NCBI RefSeq assembly: GCF_029223585.1
Contig: NZ_CP119424.1
Coordinates: 1,984,001 to 2,048,000, forward strand
DNA length: 64,000 bases
Origin: Photobacterium sp. DA100
GTDB lineage: Bacteria > Pseudomonadota > Gammaproteobacteria > Enterobacterales > Vibrionaceae
Direction of reading: 5' to 3'
Both the position numbers and the translations under genes were made by a program. How positions within the stretch are numbered: the stretch's first letter is position 1; every line of letters begins with the position of its first letter. This document shows positions 1 to 64,000 of this stretch, one piece after another. The notes beneath the pieces were generated by a model, which saw nothing but the letters and a program-made list of their open reading frames with translations, was not told the origin of the DNA and ran no database searches.

Positions 1-669
1 CTGCAGAAGTGGAATGTCTCGACCTTATTGCTGCATGAAGCCGCACCGGGCCACCATTTCCAAAATGCCTATTCCATCGAATACCCACCGGCCGACAAAC
101 CCGACTACATCCAGAACGTCTGGTACACCGCTTACGCGGAGGGCTGGGCACTCTACACCGAGTGGCTGGGCTTGGAGATGGGCATCTATGGCGAGCTGGA
201 CAGCAGCGGCAAGCCCACCTTCGTCAATGCCACCGGGATGTGCAAACTCGACCTTGACTACCAGACGTTCCAGGGTGGGATCTATACCGATGCTGAAGAG
301 TGCAATGCCCTGCAGTACTTCGGCAGCCTGAACGAAGCCCAACTGCGCAACATGCGCCTGGCCGTGGATACCGGTATCCATGCGAAAGGTTGGAGTATCA
401 AACAAGCTCAGGAGTATATGGATGCGAACTCGGCCCTGGGTAACGGTGATATCGAGTCAGAAAGTTACCGCTACGCCGCCTACGTCGGGCAGGCAGTTTC
501 CTACAAATCGGGCTACTTGGTCATCAAAGAGATGCTGGCAAAAGCACAGACGGAACTGGGCGGTCAATTTGAGTGGGCGTCATTCCATGACCAGTTGCTG
601 AAATACGGCGATCAACCGATGGAAGTGGTCGAGACCAGCATCGAAAACTGGATCAAAACTCAGCAATAA
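1..669 (+). CDS. DUF885 family protein, C-terminal part (cut by left edge)
   Basis: The frame is open from base 1, so the start lies outside the window and about 222 C-terminal residues are visible. It begins just before the HEAAPGHH motif, the HExxxGHH-type putative metal-binding signature of the DUF885 family. Further family blocks follow: AEGWALYTEWLGLE, RLAVDTGIHAKGWS, GQAVSYKSGY and FHDQLLKYG. Family members are often secreted or lipid-anchored putative peptidases, but the N-terminus that would show a signal is missing. The frame is intact to TAA. Substrate is unknown. Confidence 0.9.
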   Translation: MQKWNVSTLLLHEAAPGHHFQNAYSIEYPPADKPDYIQNVWYTAYAEGWALYTEWLGLEMGIYGELDSSGKPTFVNATGMCKLDLDYQTFQGGIYTDAEECNALQYFGSLNEAQLRNMRLAVDTGIHAKGWSIKQAQEYMDANSALGNGDIESESYRYAAYVGQAVSYKSGYLVIKEMLAKAQTELGGQFEWASFHDQLLKYGDQPMEVVETSIENWIKTQQ

Positions 670-1172
670 CAGAAAGCAAACTGTTGCCTGTCCGCTTGCG
701 GGCGGGCAGCAAGAAAAGTAAGAGAGAAAAGAAAAAAATGGGTAAGCACCAAGTTAAAGCAAAAGGTTGGCTGGCCAAGTGGCTTACTCAAGGAACGGTG
801 AACAATAACTATTTACCAGTAACTTACCCGAACGATTATTTGTAGTGATGTTAAACCTTACAGGTACGAAGCATGCAACCTGAATTTAACGAGGGCTACT
901 ATACCCCGCGAGACACACAATAATGTGACATATATCAATCTAGACCCGGTAAATTACGCCCGGAGAGAAGAGTGTGTAACAATATGCAAACGGCCGTAAA
1001 TAAATACGATAAAGCATCAGTTTGTTTATATTTTAACTGGCTCGCCGCCTGTTTGATTCCCACTCCCTACCGATATTGCCCTAACTCTAAAAATTCGTTA
1101 CCGGTGCCTTAATTTCACTTCACTCCATGCCATACTGGCAGCCATGCCCTTTTGAATCGGCCAGGAATACAG
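670..1172. other. intergenic region with a possible small ORF and a CRP/FNR-like site
   Basis: About 500 bases separate the DUF885 gene from the ATP-grasp gene. The only coding candidate is a 35-codon frame at 738-845. A TGTGA-N6-TCAAT sequence at 924-939 resembles a degenerate CRP or FNR half-palindrome. No strong terminator follows the first gene. Otherwise I see nothing recognisable. Confidence 0.5.
738..845 (+). CDS. possible 35-residue small protein
   Basis: ATG at 738 follows a purine-rich stretch (agagagaaaagaaaaaa) that could act as a ribosome binding site. The frame encodes a basic N-terminus (MGKHQVKAKGWLAKWL) and a Tyr/Asn-rich tail ending in NDYL. It has no signal peptide or membrane segment and I recognise no family. 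It lies alone 69 bases after the DUF885 gene on the same strand. It may be a real small protein or a chance frame. Confidence 0.35.
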   Translation: MGKHQVKAKGWLAKWLTQGTVNNNYLPVTYPNDYL

Positions 1173-2336
1173 ATGTTAAGGATCGACAGCAAAGAACGCC
1201 CCCACTGGCGTGAGCTCGCCAAAGAATATGGATTCGGCTTCCACACCATGTACGGCGAGCCCTATTGGGACGAAACCGGCTACTACCAGTTCACCCTCAA
1301 GCAGATAGAGCAAGACCTTGAAGCGCCGACCGAGGAAATCCACCAGATGTGCCTGGAGGTTGTCGATGACGTGGTGGCCGACGAATACTGGCTGCAACGA
1401 TTCCAGATACCGGAAACCATGTGGCAGCCAATCCTCGAGTCGTGGCGCAGCCGAGAGCCTTCGCTCTATTCCCGACTCGATTTTGCCTACGACGGCAACG
1501 GCTTTGCCAAGCTGTATGAGAATAATGCCGATACCCCAACCTCGCTCTATGAAACCGGCTTTTGGCAATGGCTGTGGCTGGAAGATATGGTCAACAGCGG
1601 GGCGATCCGCCGCGACGCCGATCAGTTCAACCTCCTGCAGGAATTGCTGATCGCCCGCTTCCAAACCCTTGCACGCCAGCAACCCGGGCAGACCCTGCAC
1701 TTTTCCTGCTGCAAAGATACCGTCGAAGACAGGGGCACGGTGCAGTATTTGCAAGACTGCGCCAAGGAAGCAGGCCTGTCGACCGCCTTCGTCTTTGTCG
1801 AAGATATCGGGATCAACGGCAAGAAAGAGTTTACAGACTTAGCCGATAAACCCATCCGCTGGATGTTCAAGCTCTATCCCTGGGAGTTCATGCTAAGAGA
1901 AGAATACGCCAAGCACTTGCCATCCAACCCGATCAACTGGCTGGAGCCGATGTGGAAATCAGTGCTCAGCAACAAAGCGCTACTGCCGATGCTTTGGCAC
2001 AAATACAAAGGACACCCGAACTTGCTGCCGGCCTATTTTGCCGATGATCCAGGACTTAGCGAGCTCAAGGACTATGTCATCAAGCCGATATTTGCCCGCG
2101 AAGGCGCCAACATCACGATCGTCGAAAACGGCAGGCAGACCCTGAGGGTGGATGGCCCCTACGGCGATGAGGGAGTGATCTACCAGGCCTACCACCCGCT
2201 GCCGAAATTCAACAATGCCTACACCTTGATCGGCAGTTGGCTGGTAGACGACCGGGCAGGAGGTATCTCCATCAGAGAGGATAGCTCACGCATCACCCAG
2301 GATATGTCACGCTATCTGCCGCATGTTATTTTGTAG
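1173..2336 (+). CDS. YgiC/YjfC-like glutathionylspermidine synthase-family ATP-grasp ligase
   Basis: The protein has 387 residues, the size of E. coli YgiC and YjfC, which correspond to the synthetase half of GspSA without the amidase domain. The start is ATG 1173, preceded by AGGA with good spacing; an in-frame TTG at 1152 lacks this. Family-like blocks include YGFGFHTMYGEPYWDE near the N-terminus, FAYDGNGFAKLYENNADTP (residues ~108-126), and the C-terminal IKPIFAREGANITIV and WLVDDRAGGISIREDSSRIT. Such enzymes ligate peptide-like substrates using ATP; for YgiC-type proteins the physiological product is not established. No ygiB-type partner lies beside it. Confidence 0.88.
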   Translation: MLRIDSKERPHWRELAKEYGFGFHTMYGEPYWDETGYYQFTLKQIEQDLEAPTEEIHQMCLEVVDDVVADEYWLQRFQIPETMWQPILESWRSREPSLYSRLDFAYDGNGFAKLYENNADTPTSLYETGFWQWLWLEDMVNSGAIRRDADQFNLLQELLIARFQTLARQQPGQTLHFSCCKDTVEDRGTVQYLQDCAKEAGLSTAFVFVEDIGINGKKEFTDLADKPIRWMFKLYPWEFMLREEYAKHLPSNPINWLEPMWKSVLSNKALLPMLWHKYKGHPNLLPAYFADDPGLSELKDYVIKPIFAREGANITIVENGRQTLRVDGPYGDEGVIYQAYHPLPKFNNAYTLIGSWLVDDRAGGISIREDSSRITQDMSRYLPHVIL

Positions 2337-2511
2337 GCCCATGCCGGGCGGGATCGCATTTAGCCCGTCAGCCCCCCGAGAGGGGAGCTATACTGAAGAT
2401 TCAATATCTTGAAAAGCTTTGCATTTCTTTGTTACATATTCAGCGCAGCGACAGCCTAAATAAGTATAACAACGGGGCAAAGGACAAGATTCAATCTGCA
2501 TCGGCTCCCCT

Positions 2512-3498
2512 ATGGATAATAACAAGCAACTCTCGGCACTCATTACACTCTCCCTGACAGGCTTGGCTGGGAACGCCCAGGCCGGCACTGAGCAGCGCTA
2601 TGCCGATTACGGCCCACTGAAAACTTATGCCCAGTCTCCCCTGCAGTCGAATGCTCTGACCCCCTTGGTCAGATCCGGCTTCAGCCAGGCGCCGGATACT
2701 GTTGAGCTCTATGCCACCGGTACCATTGCCAGCGTGTGGGCCCACACCGATGAGTACAGCGCCGATTACTACCAAAACGCCCTTTCGATCGGCGGGCTTT
2801 GGCAACTCAACGACCAATGGGCCTTGGAGCTCGACTACACCTGGCGCTTTGCCGCCAACAACCACCTCGACACCCTGACCAAAGCCTTCCATGACTGGTT
2901 CGGTATTGGGCAGAATGGCCGCGATGAAGTTGATGATCACTCCTTCGACATCTCGGTCCCGCAGTACGGAGTCGAAATCCACGACTTCGAAGGCGAAACC
3001 ATCAGCAATGCGTTTTCCCTCTACACCAGCTACCAGCTGCTTGAAAACAAGCATCACGGTCTGTCTCTTGGCGGATCGCTTTATTTCAACTACGTTGGCA
3101 GCGGGCCGTTCAAAACCAGCAATTTCGAACAGGCGCTGCAACTCAATTACAGCTACCGAACAGGCAAGCACAGCATCTATACCCTGCTGGGTTTATCCTA
3201 CCGCCATCATGATGAGGTATTGGCACAAATCAAATACAACAAATTCGCCTTTGCCGCCGGGGTCAGTTACCAATACCAAATCAGCCCCAAACACCGCTTC
3301 ATTACCGAAGTACATGTCTACGAAGGGGCCAGTGATGCGACGTCTGATCTCAGCGAGCCGTCCACCGAGTTTTTACTAGGCTATCGCTACCATACCAAGC
3401 GCGGCGCGATCGAGATGTCGATGATCGAGAATGCCTTCAATATGGATAACAGTACCGATATTGCCTTTACCCTCGGCTACCGCCATCGAATGCAGTGA
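2512..3498 (+). CDS. outer-membrane beta-barrel protein (DUF3187-like)
   Basis: 328 residues. The N-terminus looks like a signal peptide (hydrophobic ITLSLTGLAGNAQA, likely cleaved near residue 24). The remainder is rich in alternating amphipathic strands with aromatic girdles (LSLGGSLYFNYVG, TLLGLSYRHHDEVL, FAAGVSYQYQISPKHRFITEV). It ends in an aromatic strand, FTLGYRHRMQ, typical of barrel C-termini. The C-terminal block IEMSMIENAFNMDNSTDI resembles what I recall of DUF3187. It is monocistronic between unrelated genes. The ribosome binding site is weak. Function is unknown; a barrel in the outer membrane is the safe reading. Confidence 0.7.
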   Translation: MDNNKQLSALITLSLTGLAGNAQAGTEQRYADYGPLKTYAQSPLQSNALTPLVRSGFSQAPDTVELYATGTIASVWAHTDEYSADYYQNALSIGGLWQLNDQWALELDYTWRFAANNHLDTLTKAFHDWFGIGQNGRDEVDDHSFDISVPQYGVEIHDFEGETISNAFSLYTSYQLLENKHHGLSLGGSLYFNYVGSGPFKTSNFEQALQLNYSYRTGKHSIYTLLGLSYRHHDEVLAQIKYNKFAFAAGVSYQYQISPKHRFITEVHVYEGASDATSDLSEPSTEFLLGYRYHTKRGAIEMSMIENAFNMDNSTDIAFTLGYRHRMQ

Positions 3499-3503
3499 TT
3501 CAT

Positions 3504-3523
3504 AATTTACATTGTAAATTTTT
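3504..3523 (+). terminator. possible A+T-rich terminator after the barrel gene
   Basis: AATTTACA-TGTAAATT forms an 8-base inverted repeat followed by a short T run directly after the stop codon at 3498. The stem has no G/C core, so it is a weak candidate. Confidence 0.35.
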
Positions 3524-3652
3524 CAGGCAACCTGCCGCATTATTGTTCCATTAGCATTAAGATACATAAAATAAAAAACACTGTATTGAAGAGAAGCGAT
3601 TTTGCCCCTACCATAGCGGCCATCTTTCTTTGGCCAGCGAAAAACTAGATCT

Positions 3653-4120
3653 GTGAAAAAACCAGACCTTCTTATCTGTACAGCCTTGCTCTCAGCCTGT
3701 TCGTATAATGCTGCGCCAGTTGTCGGCTCCCATGACAAAACCCAGCTCGAGTACGAGCAAGACTTGGCGGAATGCCGTCAGAAGACCCAGGAAGTCGACA
3801 AGGGTGAAGCGGTCCGCACCAGTGCTGCCAATATGGCACTTATCGGCACCGCGGCAGGGGCGCTCGGTGGACTGCTCGCCGATGATGTCGGGATGGGAGA
3901 GAGCATGGTATGGGGCCTGGCTCTTGGGGCCGGTACCGGAGCCGCGATAGGCTCGGTGAAAGCAACCCAGACCCAATCACTGGTATTGCGCCGCTGCATG
4001 GAGCTCAAGGGGTATGAAATCCTCGACGCCGAAGCAGATGAGCTGGCCAATGTCGATATCGAGCCGAACACCGACTCAACAGACGAAGCGACCGATGAGC
4101 AGCAGCTCGTCGCGAACTAG
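3653..4120 (+). CDS. glycine-zipper lipoprotein
   Basis: 155 residues from a GTG start. The N-terminus MKKPDLLICTALLSAC is a lipoprotein signal with lipobox LSAC, so Cys16 would be lipidated. Residues ~60-105 form a glycine-zipper segment (IGTAAGALGGLLAD, GLALGAGTGAAIGS), a feature of small envelope proteins that insert in or span the outer membrane. Two further Cys residues are present (near residues 41 and 115). The tail is acidic and Thr/Asp/Glu-rich. It converges on the LysR gene. Role unknown. Confidence 0.75.
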   Translation: MKKPDLLICTALLSACSYNAAPVVGSHDKTQLEYEQDLAECRQKTQEVDKGEAVRTSAANMALIGTAAGALGGLLADDVGMGESMVWGLALGAGTGAAIGSVKATQTQSLVLRRCMELKGYEILDAEADELANVDIEPNTDSTDEATDEQQLVAN

Positions 4121-4162
4121 GATCTCACCGATTGAACACATGGATGGGTTCCTTGCACCCCG

Positions 4163-5086
4163 CTAGCGCGTCTCGGCGCTAATGGGGTGTTTTTTCACCC
4201 GCAGAGCAAACTGTTCAACCAAAAAGTCCACCAGTACCCGCAGCCGCTTGGGCATCAGCTTGCGTTGCGGATAGACCAAACTGACCGGTACCAGCGGCAT
4301 CTCCCACTGCGGTAAAAGTTGCACCAACCTACCCGAAGCAAAATGCTCGCGGCAAATAAACTCGGGCAGTACGGCAATCCCCAGCCCATCCAGGCAGGCC
4401 GACAGCGAAGCCGTAATGGTGTTGACCCTCAGGCGGTAGGGCAGATCGATACTCACCGCCCCGCCCTCGTGCATCAGGTGCCAGTTGGGAATTTTCACGG
4501 CCTTATTGTGAACTTTGACTTGATGGTGCGGCGGCTTGAGATCTGCCGGGCTTTCAATCATGCCATATTGTTCCAGGTAGTCGGGACTGGCAACCAGCAC
4601 CCGGCGCGATTCCGTCAGCTTCCGAGATACCAAACTTGAGTCGTCCAGTTCGCCGACCTGGGCATAGAGATCAATCCCCTCGCCGATAATATCCACTTCG
4701 CGGTTGGTCATTTCGACATGCAGGGAAACATGCGGGTATTGTTTCAAAAAGGCATTGAGAAAGCCGCCCATCACCTGATGCCCCAACTCGACCGGCATAA
4801 CCACATACAGCCGGCCACGGATCAGATCTTGGTTGGCACTGACTTCTAATTCGGCCTGCCCCATGATTTCCAGCATCTGCACGCAAGACTGGTAAAAGGC
4901 TTCGCCTTCCGGGGTGAGGATCAGGCTGCGGGTCGAACGCGTGATCAACCGCACACCAAGGTGCTCCTCCAGCTCAGCCACTTTGCGGCTTACCGTCGAC
5001 TTAGTCATATCCAATACGTCAGCAGCTTGAGTAAAGCTTCCACAATCAACCACTTGTGAAAAAATCGCTATCGAATTCAAGTCCAT
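4163..5086 (-). CDS. LysR-family regulator, likely of the adjacent EmrAB-type pump
   Basis: About 307 residues when started at MDLNSIAIFSQVV; the frame extends seven codons upstream but this start fits the family. The winged HTH is at residues ~1-60 (FTQAADVLDMTKSTVSRKVAELEEHLGVRLITRSTRSLILT), followed by a CrgA-type substrate-binding domain (PVELGHQVMGGFLNAFLKQYP). It is divergent from the HlyD/EmrB pair with 137 bases between starts. That arrangement suggests it controls the pump and its own synthesis. Effector unknown. Confidence 0.88.
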   Translation of the reverse strand: MDLNSIAIFSQVVDCGSFTQAADVLDMTKSTVSRKVAELEEHLGVRLITRSTRSLILTPEGEAFYQSCVQMLEIMGQAELEVSANQDLIRGRLYVVMPVELGHQVMGGFLNAFLKQYPHVSLHVEMTNREVDIIGEGIDLYAQVGELDDSSLVSRKLTESRRVLVASPDYLEQYGMIESPADLKPPHHQVKVHNKAVKIPNWHLMHEGGAVSIDLPYRLRVNTITASLSACLDGLGIAVLPEFICREHFASGRLVQLLPQWEMPLVPVSLVYPQRKLMPKRLRVLVDFLVEQFALRVKKHPISAETR

Positions 5087-5223
5087 CGCTATCCAGCCTT
5101 CAGCCAATTAGTAAGTTTTCTGCAACAGTGTTTCCTCTTTTTCTTATCTTATCAACCAATCGATATCATTTACAATTTGAAATACTTTCCGAAAGCCAAA
5201 TCTTATAAGTCATAGAGGGTAAA

Positions 5224-6321
5224 ATGGCCGATCATCCCCAAACCACAGCAGCCAGTCCTAGCCATTCACCAGCAGCACCAACCGCGCTCCCCAAGCGCAG
5301 CAAGAAAAAAGCACCATTAGTCGCCACCTTGATCATGCTTTCGCTCGGCGCGTTAGGCGGCGGCTACTGGTTCAGCTATGGCCAATACTTCGAGTCGACC
5401 GATAACGCCTACCTACAAGGGGATATCACTACTATCAGCCCCAAAGTCGGGGGCTACATTACCGAGTCTTTCGTGTCCGATAACCAACAGGTCAAAGCGG
5501 GCGATCTACTGGCGAAAATTGACGACCGGGACTTCGTGGCGGCCTTGGATCAAGCCAAAGCGAATTTAGCCGTCAGCCAAGCGGCTATCGACAACCTCCA
5601 TGCCCAAGAACAATTGCAGCAGACTCAAATCCGCCAGACGCAAAGCCATGTTACCTCGGCCAGCGCCGAGTTCGAGCGTGCCAAGCAGCAGGTCGACCGC
5701 ACCCGCAGTCTGCTCAAGCGTAACTACTCGTCGCAGGATGAACTCGATAGCATGACCTCGCAGCAGAAAGTGACAGCCGCCCAGCTCGAGGAAGCCAAGG
5801 CCAGCTACCAAGGTGCCAAAGATCAGCTTGTGGTTATCGACAGCCAAATCAAACAGGCCGAGGCCGCGGTGACTGAAGCACAGGCACAACTGGAGCAGGC
5901 TGAGCTCAACCTGGCTTACACCAATATCTATGCCCCGGTTGATGGCATCGTGGGCAAACGTAGCTTGCGGGTCGGTCTGTTCGTTCAGCCGGGTATGCCG
6001 CTCATGAGCTTGGTGCCAACCTCCGATGTCTGGATCGAAGCCAACTTCAAGGAAACCCAACTGAGCGGGATCCACAAAGGCCAAACCGTCACCGTAGAGC
6101 TGGATGCCTTCCCCGACCAGCCATTGCAAGGAGTGGTCGATAGCTTCTCGCCGGCAACCGGCGCGAAGTTCGCACTGTTGCCGCCAGAAAATGCCACCGG
6201 CAACTTCACCAAAATTGTCCAGCGGGTCCCGGTGAAAATTACCATTCCTGATCCCAAAGGCCTCGAAGGTCGCTTGATCCCCGGCCTATCGGTGGTAGCG
6301 ACGGTCGATACTCGGGGCTAA
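5224..6321 (+). CDS. EmrA-like periplasmic adaptor (HlyD family)
   Basis: 365 residues, start ATG 5224 after AGAGGG. It has a cytoplasmic N-terminus rich in Pro/Lys, one membrane anchor (~31-52), a first lipoyl half with the family motif STDNAYLQGDITTISPKVGGYI near 57-78, and a long coiled-coil hairpin (~100-215). The second lipoyl half (NLAYTNIYAPVDGIVGKRS) and a beta-barrel domain follow. Such adaptors link an inner-membrane MFS pump to an outer-membrane channel. The pump gene starts three bases after its stop; no TolC gene is nearby. Confidence 0.9.
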   Translation: MADHPQTTAASPSHSPAAPTALPKRSKKKAPLVATLIMLSLGALGGGYWFSYGQYFESTDNAYLQGDITTISPKVGGYITESFVSDNQQVKAGDLLAKIDDRDFVAALDQAKANLAVSQAAIDNLHAQEQLQQTQIRQTQSHVTSASAEFERAKQQVDRTRSLLKRNYSSQDELDSMTSQQKVTAAQLEEAKASYQGAKDQLVVIDSQIKQAEAAVTEAQAQLEQAELNLAYTNIYAPVDGIVGKRSLRVGLFVQPGMPLMSLVPTSDVWIEANFKETQLSGIHKGQTVTVELDAFPDQPLQGVVDSFSPATGAKFALLPPENATGNFTKIVQRVPVKITIPDPKGLEGRLIPGLSVVATVDTRG

Positions 6322-6324
6322 ATC

Positions 6325-7890
6325 ATGGGTGCCGATATTACAACCAACCAACAGCGCCATAGTGCTGGAAGCGAAGCGAACCAAGTTCCCCGTCGCCACT
6401 GGATCGCCTTGTTTGGCGGCCTGATTGGAGCCTTTATGGCGATTTTGGATATCCAGATCACCAACTCCTCACTCAAAGATATTCAGGGGGCACTGTCTGC
6501 CACCCTGGACGAGAGCTCTTGGATTTCCACGTCCTATCTTGTGGCGGAAATGATCGCCATCCCGCTCAGCGGCTGGCTATCGAAAGCTCTGGGCAAGCGC
6601 CGCTACCTGACATGGACCACGGCGATTTTCACCCTGTCATCCTTCCTGTGTTCGCTATCGTGGAACATGAGTTCGATGATTGTCTTCCGGGCCATGCAGG
6701 GCTTCAGCGGCGGAGCCCTGATCCCGCTGGCCTTCTCGCTGGTGATTCAACTGCTACCGATCCAAAAGCGGGCCATCGGGATGGCATTATTCGGTGTGAC
6801 CGCTACCTTTGCCCCGTCAATTGGGCCGACATTCGGCGGCTGGCTAACCGAAAACCTGTCGTGGCACTACATTTTCTATATCAACATCCCGCCGGCGATC
6901 TTGGTGATATCCATGATCCGCTATGGCTTGGATGACGAGCCGCTCAATCTTGGCACCTTGCTCAAGGCGGATTGGTTCGGGATTGTCACCATGGCCCTTG
7001 GGCTTGGCTGTTTGGAAGTGGTGTTGGAAGAGGGCAACCGCGAAGAGTGGTTCAGTTCGAACTTCATTGTCACGCTGGCGATTATCTCGGGCGTTAGCTT
7101 GGTGCATTTTGTTATCAACGAACTGCAGCACGACAAACCGTTGGTTAACCTACGATTGCTGCGCGAGCGGCAGTTTGCTATGTCGTGCCTGGCCTATCTG
7201 ATCCTCGGGATGGCGCTGCTCGGCTCGATATATGTATTGCCGTTGTACCTGACCCAGATCCAACGCTACAACGCGATGGAAATCGGTGAGGTGCTGATGT
7301 GGATGGGCTTCCCGCAGCTGCTGCTGTTCCCCATCGTGCCCAAGCTGGTCCAGTTCATCAAACCTAAATATCTGGTGACATTCGGCTTTACCATGTTTGG
7401 CCTGAGCTGCTACGTCAACACCCATATGACCGTCGATTTCGGCGGCCAGCAGCTGATCCTCTCCATGGTACTGCGCGCTATCGGCAGCCCGTTTATCATG
7501 GTGCCGCTGTCTCTGGTGGCAATGAAGCACATCAGCAAGGCCGACACGCCGGATGCATCGACCCTGACCAACGTGATGCGCAACCTCGGCGGGGCATTCA
7601 GTATCGCGATCATCGCCACGTTATTAGATAACAAAACCCGGGAGCACCTAGGACATATCAAGGAGTCATTGCCCAGTGTCAGTACCAATGGCTGGCAGCA
7701 GTTGTTGCAACAGAGTGATTTCTTTATCAAGGCAGGTAACGATGCCAGCACCGCGATGCAGCAGGCCCAAGCCACACTGCTGTCGACCATGCAGCGCGAT
7801 GCGGCAATTATGGCCTATAACGATGTGTTCCTGATGATGACCGCCTTCCTGGCGTTCGCCGCGGTGCTGATCATGTGTATGGATGATTAA
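6325..7890 (+). CDS. EmrB-like DHA2-family MFS efflux pump
   Basis: 521 residues with many hydrophobic segments, consistent with the 14-TM DHA2 group. The first helix contains FMAILDIQITNSSL, and a motif A-like loop (SGWLSKALGKRRYL) follows helix 2. ALFGVTATFAPSIGPTFGGWL is the motif C-like antiporter block of the DHA subfamilies. It starts three bases after the adaptor stop, so the two are translated together. It probably exports hydrophobic drugs or metabolites by proton antiport. The ATG at 6325 directly follows the adaptor end. Confidence 0.9.
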   Translation: MGADITTNQQRHSAGSEANQVPRRHWIALFGGLIGAFMAILDIQITNSSLKDIQGALSATLDESSWISTSYLVAEMIAIPLSGWLSKALGKRRYLTWTTAIFTLSSFLCSLSWNMSSMIVFRAMQGFSGGALIPLAFSLVIQLLPIQKRAIGMALFGVTATFAPSIGPTFGGWLTENLSWHYIFYINIPPAILVISMIRYGLDDEPLNLGTLLKADWFGIVTMALGLGCLEVVLEEGNREEWFSSNFIVTLAIISGVSLVHFVINELQHDKPLVNLRLLRERQFAMSCLAYLILGMALLGSIYVLPLYLTQIQRYNAMEIGEVLMWMGFPQLLLFPIVPKLVQFIKPKYLVTFGFTMFGLSCYVNTHMTVDFGGQQLILSMVLRAIGSPFIMVPLSLVAMKHISKADTPDASTLTNVMRNLGGAFSIAIIATLLDNKTREHLGHIKESLPSVSTNGWQQLLQQSDFFIKAGNDASTAMQQAQATLLSTMQRDAAIMAYNDVFLMMTAFLAFAAVLIMCMDD

Positions 7891-7913
7891 GGTCGACAAG
7901 GTGGCTCCCAGCA

Positions 7914-8019
7914 AACCGGAGACGATTTTAAAAACGTGCGAGTACATCCATGTAACTCCAACCCTGGAACGCCAGCCCGGGCCATCCATGGCGGGTAGGT
8001 TTTAAAATCATCCCCGGTT
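7914..8019. repeat. ~106-bp palindromic element with two inner hairpins
   Basis: Outer arms at 7914-7933 and 8000-8019 match as reverse complements at 18 of 20 positions. Between them lie two perfect small hairpins, TACATCCATGTA (7943-7954) and GCCATCCATGGC (7981-7992), which share the core CATCCATG. The element sits between the convergent ends of the efflux pump and the RpiR gene. It could be a bidirectional terminator, but the size and nested palindromes look more like a non-autonomous palindromic repeat (MITE- or REP-like). No second copy was noticed in this window. Confidence 0.6.
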
Positions 8020-8062
8020 AGCTGCGTCAGCTGTATCGAAAAATACCAATTTTACGCCTCGA

Positions 8063-8725
8063 CTATGTCAACAACTGCTCCCCCAACTTATCGACCACCT
8101 CCAATATGTGCAGCTGGCTCTCCCGGCTGTACAGCGAAATCCCATCAATCTGCTCTTCCAGATTCACATTGAGATGGCTAATTTGGCTCAGGGTCGAGCC
8201 CCGCAGACTTATCGAGAACACCTTCATACCCTTGCGCTTGGCAGTATGGGCCATCTCCACCACCGCGTTGGTTTCGCCCGACTTGCTGATCAGTACCAAG
8301 ATCCCGGCGCTGGCCATGGTGAGCTGGTGAATATCGGTGATCACCAGATGGGGAATATTGGCCAGCGACAGAAAACGGGACAGGTAATTAACGCTGACTA
8401 TCGACGCGCCGCGGGAGTAGAGGTACACCACATTAGTCGCTTTGAGACCGGAGGCCAGCTTGGCAATCACCGCTTGATCTAACCCTTCCTCTTCCGATGA
8501 CGAGCGCTGGCGCGCCAGATCAGCCGCCAGCTTGTAGCGTAGCTCGGTATAACTGGCATAGCCCATCTTCTTACACACCCGGTTGACAGACGTTGTGGTA
8601 GTCAGCGCCTTGGCGGCGATCTCCTTGGCCGAGATCTCGCCCAATTGCTTAGCGTGGCTAATAATAAATTCATAGATGATGCGTTCGGTCCCACGGAAGG
8701 TATTCATGTAATTTGTTGTCGTCAC
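8063..8725 (-). CDS. RpiR-family regulator with SIS domain
   Basis: Up to 220 residues from GTG 8725; an in-frame ATG at 8707 (MNTFRG) is an alternative and neither has a clear ribosome binding site. The N-terminal RpiR HTH (residues ~10-80; ISAKEIAAKALTTTTSVNRVCKKMGYASYTELRYKL) is followed by a SIS sugar-phosphate-binding domain (~95-215; VVYLYSRGASIVSVNYLSRFL, ILVLISKSGETNAVVEMA). It is divergent from the PTS/alpha-mannosidase operon and is its likely regulator, responding to a phosphorylated sugar. E. coli mngAB uses a GntR regulator instead. Confidence 0.88.
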   Translation of the reverse strand: MTTTNYMNTFRGTERIIYEFIISHAKQLGEISAKEIAAKALTTTTSVNRVCKKMGYASYTELRYKLAADLARQRSSSEEEGLDQAVIAKLASGLKATNVVYLYSRGASIVSVNYLSRFLSLANIPHLVITDIHQLTMASAGILVLISKSGETNAVVEMAHTAKRKGMKVFSISLRGSTLSQISHLNVNLEEQIDGISLYSRESQLHILEVVDKLGEQLLT

Positions 8726-8769
8726 GTCATTGGATGGGCGTATTTAATCGCGAACAACGGATGAAAATC

Positions 8770-8785
8770 CGTGAGTAAGCTCTCA
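8770..8785 (+). promoter_or_regulatory. possible CRP site upstream of the glycosylglycerate PTS operon
   Basis: CGTGA-N6-TCTCA matches the TGTGA-N6-TCACA consensus at 8 of 10 core positions. It lies 98 bases before the EIIBC start and would also serve the divergent RpiR gene. Catabolite control of a PTS operon is expected, but the site is not strong. Confidence 0.35.
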
Positions 8786-8882
8786 AAAGTATCGTCATAC
8801 GCACCTTGTACCAAGAAACCATAACGCTTGCCGATCGCCGCTTTTTATACTGACCGCAGTGTAGAACAATGGATATGAAACC

Positions 8883-10292
8883 ATGGCGAAGAAAAAACTG
8901 GTCGCAGTAACGGCTTGCCCTACAGGTATTGCCCACACCTTTATGGCGGCAAAGAAGATTCAGAGCTGGGCTGAAAAGCAGGGCTATGACGTCAAAGTAG
9001 AAACGCAGGGCAGCGACGGGGTCAAAAACAAACTGACCGCTCACGACATTGCCAGCGCAGATGCCGTTGTATTGGCTGTCGATGTGCCAATCATGGATAT
9101 GGAACGTTTTGACAATGCCAACCCGTTGCAGGTACGCACCCAGGAGCTGATCAAGCATGTCGATGTCCTGCTGCCTGAAGCGATGAAACGCGAAAAAGAC
9201 AAGTCCACTTCAGGCGCTGTTCTTCCGGTTCAGGAAAAGCGTTCTGCCTACCAGGTCTTCATCGGTCATATCATGACCGGTATCAGCTACATGCTGCCGG
9301 TGGTGGTACTCGGTGGCCTGCTGATGGCAGTCGCCAAGATCACCGGTGAATTTGTTGATATCTCCGGTACCCCGGTAGAAACCCTAGACCGCCTTGGTTT
9401 CATGACCATCAAGTTCATGTACCCGATCTTCGCTGCCTACCTTGCCTACTCTATAGCCGGCAAGCCCGCGCTGATCCCGGCCTTTATCGGCGGAGTGATG
9501 AGCGATGAAGTCTACAAGCGCTTCTTCGGCATCGAGCACTGGGCACCATCGGGCTTCTTCGGTGCCATTGCCATCGGTTTCCTGATTGGTTACCTGGTCC
9601 GCTACCTCAACGATACCATCAAGGTAAAATCCGAACTGACCACCCTGAAAACCATGTTGCTGGTGCCGCTGATCAGTGGTGTCGTCATGGTGCTGACCAT
9701 GGAATACGTGATCAACCCGTTCTTCGGTGCGGTCAACATGGCCATGGTCAAGCTATTCACCGAAGCAGGTGATGCTGGCCGCGGAATCTACTCGATGGTC
9801 ATTGCTGCCGGTACCGCGTTTGACCTTGGTGGCCCAATCAACAAAGCGGCAGGCTCGGTCGCGCTCGGCCTCAACGGCATGGGGGAAAACTTCGACCTGG
9901 TTGCCCGCGAACTCGGTATCGTTATTCCGCCTATCGGGGTCGGTATCGCCGCCCTGCTAGACGGCAAATTCCGCCCGCGCGTCTTTAGCCGCGAAGAGCA
10001 AACTGTCGGAAAAACTTCGTTGATGCTCGGCCTTATCGGTATCTCGGAAGGGGCTATCCCGTTCATCCTGAAAAACCCGAAGATGATCCCGGTTATGATC
10101 CTCGGCTCGATTATCGGCACCCAACTGGCCGTCGTGCTCAATGTATGGCAGAGCCTGCCACTGCCAGCGGTATGGGGTTGGTTCCTATCCTCAGATCCGG
10201 TGAGCTACACCATCTCTGTCATTGCTGGCTCAAGCTTTATTGCTATCGCCCTGCTGCTGTGTACCAAGCCACAGCCTAAAGGTAGCCACTGA
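8883..10292 (+). CDS. PTS fructose-family EIIBC, glycosylglycerate (MngA-like) type
   Basis: 469 residues. IIB domain at ~1-105 with the phosphorylated Cys12 in ACPTGIAHTFMAA. IIC membrane domain from ~120 with several TM segments, the substrate-site block FDLGGPINKAAG and the GISEGAIPF motif of fructose-family IIC. The neighbouring GH38 enzyme is MngB-like, which points to mannosylglycerate or a related glycoside as substrate. Unlike E. coli MngA it lacks IIA, which is a separate gene at the operon's end. Start ATG 8883 after a weak GGAT. Confidence 0.88.
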   Translation: MAKKKLVAVTACPTGIAHTFMAAKKIQSWAEKQGYDVKVETQGSDGVKNKLTAHDIASADAVVLAVDVPIMDMERFDNANPLQVRTQELIKHVDVLLPEAMKREKDKSTSGAVLPVQEKRSAYQVFIGHIMTGISYMLPVVVLGGLLMAVAKITGEFVDISGTPVETLDRLGFMTIKFMYPIFAAYLAYSIAGKPALIPAFIGGVMSDEVYKRFFGIEHWAPSGFFGAIAIGFLIGYLVRYLNDTIKVKSELTTLKTMLLVPLISGVVMVLTMEYVINPFFGAVNMAMVKLFTEAGDAGRGIYSMVIAAGTAFDLGGPINKAAGSVALGLNGMGENFDLVARELGIVIPPIGVGIAALLDGKFRPRVFSREEQTVGKTSLMLGLIGISEGAIPFILKNPKMIPVMILGSIIGTQLAVVLNVWQSLPLPAVWGWFLSSDPVSYTISVIAGSSFIAIALLLCTKPQPKGSH

Positions 10293-10353
10293 CCGCAACA
10301 GACCATTTGAACCCGATTAGGCCAACCCTAACCCCGGCCAACCCCGAAAAATG

Positions 10354-10375
10354 AGGGGCAGTCGACACTGCCCCT
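10354..10375 (+). other. stem-loop between EIIBC and alpha-mannosidase
   Basis: AGGGGCAG-6-CTGCCCCT forms an 8-bp stem without a T run, in the 117-base gap between two operon genes. A structure like this usually protects or processes mRNA rather than terminating it, so expression of the two genes may differ. Confidence 0.5.
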
Positions 10376-10409
10376 GTAATACCGAATTTCTACGAGAAGA
10401 GAAGTCAGC

Positions 10410-13091
10410 ATGGCTAAAGTGCATGTCATTCCCCACACCCACTGGGACCGTGAGTGGTACTTCACCCAGCAGGACAGCGATGTTCTTGCAACCTACAACT
10501 TTACCAAGGTGATCGAGACACTGGAAAGCCAGTCGAGTTATAGCTGCTACCACCTTGACGGCCAGTCGGCCATTGTTGAAGACTACCTCAAGGTCATGCC
10601 GCACATGCGCGAGCGCATGGCGAAGCTGGTCAGCGACAAGCGGTTGTTTATCGGCCCTTGGTACACCCAGACCGATACCTTCAACGTTGCCGGCGAATCT
10701 ATCATCCGTAACCTCAAATACGGCATGCATGTCGCCGAGCAGCTCGGCCACAGCATGACGGTCGGCTACCTGCCGGATACCTTCGGCCACAATGCCCAGA
10801 TGCCGACTTTGTTCAAGGGCTGCGGTATCGACAACATCATCTTCTGGCGTGGGATTGACTACGACCAGCAGGTCGAGCGTTCCAACTTTTTCTGGCAGTC
10901 ACCGGGCGGCGACAGCATCATTGCCTACAACCTGGTCCACGGCTATGGCGCGGCGAAAAATATCGTGGCCGAACCTGCCCATCTCGACAACAAAATCTTC
11001 CCGATGGTCGAGAAAATCAAGGCCCTTGCCGGCCTCGACGAAGTCTTGATCCCATCCGGTGGCGATCAGGTCAATATCGACCCTAACTTGCCGGAGACCC
11101 TCGCCAAGGCCACCGAGCGCAGCAGCGCCGGCGATACCTATGTCATTTCCTCGATGGAAGACTACGTCGACTACCTGCGCCACAACAGCAGCGATTTCGA
11201 CACCTACCAGGGTGAGTTCAAGATCCCGCGCTATACCCGGATCCACAAAACTATCGGCTCGGTGCGCTACGACATCAAGAAGCTCAACTTCGAGATCGAG
11301 CAGTTCCTGCTGAAAAAACTCGAACTGGTCACCGCGATTGCCAAGGCGCACGGTATTACCGTGCATACCGAGCTCATTGATATCGCCTGGAAAAAAATCA
11401 TCGAATGCCATGCCCACGACAGCATGGGCGGCTGCAACAGCGATGCCACCAACGCCGATATCATGCACCGCCTCAAGCAGGCCGAGGAGATCTGCCACGG
11501 CCTGTACAACCTGATTGTCAAAGACATTGCCAGCCAGGTGTGCGATGAGGGTGAAATTATCGTCTTCAACAACCGGATCAAACCGCATTCCGGTATTGCC
11601 GATATCGTGGTGTTCAGCACCTTTGCCGATATTGCGCTGACACATAACGGCCAGCCGATAACGGCTGAGCTGGTCAAGCGCGACACGCTTGATGGCGGCA
11701 AAGTAATAGAAGTTACCAAAGACGGCGAGAAAGAAGTCCCGGTCCCGCCGTATTACCGTTTCGAGCTCAAAGCCAAACTCGATGATATCCCGGCTCTTGG
11801 CTATCTGACACTTCGGGTAGGCGAAGCAAGCACAATGAGCCAGGCACAGCCAGGCACTTCGGCACACATTGAAAATAGCCGCCTGCGGCTAACGCTGGAT
11901 AACGGTGAGCTGATCCTGACCGACAAGCAGAGCGGCCGGACCATCTCTGACCTCATCCAGTTTGAAAATCAGGCTGACGACGGCGACTCCTATGATTTCT
12001 CGCCACTGGAAGGCGATACCCCGCTGTACTCCCAGCCGCTGTCACTGCTTGGCACCCAGCACGGTGAATTGATCCAGCAAATGACCCTGCAAGGCCGGAT
12101 CTTGGTACCGCAAGATCTAGAAGACCGCCGCCAAGGCGATGCCAACAGCGAAATCGTGTTCAAGCTGACCTTCACCCTGCACCATGGCGAGCGCAATCTG
12201 CAGGTCGATATTGATACCGTCAACCACGTGAAGGACCACCGGGTACGTGTATTGATCAACAGTGATATCAATACCGACAGCTCTGTCAGTACCCTGCCGT
12301 TTGCCACGATTGAGCGGCCAATTGCGCCGGTGCTGTTCGGCGCAGAGGAAAACTGGCGCGAGCGCTTCCGCGAGTGCCCGGTCGATATCGAAACCACCGA
12401 GGGTGCTGTCGCGATAGCAAATGACGCTGACGATAAGCAAACCGACAGGGCATTGATTATCAACGGCCGAGGGATCAAGGAATACCAAATTCTCAAAACC
12501 AACCAATACGATCGCATCGCCCTGACCCTGTTCAAGGCGGTCGGCTACCTTGGCAAAGATGAGCTATTGTGGCGTCCGGGCCGCGCATCGGGGATCAACA
12601 ATACCGTGGTTCATACCCCAGATGCCCAGCTGCAGCAATCCATGCGCTTCAGCTTTGCCATCGCCATGGCCGAAAGTACATCGCACCAGGCGATCCGCGA
12701 GCTGGAAACCGAGTACCTCAACCAGCCGTTTAGCTACCAGCGCCAGCGCCTCAACAGCTTTGAAAACCGTCTCGAGCGCTTCCAGGTCCGCTTTGACGCT
12801 AAACCAATGAGCAAACAATTTAGCCTGCTCAATATCAAAGAAGAGCTGGAGCTGTCGAGCCTGTCGCACTCTTTCTACGAAAACAACGCGCTAGTCCTGC
12901 GCCTGTTCAACCCGACCGAACAAGCCATCACTTTGGATATGACCCAGTTCGACAACTATGCCGATGTCGCTATTGTCAACTACCGCGAGCAACTGATCGC
13001 CGGAGCCGAGCCGGTGGTTGCCCCGAACAATACCATCGACCTGCGTTTGCGCTGTACGGCTGCAACACCGTCTGATAAGGAAAATTGCTAA
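10410..13091 (+). CDS. mngB: GH38 alpha-mannosidase, MngB-like
   Basis: 893 residues, close to E. coli MngB (877), which cleaves 2-O-(6-phospho-mannosyl)-glycerate to mannose 6-phosphate and glycerate. GH38 zinc-site motif HTHWDREWY at 9-17. Asp123 in YLPDTFGHNAQMP aligns with the family nucleophile. HAHDSMGGCNSD supplies further zinc/substrate residues, and the C-terminal half holds the usual beta-sandwich domains. A purine-rich ribosome binding site (gagaagagaa) precedes ATG 10410. Its stop overlaps the next start (TAATG), so the phosphorylase is translationally coupled. Cytoplasmic: no signal peptide. Confidence 0.9.
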   Translation: MAKVHVIPHTHWDREWYFTQQDSDVLATYNFTKVIETLESQSSYSCYHLDGQSAIVEDYLKVMPHMRERMAKLVSDKRLFIGPWYTQTDTFNVAGESIIRNLKYGMHVAEQLGHSMTVGYLPDTFGHNAQMPTLFKGCGIDNIIFWRGIDYDQQVERSNFFWQSPGGDSIIAYNLVHGYGAAKNIVAEPAHLDNKIFPMVEKIKALAGLDEVLIPSGGDQVNIDPNLPETLAKATERSSAGDTYVISSMEDYVDYLRHNSSDFDTYQGEFKIPRYTRIHKTIGSVRYDIKKLNFEIEQFLLKKLELVTAIAKAHGITVHTELIDIAWKKIIECHAHDSMGGCNSDATNADIMHRLKQAEEICHGLYNLIVKDIASQVCDEGEIIVFNNRIKPHSGIADIVVFSTFADIALTHNGQPITAELVKRDTLDGGKVIEVTKDGEKEVPVPPYYRFELKAKLDDIPALGYLTLRVGEASTMSQAQPGTSAHIENSRLRLTLDNGELILTDKQSGRTISDLIQFENQADDGDSYDFSPLEGDTPLYSQPLSLLGTQHGELIQQMTLQGRILVPQDLEDRRQGDANSEIVFKLTFTLHHGERNLQVDIDTVNHVKDHRVRVLINSDINTDSSVSTLPFATIERPIAPVLFGAEENWRERFRECPVDIETTEGAVAIANDADDKQTDRALIINGRGIKEYQILKTNQYDRIALTLFKAVGYLGKDELLWRPGRASGINNTVVHTPDAQLQQSMRFSFAIAMAESTSHQAIRELETEYLNQPFSYQRQRLNSFENRLERFQVRFDAKPMSKQFSLLNIKEELELSSLSHSFYENNALVLRLFNPTEQAITLDMTQFDNYADVAIVNYREQLIAGAEPVVAPNNTIDLRLRCTAATPSDKENC

Positions 13092-14806
13092 TGTTTGCCC
13101 AAGCTATTACCCACAAAGTGGCCGATATTTACGGCCAAGAACAGGCGCCGCAGATCACCGAAGCGATTCTGGCGCTCATCGACAAATGGCAGGGCAAGGC
13201 ACCGGCCTACCCGGCGTGGGTCGACCAGACCACCAGCTACCTGATCACCTATGGCGACAGCATCAGCGAAAACGGCAAGCCGACACTGGCGACCCTGAAA
13301 ACCTTCGCCGATAAGTACCTCAAAGGGGCGATCAGCAATATCCATATCCTGCCGATGTTCCCGTATACCTCAGACGATGGCTTCAGTGTGGTTGACTACC
13401 GCAAGGTCGATCCCAACCTCGGTGACTGGGATGAACTCAATGCCCTGGCTGAGCACTTCAACCTGATGTACGACTGTGTGATCAACCATATCTCCAAGAG
13501 CAGTGATTGGTTCCAAGGCTACCTGGCAGGCGACGAGCGCTATCAGGGCTACTTCGTCGAATCAGACCCGAGCTTGGATTACAGCAGTGTCACCCGGCCG
13601 CGCGCTTTGCCGCTGCTGACGCCGTTTACCAAGGCCAACGGCGAGACGGCCCACGTCTGGACCACCTTCTCGGACGACCAGATTGATATCAACTTCGCCA
13701 ACCCGCAGATCTTGCTGGAGAGTATCGATATCCTGCTGATGTATGCGGCCAACGGCGGCCGCTCTATCCGCCTCGATGCAATTGGCTTTATCTGGAAAGT
13801 TTTGGGCACCAGCTGTATCCACCTGCCGCAGGCCCACGACATCATCAAGCTGTGGCGCCTGGTACTGGATATTGCCGCCAGCGGTACCTTGCTGATCACC
13901 GAGACCAACGTTCCCCACCCGGAAAACGTGGCTTATTTCGGCAATGGCGATGAAGCCCATATGGTCTACCAGTTCCCATTGCCGCCGCTGACCCTGCACG
14001 CCTTCCTCGCTGAAGACAGCTCGGTGTTGACCCAGTGGGCCGAAGGGCTGACCCGCGAGGCAATGGAGAACCTCAGCGCCGGACGCCAGACTACCTATTT
14101 CAACTTCCTCGCCAGCCACGACGGCATCGGGGTGCGCCCGACCGAGGGGATCCTGGACGATGCCGCTCGCCAGTTCATATGCAGCGAAGTCGAGCGCAAG
14201 GGCGGGCGGGTCAGCTACAAGGACAATGGTGACGGCACCCAGTCGCCTTACGAGCTCAATATCAACTACCTCAGCGCAATCACCGAGCCAAGCGATAACA
14301 GCCATGACAAAGCACGCAAGTTCCTGGCGGCGCAATCTCTACTGTTGTCTTTTATCGGTGTGCCGGCCATCTATTACCACAGCTTCCTCGGCAGTGAAAA
14401 TGACATCGCCGGGATGGAAGATTCCGGCATCAACCGCCGCATCAACCGCGAGAAATTCGGTCTTGGTAAGCTGGAAAGTGAAATGGATACTGAGGGCTCG
14501 TTGCGCCAGCAGGTTTACAGTGAAATGATCAAGCTATTGAACCTGCGCCAACAACATGCCGCATTTTCGCCACTGTCGGGACAGGCGGTACTGGATCTGG
14601 GCAAAGGGTTATTCGGCCTGATCCGGGGCGAAGGAGAAGAACGCATTACCTACATCCTCAACCTGACCAGCCAGCCGCAGCAAGTGTCTTTGGCACAAGG
14701 CGGGACGGATTTGATCAGTGGCCAAACCTTCGCACTGCAGTCAACATTAGCGCCATACCAGTTTATCTGGTTAGCGCCAAACTCAAATCAGCAGCATGGA
14801 CAATAA
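13091..14806 (+). CDS. GH13_18 glycoside phosphorylase (glucosylglycerate/sucrose phosphorylase type)
   Basis: 571 residues from ATG 13091, which overlaps the mannosidase stop. Catalytic residues of the family are visible: nucleophile Asp229 in SIRLDAIGF, acid/base Glu271 in LLITETNVPHPENV, and Asp344 in NFLASHDGIGVRP. Sucrose phosphorylases are nearer 490-500 residues. The longer size resembles YcjM-type glucosylglycerate phosphorylases, which fits the glycerate-glycoside context. If the substrate enters through the PTS it would arrive phosphorylated, so this enzyme may act on a 6-phosphoglycoside. Exact specificity cannot be read from sequence. Confidence 0.85.
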   Translation: MFAQAITHKVADIYGQEQAPQITEAILALIDKWQGKAPAYPAWVDQTTSYLITYGDSISENGKPTLATLKTFADKYLKGAISNIHILPMFPYTSDDGFSVVDYRKVDPNLGDWDELNALAEHFNLMYDCVINHISKSSDWFQGYLAGDERYQGYFVESDPSLDYSSVTRPRALPLLTPFTKANGETAHVWTTFSDDQIDINFANPQILLESIDILLMYAANGGRSIRLDAIGFIWKVLGTSCIHLPQAHDIIKLWRLVLDIAASGTLLITETNVPHPENVAYFGNGDEAHMVYQFPLPPLTLHAFLAEDSSVLTQWAEGLTREAMENLSAGRQTTYFNFLASHDGIGVRPTEGILDDAARQFICSEVERKGGRVSYKDNGDGTQSPYELNINYLSAITEPSDNSHDKARKFLAAQSLLLSFIGVPAIYYHSFLGSENDIAGMEDSGINRRINREKFGLGKLESEMDTEGSLRQQVYSEMIKLLNLRQQHAAFSPLSGQAVLDLGKGLFGLIRGEGEERITYILNLTSQPQQVSLAQGGTDLISGQTFALQSTLAPYQFIWLAPNSNQQHGQ

Positions 14807-14817
14807 GGAGTAAGATT

Positions 14818-15444
14818 ATGAAACTGGCCCAATTAACCTCACCGAACTTGATCATGCTCGATGCCGTTTTCGATGACCGTATTACCGCCATCGAAGCCCT
14901 GACCGACAAAATCGATCAGGCCGGTAAACTGACCGACCGCCAGGTGTTCCTTGATGCTGTACTCAAACGCGAAGAAGAAGGCCCGACGGCCCTCGGTGAG
15001 TACCTCGCCGTACCGCACGGCAAATCCGAAGCGGTCACCGAACCGGTATTTGCCTGCGCCTTTGTCAAGGACGAACTGCAATGGCAAGGCCTTGATGGCG
15101 ATGAGCCGGTAAACATGATTTTCCTGTTGGCCATCCCGCCAGCCGAAGCCGGTTCGACCCACATGGAGGTGCTAACCACCCTGACCTCATCGCTGGTCGA
15201 TGATGATTTCAGGGAGCAACTATTGGCCGCACGCAGCCAGGCTGAGGTCATGGCCCTGTTCGGTGCGGACGAGACTGAAAACAAAGAAATAACGTCAACA
15301 CAATCTCCGTCAAGCGATGCCGAGCCCATTGCCGCCGCTGCAATGCAGGAGGCCCAGCAGGAGGAGCCGCACAACAGCAAGGCCTACCCGTTGGTACTAT
15401 TGGTTGGCTGCGCCATCGTGTTCTTGTTGTTTGCAATGATGTAG
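14818..15444 (+). CDS. PTS fructose-family EIIA with C-terminal membrane anchor
   Basis: 208 residues; GGAG precedes ATG 14818. Residues ~1-150 are a fructose/mannitol-type IIA domain with phosphorylatable His67 in EYLAVPHGKSEAV. A Ser/Glu/Gln/Ala-rich linker (~155-188) follows. The protein then ends in 19 hydrophobic residues (190-208, YPLVLLVGCAIVFLLFAMM), with no room for more than one helix. Stand-alone IIA proteins are normally soluble, so this looks tail-anchored. It supplies the IIA missing from the EIIBC at 8883 and closes the operon. Confidence 0.88.
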   Translation: MKLAQLTSPNLIMLDAVFDDRITAIEALTDKIDQAGKLTDRQVFLDAVLKREEEGPTALGEYLAVPHGKSEAVTEPVFACAFVKDELQWQGLDGDEPVNMIFLLAIPPAEAGSTHMEVLTTLTSSLVDDDFREQLLAARSQAEVMALFGADETENKEITSTQSPSSDAEPIAAAAMQEAQQEEPHNSKAYPLVLLVGCAIVFLLFAMM

Positions 15445-15477
15445 GTTCTCCAGCACCCCCAAGTCCCTACCTATCAG

Positions 15478-15505
15478 ACAGGCTCTTCACCGAGCCTGTT
15501 TTTTT
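15478..15505 (+). terminator. rho-independent terminator of the glycosylglycerate operon
   Basis: ACAGGCTC-6-GAGCCTGT stem of 8 bp followed by seven T residues, 33 bases after the EIIA stop. Confidence 0.88.
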
Positions 15506-15604
15506 ACCAACAGTTAAAAGCTTATTATCAGCCCCTCTCGCCTATTGCCGCTTTTGCTGTCGCCCTATAAGCTTTACGGAGAAACCATAAAAAGGACTAG
15601 CCCC

Positions 15605-16129
15605 ATGGAAACGCTCACCATCGCCCAGCTCGGCAACCCTATCTTGCGCGAGCATGCCTCGCCGATTTCGGCCGGCCAATACCAATCGCTCGCGCCGTTC
15701 TTCAGTGCGCTACAGAAAAAGATGCAGGAACATGATGGTGTCGGTATCGCAGCGCCGCAAGTCAGCGAATCTATCCGCGCGTTTATCGTGGCGTCCCGCC
15801 CCAACCCTCGCTATCCCGATGCACCTCTGATGGCACCGACCTTGATGCTCAACCCGGAAATTACCTGGGCCAGCGATAGTATGGAAAAAGACTGGGAAGG
15901 GTGCTTGAGTATTCCGGGGATCCGCGCGCTGGTCAACCGCCATTCCCATATCGAAGTGCGGTATGACACCTTGGAGGGCAAGGAAGTCAAAACCCAGCTG
16001 GCGGGCTTTATTGCCCGGATTTTCCAGCACGAGCTGGATCACCTCAATGGCTTGGTCTTTCTCGACCGGGCCGACAAAGCCGATTACTACACCGAGGCCG
16101 AGTACTTAAAACAGATTGCCCAGGGCTAG
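15605..16129 (+). CDS. def: peptide deformylase
   Basis: 174 residues from ATG 15605, preceded by AAGGA; longer upstream frames lack this. All three metal-site motifs are intact: GVGIAAPQ (45-52), EGCLS with ligand Cys100, and HELDH (142-146). It removes the N-formyl group from nascent proteins in the cytoplasm. It is not next to fmt, so it is probably a second, stand-alone deformylase. The C-terminus is short and polar. Confidence 0.93.
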   Translation: METLTIAQLGNPILREHASPISAGQYQSLAPFFSALQKKMQEHDGVGIAAPQVSESIRAFIVASRPNPRYPDAPLMAPTLMLNPEITWASDSMEKDWEGCLSIPGIRALVNRHSHIEVRYDTLEGKEVKTQLAGFIARIFQHELDHLNGLVFLDRADKADYYTEAEYLKQIAQG

Positions 16130-16155
16130 ACAATGGCTAAGCCCCCAATAAGCGA

Positions 16156-16189
16156 CACCCGAGCGGCTCAATACTGAGCGGCTCGGGTG
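16156..16189. terminator. inverted repeat between convergent genes
   Basis: CACCCGAGC and GCTCGGGTG form a perfect 9-bp stem around an inner GCTCA/TGAGC hairpin. It lies between the ends of the deformylase gene and the minus-strand cytochrome gene. Neither side has a T run, so bidirectional termination is plausible but unproven. Confidence 0.45.
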
Positions 16190-16222
16190 CAGGAGTGATG
16201 AATACCCTATCAGCGCGTGCTG

Positions 16223-17725
16223 TTAAAAGCTTCCAAAGGCATCGTTTGCCCTATCTTCCAGACCACCGAATGGCCCTGAAGAACCATCATCACCATGCTC
16301 CAACCGACTTTCATTGATGATGTGCAAGCGGTAGCGAGCCGGAGCTTGTACCGAACTACCATCACTCAACGTTTTCAGGTACGCCACCAAGTCAGCCTCG
16401 TCTTGCGCTGAAAGCCCCAAGCCGCCAACCACACCCGGAGGCGGACGGTTGACACTGAACTCTGGCTCAGGCCAACAATTATTGGCTATCGCCGCTTCGG
16501 CGGTCTCAATGTGCGGCGCACAGGTCGATTTCACTCTAGCGGTATTGTAAAAGTGGATCAACTGCTCGAGGCTCTTGAACCAGCCATTGTGGGTATAGGC
16601 TTTCACAAAACCGGAGTGCGGACGTTTATCCACATTACGCAAGGTTGGTACTTTGTGCTTACCAAGGTTCAAGCCCAGCGGTAAGCCCAGGTTGGGGGCA
16701 ATCAGTTCTACCCCAATATCCGGCTCGGGATCATTGGGAATGTCATGGTTCCTCGGCACCCCAATATTAAAGAACTGATCGTTGGTATAGCGCTCGAATG
16801 GCCCTACCCCACCGGCATTGACCGGATCACTCTGGTGGCAGAAAACACAGTTGCCTCTCACCGGCCCCACATTGTAGAAAATATCGTGGCCACGGTTCTC
16901 TTGCGCGGTAAAGTCGTCTAGCGGGAATTGTCCATCTGCATCATTTCTCAATGCAATATCACGTTTGGAATCAAAGCGGTTATTATCTTTTGACATCTGC
17001 CAGGCAGAAAGCGCTATAGCAAAACGCGCGAACGTTTTATCTATCTGCCTTTTACCACACCTCAATTCAGAGCCCCAGGCATATTTGTATAGCTGTTCAC
17101 CCCAGATAGTCTCATCGCGAACCTGCTTACAAGCATCCTGTTTCGTCTCCAGCGCTTGCTCTACCGGGTTGATAAACGGACTGGCATGGGCCTGATCAGA
17201 CAACGGACCGATATACTTACGGTACATATCCTCGTATTCACTACCAATACCCGCAAAGGGATCAATATTGTGAAATGCTTCAATCAGGTTACCTTCAGCC
17301 CGTCCATTCCAGAATGCGCCACCGCAGGCAACATCACCGAGGAACGGGACCGTGCACACTTTAAAATTGCCCAAACCGACTATATCTCCCGCCTCGGTTC
17401 GAAACTGTACATACTGGTTTGTTGGCGGCCTTAAATTACCGACGCCTTCACCGTCGGAGCCAGTTACAGCGACATCCGTATTATTCGTCACCGAATCGCC
17501 ATTGGTTCCCCCCGCCGAGCCCGCATGGCACGTGGCACATGACATATTTTGGTTCAGCGAAATATTTTCAAAGAATAGCCGTTTACCCAACTCTTCCAGA
17601 TAAGTTAAATCATTGGCATACACATTACCGGAAAAGACACCGGCACTCATGATGCCGAAGAGAAGCGGGATAGATACCTTATCTACTCCCTTATTTTTAA
17701 ACCTAGCCGTGTGAATACTCATCAA
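16223..17725 (-). CDS. di-haem cytochrome c peroxidase/MauG-family protein
   Basis: 500 residues. A hydrophobic segment at ~18-36 followed by VYA looks like a Sec signal, placing the protein in the periplasm. Two c-type haem sites: CATCH (63-67) and CVFCH (293-297). Family blocks GAFWNGRAEG and NVDKRPHSGFVKAYTHNGWF are present, the latter near the distal ligand region. It is much longer than classical CcpA (~330 residues) and ends in a Ser/Gly-rich tail, so a MauG-like or other oxidase role is possible. Eight further Cys residues are present. It is monocistronic, with a long A+T-rich upstream region. Confidence 0.88.
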   Translation of the reverse strand: MMSIHTARFKNKGVDKVSIPLLFGIMSAGVFSGNVYANDLTYLEELGKRLFFENISLNQNMSCATCHAGSAGGTNGDSVTNNTDVAVTGSDGEGVGNLRPPTNQYVQFRTEAGDIVGLGNFKVCTVPFLGDVACGGAFWNGRAEGNLIEAFHNIDPFAGIGSEYEDMYRKYIGPLSDQAHASPFINPVEQALETKQDACKQVRDETIWGEQLYKYAWGSELRCGKRQIDKTFARFAIALSAWQMSKDNNRFDSKRDIALRNDADGQFPLDDFTAQENRGHDIFYNVGPVRGNCVFCHQSDPVNAGGVGPFERYTNDQFFNIGVPRNHDIPNDPEPDIGVELIAPNLGLPLGLNLGKHKVPTLRNVDKRPHSGFVKAYTHNGWFKSLEQLIHFYNTARVKSTCAPHIETAEAAIANNCWPEPEFSVNRPPPGVVGGLGLSAQDEADLVAYLKTLSDGSSVQAPARYRLHIINESRLEHGDDGSSGPFGGLEDRANDAFGSF

Positions 17726-18224
17726 TAAGCTCCAAATACTTATTTTTTTATAATTAAAAGCTACTGACTTTAATATAAAAAGTCAGTTTCCATTCAATTT
17801 AAAATGAAAAGTCTTATCTCTGGACATCAATAAGTTTTAATATCTCCTCAAAAAACATAATTAGTTAACCCACAAAAAGTGTAAGTAATTTTTTGCTGGA
17901 TTTATTTCTCAACAACAATAATTAACGAGTAAAACAACCACGCTAATAAACCATAACCAAGAATGTTCTCAAATTCTCATAGGAACTTTTAAGATTATTA
18001 GAATTGATTAACGGCACCTAGCCGAATTGCCAAGAATGAAAACTATAACTATTTCTTCTCTACAGTTAAAAACTAATATTCAAGACATAACAATAATAAT
18101 TATCGTTAGAATCAAGTTTGGGACATTAATCTTGACAACCCGCCTATACTTATACCCATACGCTAGGTTCTCTAACAAGGAAAGCGGCCTGTGACAGTTT
18201 TATTGCACAACAGGGAAGGTTGCC
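17726..18224. other. A+T-rich intergenic region between divergent genes
   Basis: About 500 bases of visibly A+T-rich DNA with runs of A and T and no coding frame I would defend. A TTGACA hexamer at 18132-18137 is followed by TATACT and TATACCC, but at spacings too short for a standard sigma-70 promoter. Regulation of both flanking genes presumably lies here. Confidence 0.5.
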
Positions 18225-18716
18225 ATGAAATACCATATCCATACATTCCGAAATGCCCTCGCTACCATTATCGAAACCCAGTCCTACCGCTACTGCGAAC
18301 TTCCTCGCTGGCAGGAACTCAATGCTTTTCCCTATGGCTCCTGTGATTTGGCCAACAACATGCTGGCGATGTATTTAAGAGAGCACGGCTATAATCCCAA
18401 AATGATCTGGTGCCGGAATGATCTGGCCGACTATCCTGAAATTCTCAGTCATGTCTGGCTCGAGGTAGATAATAAATTTGTTGATATCACCATCAATCAA
18501 TTTCCCCGGCTTATTCGAGAACGAGTACATATCGTCAATAAATATAATGTTGGTATTTTGAATGAAATTTATTTTCATTGCCGAGATACAGGCCAATTTG
18601 AAGAACGAGAAGTTGATCTGCGTAATCATGCAGGATGTGGCGATGCCATCTATCAAGCCGTAGCAACCCTCGCCCGGAAATTGTCACTCATTCACACCAA
18701 TAATGAATTAAAATAA
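18225..18716 (+). CDS. small protein with a transglutaminase/papain-like Cys-His-Asp pattern
   Basis: 163 residues; GGGAAGG gives a strong ribosome binding site for ATG 18225. I do not recognise a named family. The order YGSCDLANNMLAMYLREHGY (Cys40), HVWLEVDNKFVDIT (His76, Asp87) and NQFP resembles the catalytic arrangement of transglutaminase-like and arylamine-acetyltransferase-like cysteine enzymes: Cys at a helix start, then His and Asp on adjacent strands. There is no signal peptide or membrane segment. It stands alone. An enzyme acting on amide or thioester bonds is an inference only. Confidence 0.7.
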   Translation: MKYHIHTFRNALATIIETQSYRYCELPRWQELNAFPYGSCDLANNMLAMYLREHGYNPKMIWCRNDLADYPEILSHVWLEVDNKFVDITINQFPRLIRERVHIVNKYNVGILNEIYFHCRDTGQFEEREVDLRNHAGCGDAIYQAVATLARKLSLIHTNNELK

Positions 18717-18861
18717 AATCATCACACAAATATGGAAGCAAGCCAGCACTTTGTGCACCTTCCTGCACAGGGATAAAGAAATTTCATCACTGGATCACAA
18801 TATTCATTTCAGGGATGCAATATATTGCTGCCCACCTTGTGATGCAGATTAAACAAAAACA

Positions 18862-19962
18862 ATGAAAAAGAACCTTATTGCCCTTGCCCTTAGTGGCCTA
18901 TTGAGCCTTTCCTCGACGTCTATCCTGGCTGCAGATACAGCCCCACAGCAAAGTATCCAGGCCTCTGCGGAATACAGCCAGTTTATTACCAAGCGCCAGG
19001 TTGTCGACCAATTGCTGGCCGATGCAGTTACTGCCTTCAAGTCACCAGCCCGTATTTCCCATGCCGGATTTACCGCCAAAATGCCTAGCAACATGGAAAT
19101 TGTCACCAACCGCCTGCTAGAAGCATACCAGCTTGAGCCCTACCGTACCGACTTGCTGATCTCCGCCGCCAATGCCCAGATCTACAACAAGAACGTCGAC
19201 CGGGCGATTGAGCTGTTCGAGCAAGTTTTGGCCGTCGCCCCGCAAGATGTCGATGCCCATGCCTACCTCGCAGTATGGCAGCAGTTCAAAGGCAACAGCC
19301 AAGCTTCACTTGAGCACATGAACGCCCTCAAATCGCTCAATGCCGGCCGGGCTAACGATATCCAGCGTATCTTCGACACAGTAAATCGCATAGTGGCAAC
19401 GCCGCTGAAGGAAAAGCAAGATAAAGCCTACGAGGGCAACACGGCGATCATTACCCTTGGCTATGCCCTGAACCCGGACGGCAGCATGCACGATATTCTG
19501 GTCCAGCGCCTCGAAATGACACTGGCGATGGCCAAGGCACAACCGGACTCTCTGATAGTGCTCACCGGCGGCGTGCCGCGTAACCACAAAACCGAAGGCA
19601 AGCTCATGGCAGACTGGCTGGTTGAGAAAGGCATTGCCCGCGAACGCATTATCGAAGACAACTACGCCCGCAGCACCGTTGAAAATGCCCTCTACAGTAG
19701 CTATGCCCTGGCTCGCCATGACATCGACCACGCGACCATCATCAGCTCGGCAAGCCACGTGCGCCGCGGTCAGACGCTGTTCGAAATTGCCTCATGGCAA
19801 ACCGGGCCAAAAGGTATCACGTTCGATACCGTATCGGCCGCCGATAAGCCATTGGATGAGCTGAAGGTTCCTTCAGATGGTGAGTTGCTGGGTATCTACC
19901 GCGATGCTCTGCGTACCTACGGCATGTGGAGCTACCGCTCATACCCTCTTGAGCAGCGCTAA
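18862..19962 (+). CDS. DUF218 (YdcF/SanA/ElyC-type) protein with helical repeat N-domain
   Basis: 366 residues. The signal peptide ends around SILAADT (residue ~24), so the protein is probably periplasmic. Residues ~70-145 form TPR-like helices (RAIELFEQVLAVAPQDVDAHAYLAVWQQF). The DUF218 domain spans ~165-340, with AIITLGYALNPDGS, LIVLTGGVPRNHKTEG, IIEDNYARSTVENALYS and ATIISSASHVRRG. Family members are linked to envelope polysaccharide or precursor metabolism, but the reaction is unknown. E. coli YdcF lacks the repeat region. A clear terminator follows. Confidence 0.85.
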   Translation: MKKNLIALALSGLLSLSSTSILAADTAPQQSIQASAEYSQFITKRQVVDQLLADAVTAFKSPARISHAGFTAKMPSNMEIVTNRLLEAYQLEPYRTDLLISAANAQIYNKNVDRAIELFEQVLAVAPQDVDAHAYLAVWQQFKGNSQASLEHMNALKSLNAGRANDIQRIFDTVNRIVATPLKEKQDKAYEGNTAIITLGYALNPDGSMHDILVQRLEMTLAMAKAQPDSLIVLTGGVPRNHKTEGKLMADWLVEKGIARERIIEDNYARSTVENALYSSYALARHDIDHATIISSASHVRRGQTLFEIASWQTGPKGITFDTVSAADKPLDELKVPSDGELLGIYRDALRTYGMWSYRSYPLEQR

Positions 19963-19991
19963 GCCACTCGCTGAGCCATCATGCAGTAACC

Positions 19992-20016
19992 AAGGCAGCC
20001 GAATGGCTGCCTTTTT
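19992..20016 (+). terminator. rho-independent terminator after the DUF218 gene
   Basis: AAGGCAGCC-GAAT-GGCTGCCTT hairpin followed by a T run, 30 bases after the stop. Confidence 0.88.
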
Positions 20017-20050
20017 GATACGAGAAAAAGCCCACCGATAGGAAGCATGA

Positions 20051-20617
20051 TCAAGGCCTGGCCATCTGCTGCAACGCCTGCATATAAAAACCCAGTGGCC
20101 CCGCCATCATATCCACCTTGAGTTCGTCACCAGCCTGGCAGCTCATCGCCAAGGCATAACCATGCAGATAGTCCGCCAGCATAGACAGGGCATTGTTACG
20201 CAGTTCTTGTTCAAGCGAGAGTTCCTTGACCGCCAAATCAAAGCGTTCGGTGAAAACCGCTGCCGGGCCATGGGCGGTCATCCCCAGTAAGGTTTCCAAC
20301 AATCCCGGATATTGCGCCAGCAGGTTGAGGTAGCTCTCGCACAGCTTGGGCAGCTCATGCTGCCAGTCACCGGATGGCTTTGGAGTATAGATCTTTGCCA
20401 CCAGCGAGACAGTCACCGCTTCCAGTAGCGCCTGCTTGTTGGTGAAATAGTAATAAATCGCCATCGGATCGACTTCTAGGCTGGCAGCCAGCTTGCGGAT
20501 ACTGGGGATCTTGCTGTCTTTTGCCATCAAAGTGTTAGCACATTCGATGATCCGTTCTTTGCTCAAAACCGGCGCCGATGTCGACGGCCGCCCCCGTTTT
20601 TTCCCCTTGACAGTCAT
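20051..20617 (-). CDS. TetR-family regulator
   Basis: 188 residues, ATG 20617 with an upstream AAGAG. A basic N-terminus (MTVKGKKRGRPS) precedes the TetR HTH at ~18-65 (SIRKLAASLEVDPMAIYYYFTNKQALLEAVT). The C-terminal ligand domain is helical and similar in style to TetR class C-domains. It is divergent from the DHFR-like gene, with a near-ideal palindrome between them, so it most likely represses both. Confidence 0.9.
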   Translation of the reverse strand: MTVKGKKRGRPSTSAPVLSKERIIECANTLMAKDSKIPSIRKLAASLEVDPMAIYYYFTNKQALLEAVTVSLVAKIYTPKPSGDWQHELPKLCESYLNLLAQYPGLLETLLGMTAHGPAAVFTERFDLAVKELSLEQELRNNALSMLADYLHGYALAMSCQAGDELKVDMMAGPLGFYMQALQQMARP

Positions 20618-20642
20618 TCTCAGATCTCTTTAAACTTCACAC

Positions 20643-20661
20643 TATTCTACACTGTAGAATA
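20643..20661. promoter_or_regulatory. palindromic operator of the TetR regulator
   Basis: TATTCTAC-ACT-GTAGAATA is a perfect 8-bp-arm inverted repeat in the 109-base gap between the divergent TetR and DHFR-like genes. Size and position match TetR operators. Confidence 0.82.
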
Positions 20662-20726
20662 TTATAACCGAAACCCTAACGGCTATCCAGGCCGCATCAT
20701 TTTCAACCTCATACCAGGAGATCACC

Positions 20727-21260
20727 ATGGCAAACATTGTCTACATCGCAACCAGTCTCGATGGCTACATCGCCGATAAGAACGGCAATTTGGATTGGCT
20801 CCACAGTATTCCTAACCCTGAGGGTAATGACTTTGGTTTTCATGATTTTATGAACCGGGTGGATGCGTTGGTGATGGGGCGAAATACCTTCGAGACAGTG
20901 TGTGCTTTTGACTGCGAGTGGCCATACAGCAAGCCGGTTTTTGTCATCAGCAACAGCCTAAAGACCATTCCCGAGGGCTACCAAGACAAAGCATTTTTGG
21001 TCAGCGGCGAGCTGAACAACATCCTGGCAGATCTCAATGCGAAGGGATTCAACGAACTGTACATCGATGGCGGGATCACCATTCAAAACTTCCTGGCCCA
21101 AGATCTGATCGACGAGATGATCATTACGACTTTTCCCATTGTGCTGGGTGGAGGCAGCTCACTGTTTGGCGACTTACCTTCCCCACTCGCGTTTGAGCTT
21201 AAGAGCAGCGAGACCCTGCTTAATGCCATGGTCAAAAGCCACTACCTGCGACAGCGTTAA
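20727..21260 (+). CDS. dihydrofolate reductase-family (RibD C-terminal-like) protein
   Basis: 177 residues, AGGAG before ATG 20727. It shows the family pattern: VYIATSLDGYIADKNGNLDWL at the N-terminus, VDALVMGRNTFETV (~49-62), KPVFVISNSLK, ELYIDGGITIQNFLAQDLIDEMIIT and FPIVLGGGSSLFGDL. YyaP/YwjB-type members bind NADPH but their substrate is unknown. The divergent TetR gene suggests induction by a small molecule. Confidence 0.87.
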   Translation: MANIVYIATSLDGYIADKNGNLDWLHSIPNPEGNDFGFHDFMNRVDALVMGRNTFETVCAFDCEWPYSKPVFVISNSLKTIPEGYQDKAFLVSGELNNILADLNAKGFNELYIDGGITIQNFLAQDLIDEMIITTFPIVLGGGSSLFGDLPSPLAFELKSSETLLNAMVKSHYLRQR

Positions 21261-21415
21261 GGCTAGCTTTACAAAACAGTTGGGCGTGGCCATGGATCCA
21301 CGCTCAGCTACTATTCTTCCCCCTCAAACCCCACTACAAATCAGATCCTTATCGATACTTGCTGGGTTAACCCCAGCATAACTGACATTACATTTAAATA
21401 ATGGTCGGTAATATC

Positions 21416-21448
21416 ACTCTTAGAAAGGGCTGTTGCTAAGAGTAGCCC
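21416..21448 (+). promoter_or_regulatory. overlapping inverted repeats upstream of the serine hydrolase
   Basis: ACTCTTAG (21416-21423) pairs with CTAAGAGT (21436-21443). GGGCT (21427-21431) can instead pair with AGCCC (21444-21448). The two stems exclude each other. They lie 45-77 bases before the start codon and could be an operator or a leader RNA switch. Nothing else supports either role. Confidence 0.35.
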
Positions 21449-21492
21449 AACAGATTAGTTCCTACAGAGTGAAACATAAGAAGGTGAATTCC

Positions 21493-22797
21493 ATGAAACA
21501 GCGCCTACTAACCAGCCTTATGACAGCTAGCCTGATTGCCGGGCTAGGTACAGCACATGCCGCCGTAATGGACGGATTTCCAGCTTCAGGCGAGACCCAG
21601 GTCACCGCCAGTAACTGGACGCTGCCCACCTACAACCAATGGGCATTTCGCAATGTCGGTATCCACCCGTCAGTCATGGTGCCACGCGATGGCGAGACAG
21701 TTACGATCCCTTACAACATGAATGAAACCCTTGAGCAGGCGACCTTTGAATACCAAGGTGAAAAGGTCACTCTATTAGAAGCGCTGGCAGCTGATCACAC
21801 CGATGGGTATTTAGTGATCAAAGACGGCCAGATTGTCTACGAGCGCTACTTCGGTGAATTCGGGCCGCGAGATCACCACCTGTGGGCATCCAGCACCAAG
21901 TCATTAGTCGGGATGGCGGCAGGGATCCTAGTCGAGCAAGGCCAACTGGATACCGAGAAGAAAGTGTCTGCTTACATCCCCGAGCTGAAAAACAGCGCCT
22001 TTGCCGAGCGTACCGTTCGCGACGTGCTCAATATGATCACCGCGCTCGATTACAGCGAGGATTACGTCAACATGGAGCCGGGCGCAACCAGCACCGAGTA
22101 TTTCCGCCGCCTGGGCTTTATTCCCGCTTATGATCTGATGGCACTCAATCCGGCCAAGGACAACACCCCAAGAGGGATCCAGGCATTCCTGCCAAGCCTC
22201 GAACAGAACCCGGAGCTATCGCCACGGCATAAGTTCGAGTACCACTCACCGAATGTCGATGTCATCGGCTGGATCATCGAACGCCAGAGCGGCCAGCCGT
22301 TGCAGACCTATATTGCAGAGAATATCTGGGGCAAGCTGGGCACCGAGCACGATGCCTTCTTCATCACCGATATCGCCTACACGCCGGTGGCGACAGGCGG
22401 ATTCAACACCACGTTGCGTGACTTTGCCCGCTTCGGCCTGGCCATGGCCAACAACGGCCAGTACAACGGCGAGCAGCTCTTCCCGGAGAAATGGGTCAAG
22501 GACACCTTTATCCTGAGCGAGGAAGAGCGCCAGCATGTCCGCAAAAGTCAGTACAAAGATACCGGACATGTTACTTTCGACGACAAGCTAACCGGTTACA
22601 AGAACTTCTGGTGGATCCATGATGAGGAAAAAGGTATCGCCACCGCCCGTGGCGTGTTTGGCCAAACCCTGTACGTCAACCAAGACAAGAACGTGGTGAT
22701 AGCCACCTTCTCCAGCGCGCCAAGTGCCTCCAACGCCGCACGGGATAGCTACAAGCTGAAACTGGATCTCACCCATCAGCTAGCCGAGCAGCTGTAG
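21493..22797 (+). CDS. secreted serine hydrolase, class C beta-lactamase/NylB-like fold
   Basis: 434 residues from ATG 21493, preceded by AAGAAGG; the frame extends upstream without a better start. Signal peptide MKQRLLTSLMTASLIAGLGTAHA, cleaved near residue 23. Catalytic SxxK is Ser133-Ser-Thr-Lys136 in HLWASSTKSLVGMAAGILVE, and the second motif region is KFEYHSPNVDVIGWIIE. Family members include 6-aminohexanoate-dimer hydrolase and esterases with the class C fold. The true substrate is unknown, and calling it a beta-lactamase would be unsafe. Periplasmic. A terminator that is duplicated elsewhere in the window follows. Confidence 0.87.
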   Translation: MKQRLLTSLMTASLIAGLGTAHAAVMDGFPASGETQVTASNWTLPTYNQWAFRNVGIHPSVMVPRDGETVTIPYNMNETLEQATFEYQGEKVTLLEALAADHTDGYLVIKDGQIVYERYFGEFGPRDHHLWASSTKSLVGMAAGILVEQGQLDTEKKVSAYIPELKNSAFAERTVRDVLNMITALDYSEDYVNMEPGATSTEYFRRLGFIPAYDLMALNPAKDNTPRGIQAFLPSLEQNPELSPRHKFEYHSPNVDVIGWIIERQSGQPLQTYIAENIWGKLGTEHDAFFITDIAYTPVATGGFNTTLRDFARFGLAMANNGQYNGEQLFPEKWVKDTFILSEEERQHVRKSQYKDTGHVTFDDKLTGYKNFWWIHDEEKGIATARGVFGQTLYVNQDKNVVIATFSSAPSASNAARDSYKLKLDLTHQLAEQL

Positions 22798-22820
22798 CAT
22801 TACCGAGATGATATAACCAC

Positions 22821-22870
22821 TTCACCGCCTGCCCAGACCCGACCGGGGCCGGCGGTTTTTACGTTCACAA
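22821..22870 (+). repeat. 50-bp direct repeat, copy 1
   Basis: Identical over 50 bases to 36634-36683 in the same orientation. The match stops exactly at both edges (the next bases differ). It contains a complete rho-independent terminator and bounds the left side of the dihydroxyacetone module. Confidence 0.97.
22824..22860 (+). terminator. rho-independent terminator of the serine hydrolase gene (copy 1)
   Basis: ACCGCC-T-GCCC pairs with GGGC-C-GGCGGT (one mismatch) around an 11-base loop, then a T run. It starts 27 bases after the stop. Confidence 0.85.
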
Positions 22871-22907
22871 CAGGTATATAAATCCGTTTGATCTACAATA
22901 TAATTTT

Positions 22908-23135
22908 TTATTCCCGCTGCGCTTTCAGCTGTTTGATATGCTCAGAAAGTTTTAATGTGAAATAACCAATGATAACGAGCAACGAAGCATAAAGCGCTGC
23001 AACGCCATCGAATTCAAATAGTCTGACTTTATTCAGGGTAAGCGCTAAGAAAGTACCGCAGAGGACGGTCAATATCCAATAGTTGGCTCGGGCATGTTCA
23101 AGTTTATCTTCAAGTTGTTCTGGATTAAGTGTCAT
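22908..23135 (-). CDS. small two-TM membrane protein
   Basis: 75 residues. A polar helical N-terminus (MTLNPEQLEDKLEHARANY) leads to two hydrophobic segments (~19-35 and ~45-62), then a Lys/Glu-rich tail. Its ATG overlaps the stop of the DeoR gene (ATGA), so it is translationally coupled and last in the minus-strand operon. I know no family. Its position suggests a role with the regulator or the carriers of this module. Confidence 0.75.
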   Translation of the reverse strand: MTLNPEQLEDKLEHARANYWILTVLCGTFLALTLNKVRLFEFDGVAALYASLLVIIGYFTLKLSEHIKQLKAQRE

Positions 23136-23842
23136 TGGATAACCTCTATTACATGCTCAATGTTAACCATCGAACAGACTTTGAATGGGTATGCTTTTGA
23201 TTGTTTGTTTATTTGAGGGTGGAGAATAATATTACTCTTCTTTGCTTTTGATAGAGCGAGCCGTTGCCTGACAGCCTTGTTCATGCACTCACTGAGCGCA
23301 AAACCGTCACTGTCGATGCAGTCGACCTCAACAATCGCAATATCAATAGATTCGAATTCTCCTCTATAAATAAAATCAGGATAATGAAAGCTATCATCGC
23401 GTAGGCCAAAGCTGCCGCCCAAAAAATACATCCTGATGTTCGCTTTATTAGCAATTAGATGATGGACTCTGGGGTTATTCGTCAGAATCCTCAAGTCATG
23501 ATCAGGCAATATACTCACCAGGGTTTCAGCGAGATAAGGACTGTCGATATAAATATTGCAACCTTGGAAAATGGCAGGTAGTACCTGTCTGGCAATGAGC
23601 CTTTGATTGCAATCATTCCTTCTTCCCGTTTTCGACGGAGCGCCTGAATTTTTTGCTCCACCGTGATGCCGCCTTAACTTGCGTTGATCGGCCAGCGCAT
23701 TGAGATCCCGGCGAATAGTATAATTACTGACATTGAAATACTCCGCAAGCTCGGTAGTGCTAATAGCCTCTGATTCATTAAGCAGGGACAATATCTTTTC
23801 CCTTCGAATTTGTGATTTGGATGTTTTTACAATTTCTCTCAC
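23132..23842 (-). CDS. DeoR-family regulator
   Basis: 236 residues from a GTG start with AGGA upstream. DeoR HTH at ~10-65 (RREKILSLLNESEAISTTELAEYFNVSNYTIRRDLNALADQ), then a sugar-phosphate-isomerase-like sensor domain (NIYIDSPYLAETLVSILP, LRILTNNPRVHHLIANK, YFLGGSFGLRDDSF). DeoR sensors usually respond to phosphorylated sugars. It is co-directional with the gldA-dhaKL genes, 138 bases after the 7-TM gene, so it may sense a product of this pathway. Confidence 0.87.
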   Translation of the reverse strand: MREIVKTSKSQIRREKILSLLNESEAISTTELAEYFNVSNYTIRRDLNALADQRKLRRHHGGAKNSGAPSKTGRRNDCNQRLIARQVLPAIFQGCNIYIDSPYLAETLVSILPDHDLRILTNNPRVHHLIANKANIRMYFLGGSFGLRDDSFHYPDFIYRGEFESIDIAIVEVDCIDSDGFALSECMNKAVRQRLALSKAKKSNIILHPQINKQSKAYPFKVCSMVNIEHVIEVIQ

Positions 23843-23911
23843 GTCCCATCCTGCCCAAAAAATCTATTGCACAATGCCATGCATATGAAATAGAAGGTAA
23901 TTAAAGCGACC

Positions 23912-23940
23912 AAAGGGGGGATGGGATACCCCCCTTTTTT
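23912..23940. terminator. G/C-box hairpin terminator
   Basis: GGGGGG-8-CCCCCC flanked by AAA and TTTTTT. The long T run favours termination on the plus strand; read on the minus strand the same hairpin is followed by TTT and would end or attenuate the gldA-to-7-TM transcript before deoR. Direction is uncertain. Confidence 0.6.
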
Positions 23941-23979
23941 GTATTGAAGGATTTGCTTGAATTTGTTTATCCGATATTT

Positions 23980-24807
23980 TTAATTCACAAAGTGAGCATA
24001 ATCGAATGTGAAGAACGGCACAGCAATCATCAGCAAAGACCATGCAACTAGAATGACGTGCAGAACATCGTTCTCAGAGAACCAAATTTTCTTCTCTTTC
24101 CAAAGCACCTCACCAATACCTGCCTTCCAATACTTATCGTAGAAGTAGTATGAAGCATAAATCAGAGCCCAGGAGATCATGCAAAGCAAGTCATAAGTAG
24201 CGCCCGTCTTGATATAGCTTACCGTGTTGATGAAGATGAAAGCGATGAAGCTTGGCAGTGATGCCATCATCATAAATTCAAAGGTGATCACCGATTTAGT
24301 TGCGGTAAACGCACCCCAGAATGTAATGATAGTGTAGCCAACGGTCATGATCGCAGCATACCAAATGAAGATATCAAACCAAATTGACTCCGGTGGTATT
24401 GAGGAATAAGCAATTGCAACCGTCATTGCGTTCATACTCACCTGCTGGAAGATAAGGTAAATAACTTCCCACCATGTAGTCCACGAACACTCTTCACGGT
24501 ATTTGGCTTTGAGTTCGTAACCGAATGCTTGATAACTGGTACCGGCAATAATCGCGCCGACGCCCCAAAGGATCATCGAAATACCCCACCAAAAGCGCGA
24601 CATTTGACCATCTTGCATCACAAGGAACTGAACACCTACCAATGTGACGATAACACCCAACAGGTACACCCAAAACGTTGATGAAGGCTGGCTAATATCG
24701 AGTTCTTTGCCTAAAAAATTGACACGAACAAGCGGCTGCTCCTCGCCCCAATTCTGCTTAGTCAACGTGGGATGCTTAATCTCATGGACTTTCTCAAAAA
24801 TTGACAT
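23980..24807 (-). CDS. unrecognised seven-helix membrane protein of the glycerol/dihydroxyacetone operon
   Basis: 275 residues; AGAGGAAATT upstream gives a good ribosome binding site. After a ~40-residue polar N-terminus (MSIFEKVHEIKHPTLTKQNW) I count seven hydrophobic segments (near 43-63, 70-92, 109-132, 140-165, 173-196, 203-222 and 248-268). Two of them are rich in Trp and Tyr (RFWWGISMILWG, IYASYYFYDKYW). No known carrier motif is seen. It lies 50 bases after the MDR oxidoreductase gene. It could be a transporter, a membrane enzyme or a partner of the oxidoreductase; I cannot decide. Confidence 0.75.
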   Translation of the reverse strand: MSIFEKVHEIKHPTLTKQNWGEEQPLVRVNFLGKELDISQPSSTFWVYLLGVIVTLVGVQFLVMQDGQMSRFWWGISMILWGVGAIIAGTSYQAFGYELKAKYREECSWTTWWEVIYLIFQQVSMNAMTVAIAYSSIPPESIWFDIFIWYAAIMTVGYTIITFWGAFTATKSVITFEFMMMASLPSFIAFIFINTVSYIKTGATYDLLCMISWALIYASYYFYDKYWKAGIGEVLWKEKKIWFSENDVLHVILVAWSLLMIAVPFFTFDYAHFVN

Positions 24808-24857
24808 TTTAATTTCCTCTAAAAAGTCGAGGTTCAGCGAACCCCGACCTAACTCAA

Positions 24858-26003
24858 TTAATCTTCGTGGTCAGGAATAAGAACAAGCTTGCCAACATGT
24901 TTGCGGCTCACCAGTTCTTTTTGGGCTTCAACGATGTCTGAGAGAGGGAAGGTTTTAGAAAGAGCAGGTTTAATTTCACCTTTTTCGATGGCCTCAATCA
25001 CACTCGGGAATACCGCTTCATCCCAACCAGTACAACCAACAAGAGTCAGATCTCTTAGGTACATAGTACGGAAATCTAGATCAACGATTGGACCTGCGAT
25101 TGCACCAGAAGATGCGTACCGACCACCACGCTTAAGCAGTTTTAGGTTGTTTACGAAGTTCTCACCCGCTACGTTATCAATGATGATATCAACCGACATT
25201 TCACCCAGAACGTCTAGTGCATTTTTACCAAAGTCGATGACTTCATCAGCACCGTATGAGCGAACACGTTCGATTTTATCTTCACCTTCAGCAGCTGCGA
25301 TAACGTAAGCCCCACGACGTTTGGCAAGCTGCACAACCGCAGAGCCAACACCGCCAGATGCACCCGCAACATACACGCGATCACCCGCTTTTACGCCTGA
25401 GCGTTGAACCATATTTTCAGATGTGCCGTAGGCACATGGAATCGTGCCCAGTTCAGCATCGCTCCAGTCACACTCAACTGGGAATACTTCGCTTGCTGCA
25501 ATCTTCACATATTGGGCGAAGGCGCCGTCAAAATCAGAAGCCATCCAAATATTCTCACGAGATTCAAAGCCTTCGTGACGAATACAGGCACGGATGAGGA
25601 CACGTTTACCAACAAGGTGTTGATCAGCTTCATCTTTTGCTTCAACAACTAGACCAGCACAGTCGGTGCCTTGGATGAAAGGGAATGGCGTTGCTTCACT
25701 CCAGCCACCATCGCCTTCTTTCGCTGCTGCGCCCTTCTCTTCGTCGTTTTCGGACATATCATTGGTACTTTTCGTTACTTTTGATGAATACCAACCAAGA
25801 CGAGTATTGATTTCAGTATTATTGACACCAGCTGCAAGTACTTTAATTAATACTTCACCTTCGCTGATAACTGGCATTGGTACATCTTTGTACTCCAGCA
25901 TTTCATAGCCACCGTTACCCATGGTAACGACCGCCTTCATTGTTTTTTGGCCAGCCTTGATTTCGAAACGGCTTTTGTCATTGTTAATATTCATTTTAAA
26001 CAT
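24858..26003 (-). CDS. MDR-superfamily NAD(P)H-dependent oxidoreductase
   Basis: 381 residues from ATG 26003 (AGAGA upstream). Rossmann block GVKAGDRVYVAGASGGVGSAVVQLAKRRGAYVIA around 207-236, and typical MDR flanks (MKAVVTMGNGGYEMLEYKDVP, GEVLIKVLAAGVNNTEINTR). The position holding the zinc-ligand Cys in alcohol dehydrogenases reads NNTEINTR, so it is probably a zinc-free quinone-reductase-like member. A ~30-residue charged insertion (~75-100) precedes FIQGTDCAGLV. It lies between the MFS carrier and the 7-TM gene in the same operon. Substrate unknown. Confidence 0.85.
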   Translation of the reverse strand: MFKMNINNDKSRFEIKAGQKTMKAVVTMGNGGYEMLEYKDVPMPVISEGEVLIKVLAAGVNNTEINTRLGWYSSKVTKSTNDMSENDEEKGAAAKEGDGGWSEATPFPFIQGTDCAGLVVEAKDEADQHLVGKRVLIRACIRHEGFESRENIWMASDFDGAFAQYVKIAASEVFPVECDWSDAELGTIPCAYGTSENMVQRSGVKAGDRVYVAGASGGVGSAVVQLAKRRGAYVIAAAEGEDKIERVRSYGADEVIDFGKNALDVLGEMSVDIIIDNVAGENFVNNLKLLKRGGRYASSGAIAGPIVDLDFRTMYLRDLTLVGCTGWDEAVFPSVIEAIEKGEIKPALSKTFPLSDIVEAQKELVSRKHVGKLVLIPDHED

Positions 26004-26084
26004 AATATTTCTCTACTCTACTTCTTGCATGAGTCGACACTCATACTTTATCTAAACTAATTTTTATATTTTATGCGGGTTAAT

Positions 26085-27386
26085 TTAATCAGCTTTTGCT
26101 GACTGCAAATTAATTTCATCAATTTGAGGTTCGGTGGATTTTTTCTGCTCGCGTTTATAGAGCATTGTCACAAGTACACCAACAAGGCCAACCATCATGC
26201 TGACAATAAAGTAGGCGTGGTATCCACCTTCATTGCCGTACAAATCCCACAAAATATTGTTCATCTCTGGAATGATGATATCTGGGATATAACCGACCAC
26301 AGAAATAACGCCGATTGCTGTACCCATTATTGCCGCATCAATTTTTGACTGGCCGAGGAGAGACCAATAAGTTCCCCTAATGATATACGAGAATAGACCC
26401 GTAACCATTACAAGAGCGGTAATTAAGTAGGTTGGTAGTGTATTGGGTACCATGACTAAAGCACCTAAACAAATAACCCCTCCTAGAATACCGGCGGCAA
26501 TAGTATTGGCCTGGCCAAGTTTATCCGCAAGGAAACCGCCTAGTACACCACCAATTGGACGCATCCATAGTAGGCCGACCATCATAGAGCCAACGGTTAC
26601 AGCATCAAATCCCAATCCTGTTTGCAGGTAACCACCAATATAGTAACTAGTCCAAAAGATGGTGTAGCCAGCAAAGATGATCATACCGTGTAGGTAAACA
26701 AATTTGTTTTTAAATACTTTACCGATATCTGAAAGTTTGATTTTGCTTTCTTCACCAGAGCTTGCTGACGCCGCCGCTTCTTTATCTTCTTTTACAAAGA
26801 TAATAATCAATACAGCAACAACAACCAGTGCAATAGAGTACATGTACACAACAGATTCAAGCGCGAGCTTTTTATCCGTGTATTCTAGACCGCCACCAAG
26901 CACTGAAGTGAATATCATTAGCGCGATACTCGCTAATGCCGCTTCAACTAGGCCCCGGCCACCATCAAGAATACCGAAAAAGCGCCCTTCCTCACCGTCT
27001 TTCGCCAGCATTTTGGTGATCTTCAAATGTGCGCCCCAGAAGGTAAACACAGAAGAGAATCCCCAAATACCAAAAATCAGTAGGACACTGGTGTAGCTAG
27101 GGACTTGTGCAAACCAGAAACCACCGGCTGCTGTACCTAATAAAGAAACCGCTAATAATTTCTTTGCCGAAAATTTGTCACACAGGACACCACTCGGAAA
27201 ATATCCTATTAAAAATACAAAACCTAATATCGTATATATTGTGTTCATCTGTCCCATTGACATATTAAACACTTCTAAGATGGTTTCTTGGTACTGGGCT
27301 TTTAAATACACCAGAGGAAATATAGCGCCACCGGCTAGAATAACCAGTGCAAACTGAAAATACCTTGCTAAGTTATCTTTTTTCAT
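26085..27386 (-). CDS. MFS transporter (YihN-like)
   Basis: 433 residues with about 12 TM segments and a central cytoplasmic loop (~205-230, KEDKEAAASASSGEESK). The N-terminus MKKDNLARYFQFALVILAGGAIFPLVYLK and the motif A-like YFPSGVLCDKFSAKKLL fit the organic-solute MFS group that includes E. coli YihN. It lies between dhaKL and the MDR gene on the same strand, so it probably imports the substrate of this operon, perhaps glycerol-related or a short polyol. AAGGT precedes the ATG. Confidence 0.85.
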   Translation of the reverse strand: MKKDNLARYFQFALVILAGGAIFPLVYLKAQYQETILEVFNMSMGQMNTIYTILGFVFLIGYFPSGVLCDKFSAKKLLAVSLLGTAAGGFWFAQVPSYTSVLLIFGIWGFSSVFTFWGAHLKITKMLAKDGEEGRFFGILDGGRGLVEAALASIALMIFTSVLGGGLEYTDKKLALESVVYMYSIALVVVAVLIIIFVKEDKEAAASASSGEESKIKLSDIGKVFKNKFVYLHGMIIFAGYTIFWTSYYIGGYLQTGLGFDAVTVGSMMVGLLWMRPIGGVLGGFLADKLGQANTIAAGILGGVICLGALVMVPNTLPTYLITALVMVTGLFSYIIRGTYWSLLGQSKIDAAIMGTAIGVISVVGYIPDIIIPEMNNILWDLYGNEGGYHAYFIVSMMVGLVGVLVTMLYKREQKKSTEPQIDEINLQSAKAD

Positions 27387-27458
27387 ATTATTGACCTTAA
27401 GTCTGCACTGGTTTACCAGAAATACAGAACTACTTTATTTCACGAAGGGTCACTCTTA

Positions 27459-27484
27459 AGGTGCAACCACAGGTAATTGCACCT
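27459..27484. other. stem-loop between dhaKL and the MFS gene
   Basis: AGGTGCAA-10-TTGCACCT, a perfect 8-bp stem in the 159-base gap inside the operon. Neither strand shows a T run directly after it. It may stabilise or process the mRNA, or be a binding site. Confidence 0.5.
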
Positions 27485-27545
27485 CAAGGTTTTTACACAA
27501 ACCGCTATTTTTTATATAAGTGTGTTTGTGCGCTGTCGAGCGGGC

Positions 27546-29174
27546 TTATTTCGAGAACTTGCTGAATACAGATTCTACCGCGTAAGCACCTGGATCTTTT
27601 GTCCCTGATAGGCTGTCGCTGTTCAGGTAAGAAGAACGTCCGGCTTTAGCACTGCTCATGTTTACGGTTGCTTCTGCCCCCGCTTTCGCTGCGTCAATGG
27701 CGGCATTAAAGCCTTGGTTGACCCAAGCTTCCAGAGCTGGGTGCAGTGCATCGATCATGGTACGATCACCCGGTTTGGCACCGCCATAAGCCATCATTTG
27801 ACCTAGGCCTTCCTGCAGAGCTTTTGCTAGAGAGCCGTTTTGTTCAAAGTCGCGGCCTGCTGCGGTTAACATGATTGACAGCAGGACACCTGAAGACCCC
27901 CCCATTACTGATGTTAAGCAATCAGCAATCGTCGTTAGCAGCTTCGCATTGTCTTGTAGTGGAAGTTGGTTCGCTTCTAGTTGTGCTAGCACTTTACGCG
28001 CACCAGCAGCAAACGTTGAGCCGGTATCGCCATCACCGACAATAGAATCCAGGTGGTTCAGCTCTGCTTCGATATCAATCACAGACTGGCAGACTTTACG
28101 GAGCACCAAAGCCACTTCTTCGTCGTGAGATGGCTCGAATACCTTCTTCTTGATGAGGTTTTCACATTTCGTTACTGGAACTTCACGACGCGCAACCATG
28201 CCAGGCCATGCGTCTGCTTCCACGTCAGCAATCAACGCATTGACAACCTTATCGTCAAGCTGAATAGCAGAGATAGAGAAGCCTTTCATATCGATAGCAG
28301 TGACGAGTGAGCCTGTTACGATTAGCTGAGTGTTTTGACCAAGCTCTGATTCCATCACTTCTTTCGCTACGATGTTCATCTCAATCGGAGATAGACCGCC
28401 GAGGTTATTAAGAAGAATCGCATTTTCTTTGATTGGCTTAGCTTCAACGATCTTGCTTACCATAGTCGCAACAAGTGCTTTTGCCTGAGGCAGCTCAATC
28501 GTTTCGATACCAGGTTCACCGTGGATGCCTAGACCCAGCTCAGCTTTACCCAAAGCAATACGGTCGTTGCTTTCACCGGGTAGCGAACAACTCGTCAGCG
28601 CCACGCCAATCGAAGCGGTTTTTTCACACGCATCAACCGCTGCTTGCTTCACGTCTTCAAGCGTACCGCCATTCTCCGCAACATAACCCGCAACTTTCTG
28701 GACAAATAGCGTTCCTGCGATACCGCGTGGCTGTGGGTTGCCAGGAATCGAGATATCATCGCCAACAACAATCAGATCAACCTTACGGCCCATCTCTTTT
28801 GCTTTCTCGACGGCCAAGCCGAAGTTCAAGCGATCACCGGTGTAATTTTTGATGATAACCAAACAGCCAGCGTCACCGGTTACATGTAGGATAGCATTGA
28901 GTACCGCATCAACACTTGGTGCCGCAAACAGGTCACCGCACACAGCCGCGGTTAGCATGCCTTTCCCAACGAACCCTGCGTGCGCAGGCTCATGACCAGA
29001 ACCGCCGCCACAAATTAGCGCAACCTTGTCTTTATTCCAGTCATTGCGCGCAACGACTTTAATGTCGTTGTCAAAATCCAAAAGAGTCAGGTTTTCTTTT
29101 TTCGCTGCGTACAGTGTTCCATGAATTGAATCGAGAACAAATGAATCTTTGGTATTTAAAATCAGATCAGACAT
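27546..29174 (-). CDS. dihydroxyacetone kinase, single-chain DhaK-DhaL fusion (ATP-dependent type)
   Basis: 542 residues, close to the Citrobacter ATP-dependent enzyme. K domain (~1-330): CGGGSGHEPAHAGFVGKGMLTAAVCGDLFAAP and LGLGIHGEPGIE, whose His binds the substrate covalently in this family. L domain (~345-542): NHLDSIVGDGDTGSTFAAGARKVL supplies the metal/nucleotide Asp residues, with GGSSGVLLSI and KAGRSSYLNSDSLSGTKDPGA further on. It phosphorylates dihydroxyacetone, or a related ketose, with ATP. It follows gldA by 57 bases, a route from glycerol to dihydroxyacetone phosphate. Confidence 0.92.
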   Translation of the reverse strand: MSDLILNTKDSFVLDSIHGTLYAAKKENLTLLDFDNDIKVVARNDWNKDKVALICGGGSGHEPAHAGFVGKGMLTAAVCGDLFAAPSVDAVLNAILHVTGDAGCLVIIKNYTGDRLNFGLAVEKAKEMGRKVDLIVVGDDISIPGNPQPRGIAGTLFVQKVAGYVAENGGTLEDVKQAAVDACEKTASIGVALTSCSLPGESNDRIALGKAELGLGIHGEPGIETIELPQAKALVATMVSKIVEAKPIKENAILLNNLGGLSPIEMNIVAKEVMESELGQNTQLIVTGSLVTAIDMKGFSISAIQLDDKVVNALIADVEADAWPGMVARREVPVTKCENLIKKKVFEPSHDEEVALVLRKVCQSVIDIEAELNHLDSIVGDGDTGSTFAAGARKVLAQLEANQLPLQDNAKLLTTIADCLTSVMGGSSGVLLSIMLTAAGRDFEQNGSLAKALQEGLGQMMAYGGAKPGDRTMIDALHPALEAWVNQGFNAAIDAAKAGAEATVNMSSAKAGRSSYLNSDSLSGTKDPGAYAVESVFSKFSK

Positions 29175-29231
29175 CTTAAACCTTTAATAATATGGATAAT
29201 CGAGTAAGTTAATTCACGTCACAGCGTGACT

Positions 29232-30314
29232 TTATTGGCCTAATTGATGTGCTGTCAGAATTGCAGCGTATACAGCGTCCGCGGTTACCGGGAATGGCAT
29301 ATTGTGGATCGTTTCACCTTCCGCGGTTGCACCTTCCGCCACCTCACGCAATTTGTCGTGGTTCAACTCTTTCACCCCCATGGCGAATAGGTTGGTCGGC
29401 AGTCCAACCGAGCGGCAGAAATCAAGAACGGTGTTGATTTCTTCCAATGGCGCATTTTCAAGAACAAGTTGAGTCAGCGTACCGAATGCGACTTTCTCAC
29501 CATGGTACAGGTGGTGGCACTCTTCCAGCTTGGTCAGGCCATTGTGGATAGCATGCGCGGCTGCAAGGCCGCTGCTTTCAAAACCAATACCGCTCAGGTA
29601 GGTATTGGCCTCGATAATGTTTTCTAGGGCGGTGGTACTCACACCGTTTTCTGCCGCTACTTTTGCTTTCAGGCCGTCAGCAAGCAGGGTTTCGTAACAA
29701 AGCTTAGCCAGCGCTTGAGCCGAACGAGTTGGTGCACCGCCAGCCATTGTTGCCTTGCCAGACGTCATGTTTGCACGGGCTTCAAAATAAGTAGACAAAG
29801 CGTCACCCATGCCAGCAACGAGCAAACGCACTGGGGCTTTAGCAATGATCGCAGTGTCCATCACCACCATATTTGGGTTCTGCGGAAAGAGTAGGTACTC
29901 ACTGAACTCACCTTCCGGCGTGTAAATCACAGCAAGCGCAGAAGTCGGGGCATCGGTTGAGGCAATGGTCGGAACAACAACAACAGGTACCTTCGCGTAG
30001 TACGCCACGGCCTTGGCGGTATCGAGAGTCTTACCACCACCAATACCAATGATGACGTCGTTCTGCTGGGAAGCGGCAATATCAATCAGGCGATCGATTT
30101 CCTGACGCGAACACTCGCCATTGAAGAGATCCATCGTGAGTGGCATTTGCTCTTTGTGGAAGCTATCTTTGACTGTGCCGCCAACCAAGCCTGTTACAAA
30201 TTCATCAGCAATCGCAAGTGGGTTTTCACCAAGCGCTTTTACATAGCCAGCAATTGAGCCCAGTACGTTTTCACCTTGAACGTATTTACTTGGGCTAATA
30301 ATAATTTTATCCAT
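29232..30314 (-). CDS. gldA: glycerol dehydrogenase
   Basis: 360 residues, the usual size. NAD-binding block [44 protein letters not shown] (~90-135). Metal-site region: the Asp in [16 protein letters not shown], the first His in [38 protein letters not shown] and the HLYHGEKV His. It oxidises glycerol to dihydroxyacetone with NAD+. First gene of the minus-strand operon; its upstream region holds a pair of DhaR-like boxes. Confidence 0.94.
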
Positions 30315-30505
30315 GAGCGTGGGACCTTCATTTGTGTTGTTTCAACGATAGGTGAATCCTAAATAACGAAGATCAGTATTGAGAAGAAATTGTCGCGCAT
30401 TTTAAATTGAATTTTGATAGCCACATCAAATCTCTCCTCTTGGTACTTCTGCCAACGAGGAAAACAATAACCCAATCACATTTTAAGCTACGGCCTATTA
30501 ATTTA

Positions 30506-30520
30506 GTTTCAAAATGAAAC
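30506..30520. promoter_or_regulatory. DhaR-like palindromic box 1 (gldA/dhaK region)
   Basis: GTTTCA-AAA-TGAAAC, a perfect 6-3-6 palindrome. It is 33 bases (centre to centre) from box 2. The same motif recurs near dhaR. Confidence 0.75.
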
Positions 30521-30538
30521 AACCACCAATAATTAAAT

Positions 30539-30553
30539 GTTCCAATACGAAAC
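30539..30553. promoter_or_regulatory. DhaR-like box 2 (gldA/dhaK region)
   Basis: GTTCCA-ATA-CGAAAC, a degenerate copy of box 1. It ends 12 bases before the -35 of the dhaK promoter, a fitting activator position. Confidence 0.65.
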
Positions 30554-30565
30554 ATAAAGATTTAA

Positions 30566-30594
30566 TTGATCCTCGTGTTTGAGATACCTACTAT
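30566..30594 (+). promoter_or_regulatory. sigma-70-type promoter of dhaK
   Basis: TTGATC (30566-30571), 17-base spacer, TACTAT (30589-30594). Each hexamer matches consensus at four positions, as expected for an activator-dependent promoter. No GG/GC sigma-54 signature was found in this region. Confidence 0.5.
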
Positions 30595-30632
30595 GAGCAA
30601 AGCCCTATGAATAAAAGCTGTCGAATCTAATC

Positions 30633-31691
30633 ATGAAAAAGCTGATCAATAACGTTGAAGATATTGTTTTAGAACAAATTGCGGGGCTCGCCGCCTCACG
30701 CCCCGAGCTGAACATAAATCGCCACCCTTGCTATGTATGGCACGACCAATCTCCCGATCAAGTCGCCCTGGTATCCGGCGGCGCCTCCGGCCATGAGCCG
30801 ATGCATGTCGGTTATGTGGGCAAAGGCATGCTGACCGGGGCCTGCCCAGGGGAAATATTTGTCCGTGCAACACCAGACCAGATATACGAATGCGCCAGCC
30901 AAGTCAGCAATGACAAAGGCGTGCTGTTCCTTATAAAAAACTACAAAGGTGACGGCAAGAACTTCAAACTTGCCGTTGAATTGCTCCATGCAGACGGCAT
31001 AAAAGTCGGCTCGGTGCTTATTGATGACGACATTGCGGTACAGGATAGTTTGTACACCACAGGGCGCCGTGGCATTACGGGCACGGTGCTGGTAGAGAAG
31101 ATCGTTGGTGCCGCCGCAGCGAAAGGCTACTCACTTGAGCAATGCGAAGAGCTGGGCCGTCGAGTAAACAACAACTGCCGCTCCATTAGCGTGGCGATGC
31201 GGGCCTGTGAGGTGCCGGCCGCGGGCCAGCCTTCTTTTGAACTGGCGGAGAACGAGGTCGAATTCGGGATCGGGATACATGGAGAGCCGGGCATTGAGCG
31301 CTTTGAGTTCACCAGTGCTGACGACTTGGTTGACAAAATGTTTATCGCACTGAAAGAGAACGTGGAATACAGTCGCACGCTGCGCATTTGGAACCGTGAA
31401 GAGGGGCTGTGGGAAGAAATTGAGTCCAGCATCGAGCCATTCGACGCAGAGCAGGACTACATCGCCATCGTCAACGGCCTTGGCAGCACTCCTCTTTCTG
31501 AATTATACCTTGCATACCGCCGCTTGGCCGAGTGCAGCAAGAAGGCCAATTTTCGCATCGCACGCAACCTAGTCGGCAACTATTGTACGGCTCTGAACAT
31601 GGAAGGTATATCGATCACCCTACTAAAAGCAGATCAAGAAATGGTTGACCTATTTGATGCCCCTGTCGATACGGCGGCGCTCAAGTGGTAA
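30633..31691 (+). CDS. dhaK: dihydroxyacetone kinase subunit DhaK (separate, PTS-type)
   Basis: 352 residues, matching E. coli DhaK (356) from MKKLINNVEDIVLEQIAGLA onward. VSGGASGHEPMHVGYVGKGMLTGACPGEIF, IDDDIAVQDSLYTTGRRGITGTVLVEKI and EFGIGIHGEPGIERF carry the substrate-binding and covalent His residues. PTS-type DhaK works with ADP-bound DhaL recharged by DhaM. dhaL follows 27 bases later but no dhaM is in the window. In E. coli DhaK also acts as corepressor of DhaR, and a dhaR-type gene lies just downstream. Divergent from gldA. Confidence 0.92.
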   Translation: MKKLINNVEDIVLEQIAGLAASRPELNINRHPCYVWHDQSPDQVALVSGGASGHEPMHVGYVGKGMLTGACPGEIFVRATPDQIYECASQVSNDKGVLFLIKNYKGDGKNFKLAVELLHADGIKVGSVLIDDDIAVQDSLYTTGRRGITGTVLVEKIVGAAAAKGYSLEQCEELGRRVNNNCRSISVAMRACEVPAAGQPSFELAENEVEFGIGIHGEPGIERFEFTSADDLVDKMFIALKENVEYSRTLRIWNREEGLWEEIESSIEPFDAEQDYIAIVNGLGSTPLSELYLAYRRLAECSKKANFRIARNLVGNYCTALNMEGISITLLKADQEMVDLFDAPVDTAALKW

Positions 31692-31718
31692 CACCTGCCC
31701 CAGCAAGGAGCCGAAGCA

Positions 31719-32354
31719 ATGCAAATTGAAAAGCAGCACATCGTCAATTGGCTAGCACTTTGTGCGAGGACCTTTGACGAAAACCAGCAATTTCTCACCG
31801 ATCTTGACCGTGATCTCGGTGACTCTGACCACGGTGTTAACCTTAACCGTGGTTTCAAAATCGTTGCCGAAAACCTGCCATTGGTAGAGAAACAGAACAT
31901 TGCGACGATTTTGAAGAACACCGGAATGACGCTGCACTCCAATGTGGGAGGGGCCAGCGGTCCTCTGTATGGCACGCTGTTTGTCCGTGCGGCGGCAACA
32001 GTCGGCACGCGGGAACAACTCTCGTTTGACCAGCTTATCGATTCCCTGAAAAATGGCGTGGATGGTATTGTCTCCCGCGGTAAGGCGGGCGTGGGTGAAA
32101 AAACCATGTGCGATGTTTGGCTGCCTGTCCTTGAGGCCGCTAAGGCACAGTTAGCCGCCGGCTCACCGGTTGAAACGGCGCTTGACAAGATGGTGGAGAC
32201 GGCGGAAAAAGGCGTCGTTGCGACCATCGAAATGCAAGCCCTTAAGGGGCGGGCCAGTTATTTGGGGGAACGCAGTATAGGCCATCAAGACCCGGGGGCG
32301 ACGTCCTCCCTCATGATGATCAAGACTCTCGCCCAGGTGCTGAAAAGCCATTGA
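31719..32354 (+). CDS. dhaL: dihydroxyacetone kinase subunit DhaL (separate, PTS-type)
   Basis: 211 residues, as in E. coli (210). LDRDLGDSDHGVNLNRGF holds the Asp residues that bind Mg-ADP, GGASGPLYGTLFVRAA and GRASYLGERSIGHQDPGATSS are the other family blocks. AAGGAG lies ~12 bases before the ATG. In E. coli DhaL-ADP activates DhaR, so it may be both catalyst and signal. A GGCAGCG/CGCTGCC inverted repeat at 32375-32404 lies between it and the convergent regulator gene and may help termination. Confidence 0.92.
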   Translation: MQIEKQHIVNWLALCARTFDENQQFLTDLDRDLGDSDHGVNLNRGFKIVAENLPLVEKQNIATILKNTGMTLHSNVGGASGPLYGTLFVRAAATVGTREQLSFDQLIDSLKNGVDGIVSRGKAGVGEKTMCDVWLPVLEAAKAQLAAGSPVETALDKMVETAEKGVVATIEMQALKGRASYLGERSIGHQDPGATSSLMMIKTLAQVLKSH

Positions 32355-32418
32355 TAAACGGTGGGGATTGACTAGGCAGCGTGATTAGGCACTATCTCGC
32401 TGCCAATGCAACTACATG

Positions 32419-34347
32419 CTAGTCAGACTCCATCATGTCGACCAGCTGGTACTTCTTCACCTTGCGCCACAGTGTTGTCCGCCCGATATCAAGTGCTTTT
32501 GCCATTTCCTGCATCCGCCCACCATATACCCTCCAGGCCTCAATGATCGCTTGCTTTTCAACATCTTCCAACGTCATAACAGAAATCGTCACCACCGATT
32601 CCTGCGGTGAGTAAAGCCTGATTTCATCCGGAATATCCTCAAGCTCGATATAGTTCGAGCTTCGGTTCAACAGGATGCGCTCAATGTGGTTCCTCAATTC
32701 AGAATTGTTCCCTGACCAGTGAAAGTTGAGCAACGCCTCCTTGACCTTTTTATCCACCTCGATAGCGACATGGTGCCTCTGCTCGTAGTTGCTGAGCAGT
32801 TTCAGGATCATGTGTTCAATGTCCTCTTTACGCTTTCTTATCGGTGGTACGTGCAGTTCATTGGCAGAAATATCGTAATAGAGTTGACGCGAGAATGATC
32901 CCTGAGAGACCTGGTCACCGATATTTACCGTCGTACTGGTGATCAGTTGAAACTTCACGCTAATCAACCGCTGGCTGTCACTGCGGCTGACCAAACCGGT
33001 CTTAAGCAATTTCAACAGAGCGGCTTGCAGCTCTGGACCTAGGAGCTCTATATTCTCGACATAAAGGGTACCGTTCTGTGCCAGTTCGAACTTGGATAGT
33101 TGTCCTTCGCCCTCATCAGAACCCAGCACATCTCGCAGTAGCTGGTGCGGATTGGTTGAGCGGCAGTTTAGGGTGATGAAGGGTCCTTCGCCGTAGGCAC
33201 TCTCGTTGTGGATTGCCATCGCCAGCCCAGTCTTGCCAACCCCCTCCTCACCGGTGATCAGGATAGGCGCCTGAGTCTTTAGCGCACGGCGTGCCACTTT
33301 GATCACATGTTTCATCTGCTGGGAGACAACTGGCAAGCTGTCGAATGTATATTTGGCGCTACCCACGACTTGCTGCTGGATCATTTCGCGAAACTTGTCG
33401 AGCGGGTGGATAAAAAGCAAGTGAATCCCGTCAGAGATGCAGCGGTAAGTCACAATGGCTTCGATAAAACGGCCGTCAATCTCGAAGGTGGTCTGCCGGC
33501 GGCGCACCATTTCCCCTTGCTTGATACTGCTGAGGATATTGGGGGCAAAACGAATAACGGTAAAGATATCGCGCTCCAGTAGATCATTGCCATGCACACT
33601 CAGTAGCTTCTCGGTCTGGTGGCTGATGTAGGAGATCAAGTTCTCGCCATCCCAAGAGATAATACCGTCATCCATATATTCCAGTGCTGCGCTGTGGGCC
33701 GACTGAAGGCGGTTCATGTTTTCCTGCTCGTTTTGGATATGAAGCTGCAAGCTGACCTCTTTGGCGCACGAGGACGCGATAGCAAGATTCTCGCGCATGT
33801 ACTCCCCGGCGTGCCTGACGAGCATAATCGTGCCGCGCAATTTACCAAATGTATCAATTACGGGTGCGGCAGCACTGGCTATGTCATGGAGCTCACGCTT
33901 GAAGTGGTCGCCAGCGAACACTTCGCAGGGCATATTGGTATCGATGGCGAAGCTCACCGCATTCGTCCCGATTTTATCCTCGCTCAAAAAGCAACCAACC
34001 TTGATCCCAAGCGCTTCCATCTTCGATTCAAGCTCGGGGTGACCGATAGTGAACATCACACAGCCATTATCATCTGTCACCAGCAGCAGTAACTTTTCCT
34101 CACGCAGCAGGTCGTATGTATCCTCAACAACAGTCACCGCACAGTTGATGACCCGTTCGGTGCGTCTCTTCAAAGAAGCGAGAGTGAAACCGGAAGCGAT
34201 ATGCGGCCTTGACCAGTCATAGGCATTCATCTGCTTGACACAGCGCTGCCAGGAATGGAATACCGGCGAATCCGAGAACTCTGGTGATACCCATTGGTGC
34301 TTTTGGAAAAACTCCCAGCGGGTTTTACTATCTTCGATCGAGAGCAT
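32419..34347 (-). CDS. dhaR: DhaR-type regulator with degenerate AAA+ domain
   Basis: 642 residues: GAF-like sensor (~60-200; LLLLVTDDNGCVMFTIG, GTNAVSFAI), PAS-like domain (~215-315), AAA+ domain (~333-560) and a Fis-type HTH (~590-640; GGRMQEMAKALDIGRTTLWRKVKKY). Walker A is GEEGVGKT (366-373). The stretch DVLGSDEGEGQLSKFELAQNGTLYVENIE lacks GAFTGA, the sigma-54 contact loop, and Walker B reads VENIE rather than a DE pair. E. coli DhaR is reported to act at a sigma-70 promoter. Here it is convergent with dhaKL, with boxes upstream suggesting autoregulation. Confidence 0.88.
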   Translation of the reverse strand: MLSIEDSKTRWEFFQKHQWVSPEFSDSPVFHSWQRCVKQMNAYDWSRPHIASGFTLASLKRRTERVINCAVTVVEDTYDLLREEKLLLLVTDDNGCVMFTIGHPELESKMEALGIKVGCFLSEDKIGTNAVSFAIDTNMPCEVFAGDHFKRELHDIASAAAPVIDTFGKLRGTIMLVRHAGEYMRENLAIASSCAKEVSLQLHIQNEQENMNRLQSAHSAALEYMDDGIISWDGENLISYISHQTEKLLSVHGNDLLERDIFTVIRFAPNILSSIKQGEMVRRRQTTFEIDGRFIEAIVTYRCISDGIHLLFIHPLDKFREMIQQQVVGSAKYTFDSLPVVSQQMKHVIKVARRALKTQAPILITGEEGVGKTGLAMAIHNESAYGEGPFITLNCRSTNPHQLLRDVLGSDEGEGQLSKFELAQNGTLYVENIELLGPELQAALLKLLKTGLVSRSDSQRLISVKFQLITSTTVNIGDQVSQGSFSRQLYYDISANELHVPPIRKRKEDIEHMILKLLSNYEQRHHVAIEVDKKVKEALLNFHWSGNNSELRNHIERILLNRSSNYIELEDIPDEIRLYSPQESVVTISVMTLEDVEKQAIIEAWRVYGGRMQEMAKALDIGRTTLWRKVKKYQLVDMMESD

Positions 34348-34373
34348 TCAATTATCTTTACGTCATGGCTGCC

Positions 34374-34412
34374 AAACAGGGGGGAGTGTAATCGCTCAAG
34401 CCCTGTTTTTTT
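34374..34412 (+). terminator. terminator-like hairpin in the dhaR leader region
   Basis: AAACAGGG pairs with CCCTGTTT over a 19-base loop, followed by T residues on the plus strand. It would stop antisense transcription into the BCCT side, or fold in the minus-strand leader of dhaR, 27-65 bases before its start. Function uncertain. Confidence 0.4.
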
Positions 34413-34495
34413 ATCTGGTTCAATCACAATTATGGGACTGGGGTGGGTTTAATAACCATATTAGTAGAAAAAAGTGAAAGGAATGTCAGACAGCG

Positions 34496-34510
34496 TTCCA
34501 TTTTGAAACA
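34496..34510. promoter_or_regulatory. DhaR-like box 3 (dhaR/BCCT region)
   Basis: GTTCCA-TTT-TGAAAC. Left half matches box 2, right half matches box 1. Confidence 0.7.
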
Positions 34511-34528
34511 AAAAAGCCATCAAATCCG

Positions 34529-34543
34529 TTTCATATTGAAACA
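34529..34543. promoter_or_regulatory. DhaR-like box 4 (dhaR/BCCT region)
   Basis: GTTTCA-TAT-TGAAAC, a perfect 6-3-6 palindrome. Centre to centre it is 33 bases from box 3, the same spacing as boxes 1 and 2. Confidence 0.75.
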
Positions 34544-34729
34544 CATCAAGATTGAATCAAAAATAAAAGTGATCGAGGTAATACTTTTTCACTTTTCGGT
34601 AGACGTTCTCGACGAGATTTGACATAAACCTCAAAGTTCGCCGCCCGATAATTGATAATTTCTTCGTAAACCTAACGTTCATATTTAGGATAGCCCTAAC
34701 GTTGAAACATATTGAGGGGCACAATAATC

Positions 34730-34831
34730 ATGAACACATTAAATAAACAGATTAACTATATAAAAAATAAAAAGATTTTAACTGCCGTACTGGTTGTGGC
34801 TGTCGAAATAACAACCACAAACAACCTTTGA
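34730..34831 (+). CDS. possible 33-residue peptide or truncated gene start
   Basis: ATG 34730 follows GAGGGG at a slightly long spacing. The peptide has a basic start (MNTLNKQINYIKNKKIL) and a hydrophobic stretch (TAVLVVAVEI), then stops. It resembles a signal peptide without its mature protein, so it may be a small membrane peptide, a leader, or the remnant of a lost secreted protein. Confidence 0.3.
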   Translation: MNTLNKQINYIKNKKILTAVLVVAVEITTTNNL

Positions 34832-35065
34832 AACCAATAATCGAGTTTAAAACATTATTTTTATTAAACTTATTCGTTTAATGACATTTAAAACCAATAC
34901 TCCATAACTGGGATTAGCTCACAAATACAATATTGGCATGCCATTACTCACCTGCACACTTATGAAATCTATTTAATATTCAAGGTTTAGCCGGCAGTCA
35001 ATTAGGTATATGAAATACAAGGTGAGCGTTAAGTGATTGGTTACCCACCAGTAACGGATTAACCC

Positions 35066-36625
35066 ATGAACAACATATTACGCTATAAAATATTTCTTCC
35101 GCCACTCTTTGTTTTACTCTTCGCCGTACTAGCGAGTTTTTTTAATTTCCCCGCTTTTTTAACCGTGACAACCATATTAAATGATTGGATTTTAAATACT
35201 TTTGATTGGTTATTTTCGGCAGGGGCTTTTGTTATGGTAATAACCTGCGTAGCCGTGTTCTTATCCCCGCTGGGAGGGATGACGATCGGAGGAGATAATG
35301 CCAAGCCCATGCTGAGTAAGTGGCGCTGGGGATCGATTACAATCTGTACCACCACGGCAGCCGGCATGTTGTTTTGGGCGACCGCCGAGCCGCTTTATCA
35401 CCTGCATACTCCCCCCCCGTCGATGGGTTTGACCCCGGGCAGCCCTCAAGCGGCAGAGTTTGCGCTATCAACCATGTATATGCACTGGTCGTTTACGCCC
35501 TTCGCCATCTATGCCGTTCCGGCGCTTTCGTTTGCGCTTGCCTTCCATAACCTGAGCAGCCGCTTCTCGATCAGCTCGGCACTACAGCCGGTGCTAGGGA
35601 AGCGGTACTCCGGCACAGTGGGAGGAACCGTGGACTCCATTTCAATGTTTGCCCTCGTGGCAGGGATGGCTTCGTCCCTGGGTACCGGCGCCCTGGTACT
35701 ATCAAGCGGCATTGCCAAAGTGACCGGCTGGGCCAATAACACCATGCTGCTCGGGCTTGTTATCGCACTCATTGTGATCTGTTTTGTCGCCTCTTCGGTG
35801 TCAGGACTGCACAAAGGCATAGCACGACTATCGTCAATCAACACCTGCATCTTTGCCACCATCGCCCTCACCGCGTTTATATTCGGCCCGACCCAGGCGA
35901 TCATCGCCAACGGCTGGCAAGCCCTGACAGACTATGCCTCCGAGTTCGTGACACGCAGCTTCTCGCTGCAACTCGCTGAAGGAGATAACTGGGCCAAGAG
36001 CTGGACAGTGTTCTACTGGGCAAACTGGTTAGGCTGGTCACCCATTGTGGCTCTGTTCCTCGGTAAAATCGCCCGTGGCCATACAGTCAGAGCATTCTTG
36101 GTCGTCAACCTCATTATCCCCGCCTCTTTCTCTTTGCTCTGGATGGCGATTTTCTCCGGGATGATCCTGGAGTTGGATCTCAGCAGCAACGGCGCTTTCT
36201 ATGCCCTGCTCAATGAGAGCGGTCCAGGGGCTGTGGTTTACGGCCTGCTTGAGCAACTTCCAGTCTCATCGGTCCTGATCGGGATGTTCATTTTTATCGC
36301 TTTCTTGGCCTATGTCACCGCCGCTGATTCAAATACTGAAGCCATCTCTTCGCTGTGTATGGAAGCCAATCATACGGAGCAGAAGGAAGCAGCCGCGATA
36401 AAAGCCCGGCTGAAAGTCATGTGGGGCACTATTATCGCACTCGTTGCTTGGTTCATGACGGCATTCTCGGGTATCGACGGCATAAAAATGATGTCCAACC
36501 TAGGCGGGCTTCCTGCCTTATTTGTCGTGATCACGATGAATGCAGCCCTACTGGTATGGCTCTATCAAAGCTTTATAGAATGGCTAGCGCCAACCCGGCA
36601 GCATAAAATCAGCCTCAGAGGTTGA
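35066..36625 (+). CDS. BCCT-family transporter
   Basis: 519 residues with about 12 TM segments. Family blocks include FSAGAFVMVITCVAVFLSPLGGMTIGGDNAKP, AAGMLFWATAEPLYHL and the aromatic substrate-helix block STMYMHWSFTPFAIYAVPAL. BCCT carriers move betaine, choline, carnitine or similar quaternary ammonium compounds. The C-terminus is short, without a long osmosensing tail. The first ~60 codons are more A+T-rich than the rest. The ribosome binding site is weak. It shares its upstream region with dhaR and the boxes, so it may belong to the dha regulon; substrate unproven. Confidence 0.88.
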   Translation: MNNILRYKIFLPPLFVLLFAVLASFFNFPAFLTVTTILNDWILNTFDWLFSAGAFVMVITCVAVFLSPLGGMTIGGDNAKPMLSKWRWGSITICTTTAAGMLFWATAEPLYHLHTPPPSMGLTPGSPQAAEFALSTMYMHWSFTPFAIYAVPALSFALAFHNLSSRFSISSALQPVLGKRYSGTVGGTVDSISMFALVAGMASSLGTGALVLSSGIAKVTGWANNTMLLGLVIALIVICFVASSVSGLHKGIARLSSINTCIFATIALTAFIFGPTQAIIANGWQALTDYASEFVTRSFSLQLAEGDNWAKSWTVFYWANWLGWSPIVALFLGKIARGHTVRAFLVVNLIIPASFSLLWMAIFSGMILELDLSSNGAFYALLNESGPGAVVYGLLEQLPVSSVLIGMFIFIAFLAYVTAADSNTEAISSLCMEANHTEQKEAAAIKARLKVMWGTIIALVAWFMTAFSGIDGIKMMSNLGGLPALFVVITMNAALLVWLYQSFIEWLAPTRQHKISLRG

Positions 36626-36633
36626 GCACTGTT

Positions 36634-36683
36634 TTCACCGCCTGCCCAGACCCGACCGGGGCCGGCGGTTTTTACGTTCACAA
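36634..36683 (+). repeat. 50-bp direct repeat, copy 2
   Basis: Identical to 22821-22870, same orientation, starting 8 bases after the BCCT stop. Bounds the right side of the dihydroxyacetone module. Confidence 0.97.
36637..36673 (+). terminator. rho-independent terminator of the BCCT gene (copy 2)
   Basis: Same hairpin and T run as the terminator at 22824-22860, here 11 bases after the BCCT stop. Confidence 0.85.
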
Positions 36684-36788
36684 TCCAATTTCAAAGCAAA
36701 ACCTAAATCCCATAATCTCTGCTAGGCGCTTGAAAAACATGAGCTCTAGATTTAGCTTCAATAACAAACGCCTTCGCCGGAACTCGCT

Positions 36789-37679
36789 ATGTTTACCCTC
36801 GAACAAATATCAGCTTTCACCGCTGTTTACCAACACGGCTCATACAGTGCCGCCGCCAGGGTACTGGACAAGGACCGGACCACCGTCAGGGAGCATGTGA
36901 TCAGCCTCGAGGATAACCTCGGGCTGCCGCTGTTCACCATTGTCGGGCGCAGCGCCAGACCCACCGAGTTGGCCCACCGGTTATATCCGCGGGCCGAAAT
37001 TCTCGCCCGCCAGGTACAGGAGTTTACCCTGACCGCACTGGCGGCGTTTGATCAGACACTCACCACCCTCAACATCTATCACGACGTGCTGTTGCCGGCG
37101 AGTATGGTGATCCAGATAGAGCGCCAAGCCGCAGAGCATTTCCCGCAGATCCAACTCAACTGGCTCCACCGTAACCGTGATGAGACCCTCAATGACTTGG
37201 TGTCGGGCGAGGCCCAGCTGGCCATCATGCCCCACCGCAACAAGCTGATCCCGGAAAAACAAATTGGGTACCGCAGCCTCGGCATGCTGCCGCTGTCGAT
37301 TTATGTCGGCCAACACCACCCCTTGGCAACACAACCCGAGGTGGCGATAAAAGATCTCCAACTCAATAAGCAATACATCAGTGAAAACCATTTGCGGGCA
37401 GGGATCGACATGATGAAAATCTCGCCTCACCAGCACATCATCAGCAACAATGACGTGCTGATTGCACTGCTTAGGCACCAGGGGTGGGCGGTACTGTCGC
37501 GGATTTTTGCCGAAGAGTATGTCGAAAAGGGCGACTTGGTAGAACTGACTCTGACCGACGTCGTCAATGCCCACCGCCACGGGCTGACCCTGTATTATCC
37601 GACCCAGCTAGAAAGTGATACCACGATAGGCCAGTTCATCGACTGGTTCACCGATTATGCTCGGCAATATATGGGCTGA
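36789..37679 (+). CDS. LysR-family regulator
   Basis: 296 residues. HTH at ~1-60 (FTLEQISAFTAVYQHGSYSAAARVLDKDRTTVREHVISLEDNLGLPLF), with an unusual RTTVREH recognition helix. The substrate domain follows (~90-296; LLPASMVIQIERQAAEHFPQIQLNWLHRN). It converges on the YegW-like gene, with two bases between the stop codons. It is the first gene outside the right-hand 50-bp repeat. Its target is not obvious, since it has no divergent partner. Confidence 0.87.
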   Translation: MFTLEQISAFTAVYQHGSYSAAARVLDKDRTTVREHVISLEDNLGLPLFTIVGRSARPTELAHRLYPRAEILARQVQEFTLTALAAFDQTLTTLNIYHDVLLPASMVIQIERQAAEHFPQIQLNWLHRNRDETLNDLVSGEAQLAIMPHRNKLIPEKQIGYRSLGMLPLSIYVGQHHPLATQPEVAIKDLQLNKQYISENHLRAGIDMMKISPHQHIISNNDVLIALLRHQGWAVLSRIFAEEYVEKGDLVELTLTDVVNAHRHGLTLYYPTQLESDTTIGQFIDWFTDYARQYMG

Positions 37680-37681
37680 CG

Positions 37682-38419
37682 CTAGGCTCTGACTTTGAAT
37701 TCAAAATTATAAAAATCGCTGCGACAGATAGCCGAACCATATTCCAGCACCTGCCCCTTGCTATCCTGGCTTTTCAGGACAATTTTCATCAGCGGGGAAC
37801 TTGGCGGGATCTCCAGCATCCGGGCCTCTTCAGGGCTCGGCGTGTAAATGCTCAGTGAATAATCCTGATCGTAGGGCTTGATACCCTGATCTCGCCAATG
37901 GGCATACAAAGATCCCTCCAGTAAATCTGGGCGGGGCAAGAAGCACTCGGGGATGTACATGGTTTCGATAGAAACCGGCATGCCATCGACCAAACGAACC
38001 CGCTTGATCTTCGAAATCATCTCCCCTTCAGTAAGGTTTAACTCGCTGGCGATAGATGATGGTGCTTCCAGCAACTCTCTCGTCAACCAACGGTTGGAAA
38101 CCTCGCCTTTGCGCTGCAACTGAGAAGAGAAGCCCCCGCCGGACAAATTGTAATGAACCGGCAAATTCACCAAGGTCCCTTTTCCGTGCTTTTTCACTAC
38201 CACGCCCTGCTCATGCAGCAAAGCCAAGGCTTTAACCACAGTCACCCGGGATACCCCAAGCGCTTGGGACATTTTCCGCTCTGAGGGCAGTGCAGTGCCA
38301 TGGGTAAGCAATTTATCTGCTATCGCTTTTTCAATGGCCTGTTGAAGCTGCAGGTACAAAGGGGTTGAGACGCTGGCATCCAATGCCTCTTTCATCTGCG
38401 CAAGAAGTTGCTGTTCCAA
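37682..38419 (-). CDS. yegW: GntR-family regulator with UTRA domain, YegW-like
   Basis: 245 residues if started at TTG 38419, supported by AGGCGG upstream and by MEQ...TPLYLQLQQAIEKAIADKLL lining up with the E. coli YegW start; ATG 38395 is the alternative. GntR HTH ~25-85 (ALPSERKMSQALGVSRVTVVKALALLHEQGVV), UTRA sensor domain ~105-240 (ISKIKRVRLVDGMPVSIETMYIP), and a C-terminus CRSDFYNFEF like YegW's. It is divergent from the yegU-permease-yegV operon and its likely regulator. Confidence 0.87.
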   Translation of the reverse strand: MEQQLLAQMKEALDASVSTPLYLQLQQAIEKAIADKLLTHGTALPSERKMSQALGVSRVTVVKALALLHEQGVVVKKHGKGTLVNLPVHYNLSGGGFSSQLQRKGEVSNRWLTRELLEAPSSIASELNLTEGEMISKIKRVRLVDGMPVSIETMYIPECFLPRPDLLEGSLYAHWRDQGIKPYDQDYSLSIYTPSPEEARMLEIPPSSPLMKIVLKSQDSKGQVLEYGSAICRSDFYNFEFKVRA

Positions 38420-38477
38420 ACCATACCGCCTAAATCAAAATGCTGACATAACTAAAATCATTAGGATAGTACCAAAG

Positions 38478-38495
38478 TGTGAGGTCTAAATCACA
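38478..38495. promoter_or_regulatory. palindrome in the yegW/yegU region
   Basis: TGTGA-N8-TCACA. The arms look CRP-like but the spacer is 8, not 6, so a GntR-family operator is more likely. Confidence 0.45.
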
Positions 38496-38518
38496 TTGGC
38501 GACCAAAAGGAATTTAAC

Positions 38519-38537
38519 TGGACTTAAAGTGGACTTA
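38519..38537 (+). promoter_or_regulatory. tandem TGGACTTA repeats before yegU
   Basis: TGGACTTA at 38519-38526 and again at 38530-38537, 11 bases apart (one helical turn), about 50 bases before the start of the operon. Possible regulator site or part of the promoter. Confidence 0.4.
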
Positions 38538-38587
38538 TCATACTATGCAAAGTCTATTCATTACCGTGATACTCCGGAGAAAACACC

Positions 38588-39613
38588 ATGAGCCACACAG
38601 GTCAACCACCAATGGCATCGACTGAAAACCGCATTTTAGGCTGCCTATACGGCCAAGCAATCGGCGACGCAATGGGCATGCCGTCTGAGCTGTGGACCAA
38701 GAATAAGGTTGTCGACTACTTTGGCTGGATTGATGACTTCCTGCCTGGCCCTGAAGAAAACATCGCAGCCAACGAGTTCAACGCCGGTGAGTTTACCGAT
38801 GATACCAGCCAGTGTGTTGCCTTAATGGACGCTGTTATCGAAGCCGACGGCAAGCTGGATCCACTGCTGATTGCCAAGCACATCATGGTCTGGGCGAAAC
38901 GAATCAATGCCTTTGAAAAAAACATCCTTGGCCCGACGTCAAAAGCTGCGCTTACCGCGATAGACCAAGGCCGCTCCGTTGAAGAGATTGAAGCCAACGG
39001 CGTAACCAATGGCTCAGCCATGCGTGTCTCCCCGGTCGGTTGCCTGTTACCAACCGATGACAAACAAGCGTTTATCGAGGGTATCCGGCTGTCGTGCCTC
39101 CCTACCCACAAGTCTGATATTGCCATTGCCGGCGCAGCAGTTGTGGGTTGGGCGATCAGCAGGGCGATAGAAGGTGCGCCATGGCACCTAATCAAAGATG
39201 AGATCATTTGCCTTGCCAATAACACACAGCGCCAGCATGAGTCCACTTTCAGTCCACTCCTTGGAAAGCGAATAAAATACGCACTCTGTGTAGTTGAAAG
39301 CCAACATGACCCCAAACAAGCCCTCAATGATCTTTACGAAATGGTTGGGGCGGGGATGGATATCATCGAGTCGATCCCCAGCGCCATCGCCCTTGTCGAG
39401 CTGGCAGGTACAGAGCCAATGCGCTGTGCCGAGCTGGCGGCCAACCTAGGCGGAGACACCGACACTATCGGTGCCATGGCGACAGCCATTTGCGGCGCGC
39501 TCAATGGTATTGATGCCTTCGCCCCACAGCATATCGCATTGATTAACAGTGCTAACCAAATTGACTTTGCGCCATATGCCAAAGCCCTGGCCTCTTTCCG
39601 CCACGGCCAATAA
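38588..39613 (+). CDS. yegU: ADP-ribosylglycohydrolase-family protein, YegU-like
   Basis: 341 residues (E. coli YegU 334), GGAG before ATG 38588. Strong block matches to YegU: RILGCLYGQAIGDAMGMPSELW, GWIDDFLPGPEEN, GEFTDDTSQ, GVTNGSAMRVSPVGCLLP and NLGGDTDTIGAMATAICGAL. The Asp residues in FTDDT and GGDTDT are the di-metal ligands of the fold. Such enzymes cleave N-glycosidic bonds to ADP-ribose or related ribosides, but YegU's substrate is unknown. First gene of an operon with a nucleobase-type permease and a PfkB kinase. Confidence 0.92.
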   Translation: MSHTGQPPMASTENRILGCLYGQAIGDAMGMPSELWTKNKVVDYFGWIDDFLPGPEENIAANEFNAGEFTDDTSQCVALMDAVIEADGKLDPLLIAKHIMVWAKRINAFEKNILGPTSKAALTAIDQGRSVEEIEANGVTNGSAMRVSPVGCLLPTDDKQAFIEGIRLSCLPTHKSDIAIAGAAVVGWAISRAIEGAPWHLIKDEIICLANNTQRQHESTFSPLLGKRIKYALCVVESQHDPKQALNDLYEMVGAGMDIIESIPSAIALVELAGTEPMRCAELAANLGGDTDTIGAMATAICGALNGIDAFAPQHIALINSANQIDFAPYAKALASFRHGQ

Positions 39614-39654
39614 ACCAATTGGAACCATCAAGACTTCACACTAAGGACTGCAGC

Positions 39655-41061
39655 ATGAGTAACAAAGATGTACTAACCGGGCAAGCCCCGAGCCACGCCC
39701 CCAGCCAAGATGCCAGTATCGAAGAGCTTGGTATCGCCAAAGTGCCATCCAGCCAACAGACCAAGAAGCCTGCTGAGCTGTTCTTTGTCTGGTGTGCCGC
39801 CAACATCGGTATCCTCGGCGTGGTCTATGGCGCGATTATCGTGTCTTTCGGCCTGTCATTTTTCCAGTCACTGTTGGCAGCCATTGCCGGTGTGGCCTCA
39901 TTTGCATTGGTCGGGATGTCCAGCATTGCGGGTAAAATTGGCCGCACCACCACCCTGACCCTATCTCGCTCTAGCTTTGGTAAAAAAGGGAACATTGCAC
40001 CCACCTCGTTTTGCTGGATCAACCTTATGGGTTGGGAAGCGGTCAACATTATTACCGGTACCCTAACCCTGGCAGCCCTGTTTGCAGCCCTGGGTTTTGC
40101 TGAAACCACCATGACAACCGTGATTTCTTTGATCCTGTTTGGCGGACTGACAGTGCTAGTGAGCATGCTAGGGCAAAACACGGTGCTGATGATGCAAAAG
40201 TGGATCACCCGTACTTTCGGGGCCATGACCTTGTTTGTGGTTCTTTACCTGATGGCAACGGCAGATTGGGAAACCATCATGGCCCTACCTTCCGGTAGCT
40301 GGATCACCGGCTTCCTGCCAGCTGTCTCTATCATCGCCGCAGGTACGGGGATCAGCTGGGCTATCGCCGGCGCAGACTACAGCCGTGACCAAAGCCCTTC
40401 TTCAAGCCATCAGGGTATTTTCAACTCCGTGGTTGGTGGCGCTGCGCTTCCACTCATCATGTTGATGCTGACAGGTATCTTGCTGACCGCCCAAATTCCG
40501 GACTTGGCTTCACACGAAAACCCAATTTCAGCGATTGGCCGCCTGCTGCCTTCATGGATGGCAGTCCCTTACCTGGCCGCAGCCGTTGCGGGTATTGTTA
40601 CCATTGCGGTTTTAAGCCTCTACTCTGCAAGCCTTAACCTGCTAAGCATGGGGATCAAGCTCAAGCAGCGCACAGCTGTTGCTCTGGATGCAGTTCTGGT
40701 GCTAGGTGTCGCCCTGTACGTCTTGTTTGTTTCCGGTGATTTCCTGGGGCCGTTTATTTCCTTCTTGGTCTTCTGTGGCGTATTCCTAGCCGCATGGGCA
40801 GCCATCTTCATGACGGACTTCTTCACCAAGCACCGCTACTCAGGCTACAGCGACGAAGAATTGTTCGGCGATACCGGCACCAATAAACCGACCCTGGCAT
40901 GTTGGGTGGTGGGTTCACTGTCCGGCTTGATGGTGTCCAATACCGGCTTCATCGACGGCCCGTTTGCTGTCGGTATTTTTGCCGACTCCAGCCTTGGCTT
41001 GTTCATCTCGTTCTTGGTCAGCATGGTGTTGTATCGCCTCACCCTCAAGAAGAACGCATAA
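39655..41061 (+). CDS. NCS1-family (purine/cytosine permease-like) transporter
   Basis: 468 residues from ATG 39655 (AAGGA upstream); an earlier in-frame ATG lies 12 codons back. About 12 TM segments. NCS1 features: FFVWCAANIGILGVVYGAIIV (helix 1), TLTLSRSSFGKKGNIAPTSFCWINLMGWEAVNIITG (helices 2-3) and AGTGISWAIAGADYSRD. Members carry cytosine, purines, allantoin, thiamine or hydantoins. In E. coli the yegU/yegV operon has the MFS protein YegT at this place, so the carrier class differs. Likely imports a nucleoside or base-like compound. Confidence 0.88.
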   Translation: MSNKDVLTGQAPSHAPSQDASIEELGIAKVPSSQQTKKPAELFFVWCAANIGILGVVYGAIIVSFGLSFFQSLLAAIAGVASFALVGMSSIAGKIGRTTTLTLSRSSFGKKGNIAPTSFCWINLMGWEAVNIITGTLTLAALFAALGFAETTMTTVISLILFGGLTVLVSMLGQNTVLMMQKWITRTFGAMTLFVVLYLMATADWETIMALPSGSWITGFLPAVSIIAAGTGISWAIAGADYSRDQSPSSSHQGIFNSVVGGAALPLIMLMLTGILLTAQIPDLASHENPISAIGRLLPSWMAVPYLAAAVAGIVTIAVLSLYSASLNLLSMGIKLKQRTAVALDAVLVLGVALYVLFVSGDFLGPFISFLVFCGVFLAAWAAIFMTDFFTKHRYSGYSDEELFGDTGTNKPTLACWVVGSLSGLMVSNTGFIDGPFAVGIFADSSLGLFISFLVSMVLYRLTLKKNA

Positions 41062-41070
41062 GGTAACGCT

Positions 41071-42039
41071 ATGATTGACGTTCAAGCACTATCGCAACAG
41101 CGCCCGGCCATCGTGGTCGGCGCAGCCTTCGGCGACGTTATGCTTGGCCTTGATTGCCTTCCAACTAGCGGCGGTGATGTGGTCGCCCAAGAGCAAGGTA
41201 GGCAAATTGGTGGCTGCGCCTTTAATGTTGCCAGGGCTTTGAGCCGGTTGGCACTATCGCCAATCAATGCGATCCCGGTTGGCAATGGTTCGTGGGGGCA
41301 GTTGGTCGAAACCGAGATGGATAAAGAAGGGCTGCCTGTTATCCTGCGCCACCCTACCCATGATAATGGATGGTGTATCGCCATGGTCGAGCCCAGCAAA
41401 GAAAGGACCTTTATTACCGTCGATGGCTGCGAGCAATTCTGGAGTGAGGAATTGTTAGCCCAGATCCCGGCACCAGAGAATGCCATCGTCTATGTCTCCG
41501 GGTATGAGCTTGTCAGCCCTCAGAGCGAGCCCTTGCGCCAGTGGCTACTGGGCTTAAGCGACGATAAAACATTGTTTGTCGATTTTGGCCCGCGGTTGGC
41601 TGATATTGAACCGGCATTTGTCGAAAAGCTATTGGCCAAGCGCCCGGTACTGACGCTAAACCGTGATGAATTGGCTCTTTTGCAAGGCACAGAAGCCTCA
41701 ACGGAAGACGCTGTCAGCAACGCACAATCTTTTGCCAAGTGCCATAACCTTGCCGTGATTTGCCGTTTTGACAAAGAAGGGGCGCATGTCTGTGAACCTG
41801 AGTTAGAGCCAGTTTACATTCCGGCTTATCAGGTCGATGTCGCTGATACGATTGCGGCCGGTGATAGCCATTGTGCCGGGGTCATTGCCGGCCTCGCCAC
41901 GGGCTTACCGCTAAGCACAGCAACCCAGCTTGGCAATATGGTCGCCGCCATTGTGGTCAGCAAGCCAGGCTCCGATGGCGCCCCGAACCGGCAGGAGCTT
42001 ACCGCTTTCCAAGCGAGCAAACGTCATGATAGCCAATAG
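41071..42039 (+). CDS. yegV: PfkB-family sugar/nucleoside kinase, YegV-like
   Basis: 322 residues (E. coli YegV 321), AAGG before ATG 41071, 9 bases after the permease. VVGAAFGDVMLGLDCLP at the N-terminus, GGDVVAQEQGRQIGGCAFNVARALSRL for substrate binding, and DTIAAGDSHCAGVIAGLATG as the PfkB signature with the catalytic Asp. It would phosphorylate the sugar or nucleoside released or imported by its operon partners. Terminated by a clear hairpin. Confidence 0.87.
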   Translation: MIDVQALSQQRPAIVVGAAFGDVMLGLDCLPTSGGDVVAQEQGRQIGGCAFNVARALSRLALSPINAIPVGNGSWGQLVETEMDKEGLPVILRHPTHDNGWCIAMVEPSKERTFITVDGCEQFWSEELLAQIPAPENAIVYVSGYELVSPQSEPLRQWLLGLSDDKTLFVDFGPRLADIEPAFVEKLLAKRPVLTLNRDELALLQGTEASTEDAVSNAQSFAKCHNLAVICRFDKEGAHVCEPELEPVYIPAYQVDVADTIAAGDSHCAGVIAGLATGLPLSTATQLGNMVAAIVVSKPGSDGAPNRQELTAFQASKRHDSQ

Positions 42040-42069
42040 GTAAGCAAGAAGCGTTTAACCAAAAAATAG

Positions 42070-42096
42070 GCCAGCAATAATTGCTGGCTTTTTTTG
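42070..42096 (+). terminator. rho-independent terminator of the yegU-permease-yegV operon
   Basis: GCCAGCAAT-A-ATTGCTGGC followed by seven T residues, 31 bases after the kinase stop. Confidence 0.9.
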
Positions 42097-42104
42097 TTCA
42101 TTGG

Positions 42105-42161
42105 CTAGCCCCTGGCACGCTCGCGGTATGCCTCGGGTGTTTGTCCAGTCCAATTGGCAGG
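42105..42161 (-). pseudogene. relic of an AraC-family C-terminus
   Basis: Directly after the HAD phosphatase stop, in the same frame, 18 codons read PANWTGQTPEAYRERARG then stop. TGQTPEAYRERA is typical of the last residues of AraC/XylS regulators (GxTPxxYR). No HTH remains. It looks like the tail of a lost regulator fused behind the phosphatase gene. Confidence 0.45.
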
Positions 42162-42836
42162 TTAGCGAACCATCACTCCCTTCACCTCCCCCGTTTTTAT
42201 CAAGTGATGCTCAAGCTCCTCTAATGAAGAGAATCTACCATTTGCCACGGCAAAACGAGGATCATCAATACTGTCCGGTACAGCAAACGTCGTCATGCCT
42301 GCCGCTAAGCCTGCAATCATACCTGTCACGCTGTCTTCAATCACCACACACTGGTTAGCAGCAACATCCAATTTTTGAGCTGCTGTCAGATACACGGATG
42401 GATGGGGCTTGCCGTATTCTTCATTGTCGGCACTGCAAACCACCGAAAAATATTTGCGGATATTCAGGGTATCAAGCACCGCCTCAATTATCGGCCTGCT
42501 CGATGAGGTTGCCAGCGCAATTTTCACTCTGGCACCCTGCAGCGTTTGTAGTAGTGATACAACCCCTAACTTCGGCTCTCCATGCTGGCGAATAAGTGCA
42601 ACAACGGCTTGCATGATACTAACCTGCAGTTCTTCCGATGGTATATCCAGGCTAAAGTGCTGACACCATATTTTGGCAATGTCATCCAATCGGCGGCCCA
42701 TGGTCAGGCGAATACAATCCTCAGCCGTAGCTGTCACCCCGAAGCCGGCCAGTACTTCCACCTGTGCCTGACGCCAATAAGGTTCGGAGTCAATTAGCAC
42801 TCCATCCATATCAAAGATGACTGCGTTTTTTTGCAT
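42162..42836 (-). CDS. HAD-superfamily hexitol/sugar phosphatase, YniC (HxpB)-like
   Basis: 224 residues (E. coli YniC 222). HAD motif I FDMDGVLIDSEPYW with nucleophile Asp and acid/base Asp, motif II ALATSSSR, motif III Lys in EYGKPHPSVY, and motif IV VVIEDSVTGMIAGLAAGM. The helical cap follows motif I. Such enzymes dephosphorylate 2-deoxyglucose 6-phosphate and hexitol phosphates. Monocistronic. The stop is followed at once by an AraC-like relic in the same frame. Confidence 0.88.
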   Translation of the reverse strand: MQKNAVIFDMDGVLIDSEPYWRQAQVEVLAGFGVTATAEDCIRLTMGRRLDDIAKIWCQHFSLDIPSEELQVSIMQAVVALIRQHGEPKLGVVSLLQTLQGARVKIALATSSSRPIIEAVLDTLNIRKYFSVVCSADNEEYGKPHPSVYLTAAQKLDVAANQCVVIEDSVTGMIAGLAAGMTTFAVPDSIDDPRFAVANGRFSSLEELEHHLIKTGEVKGVMVR

Positions 42837-43035
42837 GGCACTTACCTACTAAATCATTTGATAAGGCATCCTAGAACGGTATCAAACGGCAATAAAGAGA
42901 AGAGTTCATGCCTATGGCTTTCCCCCTTTCTACCATCACAGAGTCTTTTTCCGCACCGCCTGCAAAATGGATTTCACTACCCAACCTTAGCAATTCCCTA
43001 TATTATCTAGGGATACCTCCAAAAGATAATACAAT

Positions 43036-43818
43036 ATGACCACTAAAAACTTCGAACAGGCAGCCACCGAGCTGCTCAGCCGCCGCGTAGCCGGCACCAA
43101 AGCGCCTCGCCTTGACGAGCAGCAGCGACCAGCCAACGTCGATGACGCCCTGAAAATCCAATCTTCGATGATTGACCAACACAGCGACAAAGTCGGTGGT
43201 TGGAAGTGCTTACTACCGCTTTCAGACGAGCAATTTGTAGTGGCGCCTATCTTTGCCGATACCATTCAAAAAGGAGCAGCTCAGCAAGGTAACAACTGTG
43301 CACTGTTCGCCGACAACAATGTCGTTCGCATCGAGCCAGAAATCGCCTTTATCCTGAACAAGGATCTACCAGCGAACCCTGAAGGTTACAGCGAAGCACA
43401 AATCAATGATGCAATTGGCCCATGTCATATGGCACTGGAGCTGATGCAGGCACGCTTTGCCGACGACAGCGGCGCCGAGTTCTTCGAGAAACTGGCAGAC
43501 TGCCTGGTCAACCAAGGAATGTTTATTGGCCCGGAAATCGATCGTGAAAAAGCGTTCGCAGCAGCGAAGATTGATATCAGCGTGAGCCAAGGTGAGCAAG
43601 TACAAACGTTCGCGGGCGAGCACCCGAACTCGCTTGCGCAAAACCCAGTCTACTGGCTGATCAACTACATGACCCGCCGTGGCATGCATTTCGCGGCAGG
43701 TGAAGCCATTATCACCGGTTCATACTGCGGAATTGTTGAAGTCGAGTTTGATAAACCAACGACCATCAAATACGACGGCATCGGTGAGTACCAAGTGACT
43801 TTCAAAGAGAAAGCATAA
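43036..43818 (+). CDS. FAH-superfamily 2-keto-4-pentenoate hydratase-like protein
   Basis: 260 residues. MhpD-like layout: an N-terminal helical part (ATELLSRRVAGTKAPRLDEQQRPANVDDALKIQ), a GGWKCLLPL loop, and acidic metal-site residues in VRIEPEIAFIL. ALELMQARF and HFAAGEAIITGSYCGIVEVEF are further matches; the latter replaces the usual GDvV/ITGS core. Family members hydrate or decarboxylate unsaturated 2-keto acids from aromatic breakdown. No such pathway lies nearby, so the substrate is open. Monocistronic; terminator follows. Confidence 0.83.
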   Translation: MTTKNFEQAATELLSRRVAGTKAPRLDEQQRPANVDDALKIQSSMIDQHSDKVGGWKCLLPLSDEQFVVAPIFADTIQKGAAQQGNNCALFADNNVVRIEPEIAFILNKDLPANPEGYSEAQINDAIGPCHMALELMQARFADDSGAEFFEKLADCLVNQGMFIGPEIDREKAFAAAKIDISVSQGEQVQTFAGEHPNSLAQNPVYWLINYMTRRGMHFAAGEAIITGSYCGIVEVEFDKPTTIKYDGIGEYQVTFKEKA

Positions 43819-43824
43819 GACAAA

Positions 43825-43847
43825 ATGCGGGAGCCTAACTCCCGCAT
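43825..43847. terminator. bidirectional terminator between convergent genes
   Basis: ATGCGGGAG-5-CTCCCGCAT, 9-bp perfect stem. GTTT follows on the plus strand and TTTTG on the minus strand, serving the FAH gene and the PTS gene. Confidence 0.75.
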
Positions 43848-43882
43848 GTTTACTATTTCAACACCCACCAAGAAAGTAAGTA

Positions 43883-45805
43883 TTAACTTACCTGAAGCTC
43901 AGCCGCTTGTGACTTTACCAAACGGTATTTCTTCAGGGTTACCGTGATCAGGCAGGTCACGACAGCACCGACGATCATACACATTACAGCGATAACCGGC
44001 TTGTTCATCGCACCCAACAGCGCCACAATCGGGCCACCGTGGGCAACTGTGTTGGTAATACCGAACAGGAAGGCCATCACACAGGCCACCATACTACCAA
44101 TGACATTGGCTGGGATAACGGTCAGTGGATCACGGACGGCAAACGGGATAGCTCCCTCACCGATACCGACAAAGCCCATCGCCCCTGCCGCCTTACCCGC
44201 TTCGATTTCAGTTTGGTCAAACAGCCCCATCTTGCGGCCGATAACAGTAGACATCCACATCGCCAACGGCGGGACCGGGAAGGCACAGGCCAAGGCACCC
44301 ATAAATTGGGTCTGGCCGCTGGCAATCATGCCGACACCGAACAAGAAGGCCACCTTGTTGACCGGGCCACCCATGTCAAAGCCGGACATCGCACCGAGGA
44401 TCATTCCTAAGATAATGATGTTACCGCCACTCATGTTCACCAGCATGGCGTTCATCGAGTCGATCATGCCTGCCACCGGCGCACCGATAAGGGTAATGAA
44501 AATCACCGCGATGAAGAATGTCCCGGATAATGGCGCAATAATAATCGGCACCAGCGGCTGCATCACTTTTGGGTAATTCAGGCTAGTTACCCAGCGGATA
44601 AAGTAGCCCACCAGCAAGCCGGCAATGATGGCACCGATAAAGCCTGTCCCGACTTCCGAACCATAGAACGAGCCGTTGTTGGCAATCCAGCCGCCGATTA
44701 GACCCGGGGCTAAGGCAGGACGATCACCCACGGCATAGGCAATGTAGCCGGCCAAGATTGGGATCATCAAGGTAAAGGCCACGACACCGACATCCAATAC
44801 CGGTTGCCAGAAACTGCCTTCAGGGATCTGCATGCCTTGTTCGGTTGGCACACCGCCAATGGCCAAGGATAGGGCAATCAGCAAACCACCGGTAACCACG
44901 AACGGGATCATGTAGGACACGCCGTTCATCAGGTAGGTGTAGAGCGCCGAAGTCGCCTTGGTTTTCTGTGCCGGGGCCTGATCACCTTCACTGCCAGCCT
45001 GGGCTTGGTACGCCGGGGCCTGCAGCGCATTTTCAATCATCTGCTTGCCGCGCTTGATCGGCTCTTTCACACCACTCTTGATCAGTTTTTTACCGGCAAA
45101 ACGATTCATATCGACTTGCTTGTCACAGGCCACAATGATGGCATCGGCGCGGGCAATCTCTTCGGTACTCGGGCTGTTCCTGACCCCAATCGAGCCATTG
45201 GTTTCGACCTTGATTTCATACCCCAACTCAGCCGCCGCTTTTTCCAATGATTCAGCGGCGAGGTAAGTATGGGCCACCCCGGCAGGACAGCCAGTGACAC
45301 CAATCAAAAAGCCTTTGTTTGCCGTCTCCTCTGCCTGCTCCTGCTGGTCAGGTGCCTGTTTGTCCTCAAGCAGCACAGCGAGCGCTTGCCTTGGTGTCTT
45401 GGCTGCCAGCAACGCATCAACAAACCCGTCTTCGATCAGCTTGCTAGATAGCTCGGCCAACACCTCGATATGGTGGTCGGCACCGCCATCAGGGGAGGCA
45501 ATCATAAAAAACAGCTTGGATGGCAAACCATCTTCCGAACCGTAATCGATGCCCTCGCGGCAGATACCAATCGCAACCGCAGGCTCAACCACCGCCTTAC
45601 TTTTGGCATGGGGGATCGCAATACCATCTTCAAACCCAGTGCTTCCCTGGGCTTCACGGGCCTGGAGATCAGCAACAAACTGGGCCTTGTCGCTGATTTT
45701 TCCCTCGCGTAGCAGGAAGTCGGACAAGGTATCAAACACGTCGTCTTTGCTTGTGACCTTCAAATCGAGGCACATCAAATTCTCATTAATAAGAGATGTG
45801 ATCAT
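43883..45805 (-). CDS. PTS fructose-family EIIABC, probably mannose-specific
   Basis: 640 residues. IIA ~1-150 with His in GIAIPHAKSKAV; IIB ~168-265 with Cys in GVTGCPAGVAHTYLAAE; IIC from ~285 with about nine TM segments, SGFDMGGPVNKVAF and VGIGEGAIPFAV. It imports and phosphorylates a hexose. The mannose-6-phosphate isomerase gene 75 bases upstream on the same strand points to mannose (ManP-like), with fructose possible. The LacI operators and CRP-like site upstream of that gene would govern both. Confidence 0.9.
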   Translation of the reverse strand: MITSLINENLMCLDLKVTSKDDVFDTLSDFLLREGKISDKAQFVADLQAREAQGSTGFEDGIAIPHAKSKAVVEPAVAIGICREGIDYGSEDGLPSKLFFMIASPDGGADHHIEVLAELSSKLIEDGFVDALLAAKTPRQALAVLLEDKQAPDQQEQAEETANKGFLIGVTGCPAGVAHTYLAAESLEKAAAELGYEIKVETNGSIGVRNSPSTEEIARADAIIVACDKQVDMNRFAGKKLIKSGVKEPIKRGKQMIENALQAPAYQAQAGSEGDQAPAQKTKATSALYTYLMNGVSYMIPFVVTGGLLIALSLAIGGVPTEQGMQIPEGSFWQPVLDVGVVAFTLMIPILAGYIAYAVGDRPALAPGLIGGWIANNGSFYGSEVGTGFIGAIIAGLLVGYFIRWVTSLNYPKVMQPLVPIIIAPLSGTFFIAVIFITLIGAPVAGMIDSMNAMLVNMSGGNIIILGMILGAMSGFDMGGPVNKVAFLFGVGMIASGQTQFMGALACAFPVPPLAMWMSTVIGRKMGLFDQTEIEAGKAAGAMGFVGIGEGAIPFAVRDPLTVIPANVIGSMVACVMAFLFGITNTVAHGGPIVALLGAMNKPVIAVMCMIVGAVVTCLITVTLKKYRLVKSQAAELQVS

Positions 45806-45880
45806 GGCAAACTCTCTTTTGTTGTAATGAGCGGCCCTGCCAGCAGGGCTGCTTAGCTGTAGGAACAGATAGATTCAGGG

Positions 45881-47650
45881 TTAGTTGCGCACGTAAGCCT
45901 TGATGGTGGCAATTTCCTGGCCTTCGCTCTCGCCATACGGACGGATAACGTACTCATCAACCGACGCAGGAATCACGAAGGTTTCCGCGTAGTGCACCAC
46001 ATAAGGTTCGAAGGCACCGGTCGGGCTCTCGACAATCGCCTCTCGGCCTTCAATCAGGTTAAGGACATTGACGTTACCGCCAGTGTGGTGGGTCACAGCC
46101 TTGCTGAACCAGTGGCGGCGAGTTTCGATGAACTCTCGCTCATGCAAGCCAGTGCGCTCTTCACGCCAGCCATCGCCCTCGGCAATGAAATCCACACGGT
46201 TAACCAAATTCTCCTCGGTCCAGTCGGTATCGCGGTCCCACTGGATCACTTCCTTGCCATGCTCCAGGTGAACCGGGCGTGGCAAGCCGTCCATTCCCAG
46301 GCGATCCCAATCCCACAGCTTAAAGGTGAAGATATACGGCGTTGCACTGATTTCCAGTACCATCGCATTGCTGCCAGAACAGTGGATTGTCCCTGCCGGG
46401 ATCAGGAAGTGGTCGTGTTTCTTGGCTGGGAACTTGTTAATAAAGCGCTCGTCATCAAACGATTTTTCACCGCGCTGCGCGGCCTGGAGATCGGCCATCA
46501 TCGCATCCGGGGCGACATCGTTCTTCACGCCGAGGTAAACCGTTGCATCATCACCGGCGTCAAGCATGTAGTAGCTCTCGTCCTGGGTGTAGTGCATGCC
46601 GAACTCCTGCTGGATGTATTCGGTCAGCGGGTGGACTTGCAAGCTGAGGTTCTGTCCCTGCATGGTATCGAGGAAGTCGAAGCGGATCGGGAATTCGGCA
46701 CCGAAACGGGCATGAACCTCTTCACCCAGCAGCGCACGGGGCTGCAGCATCACCAAATCCTGGGATGGGATTTCGACGCGGATACCATCTACCATCAAGT
46801 AAAGGCTGTTCTCTTCCGGCACACAGTCAAAGCACCATGCGTAGTTAGGCTTATCCGGATCAAGGTCGCACACTTCCTTCATCCATTGGCCCCCCCATAC
46901 ACCTGGGTCAAAAAATGGTACCAGGCGGAAAGGCTGGTTTGTTGCTTGCTCAAGGCCGGCGCGAAACGCCTCGCCGCTGATCAATTTCGGGGTATCAGCC
47001 ACATTGGTATCAAGCAGAAAGTCAGTACGCTTGAGCAACGGGGTCTTATAGCGGTCAAAGACACGCCATTCGATGAAGAAAGCACGCTTGTAACGGCGCA
47101 GGACATCTTCGTCGTTGTTGTCGACACCCCAGTTGCCGATCTCGCCACGGCGGTAGCGCTGCTGGATTTCCCAACGGGCAAGGTCTGCATAAACATGGAC
47201 ATCGCCATCGTGGATCAGCGAGGCACCCGGACCGTAAACCACTACCAGCTCCGACTGGCTCTCATGGACATTGCGCTTGAGAGCATAAATCTGCTTATCA
47301 TCAAAAAACTCAACCAGCTTGTGCGGGGCAATCACACCAAACACCCGGTCATCAGTCACGTGGCGCTCGATCATGGCGAAAATTTTTTCTTCCGGGTATT
47401 TCGCCTGCTCAGAGCATACGAGCAAGGCCTGAGGGAATGCCGCGTTCAGGGCCTGCTCCAAATCGTTTAGGTTAACGCCAGGGTAACAGTCAACAACCAA
47501 TACGGTTTTGTCTTGGGCCAAAGCGTGGATCTTGCTGCCTACAGCATCAAACAGGTTATCCCAGCCTTGCCAGCTCTGACCGACAAAACCTGCCACATCG
47601 ATATGGGGGAATTTGTCGTAGTTTGCTTTTTGGTTGTTCAAATAGCTCAT
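45881..47650 (-). CDS. manA: class I mannose-6-phosphate isomerase, long form
   Basis: 589 residues, against ~390 for E. coli ManA. The C-terminal ~330 residues carry the isomerase core: NLSLQVHPLTEYIQQEFGMHYTQDESYYMLDA (zinc ligands Gln/His and Glu) and HDHFLIPAGTIHCSGSNAMVLEIS (His ligand). The N-terminal ~240 residues are an additional domain of nucleoside-kinase-like appearance (VLVVDCYPGVNLNDLEQAL, ELVVVYGPGASLIHDGDVHVYADLARWEIQQRYRRGE) without an intact P-loop. It converts mannose 6-phosphate to fructose 6-phosphate. First gene of the operon; divergent from lacI. Confidence 0.87.
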   Translation of the reverse strand: MSYLNNQKANYDKFPHIDVAGFVGQSWQGWDNLFDAVGSKIHALAQDKTVLVVDCYPGVNLNDLEQALNAAFPQALLVCSEQAKYPEEKIFAMIERHVTDDRVFGVIAPHKLVEFFDDKQIYALKRNVHESQSELVVVYGPGASLIHDGDVHVYADLARWEIQQRYRRGEIGNWGVDNNDEDVLRRYKRAFFIEWRVFDRYKTPLLKRTDFLLDTNVADTPKLISGEAFRAGLEQATNQPFRLVPFFDPGVWGGQWMKEVCDLDPDKPNYAWCFDCVPEENSLYLMVDGIRVEIPSQDLVMLQPRALLGEEVHARFGAEFPIRFDFLDTMQGQNLSLQVHPLTEYIQQEFGMHYTQDESYYMLDAGDDATVYLGVKNDVAPDAMMADLQAAQRGEKSFDDERFINKFPAKKHDHFLIPAGTIHCSGSNAMVLEISATPYIFTFKLWDWDRLGMDGLPRPVHLEHGKEVIQWDRDTDWTEENLVNRVDFIAEGDGWREERTGLHEREFIETRRHWFSKAVTHHTGGNVNVLNLIEGREAIVESPTGAFEPYVVHYAETFVIPASVDEYVIRPYGESEGQEIATIKAYVRN

Positions 47651-47682
47651 GATTGCACCTCATCAATTCGTTGAGGTGAAGA

Positions 47683-47696
47683 TATATCGATTAACC
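47683..47696 (-). promoter_or_regulatory. LacI-type half operator near the manA start
   Basis: TATATCGATTAACC shares CGATTAACC with the two 14-bp operators at 47742 and 47815 and lies 33 bases before the isomerase start. Confidence 0.45.
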
Positions 47697-47711
47697 ACCA
47701 GCCATCAATTT

Positions 47712-47728
47712 GGTTAATGTGTTTAACC
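47712..47728. promoter_or_regulatory. palindrome GGTTAA-N5-TTAACC
   Basis: Perfect 6-5-6 inverted repeat built from the same TTAACC element as the neighbouring operators. Confidence 0.5.
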
Positions 47729-47741
47729 ACTCAGTTATGGT

Positions 47742-47755
47742 TTAAACGATTAACC
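47742..47755. promoter_or_regulatory. LacI-type operator O1 (manA/lacI region)
   Basis: TTAAACGATTAACC, near-palindromic around the central CG usual in LacI-family sites. An identical copy is at 47815-47828. Confidence 0.72.
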
Positions 47756-47767
47756 CTGGCTTTTTGA

Positions 47768-47783
47768 CGTGATAAAAGTCACA
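47768..47783. promoter_or_regulatory. CRP-like site
   Basis: CGTGA-TAAAAG-TCACA matches TGTGA-N6-TCACA at 9 of 10 core positions. It lies between the two LacI-type operators, in reach of both divergent promoters. Confidence 0.7.
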
Positions 47784-47814
47784 AAAAGGTGCCTTTTCAA
47801 CCATTATGATCAGA

Positions 47815-47828
47815 TTAAACGATTAACC
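47815..47828. promoter_or_regulatory. LacI-type operator O2 (manA/lacI region)
   Basis: Second exact copy of TTAAACGATTAACC, 73 bases from O1 and 17 bases before the lacI start, so it may also autoregulate the repressor. Confidence 0.72.
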
Positions 47829-47845
47829 TTAGGTTCAATTCTATC

Positions 47846-48871
47846 ATGGCCACCATTGTTGATGTTGCCAAACACTGTGGCGTCTCCACCGCTACCGTGT
47901 CTATGGTATTGAGAGATAAAGGAAGAATTTCCGACAAGACCCGCCAACGCGTGCTCCAGGCTATCGATGAACTGGGCTATGTCTACAACCAAACCGCCGC
48001 CAACCTGCGTAACCAGCAAAGTAACCAGATCGGCCTGCTGCTCAATGATATTACCAACCCGTTCTACAGCGAGATGACAGCCGGGCTGAGCCAGGAGATG
48101 GAAGACAATGATCTGATGCTGTTTTTGGCCAACAGCGAAGATGCCGTTGCGCGGCAGAAAAAATTCATCGAGTCCCTGCTAAGCCAAAAAGCCGGCGGGC
48201 TGGTGCTCTGCCCGGCCAAAGGGACAGACCAGCAGTTCCTGGCGACCCTCAAGCGGCGTCAGCTACCAGTGATTTTGGCGGTGAGAGACATAGAAGGCAC
48301 CGACTATGACTATGTTGGCACCGATAACTTTTACGGTGGGCAACTGGTGACCCAGCACCTGCTTGACCTCGGCCACCGCCACATCGCCTTTATCGGCGGT
48401 GACAAAGCCTCGAAAAACCGTGCCAGCCGAATGGGCGGCTACATGAGCAAGCTGATCGAGCATAACATTACCCCGCAACTTGGTTGGCTGGCCACCTGCC
48501 CGGCGACCCGCAACGGCGGCGCTGCAGCGATGGAAACCCTGCTCAAGCAGCACCCGGAAGTGACAGCGGTGGTGTGCTACCACGATATTGTCGCCTTCGG
48601 GGCGATCCGTACCCTGCGCCAACACCAGCTCGAACCGGGCAAGGATATTGCTATTACCGGATTTGACGATGTCCCGGAAGCCGCCGACACCTACCCGGCC
48701 CTGACCACAATTTCAGTGTCGGCGAGAGAGATCGGCCGCCGTGCCGGTGAAGCGCTAATAGAGCGTATCCGCGGCAATACCGAACCCCAAAAGCGGATCA
48801 TCATCCCGCCGAAACTAGTGATCCGCCAGTCCTGCGGCACGGCAGTGCCTGATAGTGCAAGTCGCCAATAG
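47846..48871 (+). CDS. LacI-family repressor of the mannose PTS operon
   Basis: 341 residues. HTH and hinge at ~1-55 (ATIVDVAKHCGVSTATVSMVLRDKGRISDKTRQRVLQAIDELGYVYNQTAANLR), then a periplasmic-binding-like domain (IGLLLNDITNPFYSEMTAGLSQEM, HIAFIGGDKASKNRASRMGGY, ITGFDDVPEAADTYPALTTISVS). The style is close to MalI. Divergent from manA with operators between, so it probably represses manA-manP and itself. Confidence 0.9.
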   Translation: MATIVDVAKHCGVSTATVSMVLRDKGRISDKTRQRVLQAIDELGYVYNQTAANLRNQQSNQIGLLLNDITNPFYSEMTAGLSQEMEDNDLMLFLANSEDAVARQKKFIESLLSQKAGGLVLCPAKGTDQQFLATLKRRQLPVILAVRDIEGTDYDYVGTDNFYGGQLVTQHLLDLGHRHIAFIGGDKASKNRASRMGGYMSKLIEHNITPQLGWLATCPATRNGGAAAMETLLKQHPEVTAVVCYHDIVAFGAIRTLRQHQLEPGKDIAITGFDDVPEAADTYPALTTISVSAREIGRRAGEALIERIRGNTEPQKRIIIPPKLVIRQSCGTAVPDSASRQ

Positions 48872-48882
48872 GCCCTATTTCA

Positions 48883-48932
48883 CGGAACAATGATCAAGAC
48901 AGGATCCGTTAATTACCTTGATCATCGTTCCG
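48883..48932. repeat. 16-bp inverted repeat next to a regulator relic
   Basis: Arms at 48883-48898 and 48917-48932 are reverse complements at 15 of 16 positions, with an 18-base loop. It lies just after the lacI stop with no T run on either side. It may terminate lacI or mark the junction of a past rearrangement, since the LysR relic begins at its edge. Confidence 0.65.
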
Positions 48933-49048
48933 ACAAAACCTTCATTGGATGTCAGCTCCAGCTCGATTTCAGGGTAAGTCGCCTTGAAGGGCTGGCTCAA
49001 AGGGACCAATTGATGGAACACAAACGGGCTGGCCGCACCGTCAGGCTT
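48932..49048 (-). pseudogene. fragment of a LysR-family regulator
   Basis: About 39 codons read KPDGAASPFVFHQLVPLSQP then FKATYPEIELELTSNEGFV. This is the opening of a LysR substrate-binding domain (family pattern: LRVDAASPFVLHQLVPL, then YPEIELELTSNE). The homology stops at the inverted repeat on one side, and no HTH is seen on the other. The gene appears to have been deleted around this piece. Confidence 0.65.
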
Positions 49049-49255
49049 ATTCTCGTTCTCGTTTTGCACGCATGAGCCCCATTGAATTGACTTGTTTCCA
49101 ACCAAAATCACATCCGGCCACCTAGGGCAGCAATCAGCAATTTTACAGCAGGTTTTCACTGGTTTATTCCCTTCCAAACGCCACTATATTGAGTAATCAG
49201 AATATATCTGCCGGCGATATATCGAGCTCATCCACATCAACTGAAGGGGAAGATC

Positions 49256-49402
49256 ATGCTTACGGGTTATTGGTCCATTGACGCCTTTGTTATTGCGATG
49301 GCGACACTATGCGCCCTAGTCGCAATAATTTTCGGCTACCTCGAGTGGACCGGGGGAGGGCACTTAACCCCGCCGAACTGCAAGCATGACACCAAGGAGT
49401 GA
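49256..49402 (+). CDS. 48-residue membrane peptide coupled to the DMT transporter
   Basis: ATG 49256 follows GAAGGGGAAG, a strong ribosome binding site. One TM segment (~9-28, DAFVIAMATLCALVAIIFGY), then a polar tail with two Pro, one Cys and a charged end (KHDTKE). Its last codons contain the AAGGAG ribosome binding site of the DMT gene, which starts two bases after its stop. That favours real expression and translational coupling. No family recognised. Confidence 0.65.
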   Translation: MLTGYWSIDAFVIAMATLCALVAIIFGYLEWTGGGHLTPPNCKHDTKE

Positions 49403-49404
49403 AA

Positions 49405-50340
49405 ATGAATACCAAGACGTTAGGATATAGCACCATGATCGTCTCTGCGACGCTGATGGGGTTTGTCGGCTTATTTGCCCGCAACATCAATACCTCCGGT
49501 GATGTCATAGCCTTTACTCGCATGACTGTCGGGGCTATCTGTATTTTGGCTATCCTTTTATACCAACGGAAGGTTCCTCTGCTTTCCTCGACCAAACTCA
49601 CCCCGAGCGTCATCGCCAGCGGCGCCTGTCTGGGGCTCTGCCTTGCCGCCTATGTCTCAGCAACCCAGTATACCACCTTGGCCAATGCCGTATTCCTGAT
49701 CTACTCCGGCCCGGTTTTTTCTACCATTCTTGCCGCTATCTTTCTCAAAGAACGCATTTCACGGCTCACAGCCATGCTCCTGAGTGCGGTGTTCCTCGGT
49801 TGCCTGTTTGTCATTGGCATCATCAGCTACGACAATCAGTCCGGCCTAGTCATTACCTTGTCCTTTTCGAGAGAGACCTTCATTGGTGACATGCTTGGAC
49901 TTGCCTCTGGCGTCGGCTATGGTCTGTACCTGTTCCTCAGCCGTTATCGCTCGGATGTCAGCTCAGATGTCCGTTCGTTCTTCAACTTCCTATTTGGTGC
50001 TGTCGCCATCGGTATCTACTTCATTATCAGCCCGCCATCATTGGCAGAAATGGATACTTCCTCGTGGGTCTGGTTGCTGGCGATGGGGTTCTTTATCGGT
50101 TTTGGCGCCCTATCCCTGCTCACCATTGCCGCCAAACACCTGAAAGCGGCAGAACTGGCATGTGTATCCTATTTGGAAACCGTGGTCGGTGCCGGGATCG
50201 GAATATTGCTGTTCAGTGAATCACTCACCTTGCTCCAAGCCATCGGGGGGATCCTAGTGATAGGTGGCGGTATGGGAGAAGTGGTTATCGGTATGCGGAA
50301 GAAGCATCAGCTACCTAAGCAAGCACAATTTGAACACTAG
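49405..50340 (+). CDS. DMT-superfamily (EamA) transporter
   Basis: 311 residues from ATG 49405; AAGGAG spaced five bases upstream rules out the in-frame GTG two codons earlier. Two EamA repeats, about 10 TM segments. Repeat 1: TLMGFVGLFARNINTSGDVIAFTRMTVGA and TTLANAVFLIYSGPVFSTILAAIFLKERIS. Repeat 2: ELACVSYLETVVGAGIGILLFSESLTLLQAIGG. Probably exports or exchanges an amino acid or metabolite. Middle gene of a three-gene operon. Confidence 0.87.
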   Translation: MNTKTLGYSTMIVSATLMGFVGLFARNINTSGDVIAFTRMTVGAICILAILLYQRKVPLLSSTKLTPSVIASGACLGLCLAAYVSATQYTTLANAVFLIYSGPVFSTILAAIFLKERISRLTAMLLSAVFLGCLFVIGIISYDNQSGLVITLSFSRETFIGDMLGLASGVGYGLYLFLSRYRSDVSSDVRSFFNFLFGAVAIGIYFIISPPSLAEMDTSSWVWLLAMGFFIGFGALSLLTIAAKHLKAAELACVSYLETVVGAGIGILLFSESLTLLQAIGGILVIGGGMGEVVIGMRKKHQLPKQAQFEH

Positions 50341-50349
50341 GAGGCGGAC

Positions 50350-51810
50350 ATGAACGCCTGGCTAAACTGGAGTCTTCTGCTGATCACCGTTGTCGTGATG
50401 GCCGGGCTCGCACTCTACAGCGATAAAATTGTCCGCAAAGGTAACAGTGAAGGCGGCTTCTTACTAGCCGCCAATACCCTTGGCCCTTTCGTGGGAGCGG
50501 CAACAATCGTCGCGACCGGCTTTTCCGGCTGGGGCTTTATGGGATCACCGGGCGTCGCCTACAAATACGGCGCCATCGAGCTACTGGGGAATTTTTTCTT
50601 CGCGCCAGCAATGGTATTCGCGGTCTTATTCTGTGCCCGGTTCCTACACCAACGCGCCAGCAAAATAGGTAGCTTGACCATTCCAGAGTACATCGCCTCC
50701 AGCCACGATGGTCCAGAGCCCGCCAAACGGCTTACCCAAGCGATCACCGCCATTATCACCGTATTGCTATTACTGGTATTCCTCATTGGGCAAATCAAAG
50801 CGCTGGGGCTTCTCGCAGGGCAATGGCTCGGGATTGATGTCACCACTGCGTCGTTGCTGATGGTGGCAATCATTATCCTTTACACCTCGATTGGCGGGCT
50901 GGCAGCCGTCGCTTTCACCGATTGTTTTATGGTCATCGGTATGTGCGTTTCGGCCTTGATTATTGTGATCACTATTTTTGCAGACCTGTCACCCAGCCAA
51001 CTGATTGATGGACTCAATGCCCTCGACCCAGCCTTACTTGCCCCCGCAGATTCCGGCCCCTATGGCGGATCCATTTGGCATGTGTTTTTAGTCTTGCCTT
51101 ATGCATTCATCTACAGCGCCACCCTACCCTATATGTCAATCAGGTTTATGGCGCTGGCCAAAACGACCAAGCTTCACCATGTCGCGGCTTATATGACCCC
51201 CATCGCCTGTTTGCTCAGTCTGGTTCCCATTGCAGGGCTGTATGTCAAGCTCAAGGTGCCCAACTTGGCCACACCGGACGAGGCCATGCCGACCTTCCTG
51301 CTGCTGTTCTTGTCACCCACAGTTTCAGCTATCGTCACCTTGTTTATCCTGTTCGCCATGAAATCCACCGCGAACTCGGTGTTGCATGCGATAGCTAGCG
51401 CGGTTTCCCATGATTTGCGGCAAGCCCTCTGGCCCAACTGCACCCTCAATCACCGCCAACTGCTGCGGCTCAACCGGCTAGCCGTTATCCTGTTGGGCTT
51501 GGCCGGGTTCCTGTTGATGCTCGTTGCACCGCCATTCATGTTATCGATGCTGGCTATCCTTGGGTCGGGTACCTTGATGGCAGCGTTAGTGGCACCGACA
51601 CTGCTAGCCCAGGTAATCGACACCAATATCTACGCAGCACTCGCCTCCATATTGGTTGGCTTCTGCTCTGGCTGCCTGCTATTTTGGCAATTCCAATTGG
51701 GGTGGGTAGAGGCACCGCTGTATGCCTCATTGCTTGCCTGCGGGAGTTACTGGTTTGTGTCACTCGTTTCTCAGCGCCACCACCAGGCTCATTTTCTCCG
51801 GCTACGGTAG
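50350..51810 (+). CDS. sodium:solute symporter (SSS family)
   Basis: 486 residues, about 13 TM segments. SSS features: FLLAANTLGPFVGAATIVATGFSGWGFMGSPGVAYKYG near residues 37-75, YTSIGGLAAVAFTDCFMVIGM and AMKSTANSVLHAIASAVSHDL, the last matching the sodium-site helix 8 region. It imports a solute, often a carboxylate or amino acid, with Na+. It starts 9 bases after the DMT gene behind a GGAGG-like site. The pairing of an importer and an EamA exporter is unusual. Confidence 0.88.
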   Translation: MNAWLNWSLLLITVVVMAGLALYSDKIVRKGNSEGGFLLAANTLGPFVGAATIVATGFSGWGFMGSPGVAYKYGAIELLGNFFFAPAMVFAVLFCARFLHQRASKIGSLTIPEYIASSHDGPEPAKRLTQAITAIITVLLLLVFLIGQIKALGLLAGQWLGIDVTTASLLMVAIIILYTSIGGLAAVAFTDCFMVIGMCVSALIIVITIFADLSPSQLIDGLNALDPALLAPADSGPYGGSIWHVFLVLPYAFIYSATLPYMSIRFMALAKTTKLHHVAAYMTPIACLLSLVPIAGLYVKLKVPNLATPDEAMPTFLLLFLSPTVSAIVTLFILFAMKSTANSVLHAIASAVSHDLRQALWPNCTLNHRQLLRLNRLAVILLGLAGFLLMLVAPPFMLSMLAILGSGTLMAALVAPTLLAQVIDTNIYAALASILVGFCSGCLLFWQFQLGWVEAPLYASLLACGSYWFVSLVSQRHHQAHFLRLR

Positions 51811-51940
51811 GTATTCGGCGGAAAACTGGCTGCATTGTTTATAACATGCATCATTAAGCAGAGATCTTGTGGTGGCGAACTTTGTAATAAACCAAACCGT
51901 GTGAAGTGCACTAATAACTTATGAGCATAGCCCACAAGAC

Positions 51941-52144
51941 TCAGTCATTGGCTGATAGTTTACTGCTGAGTTCTGCAATTTGATTCGAACAATGAGGGTA
52001 CTTATCACTTAAAACAAGAAAAAAGTCGGTAAGGTCCAAATTTTCTCTAACCGCAATGTCGGTAATCCTATTCAGATAAATCTCTTCAGTTTCAAAAGTC
52101 CGAATCGGGTGTCGTTCCAAAAATAGCATTACTTCGTTTTTCAT
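51941..52144 (-). CDS. hypothetical 67-residue protein
   Basis: Start chosen at ATG 52144, preceded by GGAGTG; the frame opens 13 codons earlier. Mostly helical and acidic (MKNEVMLFLERHPIRTFETEEIYLNRITDIAVRENLDLTDFFLVLSDKYP), with no membrane segment. No family recognised. It lies between the SSS gene and the AraC gene on the AraC strand. Confidence 0.55.
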   Translation of the reverse strand: MKNEVMLFLERHPIRTFETEEIYLNRITDIAVRENLDLTDFFLVLSDKYPHCSNQIAELSSKLSAND

Positions 52145-52268
52145 ATCTACACTCCAATTTGATGAAAAGCACCAAAGAAACAAATATAAACACAGATAAA
52201 TATAGAACTTTTAGACTTCAATGCAACATGCTCTAGCCCATGTTGCTTTCTCTTTTTTCCCCCTAGCC

Positions 52269-53183
52269 TCAGCTAGCATTGTCATAGAACTGCTTGGTCA
52301 CCTGGCCTGCGACAGAACGAGATGTGTCTATACCTTTTCTCATGTCAATATGTTTAGCCCGGTATTCCCGAGGCGTTGCCTTGAGCAAGCCTTTAAACTT
52401 GGCGTTAAAATTAGACAAAGATGAAAATCCCACCTCTGTACCTATATGGGAAATACTCCAATCTGTCGTCACCAAAAAACGGGCAGCCTGCCTAACACGC
52501 TGCTCGATTAAATATTGCCGGAAAGTGGTACCCATATTTGCGTGGAAAAAGCGCGAGAAAGTACTGTCAGCCATATGGAGGTGATCGGCCACCTTAGCAA
52601 CTGAAATCGGCTCTCCAAGGTGTTGATCAATATACTTAAGTGCCATTTGCACTCTATCTTCTGCCCGCTTAGAGTTGGAGATTTCAACGCAGTTGTTAAT
52701 TAAGCAACGAAGTGGCTGCTTCGCCGATAAGTGATTCAACAAACCGAGTAAGTTCAATACCTGAATAAAATCGAAGGTATTTTCCATCGGTTCGATATAT
52801 TGCCGGACAGCCTCACTGTGCGGATCATCAAACAACAATCCACTGCGGGAATCATCCAGCATCTGTTTAATCGCCTTGAACTGGACACTATCCACGAATG
52901 TCTGTCCCAACGCATTTAACCGAAAGTGCAATACGTCACAATCAGCCTTGCCCTGCCTGCCCGGTGATAACAATGAGAGTCGGAAAGGGTTGAATGGTGC
53001 CAACAAGACCAATTGGCCGACCTTCAGCCGGTAGTGGGTGGATGCGAGGTGCAGAGTGCATCCAGCCGTACGGGGAGCAACCACAATATAGTCGGCGCCA
53101 AAAATCATGTGCTCCGTTTCATTGACTTTCTGTAGATCAAACATCAGGAACTTCGGAGTGCTGGCAATAACCCGTGGACACAT
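52269..53183 (-). CDS. AraC-family regulator, probably of the amidinotransferase gene
   Basis: 304 residues. The N-terminal cupin-like sensor (~1-170) contains HYRLKVGQLVLLAPFNPFRL. The double HTH is at ~185-285 (ISVAKVADHLHMADSTFSRFFHANMGTTFRQYLIEQRVRQAARFL, then ISHIGTEVGFSSLSNFNAKFKGLLKATPREYRA). Divergent from the amidinotransferase gene with 362 bases between. Effector unknown. Confidence 0.9.
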   Translation of the reverse strand: MCPRVIASTPKFLMFDLQKVNETEHMIFGADYIVVAPRTAGCTLHLASTHYRLKVGQLVLLAPFNPFRLSLLSPGRQGKADCDVLHFRLNALGQTFVDSVQFKAIKQMLDDSRSGLLFDDPHSEAVRQYIEPMENTFDFIQVLNLLGLLNHLSAKQPLRCLINNCVEISNSKRAEDRVQMALKYIDQHLGEPISVAKVADHLHMADSTFSRFFHANMGTTFRQYLIEQRVRQAARFLVTTDWSISHIGTEVGFSSLSNFNAKFKGLLKATPREYRAKHIDMRKGIDTSRSVAGQVTKQFYDNAS

Positions 53184-53545
53184 AACCTTCTCCTCCCTTG
53201 GCAGTAGTAGTTATGTTTACCACCGTTTAAATAATTCTCCAAAGCAGGCTTACCAAAGCGTGATATACACCTAGCGAATAGAAGAGCGCGGTCGATTAAG
53301 CATGACAATATTCAAAATTCAGATTTAGAGACTAACTTTGCCGATATTTACGGATAATTATCCCATTTCAGTGGATTATTTTTCATAACCAGATTAACTG
53401 GCGAAAGCCAGCAGAAAAACACCACTTTCCGGCACTATTTGACTATTAGAAAATAGCTATTCTCGCAAAATAGAACTCATTGGATAGCGGCAATTTGTTA
53501 TTCAACCCAACAGTTTCAATCCGTTTATTTTGTGGAGTGTTTGTC
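53184..53545. other. regulatory region between AraC and amidinotransferase genes
   Basis: 362 A+T-rich bases. CTGGC-GAAA-GCCAG at 53398-53411 is a short hairpin with a GNRA tetraloop. TTGACT at 53439-53444 lies beside GAAAATAGCTATTCTC, a near palindrome at 53449-53464. These could be promoter and regulator elements, but no ideal -10 is placed at the right distance. Confidence 0.45.
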
Positions 53546-54778
53546 ATGAGTGTTTCCAACGATCTATACCCAAATGCCTCTCAACCCCTTGAGAGGAAAG
53601 AATCTGGTGTACCTTATGTCCGAGAAGGTCTACATGTAGAATCCCATAATGATTTTGATCCACTCCGCCATGTCATCGTCGGTATCGCCGATAACCAACA
53701 CATCCCCGAAGCCTGCCCTGCCAGTAATGAAAAGATCCCTGCAGACTCGCCGATGCGAGGCAGTAAAGCAGGCCGCCGAACCCAGGAAACGATTGATCGG
53801 GCCAACGAGTGCCTGAATGGTTTTGCAAAAATCTTGGAAGACCGCGGGATCATTGTTGACCGCCCGGGAGCCGTAGACTGGCACCAGCGTATTACGACCC
53901 CTGACTTTACCATCAGCTCGGGGTTCGGGTGCATGCCACCACGCGATTGCCTTCTCACCATGGGCAAAAGCATTTTGATGGCTCCGATGAGCTTTCGAAG
54001 CCGCTACTTCGAATACTTGGCCTATGTTGATCTGCTGCGCGAATACTTCGAGTCAGATCCTAATTGCTTGATTGAACAGGCACCACGCCCCCGATTGGCC
54101 GATGAAAGTTTCCGCATGGACTACGTCGCTGCTTATGAATATTTATCCGATGAAGAAACCATGGCCCGTTCGCTACGCAAGGAATACAGTACGAATGAGA
54201 CCGATATTCTGTTCGATGCGGCGGATGTCATGCGCCTGGGCAAAGATATTTTTGTCCAACATGGCCTTACAACCAACTTGGCTGGGATACGCTGGATAAA
54301 ACGTAAGTATGAGCCGCAGGGATACCGTATTCATACCCTCAGCTTCGAGGATAACCACCCAATCCACATTGATGCGACATTCTGCCCGCTGCGTCCAGGA
54401 TTGATGTTGCTCAACCCGCACCGTCCTCTATTCAAAGGCCAGCGCGATATCTTCGAGAAGAATGGTTGGGAAATTGTTGAAGCGGTCTCTCCAGCTTGGG
54501 ATAACCCGCCACCACTTTGTTACTCAAGTACTTGGCTGTCAATGAACACCCTGATCCTTGACCACAAAACAGTATGTGTGGAAGCTTCAGAACACCCTCA
54601 AATGGAGCAGTTCGACAAACTAGGGTTCGAGGTTATTCCTGTTGACCTGCGTGACGCGTATGCATTCGGCGGAGGTTTGCACTGTGCAACAGCCGATGTT
54701 TGGCGGGAAGGCACCCGCGAAGACTACTTCGGCAACCAGTTCTTCGGCGCTCACAGTGTCGAGTATTGGGAGTACTAA
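53546..54778 (+). CDS. L-arginine:glycine amidinotransferase-family enzyme
   Basis: 410 residues from ATG 53546 (GGAG upstream; the frame opens 22 codons earlier without a site). Close in pattern to eukaryotic AGAT: ILFDAADVMRLGKDIFVQHG (Asp224/227), NHPIHIDATFCPLRPG (His274), WLSMNTLILD and FGGGLHCATADVWR (Cys380), giving the Asp-His-Cys amidinotransferase triad. Such enzymes move the amidino group of arginine to an amine, making guanidinoacetate or a related guanidino compound. Bacterial relatives occur in natural-product pathways. Here it stands alone with an AraC regulator and two transporter genes beyond it. The acceptor is unknown. Confidence 0.9.
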   Translation: MSVSNDLYPNASQPLERKESGVPYVREGLHVESHNDFDPLRHVIVGIADNQHIPEACPASNEKIPADSPMRGSKAGRRTQETIDRANECLNGFAKILEDRGIIVDRPGAVDWHQRITTPDFTISSGFGCMPPRDCLLTMGKSILMAPMSFRSRYFEYLAYVDLLREYFESDPNCLIEQAPRPRLADESFRMDYVAAYEYLSDEETMARSLRKEYSTNETDILFDAADVMRLGKDIFVQHGLTTNLAGIRWIKRKYEPQGYRIHTLSFEDNHPIHIDATFCPLRPGLMLLNPHRPLFKGQRDIFEKNGWEIVEAVSPAWDNPPPLCYSSTWLSMNTLILDHKTVCVEASEHPQMEQFDKLGFEVIPVDLRDAYAFGGGLHCATADVWREGTREDYFGNQFFGAHSVEYWEY

Positions 54779-54801
54779 GTACTCTCTGTAAACACAAAAA
54801 G

Positions 54802-54828
54802 GCCTGACGGTGCTGCCGTCAGGCTTTT
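54802..54828 (+). terminator. rho-independent terminator of the amidinotransferase gene
   Basis: GCCTGACGG-TGCTG-CCGTCAGGC followed by TTTT, 23 bases after the stop. Confidence 0.88.
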
Positions 54829-54867
54829 GTTTGGCTTGATACAAGCTCGGCTACCCATACAAGACGA

Positions 54868-55212
54868 TCAATGCAAAAACGTGCTGCCCTCGCTGGCGCT
54901 GGTTGCGGTCAAGTCACCCGCCGGGTTGATCAGGTGCGGCAGGATTTTCGGCAGGTTCAGCTCGATGTCCTGATCTTCAACAGGGTTGATGTTGATGTGG
55001 TACCAGCCGAGCAAACCGAGAACGGCATAGCCGATAGCGTCATCGCTGTCGCGGTGCTCAAGGATGATCTGCAACAAGCGCAAGATTGTCTTGTCGTTGG
55101 TTTGTGCCTGCTCGAAGGTTTCGTTAAAAATCGCGACTGACTCTTCAACCAGCCCAGCAAACTCAGTTTCAATTGCCACTCGGAACGAGCCGCCATCGAC
55201 AGAAATTTTCAT
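54868..55212 (-). CDS. hypothetical 114-residue protein
   Basis: Start ATG 55212 with a GGTGAT site upstream. Acidic, predicted helical (FAGLVEESVAIFNETFEQAQTNDKTILRLLQIILEHRDSDDAIGYAVLGLLGWYHI), ending in a Ser/Thr-rich tail. No signal peptide; one moderately hydrophobic stretch (YAVLGLLGWYHI) too short for a confident TM. It lies between the amidinotransferase and RND genes. No family recognised. Confidence 0.65.
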   Translation of the reverse strand: MKISVDGGSFRVAIETEFAGLVEESVAIFNETFEQAQTNDKTILRLLQIILEHRDSDDAIGYAVLGLLGWYHININPVEDQDIELNLPKILPHLINPAGDLTATSASEGSTFLH

Positions 55213-55378
55213 ATCAATATCACCAGATTAAGTCTTGAAGAGATAGTAGCGAAAAGGAGGGAAATTGTCGTATCAGAAGCAGTAATTTCATCATCAATTT
55301 ACATTTTCATTGATATATCCCCAATTTGCATCAGGACCCGGCGGAATATTCGCCGTGCCAGGCCCACCCTCGCCATCA

Positions 55379-58300
55379 TCAAGAGTCTTTCATCTGCTGG
55401 GCCAACTGGCGGGCGATATGCTCAGGACTGCGGGTACGGCGCGCCAGCAAGCGGTACATCACGGGGATCACAAGCAGGGTAAATAGGGTCGCCACCGTGA
55501 TGCCGCATAACACCACAATACCGATCACAATACGGTTCTCGGCACCGGCGCCAGTGGCCAGGATAAGAGGGATCGCCCCTGCAATGGTCGTGATGGCCGT
55601 CATCAGGATGGGACGCAGCCGCTCCGACGCCGCTTCCAGTAGGGCCTCGTCAAACGCCATTCCCTGATCACGGAGCTGGTTGGCAAACTCGACAATCAAG
55701 ATCCCGTTCTTGGCCGACAAGCCAATGAGCATGATGAGGCCTATCTGCGAGTAGATATTGAGGGTCTGATCGGTAAAGTAAAGCCCGAGCAATGCCCCGA
55801 GAGTCGCCAACGGCACGGTCAGCATGATGATAAAGGGATGGATATAACTTTCAAATTGCGCGGCCAACACCAGAAACACCACCACCAGCGCCAAGGCAAA
55901 AACAAACAGGATGGACGTGCCGGAATCCTGATAGTCCTTGGATGCGCCTTTGTAGTTGACTACCGCGTCGGCAGGCAGCAACTCATCAACCAGTCCATTG
56001 AGGTAATCCAGTGCCTCGCCCAGGGTATACCCCTCGGCAAGGTTGGCCTCGAGGGTGATCGCTCGTACCCGGTTGTAGCGGTTGAGCTGCGGTGCACCGG
56101 CATACTCATCCACACGGATGAGGCTCGACAGCGGCACCAAGGCTTCTGCCTGCTCCGCCCTGACATACAGATTCGCCAAATCGGCAGCTGTGTTCTGCCG
56201 CTCACGCTGACCTTCGATGATCACATCGTATTCCTCCCCGCGCCAAGTATAGGTAGTAACCTGACGGGAGCCGAGCATGGACTCGAGGGTCTGGCCGATC
56301 GCTTTGAGCGATACCCCGAGATCACCGGCCCGATCGCGATCTATCACGATCCTAAGCTGCGGTTTGGTCTCCTTGTAATCGTGATCAAGCCCGACCAAAT
56401 TGGCATTGCTGGCCGCCGCATCGAGCACGATATCCCGCCACTGGGCCAGCTCTTCATAGCTGCCGCCGCCAAGCACGAACTGGACCGGTTTGCCAACCCC
56501 ACGGCCAAACGGTTGGCGCATCACCGGAAAGGCGGTGATCCCCGCCAAATCCCCCAGTCGCTTGCGGATATCGCCAATGATAGCCCCTGCCGGGCGGCGC
56601 TCGGCCCAGTCCTCCAGCACCACGATGGCAAAGCCGTTGGAAAAATCGGCCACACGTCCCCATCCCCGCGGGGCGCGGATCAACAGCCGTTTGATCTCAC
56701 CCGCTTCAACCAAGGGCATCAGGCGGTGCTCTACCTCATCCATGTAGGGCCGGATAAAGTCAAAGCTCGCACCCTGCGGGCCGTTAATGATGATAAACAT
56801 TGCTCCCCGGTCCTCACGCGGGGCAAACTCAGAGGGCAAGCGCTGCTGCAGCCAGCCACAGATCGCCAAGACCACCAACAAGAACCCAATAACGCGCCCA
56901 GGCCGCTGTATCGCATGGACTAGCAGACGTCTGTAGCTCGCAGTCAACCGAGCCATGGCAAGGTGGCTGAATGCCACCAGGCCACGTTCCTTGTCAATCG
57001 GTTGCATCAACTTCGAAGCCATCATCGGGCTCAGCGTGAGTGCCACCAGCGACGAGAGGATCACCGCCGCGCTGATGGCAATGGAGAACTCGCGGAATAA
57101 CTTACCCAGATCCCCTTCGAGAAAGCCAATCGGCAGGAAGACCGCCACCAGCACCACGGTAGTGGCAATAATGGCGAAGCTGACTTGTTTGGCCCCGAGA
57201 TATGCGGCTTTGAGCGGCGGCTCGCCGCTGCTGATCCGGCGGTGGATATTCTCCAGCATCACAATGGCATCGTCGACCACGATACCGATCGCCAAAATCA
57301 GCGCCAGCAAAGTCAGCAGGTTAAGTGTAAAGCCGAGGGCATAGAGCACGGTAAAGGCACCAATGAGCGAAACCGGCAAGGTCAATGCCGGGATCAGCAT
57401 GGCGCGGACGCTGCCGAGGAACAGATAAATCACGACCACCACCAGAGCAAGGGCGATCAGCAGAGTCTTGTAGACCTCGTCAATCGAGGCCTGGATAAAT
57501 ACCGAGGAGTCATAGGAGCGCTTGATTTCCATCCCCGGCGGCAAAGTGGGGTTGAGCTGGTCAACCAAGGCATTGGCCGCCCGAGCCACATCCAGGGTAT
57601 TGGCCTTCGACTGGCGGGTGATCCCTATCCCTATCATGTCCTGGGTATTGCCACGGAAGGTGATCCGCTCTTCCTCGGCCGCCAATTCGACCTCGGCCAC
57701 GTCACCGAGCCGGATCAGGTAGCCTTCCTCGCCGCTGCCGACCACCAGGCGGACAAAATCTTCGGGGGCGAGAAAACTGCGTTGGGTTCGTACCGTGAAC
57801 TGGCGGCTGGCCGACTCCACCGAGCCGGCAGGCAGCTCGATATTGTCATTGCGCAGGGCCTGTTCGATATCCGTGACCGTCAGCCCCCTTGCCGCCAGCT
57901 TCTGGCGGTCGATCCAGATCCTCAGGGCATAAGACTTGCCGCCGCCAAGACGGATCCCCGCCACCCCGTCGATCACCGAGAAGCGATCGACCAAATAGCG
58001 CCTGGCATAATCGGTCAGCTCAAGCGTATCCATCCGGTCAGAAACCAGGTTGAGCCACATGATCACTTCCGAGCTGGCCGCGGCCTTTTGCACCTCCGGC
58101 GGGTCGGCTTCATCGGGCAAATTATTGAGGATCCCCGCAATGCGGTCACGCACATCGTTGGCCGCCGCATCGATATCACGCCCGATGGAAAATTCCAGGG
58201 TCACACTGGAGCGGCCATCCCGGCTCCCCGAGCTAATCGAACGGATCCCTTCAAGCCCGGCGATGCTATCTTCCACCAGCTGGGTGATCCTCGTTTCGAC

Positions 58301-58474
58301 AATCGCTGCCGACGCCCCCCGGTAGCTGGTGGAAATATTCACCACCGGCGGATCGATATCCGGGTATTCCCGCAGCGGCAGCCGCTCGAATGCCACCAGG
58401 CCGAACACCACCAACAGCAGGCTGATCACCGACCCCAGCACCGGCCGGGTAACCGAAATATCCGACAGCCACAT
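55379..58474 (-). CDS. RND-family (HAE1) efflux pump
   Basis: 1031 residues, the usual size. N-terminal TM1 (VTRPVLGSVISLLLVVFGLVAFERLPLREYPDIDPP), porter domain repeats, and TM4 with the proton-relay Asp pair in LILAIGIVVDDAIVMLENIHRR. GASFDFIRPYMDEVEHRL lies in the second porter half; the C-terminal TM block includes LIGLSAKNGILIVEFANQLRD. It forms the inner-membrane trimer of a tripartite pump exporting drugs or bile-like compounds. Its ATG overlaps the adaptor's TGA (ATGA). No outer-membrane factor gene is adjacent. Confidence 0.93.
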   Translation of the reverse strand: MWLSDISVTRPVLGSVISLLLVVFGLVAFERLPLREYPDIDPPVVNISTSYRGASAAIVETRITQLVEDSIAGLEGIRSISSGSRDGRSSVTLEFSIGRDIDAAANDVRDRIAGILNNLPDEADPPEVQKAAASSEVIMWLNLVSDRMDTLELTDYARRYLVDRFSVIDGVAGIRLGGGKSYALRIWIDRQKLAARGLTVTDIEQALRNDNIELPAGSVESASRQFTVRTQRSFLAPEDFVRLVVGSGEEGYLIRLGDVAEVELAAEEERITFRGNTQDMIGIGITRQSKANTLDVARAANALVDQLNPTLPPGMEIKRSYDSSVFIQASIDEVYKTLLIALALVVVVIYLFLGSVRAMLIPALTLPVSLIGAFTVLYALGFTLNLLTLLALILAIGIVVDDAIVMLENIHRRISSGEPPLKAAYLGAKQVSFAIIATTVVLVAVFLPIGFLEGDLGKLFREFSIAISAAVILSSLVALTLSPMMASKLMQPIDKERGLVAFSHLAMARLTASYRRLLVHAIQRPGRVIGFLLVVLAICGWLQQRLPSEFAPREDRGAMFIIINGPQGASFDFIRPYMDEVEHRLMPLVEAGEIKRLLIRAPRGWGRVADFSNGFAIVVLEDWAERRPAGAIIGDIRKRLGDLAGITAFPVMRQPFGRGVGKPVQFVLGGGSYEELAQWRDIVLDAAASNANLVGLDHDYKETKPQLRIVIDRDRAGDLGVSLKAIGQTLESMLGSRQVTTYTWRGEEYDVIIEGQRERQNTAADLANLYVRAEQAEALVPLSSLIRVDEYAGAPQLNRYNRVRAITLEANLAEGYTLGEALDYLNGLVDELLPADAVVNYKGASKDYQDSGTSILFVFALALVVVFLVLAAQFESYIHPFIIMLTVPLATLGALLGLYFTDQTLNIYSQIGLIMLIGLSAKNGILIVEFANQLRDQGMAFDEALLEAASERLRPILMTAITTIAGAIPLILATGAGAENRIVIGIVVLCGITVATLFTLLVIPVMYRLLARRTRSPEHIARQLAQQMKDS

Positions 58475-59550
58475 CAGCCAGCCTCCCGATAGGTGAAGCG
58501 CTCCTGGGTGCGGATCTCCACTTTTTGCCCCGGCCTCACCCGCTGGATCCCCCGGGTGATCACCCGCTCGCCCTCTGCGAGCCCCACCAGCACTTCCGCC
58601 ACGCCCCGGCGGCGCAGCCCCAGCTCGACTTCGCGCTGCTCGACAGTGCCCCCCTCACCGACGACAAACAAGAAGTGTTGCTGCTGGCGGGAAATCAGCG
58701 CCTCTTCCGGCACCACCAGGCCCTGGTGTTCACCGACAATCAACGACAGGGTCATCAGCATGCCGGGCCGTAGCCGCATGTCGGGATTGGCAATATCAGC
58801 CCGCACGACCATCGCCCGGGTCTGGGGATTGATACGGCTATCGATACTGGCCACCTGACCACGGAAGATTTCTCCAGGATAGGCGGCAGCGCTGGCCTCG
58901 ATCACCGCCCCTGGCGACACCAGGCCGAGGAAGGCCTCGGGGATGGAGAAATCCAGTTTGACTGTGGCAATATCATCAAGGGTGGTGATCACCGCTCCCG
59001 GTGTCACCAGCGCGCCGGGGCTGATCTGGCGAAACCCCAGCACGCCGGAGAACGGAGCATGGATATAGCGCGCGGCCAGCTCGGCCTCATTCTGGGCCAA
59101 TACCGCCCTCGCCACTTCAATATCGGTATAGATGGCATCGAGCTCCGAGCGGGCGATGGTCTTGCGCTTGACCAGCCCCTCGATACGCTTGTATTCGCGC
59201 TGCTGCTCCTTGAGATTGGCTTTGGCCGCCCGTACTTTGGCCTGCTGCTCGTCGGCGTGCAAAGTGACCAGCAACTGCCCACGCGCAATCGACTGGCCAT
59301 CATCAAACAGAACCCTGTCGACTTTTTCGGTCACCTTGGCAGTCAGCACCACCGACTCGCGGGACTTAACCGTGCCGAGCGCCTCGAGCTCACGCCGGAC
59401 CATCTTTTTCTGTGCTTCGGCCACCACCACGGTCGGCGTGGGCATCGAGCGCCCGGCGGCTCCGTCGGCAGCGAAGTATTCCTTGTAGACGATAGCGGCC
59501 GCCAGCAGCAGGAGAAGCAATACACTGATCAGAGTCCCTTTCAATCGCAC
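58474..59550 (-). CDS. RND periplasmic adaptor (membrane fusion protein)
   Basis: 358 residues from a GTG start with AGAAGGAT upstream. N-terminal anchor (~7-25, LISVLLLLLLAAAIVYKEY), lipoyl halves around VVLTAKVTEKVDRVLFDDGQSIARGQLLVTL and YIHAPFSGVLGFRQISPGALVTPG, a short coiled-coil hairpin, and beta-barrel plus membrane-proximal domains to the C-terminus. No lipobox Cys, so it is anchored by its TM. First gene of the pair; it feeds the RND pump at 55379. Confidence 0.92.
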   Translation of the reverse strand: MRLKGTLISVLLLLLLAAAIVYKEYFAADGAAGRSMPTPTVVVAEAQKKMVRRELEALGTVKSRESVVLTAKVTEKVDRVLFDDGQSIARGQLLVTLHADEQQAKVRAAKANLKEQQREYKRIEGLVKRKTIARSELDAIYTDIEVARAVLAQNEAELAARYIHAPFSGVLGFRQISPGALVTPGAVITTLDDIATVKLDFSIPEAFLGLVSPGAVIEASAAAYPGEIFRGQVASIDSRINPQTRAMVVRADIANPDMRLRPGMLMTLSLIVGEHQGLVVPEEALISRQQQHFLFVVGEGGTVEQREVELGLRRRGVAEVLVGLAEGERVITRGIQRVRPGQKVEIRTQERFTYREAG

Positions 59551-59695
59551 GCAGTATCCTTCTGAGGGAAATAGGAAAATTACAGCTGATATAGTCAGTA
59601 TAGGAAGGGAGATTCAGGTAGGCGGTGAAAATGGCCGTCGAAATTCGCCACGATCACCGCTATGGGAGGCAACAGGTCAGGATTGAGTAATAGGG

Positions 59696-60712
59696 TTAAC
59701 CGCGTCCCAGGTAGGTCAGTACCGAGCGAAGCTCGGCTACCGTCTTGATTTTGAATTTACTTACTGGCGCGTAGGCAAGCTCAGCGATCTTCTGCAAGTT
59801 ACTGTTGCGGCCGTAGCGCTCTGCCGACGGTGAGGTCGCCGGATAATCCACCCGACTAAGCCCCGAAATCGGTTCGGCCACGTCGGCGGTCAGCAGCCAC
59901 AAGTTGGCGGTCTTAGTTTTCTCCACCACCAGCACCCCGCAGGCTACTGGCCCCGAGCTGTCACCCGGTTTGAATCCGAGTGGCTTAAGGTATTTCGTCT
60001 CGCGATATGCCGCATGGGGGACCAAACCGTGCTGTTGCAAAACCCCAATCACGTCTTCTGAACTGAGCTTGTCGCTTTCCGCCCTCAGCTGCCATGTATC
60101 CCCCACGGTAGCTGGTGGCTTCGGCAGCCGCTTTTCCGGATCTGCCTGCTCGGACAACCTACTGCCCTGCGCCGTAATATCACCACTCTCGCTGACCGCT
60201 TTGAAATACCGCCGCCCGGACAGCCAGTCCAGTAACGCCTCATGGCGGCCACCGTCTACCGGTGCGGCATCATAAAGCAGGCTAAATTCTTTGTGTCCAA
60301 TCAGCCGGGTAGGCTGGATGATATCCTTGGCCGCCAAGCGATTGATGTCTTCGCTCCCAAGCGGATAGTCGATAAAGTCACTGTCATAGAGGGCCACGTA
60401 GCTGAGCAGGTTTGCCGTTAATGCCGCGAAGTACTGCAGGGCTTGGTAATGCTCCAGATCCAGCAAGCCTCTATCGCCCCCCAGCCGTTCACACCAGTCA
60501 TCCATGGCCCGGAGCGTTGATTGCAGCAGGTTCAGCCAGGCAACCGGGCAGAAATCCCCCTGCCAGTCGAGCAAATCACTGGTCCGCAGTGTCCCCCCCT
60601 CACAGCGCTCAAGCAATGGCATCAAGGGAGAGAGCCTTACATCCGATATCACGCCGGGATAAATCTGCCCCAGGCACTGCTGCAGCACTTCTAGTCGTTC
60701 TTCAAAACGCAT
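59696..60712 (-). CDS. hypothetical 338-residue protein
   Basis: No family recognised. Soluble, no signal peptide. An N-terminal helical part (~1-130, with DWQGDFCPVAWLNLLQSTLRAMDDWCERLGGDRGLLDLEHYQALQYFAAL), a middle low-similarity stretch (~150-210) and a C-terminal part with AACGVLVVEKTKTANLWLL-like strands and SAERYGRNSNLQKIAELAY. Divergent from the glycosylase-like gene with 145 bases between starts, so they may be co-regulated. The ribosome binding site is weak. Confidence 0.65.
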   Translation of the reverse strand: MRFEERLEVLQQCLGQIYPGVISDVRLSPLMPLLERCEGGTLRTSDLLDWQGDFCPVAWLNLLQSTLRAMDDWCERLGGDRGLLDLEHYQALQYFAALTANLLSYVALYDSDFIDYPLGSEDINRLAAKDIIQPTRLIGHKEFSLLYDAAPVDGGRHEALLDWLSGRRYFKAVSESGDITAQGSRLSEQADPEKRLPKPPATVGDTWQLRAESDKLSSEDVIGVLQQHGLVPHAAYRETKYLKPLGFKPGDSSGPVACGVLVVEKTKTANLWLLTADVAEPISGLSRVDYPATSPSAERYGRNSNLQKIAELAYAPVSKFKIKTVAELRSVLTYLGRG

Positions 60713-60857
60713 AATTCTCGCGAAACCTCAAAATAAATCACAAAAAATTAATTTTCGGTAAAACTTGACCTGACACGCAGGATGCCTTAGCTTATAACCG
60801 AAATCAACAAATACACCGATATATTTTTAATTTCGGCAGAAATCACGAGTTTACACC

Positions 60858-61625
60858 ATGACAGCTTTCAATGCATACCAGCACATCATTACATCCCTAG
60901 ACTTTTCGCAGCCATCGGCATGCCAATCCGAGCCATTGCTTATTGGCCAAAGCGGAGCTCTGTCCGCCTATTACGCCCCGTTCGATTATGTCAACCGCGA
61001 AGCCCGCGTCGTGATCTGCGGTATTACTCCGGGTATGCAGCAAGCACGCATTGCCCTTAGCCAAGCTCAGCAAGCGATAGCGGACGGTGCCGATCACCAA
61101 GCCGCCCTGCGCCAAGCCAAGGAAACCGCCAGTTTTGCCGGTGCCATGCGCAACAACCTGGTGAATATGCTCGATACCATCGGGTTTCAGCATTACCTCA
61201 ACGCACAGAGCTGCTCAGTACTGTTCGGTGAGCTCAAGGCGCAGGTTCACTACACCTCGGCCCTGCGCTACCCGGTCTTCAAGGACGGCAAAAACTACAG
61301 CGGCTCCCCTTCCATGGTCAGCCATCCTTTCCTGCGCAGCATGCTAGATACAACACTGGCGGAGGAATGCCGTGCCCTGGATGAAAACACCATTTTCATC
61401 CCGCTCGGCGGCAAGGTCGAAGAAGCCCTGCGCTATCTGGCCAACCAGGGCGTGATCCGCGACCAGCAAATCCTCGCCGGCCTTCCCCACCCATCAGGAG
61501 CCAATGCCGAGCGCATTGCCTATTTCTGCGGCAACAAGCCCCGACACACCCTGTCCAACAAGACCAACCCCGACGAGCTGGATGCACGAAAGGCACGGCT
61601 CATCCAATGGGCACAGGCTCTTTGA
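60858..61625 (+). CDS. uracil-DNA glycosylase-superfamily-like protein
   Basis: 255 residues. Two motifs recall the UDG fold: VVICGITPGMQQARIAL (residues ~51-67; compare GxxPG in motif 1) and ILAGLPHPSGANAERI (HPSGAN at 211-216; compare the HPS motif 2 loop). Between them are FAGAMRNNLVNML and TALRYPVF-like segments. No FeS-cluster Cys pattern is evident, so it is not a classical family 4 enzyme. Base excision is plausible but unproven. Divergent from an unknown gene; monocistronic. Confidence 0.7.
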   Translation: MTAFNAYQHIITSLDFSQPSACQSEPLLIGQSGALSAYYAPFDYVNREARVVICGITPGMQQARIALSQAQQAIADGADHQAALRQAKETASFAGAMRNNLVNMLDTIGFQHYLNAQSCSVLFGELKAQVHYTSALRYPVFKDGKNYSGSPSMVSHPFLRSMLDTTLAEECRALDENTIFIPLGGKVEEALRYLANQGVIRDQQILAGLPHPSGANAERIAYFCGNKPRHTLSNKTNPDELDARKARLIQWAQAL

Positions 61626-61956
61626 CAGCACAAGGGATAGTTGAGACAAGAAGAGAAAGGAAGATTGCAGGCAAAAAAAAAGCGAGCCGGTCGATGGCTC
61701 GCAAAATAACTCATATATTGCATTTCGAGAGGGTGACTAGGAAATCCCAGTATCCTTACCAGTGAAAACCTAACTCATCGAAAGGGACAAAGGTTATATC
61801 CGCTAAACATTTTGCCTCAGGCCTGACGACTGTTGTCAGGAAAATGTCAGAAACAACAAAGCAATGTCTGTCATTGCGGTCGCGGTTCCAATTTTGCTGA
61901 AACCGCTTGGCCATTCCAAGTGCTGGCGGGAAGCAATGTCAGCTCCCCCTATCCCA
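61626..61956. other. intergenic region between convergent genes
   Basis: 331 bases holding the minus-strand terminator at 61673-61702. The rest (61703-61956) has no coding frame I would defend and no repeat beyond a short GTCAGGAAAATGTCAG direct repeat. Confidence 0.5.
61673..61702 (-). terminator. rho-independent terminator of the patatin gene
   Basis: Read on the minus strand: GCGAGCC-7-GGCTCGC followed by nine T residues. It lies 255 bases after the patatin stop. Confidence 0.85.
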
Positions 61957-64000
61957 CTAGTCAAACGTGGTTCCCAACGACAGGTAGAAGGAGTTCTGCC
62001 CGCCTTCGGCCATACCATAGGCGAGGTAAACCGGACCAACAGGGGTATCCAGCCCCAGGAACACACTGCCGGCGCTCAGGCTCGAGTCAAAGTCAATGTC
62101 TGACTGGTTATCCCAAACCCCACCTTGCTCCAGCGAGGCGCCGACATACACGGGCACCGACACGGCACCGAAATTGTTATCCATCAGCCGGTAGCTGTAT
62201 ACCAAGGCACCAAAGAGTTTGTAGCGTCCGTTAAGCTCATAGCGGTGATAGCCGGACATATTGAACAGCCCCCCCAAATCCTGCACATAAACCGGCAGCA
62301 CGTCATCACTGTCATAGCCGCCGGCCTGCAGCACACTGACAAGGCTGTGCCTTTCATAGCTGAAGGGCTTGAGCAATTTCAGTTCGGCATAGACACTATC
62401 GCTGGAGACCGTCTCTTCATCGTTGATGGAACTTCGACTAGATCCCAGCCCTACCTCGGTCCGGAGCATAAAACCTTCACGCGGGAAGAACAGGCTATCC
62501 AAGTCATCATAGACAAATGACACATACGGGCCGTGAACCGTATAGTCCTGTTTGTTATTGATATTGATTTCGCTGACCTCGCCGACCCCGCCGCGGTAAC
62601 CAACCGACAGCGAACTCCATGGCTGCAAGTTCCAACCCCACTCCGCGTAGCCGCTGTAGACACTGTATTCCGTTTCGACCGAGCTGCCCGGCTCACGGTC
62701 AATCAAGTCCGCCTGCTCGCGAGACAAGATGAACTCGCGGACTTCGCGGTTCCAGCTGATACCGAACGAGGTATAGGTGTTTTTCTGGTAATCGAGCGGA
62801 AAGTAGAAACTGGTATCGATTTTCTTCCAGCTTCCCAGCAGCCATTCGAACTGCCACTCCCCTCCCATGTCAGTCAGGTTGGTGTAGATATACTGGGTAC
62901 CGAAAGCAAAGTCCGAGCGGTTGGCAAAGTCATCCTCGAAAGCAAACTTGAGGTTCAGGTAGCCCGGTCCCCAGGACTTCTCCCGCACATCCATCACCAG
63001 CACATTTTCTTCGTCCTGCTGCTCGATTTGGTAGGTGATCCGCTCAAAAATATCTTGCCGGTTGAGCCTTTTCACCGCTTCGTCCATCTCCTCGTTGGTG
63101 ATCACCCGATCCGTCGCGATATCCATGACTTCAAGCAGCGCCTGATCGGAGCGCTGGGTGTAGTTTTTCACCTCGATCCGGTCGATGTAGTAGGCCGGAC
63201 TGGCTAGCAGCCGGGAGCGGCGGTCAAGCTTGTCATTGAGGTAGGTTTGGTAGTCTTGCTCCGACAGCTGGTAGCGCTGGAGCCGAGGCAGGGCATCGAG
63301 CGCCACCTTGCGCCCGGCAACGTAGGCCTGGTCCATTTTGTCGAAGTGGGGCGCCAGCATGAAGGACACATCCGGCTGGAGGTATACGTCCCCCTCCGCC
63401 ATCAGTGCCATTTGCTGATCGGCACTGGTATTAGTCATGAAGGTGGTGAGCTGGCCGATGATATTGAAGGCGCTATTAAGCTGGGGCTCTTCAAAGAGTG
63501 CATCTCGGAGATCCACCGCGATGATCACATCGGCGCCCAGTGCCTGCGCCGCATCGACCGGCATATTGTTGACGATCCCGCCATCGACCAGGATCTGGTT
63601 GCCAATTCTTACCGGCTGAAGCGCCCCCGGAACGGTCATCGAAGCCTGCATGGCCGTGGCCAGGTGCCCTCTATCCAGCACTACCGGCTGAACAGTAACG
63701 ATATCTGTCGCCACGGCCCGGTAGGGCACCGCCAACTCATCGAAACTCTCAAGGGCGGGGAGGTTGTCGGTGAGGTTACCGAGCAAGGTGGCCATGCCCT
63801 GGCCCTGGAAGGCTCCGGGTTTAGACTGGTAGTTCCCTTTGAGATCAATGCCGATATCGGTATAGATCTGGTAATTGTCATTTTGCTGCTTGCGGCGCAG
63901 CTCGAGATCATTTCGCCCGACGCGATCCTCGTAGCCACTCTGCCAGTCGGCGTCCATCGTCTTGTACCGTACTTCCTCGGCAGACAGGCCCATGGCATAC
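61957..64000 (-). CDS. patatin-like phospholipase with POTRA and outer-membrane barrel (cut by right edge)
   Basis: About 681 residues are visible and the frame runs off the window, reading YAMGLSAEEVRY at the edge. That is the end of the patatin nucleophile-elbow region, so the GxSxG serine lies outside. The visible parts are the catalytic Asp in LVDGGIVNNMPVDAAQALGAD, a POTRA-like domain (YYIDRIEVKNYTQRSDQALLEV to RQDIFERITYQIEQQ), and a long C-terminal beta-barrel ending in SFYLSLGTTFD. This is the PlpD/type Vd layout, in which the barrel secretes or displays a lipase at the cell surface. Confidence 0.9.
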   Translation of the reverse strand, partial: YAMGLSAEEVRYKTMDADWQSGYEDRVGRNDLELRRKQQNDNYQIYTDIGIDLKGNYQSKPGAFQGQGMATLLGNLTDNLPALESFDELAVPYRAVATDIVTVQPVVLDRGHLATAMQASMTVPGALQPVRIGNQILVDGGIVNNMPVDAAQALGADVIIAVDLRDALFEEPQLNSAFNIIGQLTTFMTNTSADQQMALMAEGDVYLQPDVSFMLAPHFDKMDQAYVAGRKVALDALPRLQRYQLSEQDYQTYLNDKLDRRSRLLASPAYYIDRIEVKNYTQRSDQALLEVMDIATDRVITNEEMDEAVKRLNRQDIFERITYQIEQQDEENVLVMDVREKSWGPGYLNLKFAFEDDFANRSDFAFGTQYIYTNLTDMGGEWQFEWLLGSWKKIDTSFYFPLDYQKNTYTSFGISWNREVREFILSREQADLIDREPGSSVETEYSVYSGYAEWGWNLQPWSSLSVGYRGGVGEVSEININNKQDYTVHGPYVSFVYDDLDSLFFPREGFMLRTEVGLGSSRSSINDEETVSSDSVYAELKLLKPFSYERHSLVSVLQAGGYDSDDVLPVYVQDLGGLFNMSGYHRYELNGRYKLFGALVYSYRLMDNNFGAVSVPVYVGASLEQGGVWDNQSDIDFDSSLSAGSVFLGLDTPVGPVYLAYGMAEGGQNSFYLSLGTTFD

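Follow-up and report, generated by a model that had tools for sequence, protein, structure and literature searches.

A dihydroxyacetone and glycerol gene block bounded by two copies of a terminator in a Photobacterium chromosome

A block of genes for dihydroxyacetone and glycerol catabolism (13,763 bp, ~13.8 kb; 22871–36633 of the 64,000-nucleotide stretch analyzed here, referred to as the window) was probably acquired horizontally by entering the intergenic terminator that separates a serine hydrolase gene from a LysR gene, leaving a 50-bp terminator on both sides. We give this reading, together with the crossover route and the role of DhaK and DhaL as a sensor discussed below, a probability of about 0.75. 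There is good support for acquisition at the terminator and for the repeat as the footprint of that event, as both states of the site are in hand: filled in the genome holding the window (G000), and empty in that of a sister species (G012), from which the block is absent. The locus therefore presents a complete catabolic block, in a chromosome and with no recognizable mobility gene, for which the empty and filled sites are both known. Because the insertion duplicates the terminator, it should disturb the transcript of neither neighbor.

The 50-bp repeat and its empty site

The two copies, at 22821–22870 and 36634–36683 and both on the plus strand, form an exact direct repeat (50 of 50 bases identical) with mismatched bases immediately outside on either side, as the original prediction had described, and they are the only direct repeat of at least 24 bp found within the 64-kb window. 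A 22-base core matched twice in the window, while none of 100 shuffled sequences contained any match. The left copy, which marks the left edge of the insertion, begins 24 bp downstream of the stop codon of the serine hydrolase gene (21433–22797, plus strand) and folds into a GC-rich hairpin that leads into T5 (−19.2 kcal/mol, z −2.2, 5 of 200 shuffles as good). The right copy, the right edge, starts 9 bp after the stop codon of the BCCT carrier gene and folds in the same way (−19.9 kcal/mol, z −2.1, 3 of 200 shuffles as good). Both had been taken for working-looking terminators behind plus-strand genes, and the folds agree with this, even though a terminator-like pattern by itself is weak evidence, since a scan of 21–38.5 kb gave 26 of them against 17.8 expected. 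A tRNA or other known RNA as the insertion site was rejected, none being present in the window.

It could be argued that the copies belong to a dispersed family of terminators and flank the block by coincidence. Nothing was found in favor of this idea, which retains practically no probability and is refuted by the lack of copies outside the locus. The genome-wide search that had been proposed as a check returned not many copies but two at up to 3 mismatches, both at the edges of the block, and at the same threshold G012 has one copy and the other 50 genomes of the genus have none. The empty site has a single copy, and the 37-base core occurs only at the serine hydrolase/LysR locus, in 2 of 329 family genomes (G000 and G012). 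Likewise, viral contigs gave no exact match to a 30-base core, and at the edges of the block in other genomes (six loci tested) the best ungapped match to the 50-mer was 28 of 50.

In G012, the serine hydrolase gene is followed by one identical 50-mer and then by the LysR gene (36789–37679 of the window, plus strand), which is the empty site that had been predicted; a close relative lacking the block but carrying two copies or none did not turn up. The serine hydrolase protein is 97% identical in G012, with a next-best match of 61%, and the LysR regulator 99%, the LysR gene of this locus being present in G000 and G012 only. Because only two genomes hold the locus, gain in the G000 lineage and precise loss in G012 cannot be told apart, and both scenarios require an insertion that duplicated the 50-mer. 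We consider it rather improbable that the block was ancestral to both genomes, having entered before the species split, and was then lost precisely from G012 by recombination at the 50-mer. Recombination between the repeats would yield exactly the G012 arrangement, and there is no third genome with the locus to polarize the change. However, the low GC3 of the genes in the left half of the block (37–53%, against 66–71% in three native neighbors, a set that excludes the ADP-ribosylglycohydrolase, at 58.5%, and the permease, at 63.6%, which lie in a neighboring indel) argues for a recent arrival, the two 50-mers are undiverged, and one would still have to assume an earlier insertion that made the same duplication.

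Other indels between the two genomes served as controls. They were chosen by rule (a gap of >800 bp on one side and ≤200 bp on the other) in an 800-kb comparison, in which 14 of 36 gaps were not clean and were dropped, and four indels of the window, the block and three others, were added by hand. Of the resulting 26 clean indels, the glycerol block alone had a direct repeat of >11 bp. These data also bear on a possible, if less probable, origin of the block, in which a linear foreign fragment was joined without site specificity at a break near the terminator, the 50 bp being copied by fill-in of staggered ends or by an upstream template switch; the hairpin may then mark fork stalling or breaks and not a recognized site. 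Such joining would fit with the absence of a recombinase among the genes found in the block, with a 50-mer that is not a dispersed site, and with the many other clean indels that show a short repeat or none, which suggest that end-joining-like acquisition is common on this chromosome. It fits less well with the lack of any duplication >11 bp at the other 25 clean indels and with a duplicated piece that is a complete terminator.

For the acquisition at the terminator that we prefer, the most likely route would be a single reciprocal crossover, by RecA or a tyrosine recombinase supplied in trans, in which the chromosomal terminator recombined with a circular molecule that bore the block together with the same 50 bp. 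As the copied segment is a complete terminator, the serine hydrolase gene would lose nothing and the incoming BCCT gene would gain a terminator. Against this route, neither a circular form nor a recombinase was seen, and the 50-mer has no known donor, its core being found among the 329 family genomes only in G000 and G012; the closest match to a tyrosine recombinase in the genome is >170 kb distant along the contig. The repeat had been called an att-like footprint: the empty site upholds the footprint, but a recombinase att site finds no support in a block with no recombinase detected inside and a core confined to two genomes. It is a doubtful extension that recombination takes place at the terminator hairpin itself, with circular metabolic cassettes that lack a recombinase being inserted into intrinsic terminators by one provided in trans. 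If true, each insertion would remake the terminator of the host gene and provide the cassette with one, allowing a transcriptionally neutral spread in Vibrionaceae.

Gene content and predicted function

From left to right, the minus strand of the block carries a 75-aa small membrane-like ORF (22908–23135; a 66.7% nucleotide match to the locus of a Vibrionaceae MAG at 22922–23146), a DeoR-family regulator (23132–23842), a 275-aa membrane protein (23980–24807) with no Pfam match and one relative matching DUF6962, a zinc-type (MDR) dehydrogenase (ADH, 24858–26003), an MFS carrier (26085–27386), the single-chain dihydroxyacetone kinase DakF (27546–29174), and the glycerol dehydrogenase GldA (29232–30314). 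They are followed by the subunits DhaK (30633–31691) and DhaL (31719–32354) on the plus strand, the regulator DhaR (32419–34347, minus strand), whose model matched well over its cut-off, and the BCCT carrier (35066–36625, plus strand), the rightmost gene. All the genes originally named (gldA, two dihydroxyacetone kinase systems, carriers, DhaR, and DeoR) were thus found. The ADH, the 275-aa protein, and the 75-aa ORF at the left edge had not been named. No integrase, recombinase, or transposase family was detected among the ten block genes by Pfam, nor in the 75-aa ORF, as had also been anticipated.

Judging by their families, GldA would oxidize glycerol to dihydroxyacetone and DakF would phosphorylate the latter with ATP. 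DakF unites the Dak1 and Dak2 domains in one chain, and its residues 3–539 align to its nearest solved relative, 1UN9; it scores below the cut-offs of the NCBIfam glycerone kinase model TIGR02361 (523.6 vs. 574.95 bits) and of the subfamily model NF011049 (454.6 vs. 492). DhaK and DhaL are both above their NCBIfam cut-offs, so these two components of a PTS-type DhaKLM system are present. For the phosphoryl donor DhaM (TIGR02364), on the other hand, G000 gave no match, while the model performed as expected in the controls E. coli, L. lactis, and Haloferax; elsewhere, 5 of the 11 genomes searched had a match to it beyond the fetched block regions. A kinase role for DhaK and DhaL with another phosphate donor is possible, as the alignments of both to solved kinase subunits run along their length and cover the presumed catalytic motifs with His and Asp. 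Since DhaM was not found in the genome, they may instead act mainly as the dihydroxyacetone sensor of DhaR, of which they are described as co-regulators in a previous study (PMC5890353). DhaK, DhaL, and DhaR without DhaM, beside a single-chain kinase, would be a set on which the conversion of a kinase into a sensor could be tested.

Composition and distribution of the block

As noticed originally, the minus-strand part of the block is richer in A+T: GC per kb over 23–30 kb, the left half, is 42–50%, against 53.3% in the window outside the block, with flanking stretches at 17–19 kb and 52–53 kb equally low. From sequence comparisons, the block is a mosaic, the left half resembling V. pacinii/aestuarianus and the right half Vibrio sp. 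CAU 1672, with a breakpoint at 30200–30632 that takes in the gldA 5′ end together with the divergent promoter region of gldA and dhaK. This conclusion comes from the left tree, in which grouping the window with CAU 1672 was rejected (p about 1e-63), and from a switch in identity at about 30.2 kb. The right-half tree joined the window to CAU 1672 (support 99/99), with the grouping of the window with pacinii/aestuarianus/MAG not rejected by the AU test (p = 0.109).

DakF was present in 1 of 52 genomes of the genus, while the block or most of it was found in nine Vibrionaceae genomes of another genus (several Vibrio species), six of which preserve the complete gene order between the 275-aa gene and BCCT; weaker ADH matches (58–66%) occurred in 10 further genomes. 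The genes flanking the nine other blocks differ, except in one sister pair and for two weak matches to paralogs. By these sequence relationships, the block is foreign, horizontally acquired, and apparently circulating among Vibrionaceae as a unit. Acquisition or duplication had both been suggested; the former stands, whereas duplication is disfavored by a single genome match to DakF at E ≤ 1e-60. A plasmid origin was rejected after a comparison with 72,556 plasmid records gave no close match. Because no exact repeat >13 bp flanks the nine other blocks (flanks of ~4.5 kb, with 2.6 kb only on the left side of the MAG, where the contig ends), the 50-mer edge structure is not general to the block. 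Its occurrence in eight different chromosomal neighborhoods of other Vibrionaceae makes it a test case for the movement of operons free of integrase and transposase.

Transposase families do lie near two of the other blocks (G107 and the MAG), and the direct repeat derives from the target, so that a transposon might have carried the block and left the 50 bp as a target-site duplication. We regard this as very unlikely: the inside genes include no transposase family, no inverted repeat of at least 24 bp was found in the window, and the 40 bases at the two ends of the block are by eye not inverted copies of each other, leaving the block short of both hallmarks of a composite transposon, transposase and terminal inverted repeats. 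Moreover, usual target duplications of transposons are far shorter than 50 bp.

Relation to known systems

As in site-specific integrative elements, the block has end repeats and a single-copy empty site; it differs in lacking a detected integrase of its own and, in the 37-mer and 30-mer searches, no att site used by other elements or genomes. Comparable are the CIMEs, the integrase-less remnants of integrative elements, which also hold cargo between two direct repeats, with a one-copy empty site and no recombination genes inside. Here, however, no integrase-bearing relative was found, no autonomous element sharing the repeat having been detected in viral contigs or in the family genomes (one genome per species), and the repeat, instead of a tRNA or other gene end, is a terminator between genes. 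When islands insert at tRNA genes, they reconstitute the 3′ end of the tRNA; in the block the rebuilt unit is a terminator and no integrase was found, but in both cases the duplicated target restores the interrupted host unit. A search of an open-access library gave no title or opening of an abstract that dealt with the block or with the insertion of metabolic blocks at terminators.

The metabolic islands of Vibrio parahaemolyticus chromosome 2 are, as described, likewise catabolic modules gained and lost, some with flanking direct repeats (PMC6537148). They span 26 to 135 kb and have integrases and/or transposases inside or next to them, while our block stands alone at 13.8 kb with neither found. 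In its content, the block shares homologs of GldA/DhaD, DhaK, DhaL, and DhaR with the dha regulon of Klebsiella and with dhaKLM-dhaR of E. coli (PMC4777399, PMC5890353, PMC6643234). In contrast to these systems, no DhaM was found in the genome, and the block adds the single-chain kinase and the BCCT, MFS, ADH, DeoR, and DUF6962-related genes.

Insertion bounded by a duplicated terminator

The glycerol/dihydroxyacetone block (22871–36633) is flanked, as had been claimed from the sequence alone, by identical 50-bp direct repeats, located at 22821–22870 and 36634–36683. This pair was the sole direct repeat of at least 24 bp found in the 64-kb window, and its 22-base core had two matches in the window vs. 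none in 100 shuffles. The search for further copies suggested with the original prediction gave a total of two in the whole genome (6.01 Mb) at up to three mismatches. The left copy is directly 3′ of the stop codon of a plus-strand serine hydrolase gene, and the right copy directly 3′ of that of the plus-strand BCCT carrier gene. In folding, both showed a GC-rich hairpin followed by T5. Of 200 shuffles each, 5 and 3 folded as well as the two copies, only a moderate margin over chance, so the function of the 50-mer as a terminator is likely rather than proven.

Among the 52 genomes of the genus (own included), the 50-mer was found, besides the window's own genome (G000), only in the sister genome G012, once. 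There, the gene order is serine hydrolase, one identical 50-mer, and LysR, which is the empty site that had been predicted. In the alignment, G012 is continuous from its left flank into the left 50-mer and from the right 50-mer into its right flank, and of the 80 flanking bases shown, one differs. The window's genome has a surplus of 13,763 bp and a second 50-mer. The finding is real: the block is a well-bounded insertion with the terminator duplicated at its edges. Loss of the block from G012 by recombination between the two 50-mers is possible and would yield the same picture, the locus being known from two genomes only.

Probable route of insertion

The filled and empty states and the uniqueness of the repeat are observed. 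Insertion probably took place by a single crossover of the chromosomal terminator with a circular molecule that bore the block together with its own copy of the 50-mer. No recombinase families were found among the genes inside the block, nor any tyrosine recombinase family match inside the window, but G000 has 11 stretches matching the latter family (some are pieces of one gene), so a recombinase may have acted in trans. RecA acting on the 50 bp is also possible, and the main rival to the crossover is a staggered break or template switch that produced the 50-bp duplication. Of the proposed att-like footprint, the insertion bounded by a duplicated terminator and the empty site were borne out, while the att site itself is an attractive but unproven reading.

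For comparison with other indels, 800 kb of the same chromosome were used (G000:C2 1148001–1948000 against G012:C1 1–800000), of which 503 kb aligned in a colinear chain with a mean identity of 95.3%. There were 36 gaps >800 bp, 22 of them clean, and several gaps are clean insertions of 10–15 kb. The junction overlaps of the 22 clean gaps were ≤11 bp, with no exact direct repeat >11 bp within 150 bp of a junction, and three more clean indels inside the window had overlaps of 0, 5, and 0 bp. The block is thus one of 26 clean indels, and nothing similar occurs at the other 25. The chromosome is very plastic; the repeat footprint of the block nevertheless stands out.

Adjoining the block is a second clean indel of 4.5 kb (37680–42189), absent from G012 at the same place and without a flanking repeat. 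It carries genes for GntR, an ADP-ribosylglycohydrolase family protein, a purine/cytosine-type permease, and a sugar-kinase-like protein (the last called from its ORF, with no family search). A 3.9-kb stretch (44752–48695) is also absent from G012 at the same place, with a 5-bp overlap, and opposite 48839–49031 G012 carries 6.8 kb extra.

Distribution and mosaic structure of the block

DakF was matched at E ≤ 1e-60 in only one of the 52 same-genus genomes, the window's own. A scan of named records gave 16 loci, and at six of them the block recurs with its gene order kept: V. aestuarianus, V. pacinii, V. sp. CAU 1672, V. maerlii, V. halioticoli, and a Vibrionaceae metagenome-assembled genome (MAG). 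Ten further Vibrio/Enterovibrio loci (L022–L026, L028–L030, L032, and L033) have a DakF/GldA pair whose order is reversed, with DakF leading; no other part of the block lies within 10 kb, bar weak DhaR-like matches (25–29%) in the three Enterovibrio loci.

Of the 329 genomes of the family, 20 had an ADH match at E ≤ 1e-120; in 10 the identity was ≥76%, these being the window's genome and nine from another genus. All nine keep the order mem275 (a 275-aa membrane protein)-ADH-MFS-DakF-GldA, and DhaK-DhaL-DhaR come next in all nine, inverted in two (G259 and G288). BCCT (≥73%) is next in six of the nine, and DeoR was matched (43–45%) in two. BCCT at E ≤ 1e-200 was found in 9/329 genomes, in seven of them (own included) within the block. 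DhaR was matched at E ≤ 1e-150 in 38/329 genomes, including four same-genus genomes besides the window's own (55–56%), so the dha genes themselves are commoner than the block; the rarity belongs to the whole block.

The block occupies different chromosomal places in different genomes. When 159 flanking ORFs were compared between block loci (E ≤ 1e-15), broad sharing was limited to the G259/G288 pair, with two weak, paralog-like matches: patatin-type proteins (52%; G107 and G184) and LacI-type proteins (28–31%; CAU 1672, V. halioticoli, and the window's right flank). Pfam families, from which gene names were inferred, cover 30 of the 32 genes nearest the block at eight loci (G288 left out). By these, the neighbors include acs and aroQ/accB in V. 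pacinii, trmA and a DUF1422 gene in V. aestuarianus, hslVU and a UDP-sugar dehydrogenase gene in V. halioticoli, and glmS in G259; in G107 and the MAG, transposase families were found close to the block. No exact repeat >13 bp flanks the nine other-genus blocks, and the best match to the 50-mer at six of these loci was 28/50. The inverted DhaR-DhaL-DhaK variant of G259 (L063) and G288, with no BCCT beside it, adjoins the glmS 3′ end (family call on G259 only), a known insertion hot spot.

Identity to the window, computed in 300-base bins, was 71–92% up to ∼30.2 kb and 20–71% beyond for V. pacinii and the MAG. For CAU 1672, it was 50–76% up to ∼28.7 kb, 74–83% from there to 30.2 kb, and 53–81% beyond (68–81% when the last bin and those between dhaR and BCCT are set aside). 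The tree of the left genes grouped the window with V. pacinii, V. aestuarianus, and the MAG (support 100/100), and a window and CAU 1672 grouping was rejected for these genes (p about 1e-63). The right-gene tree gave the latter grouping (support 99/99), the alternative not being rejected (p = 0.109). The breakpoint of the mosaic is near the gldA start and the divergent promoter region. GC3 was 37–53% in the left genes, 61–64% in the right genes, and 66–71% in three native neighbors. Elsewhere in the window, a low-GC stretch (17001–19000; 42%) holds a 163-aa ORF (18225–18716) with no Pfam match.

Predicted function of the block genes

The closest solved relatives of GldA are glycerol dehydrogenases, and DakF aligns along its length to 1UN9, a single-chain kinase, though scoring below the NCBIfam cut-off; together, they would form a path from glycerol to DHA to DHAP. 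The 275-aa membrane protein (23980–24807) had no Pfam match and 959 relatives at E ≤ 1e-3, of which two were checked: one matches DUF6962 and the other matches nothing. BCCT, MFS, ADH, and this DUF6962-related protein may handle a quaternary amine or related substrate, yielding DHA or glycerol.

DhaK and DhaL are good matches to PTS-type subunits. The DhaM model, positive in the controls (E. coli, L. lactis, and Haloferax), had no match in G000 and was matched in five of the 11 genomes searched. Searches of V. aestuarianus, V. pacinii, V. halioticoli, and the MAG, which like G000 have the block with PTS-type DhaK/DhaL and DhaR (30633–34347 in the window), also gave no DhaM. We propose that DhaK and DhaL here would mainly sense DHA for DhaR, with DakF doing the kinase work. 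The other five block carriers have DhaM elsewhere in the genome. The proposal follows from the lack of a DhaM match in G000 and from the enterics, in which DhaR is described as regulated by DhaK and DhaL (PMC5890353).
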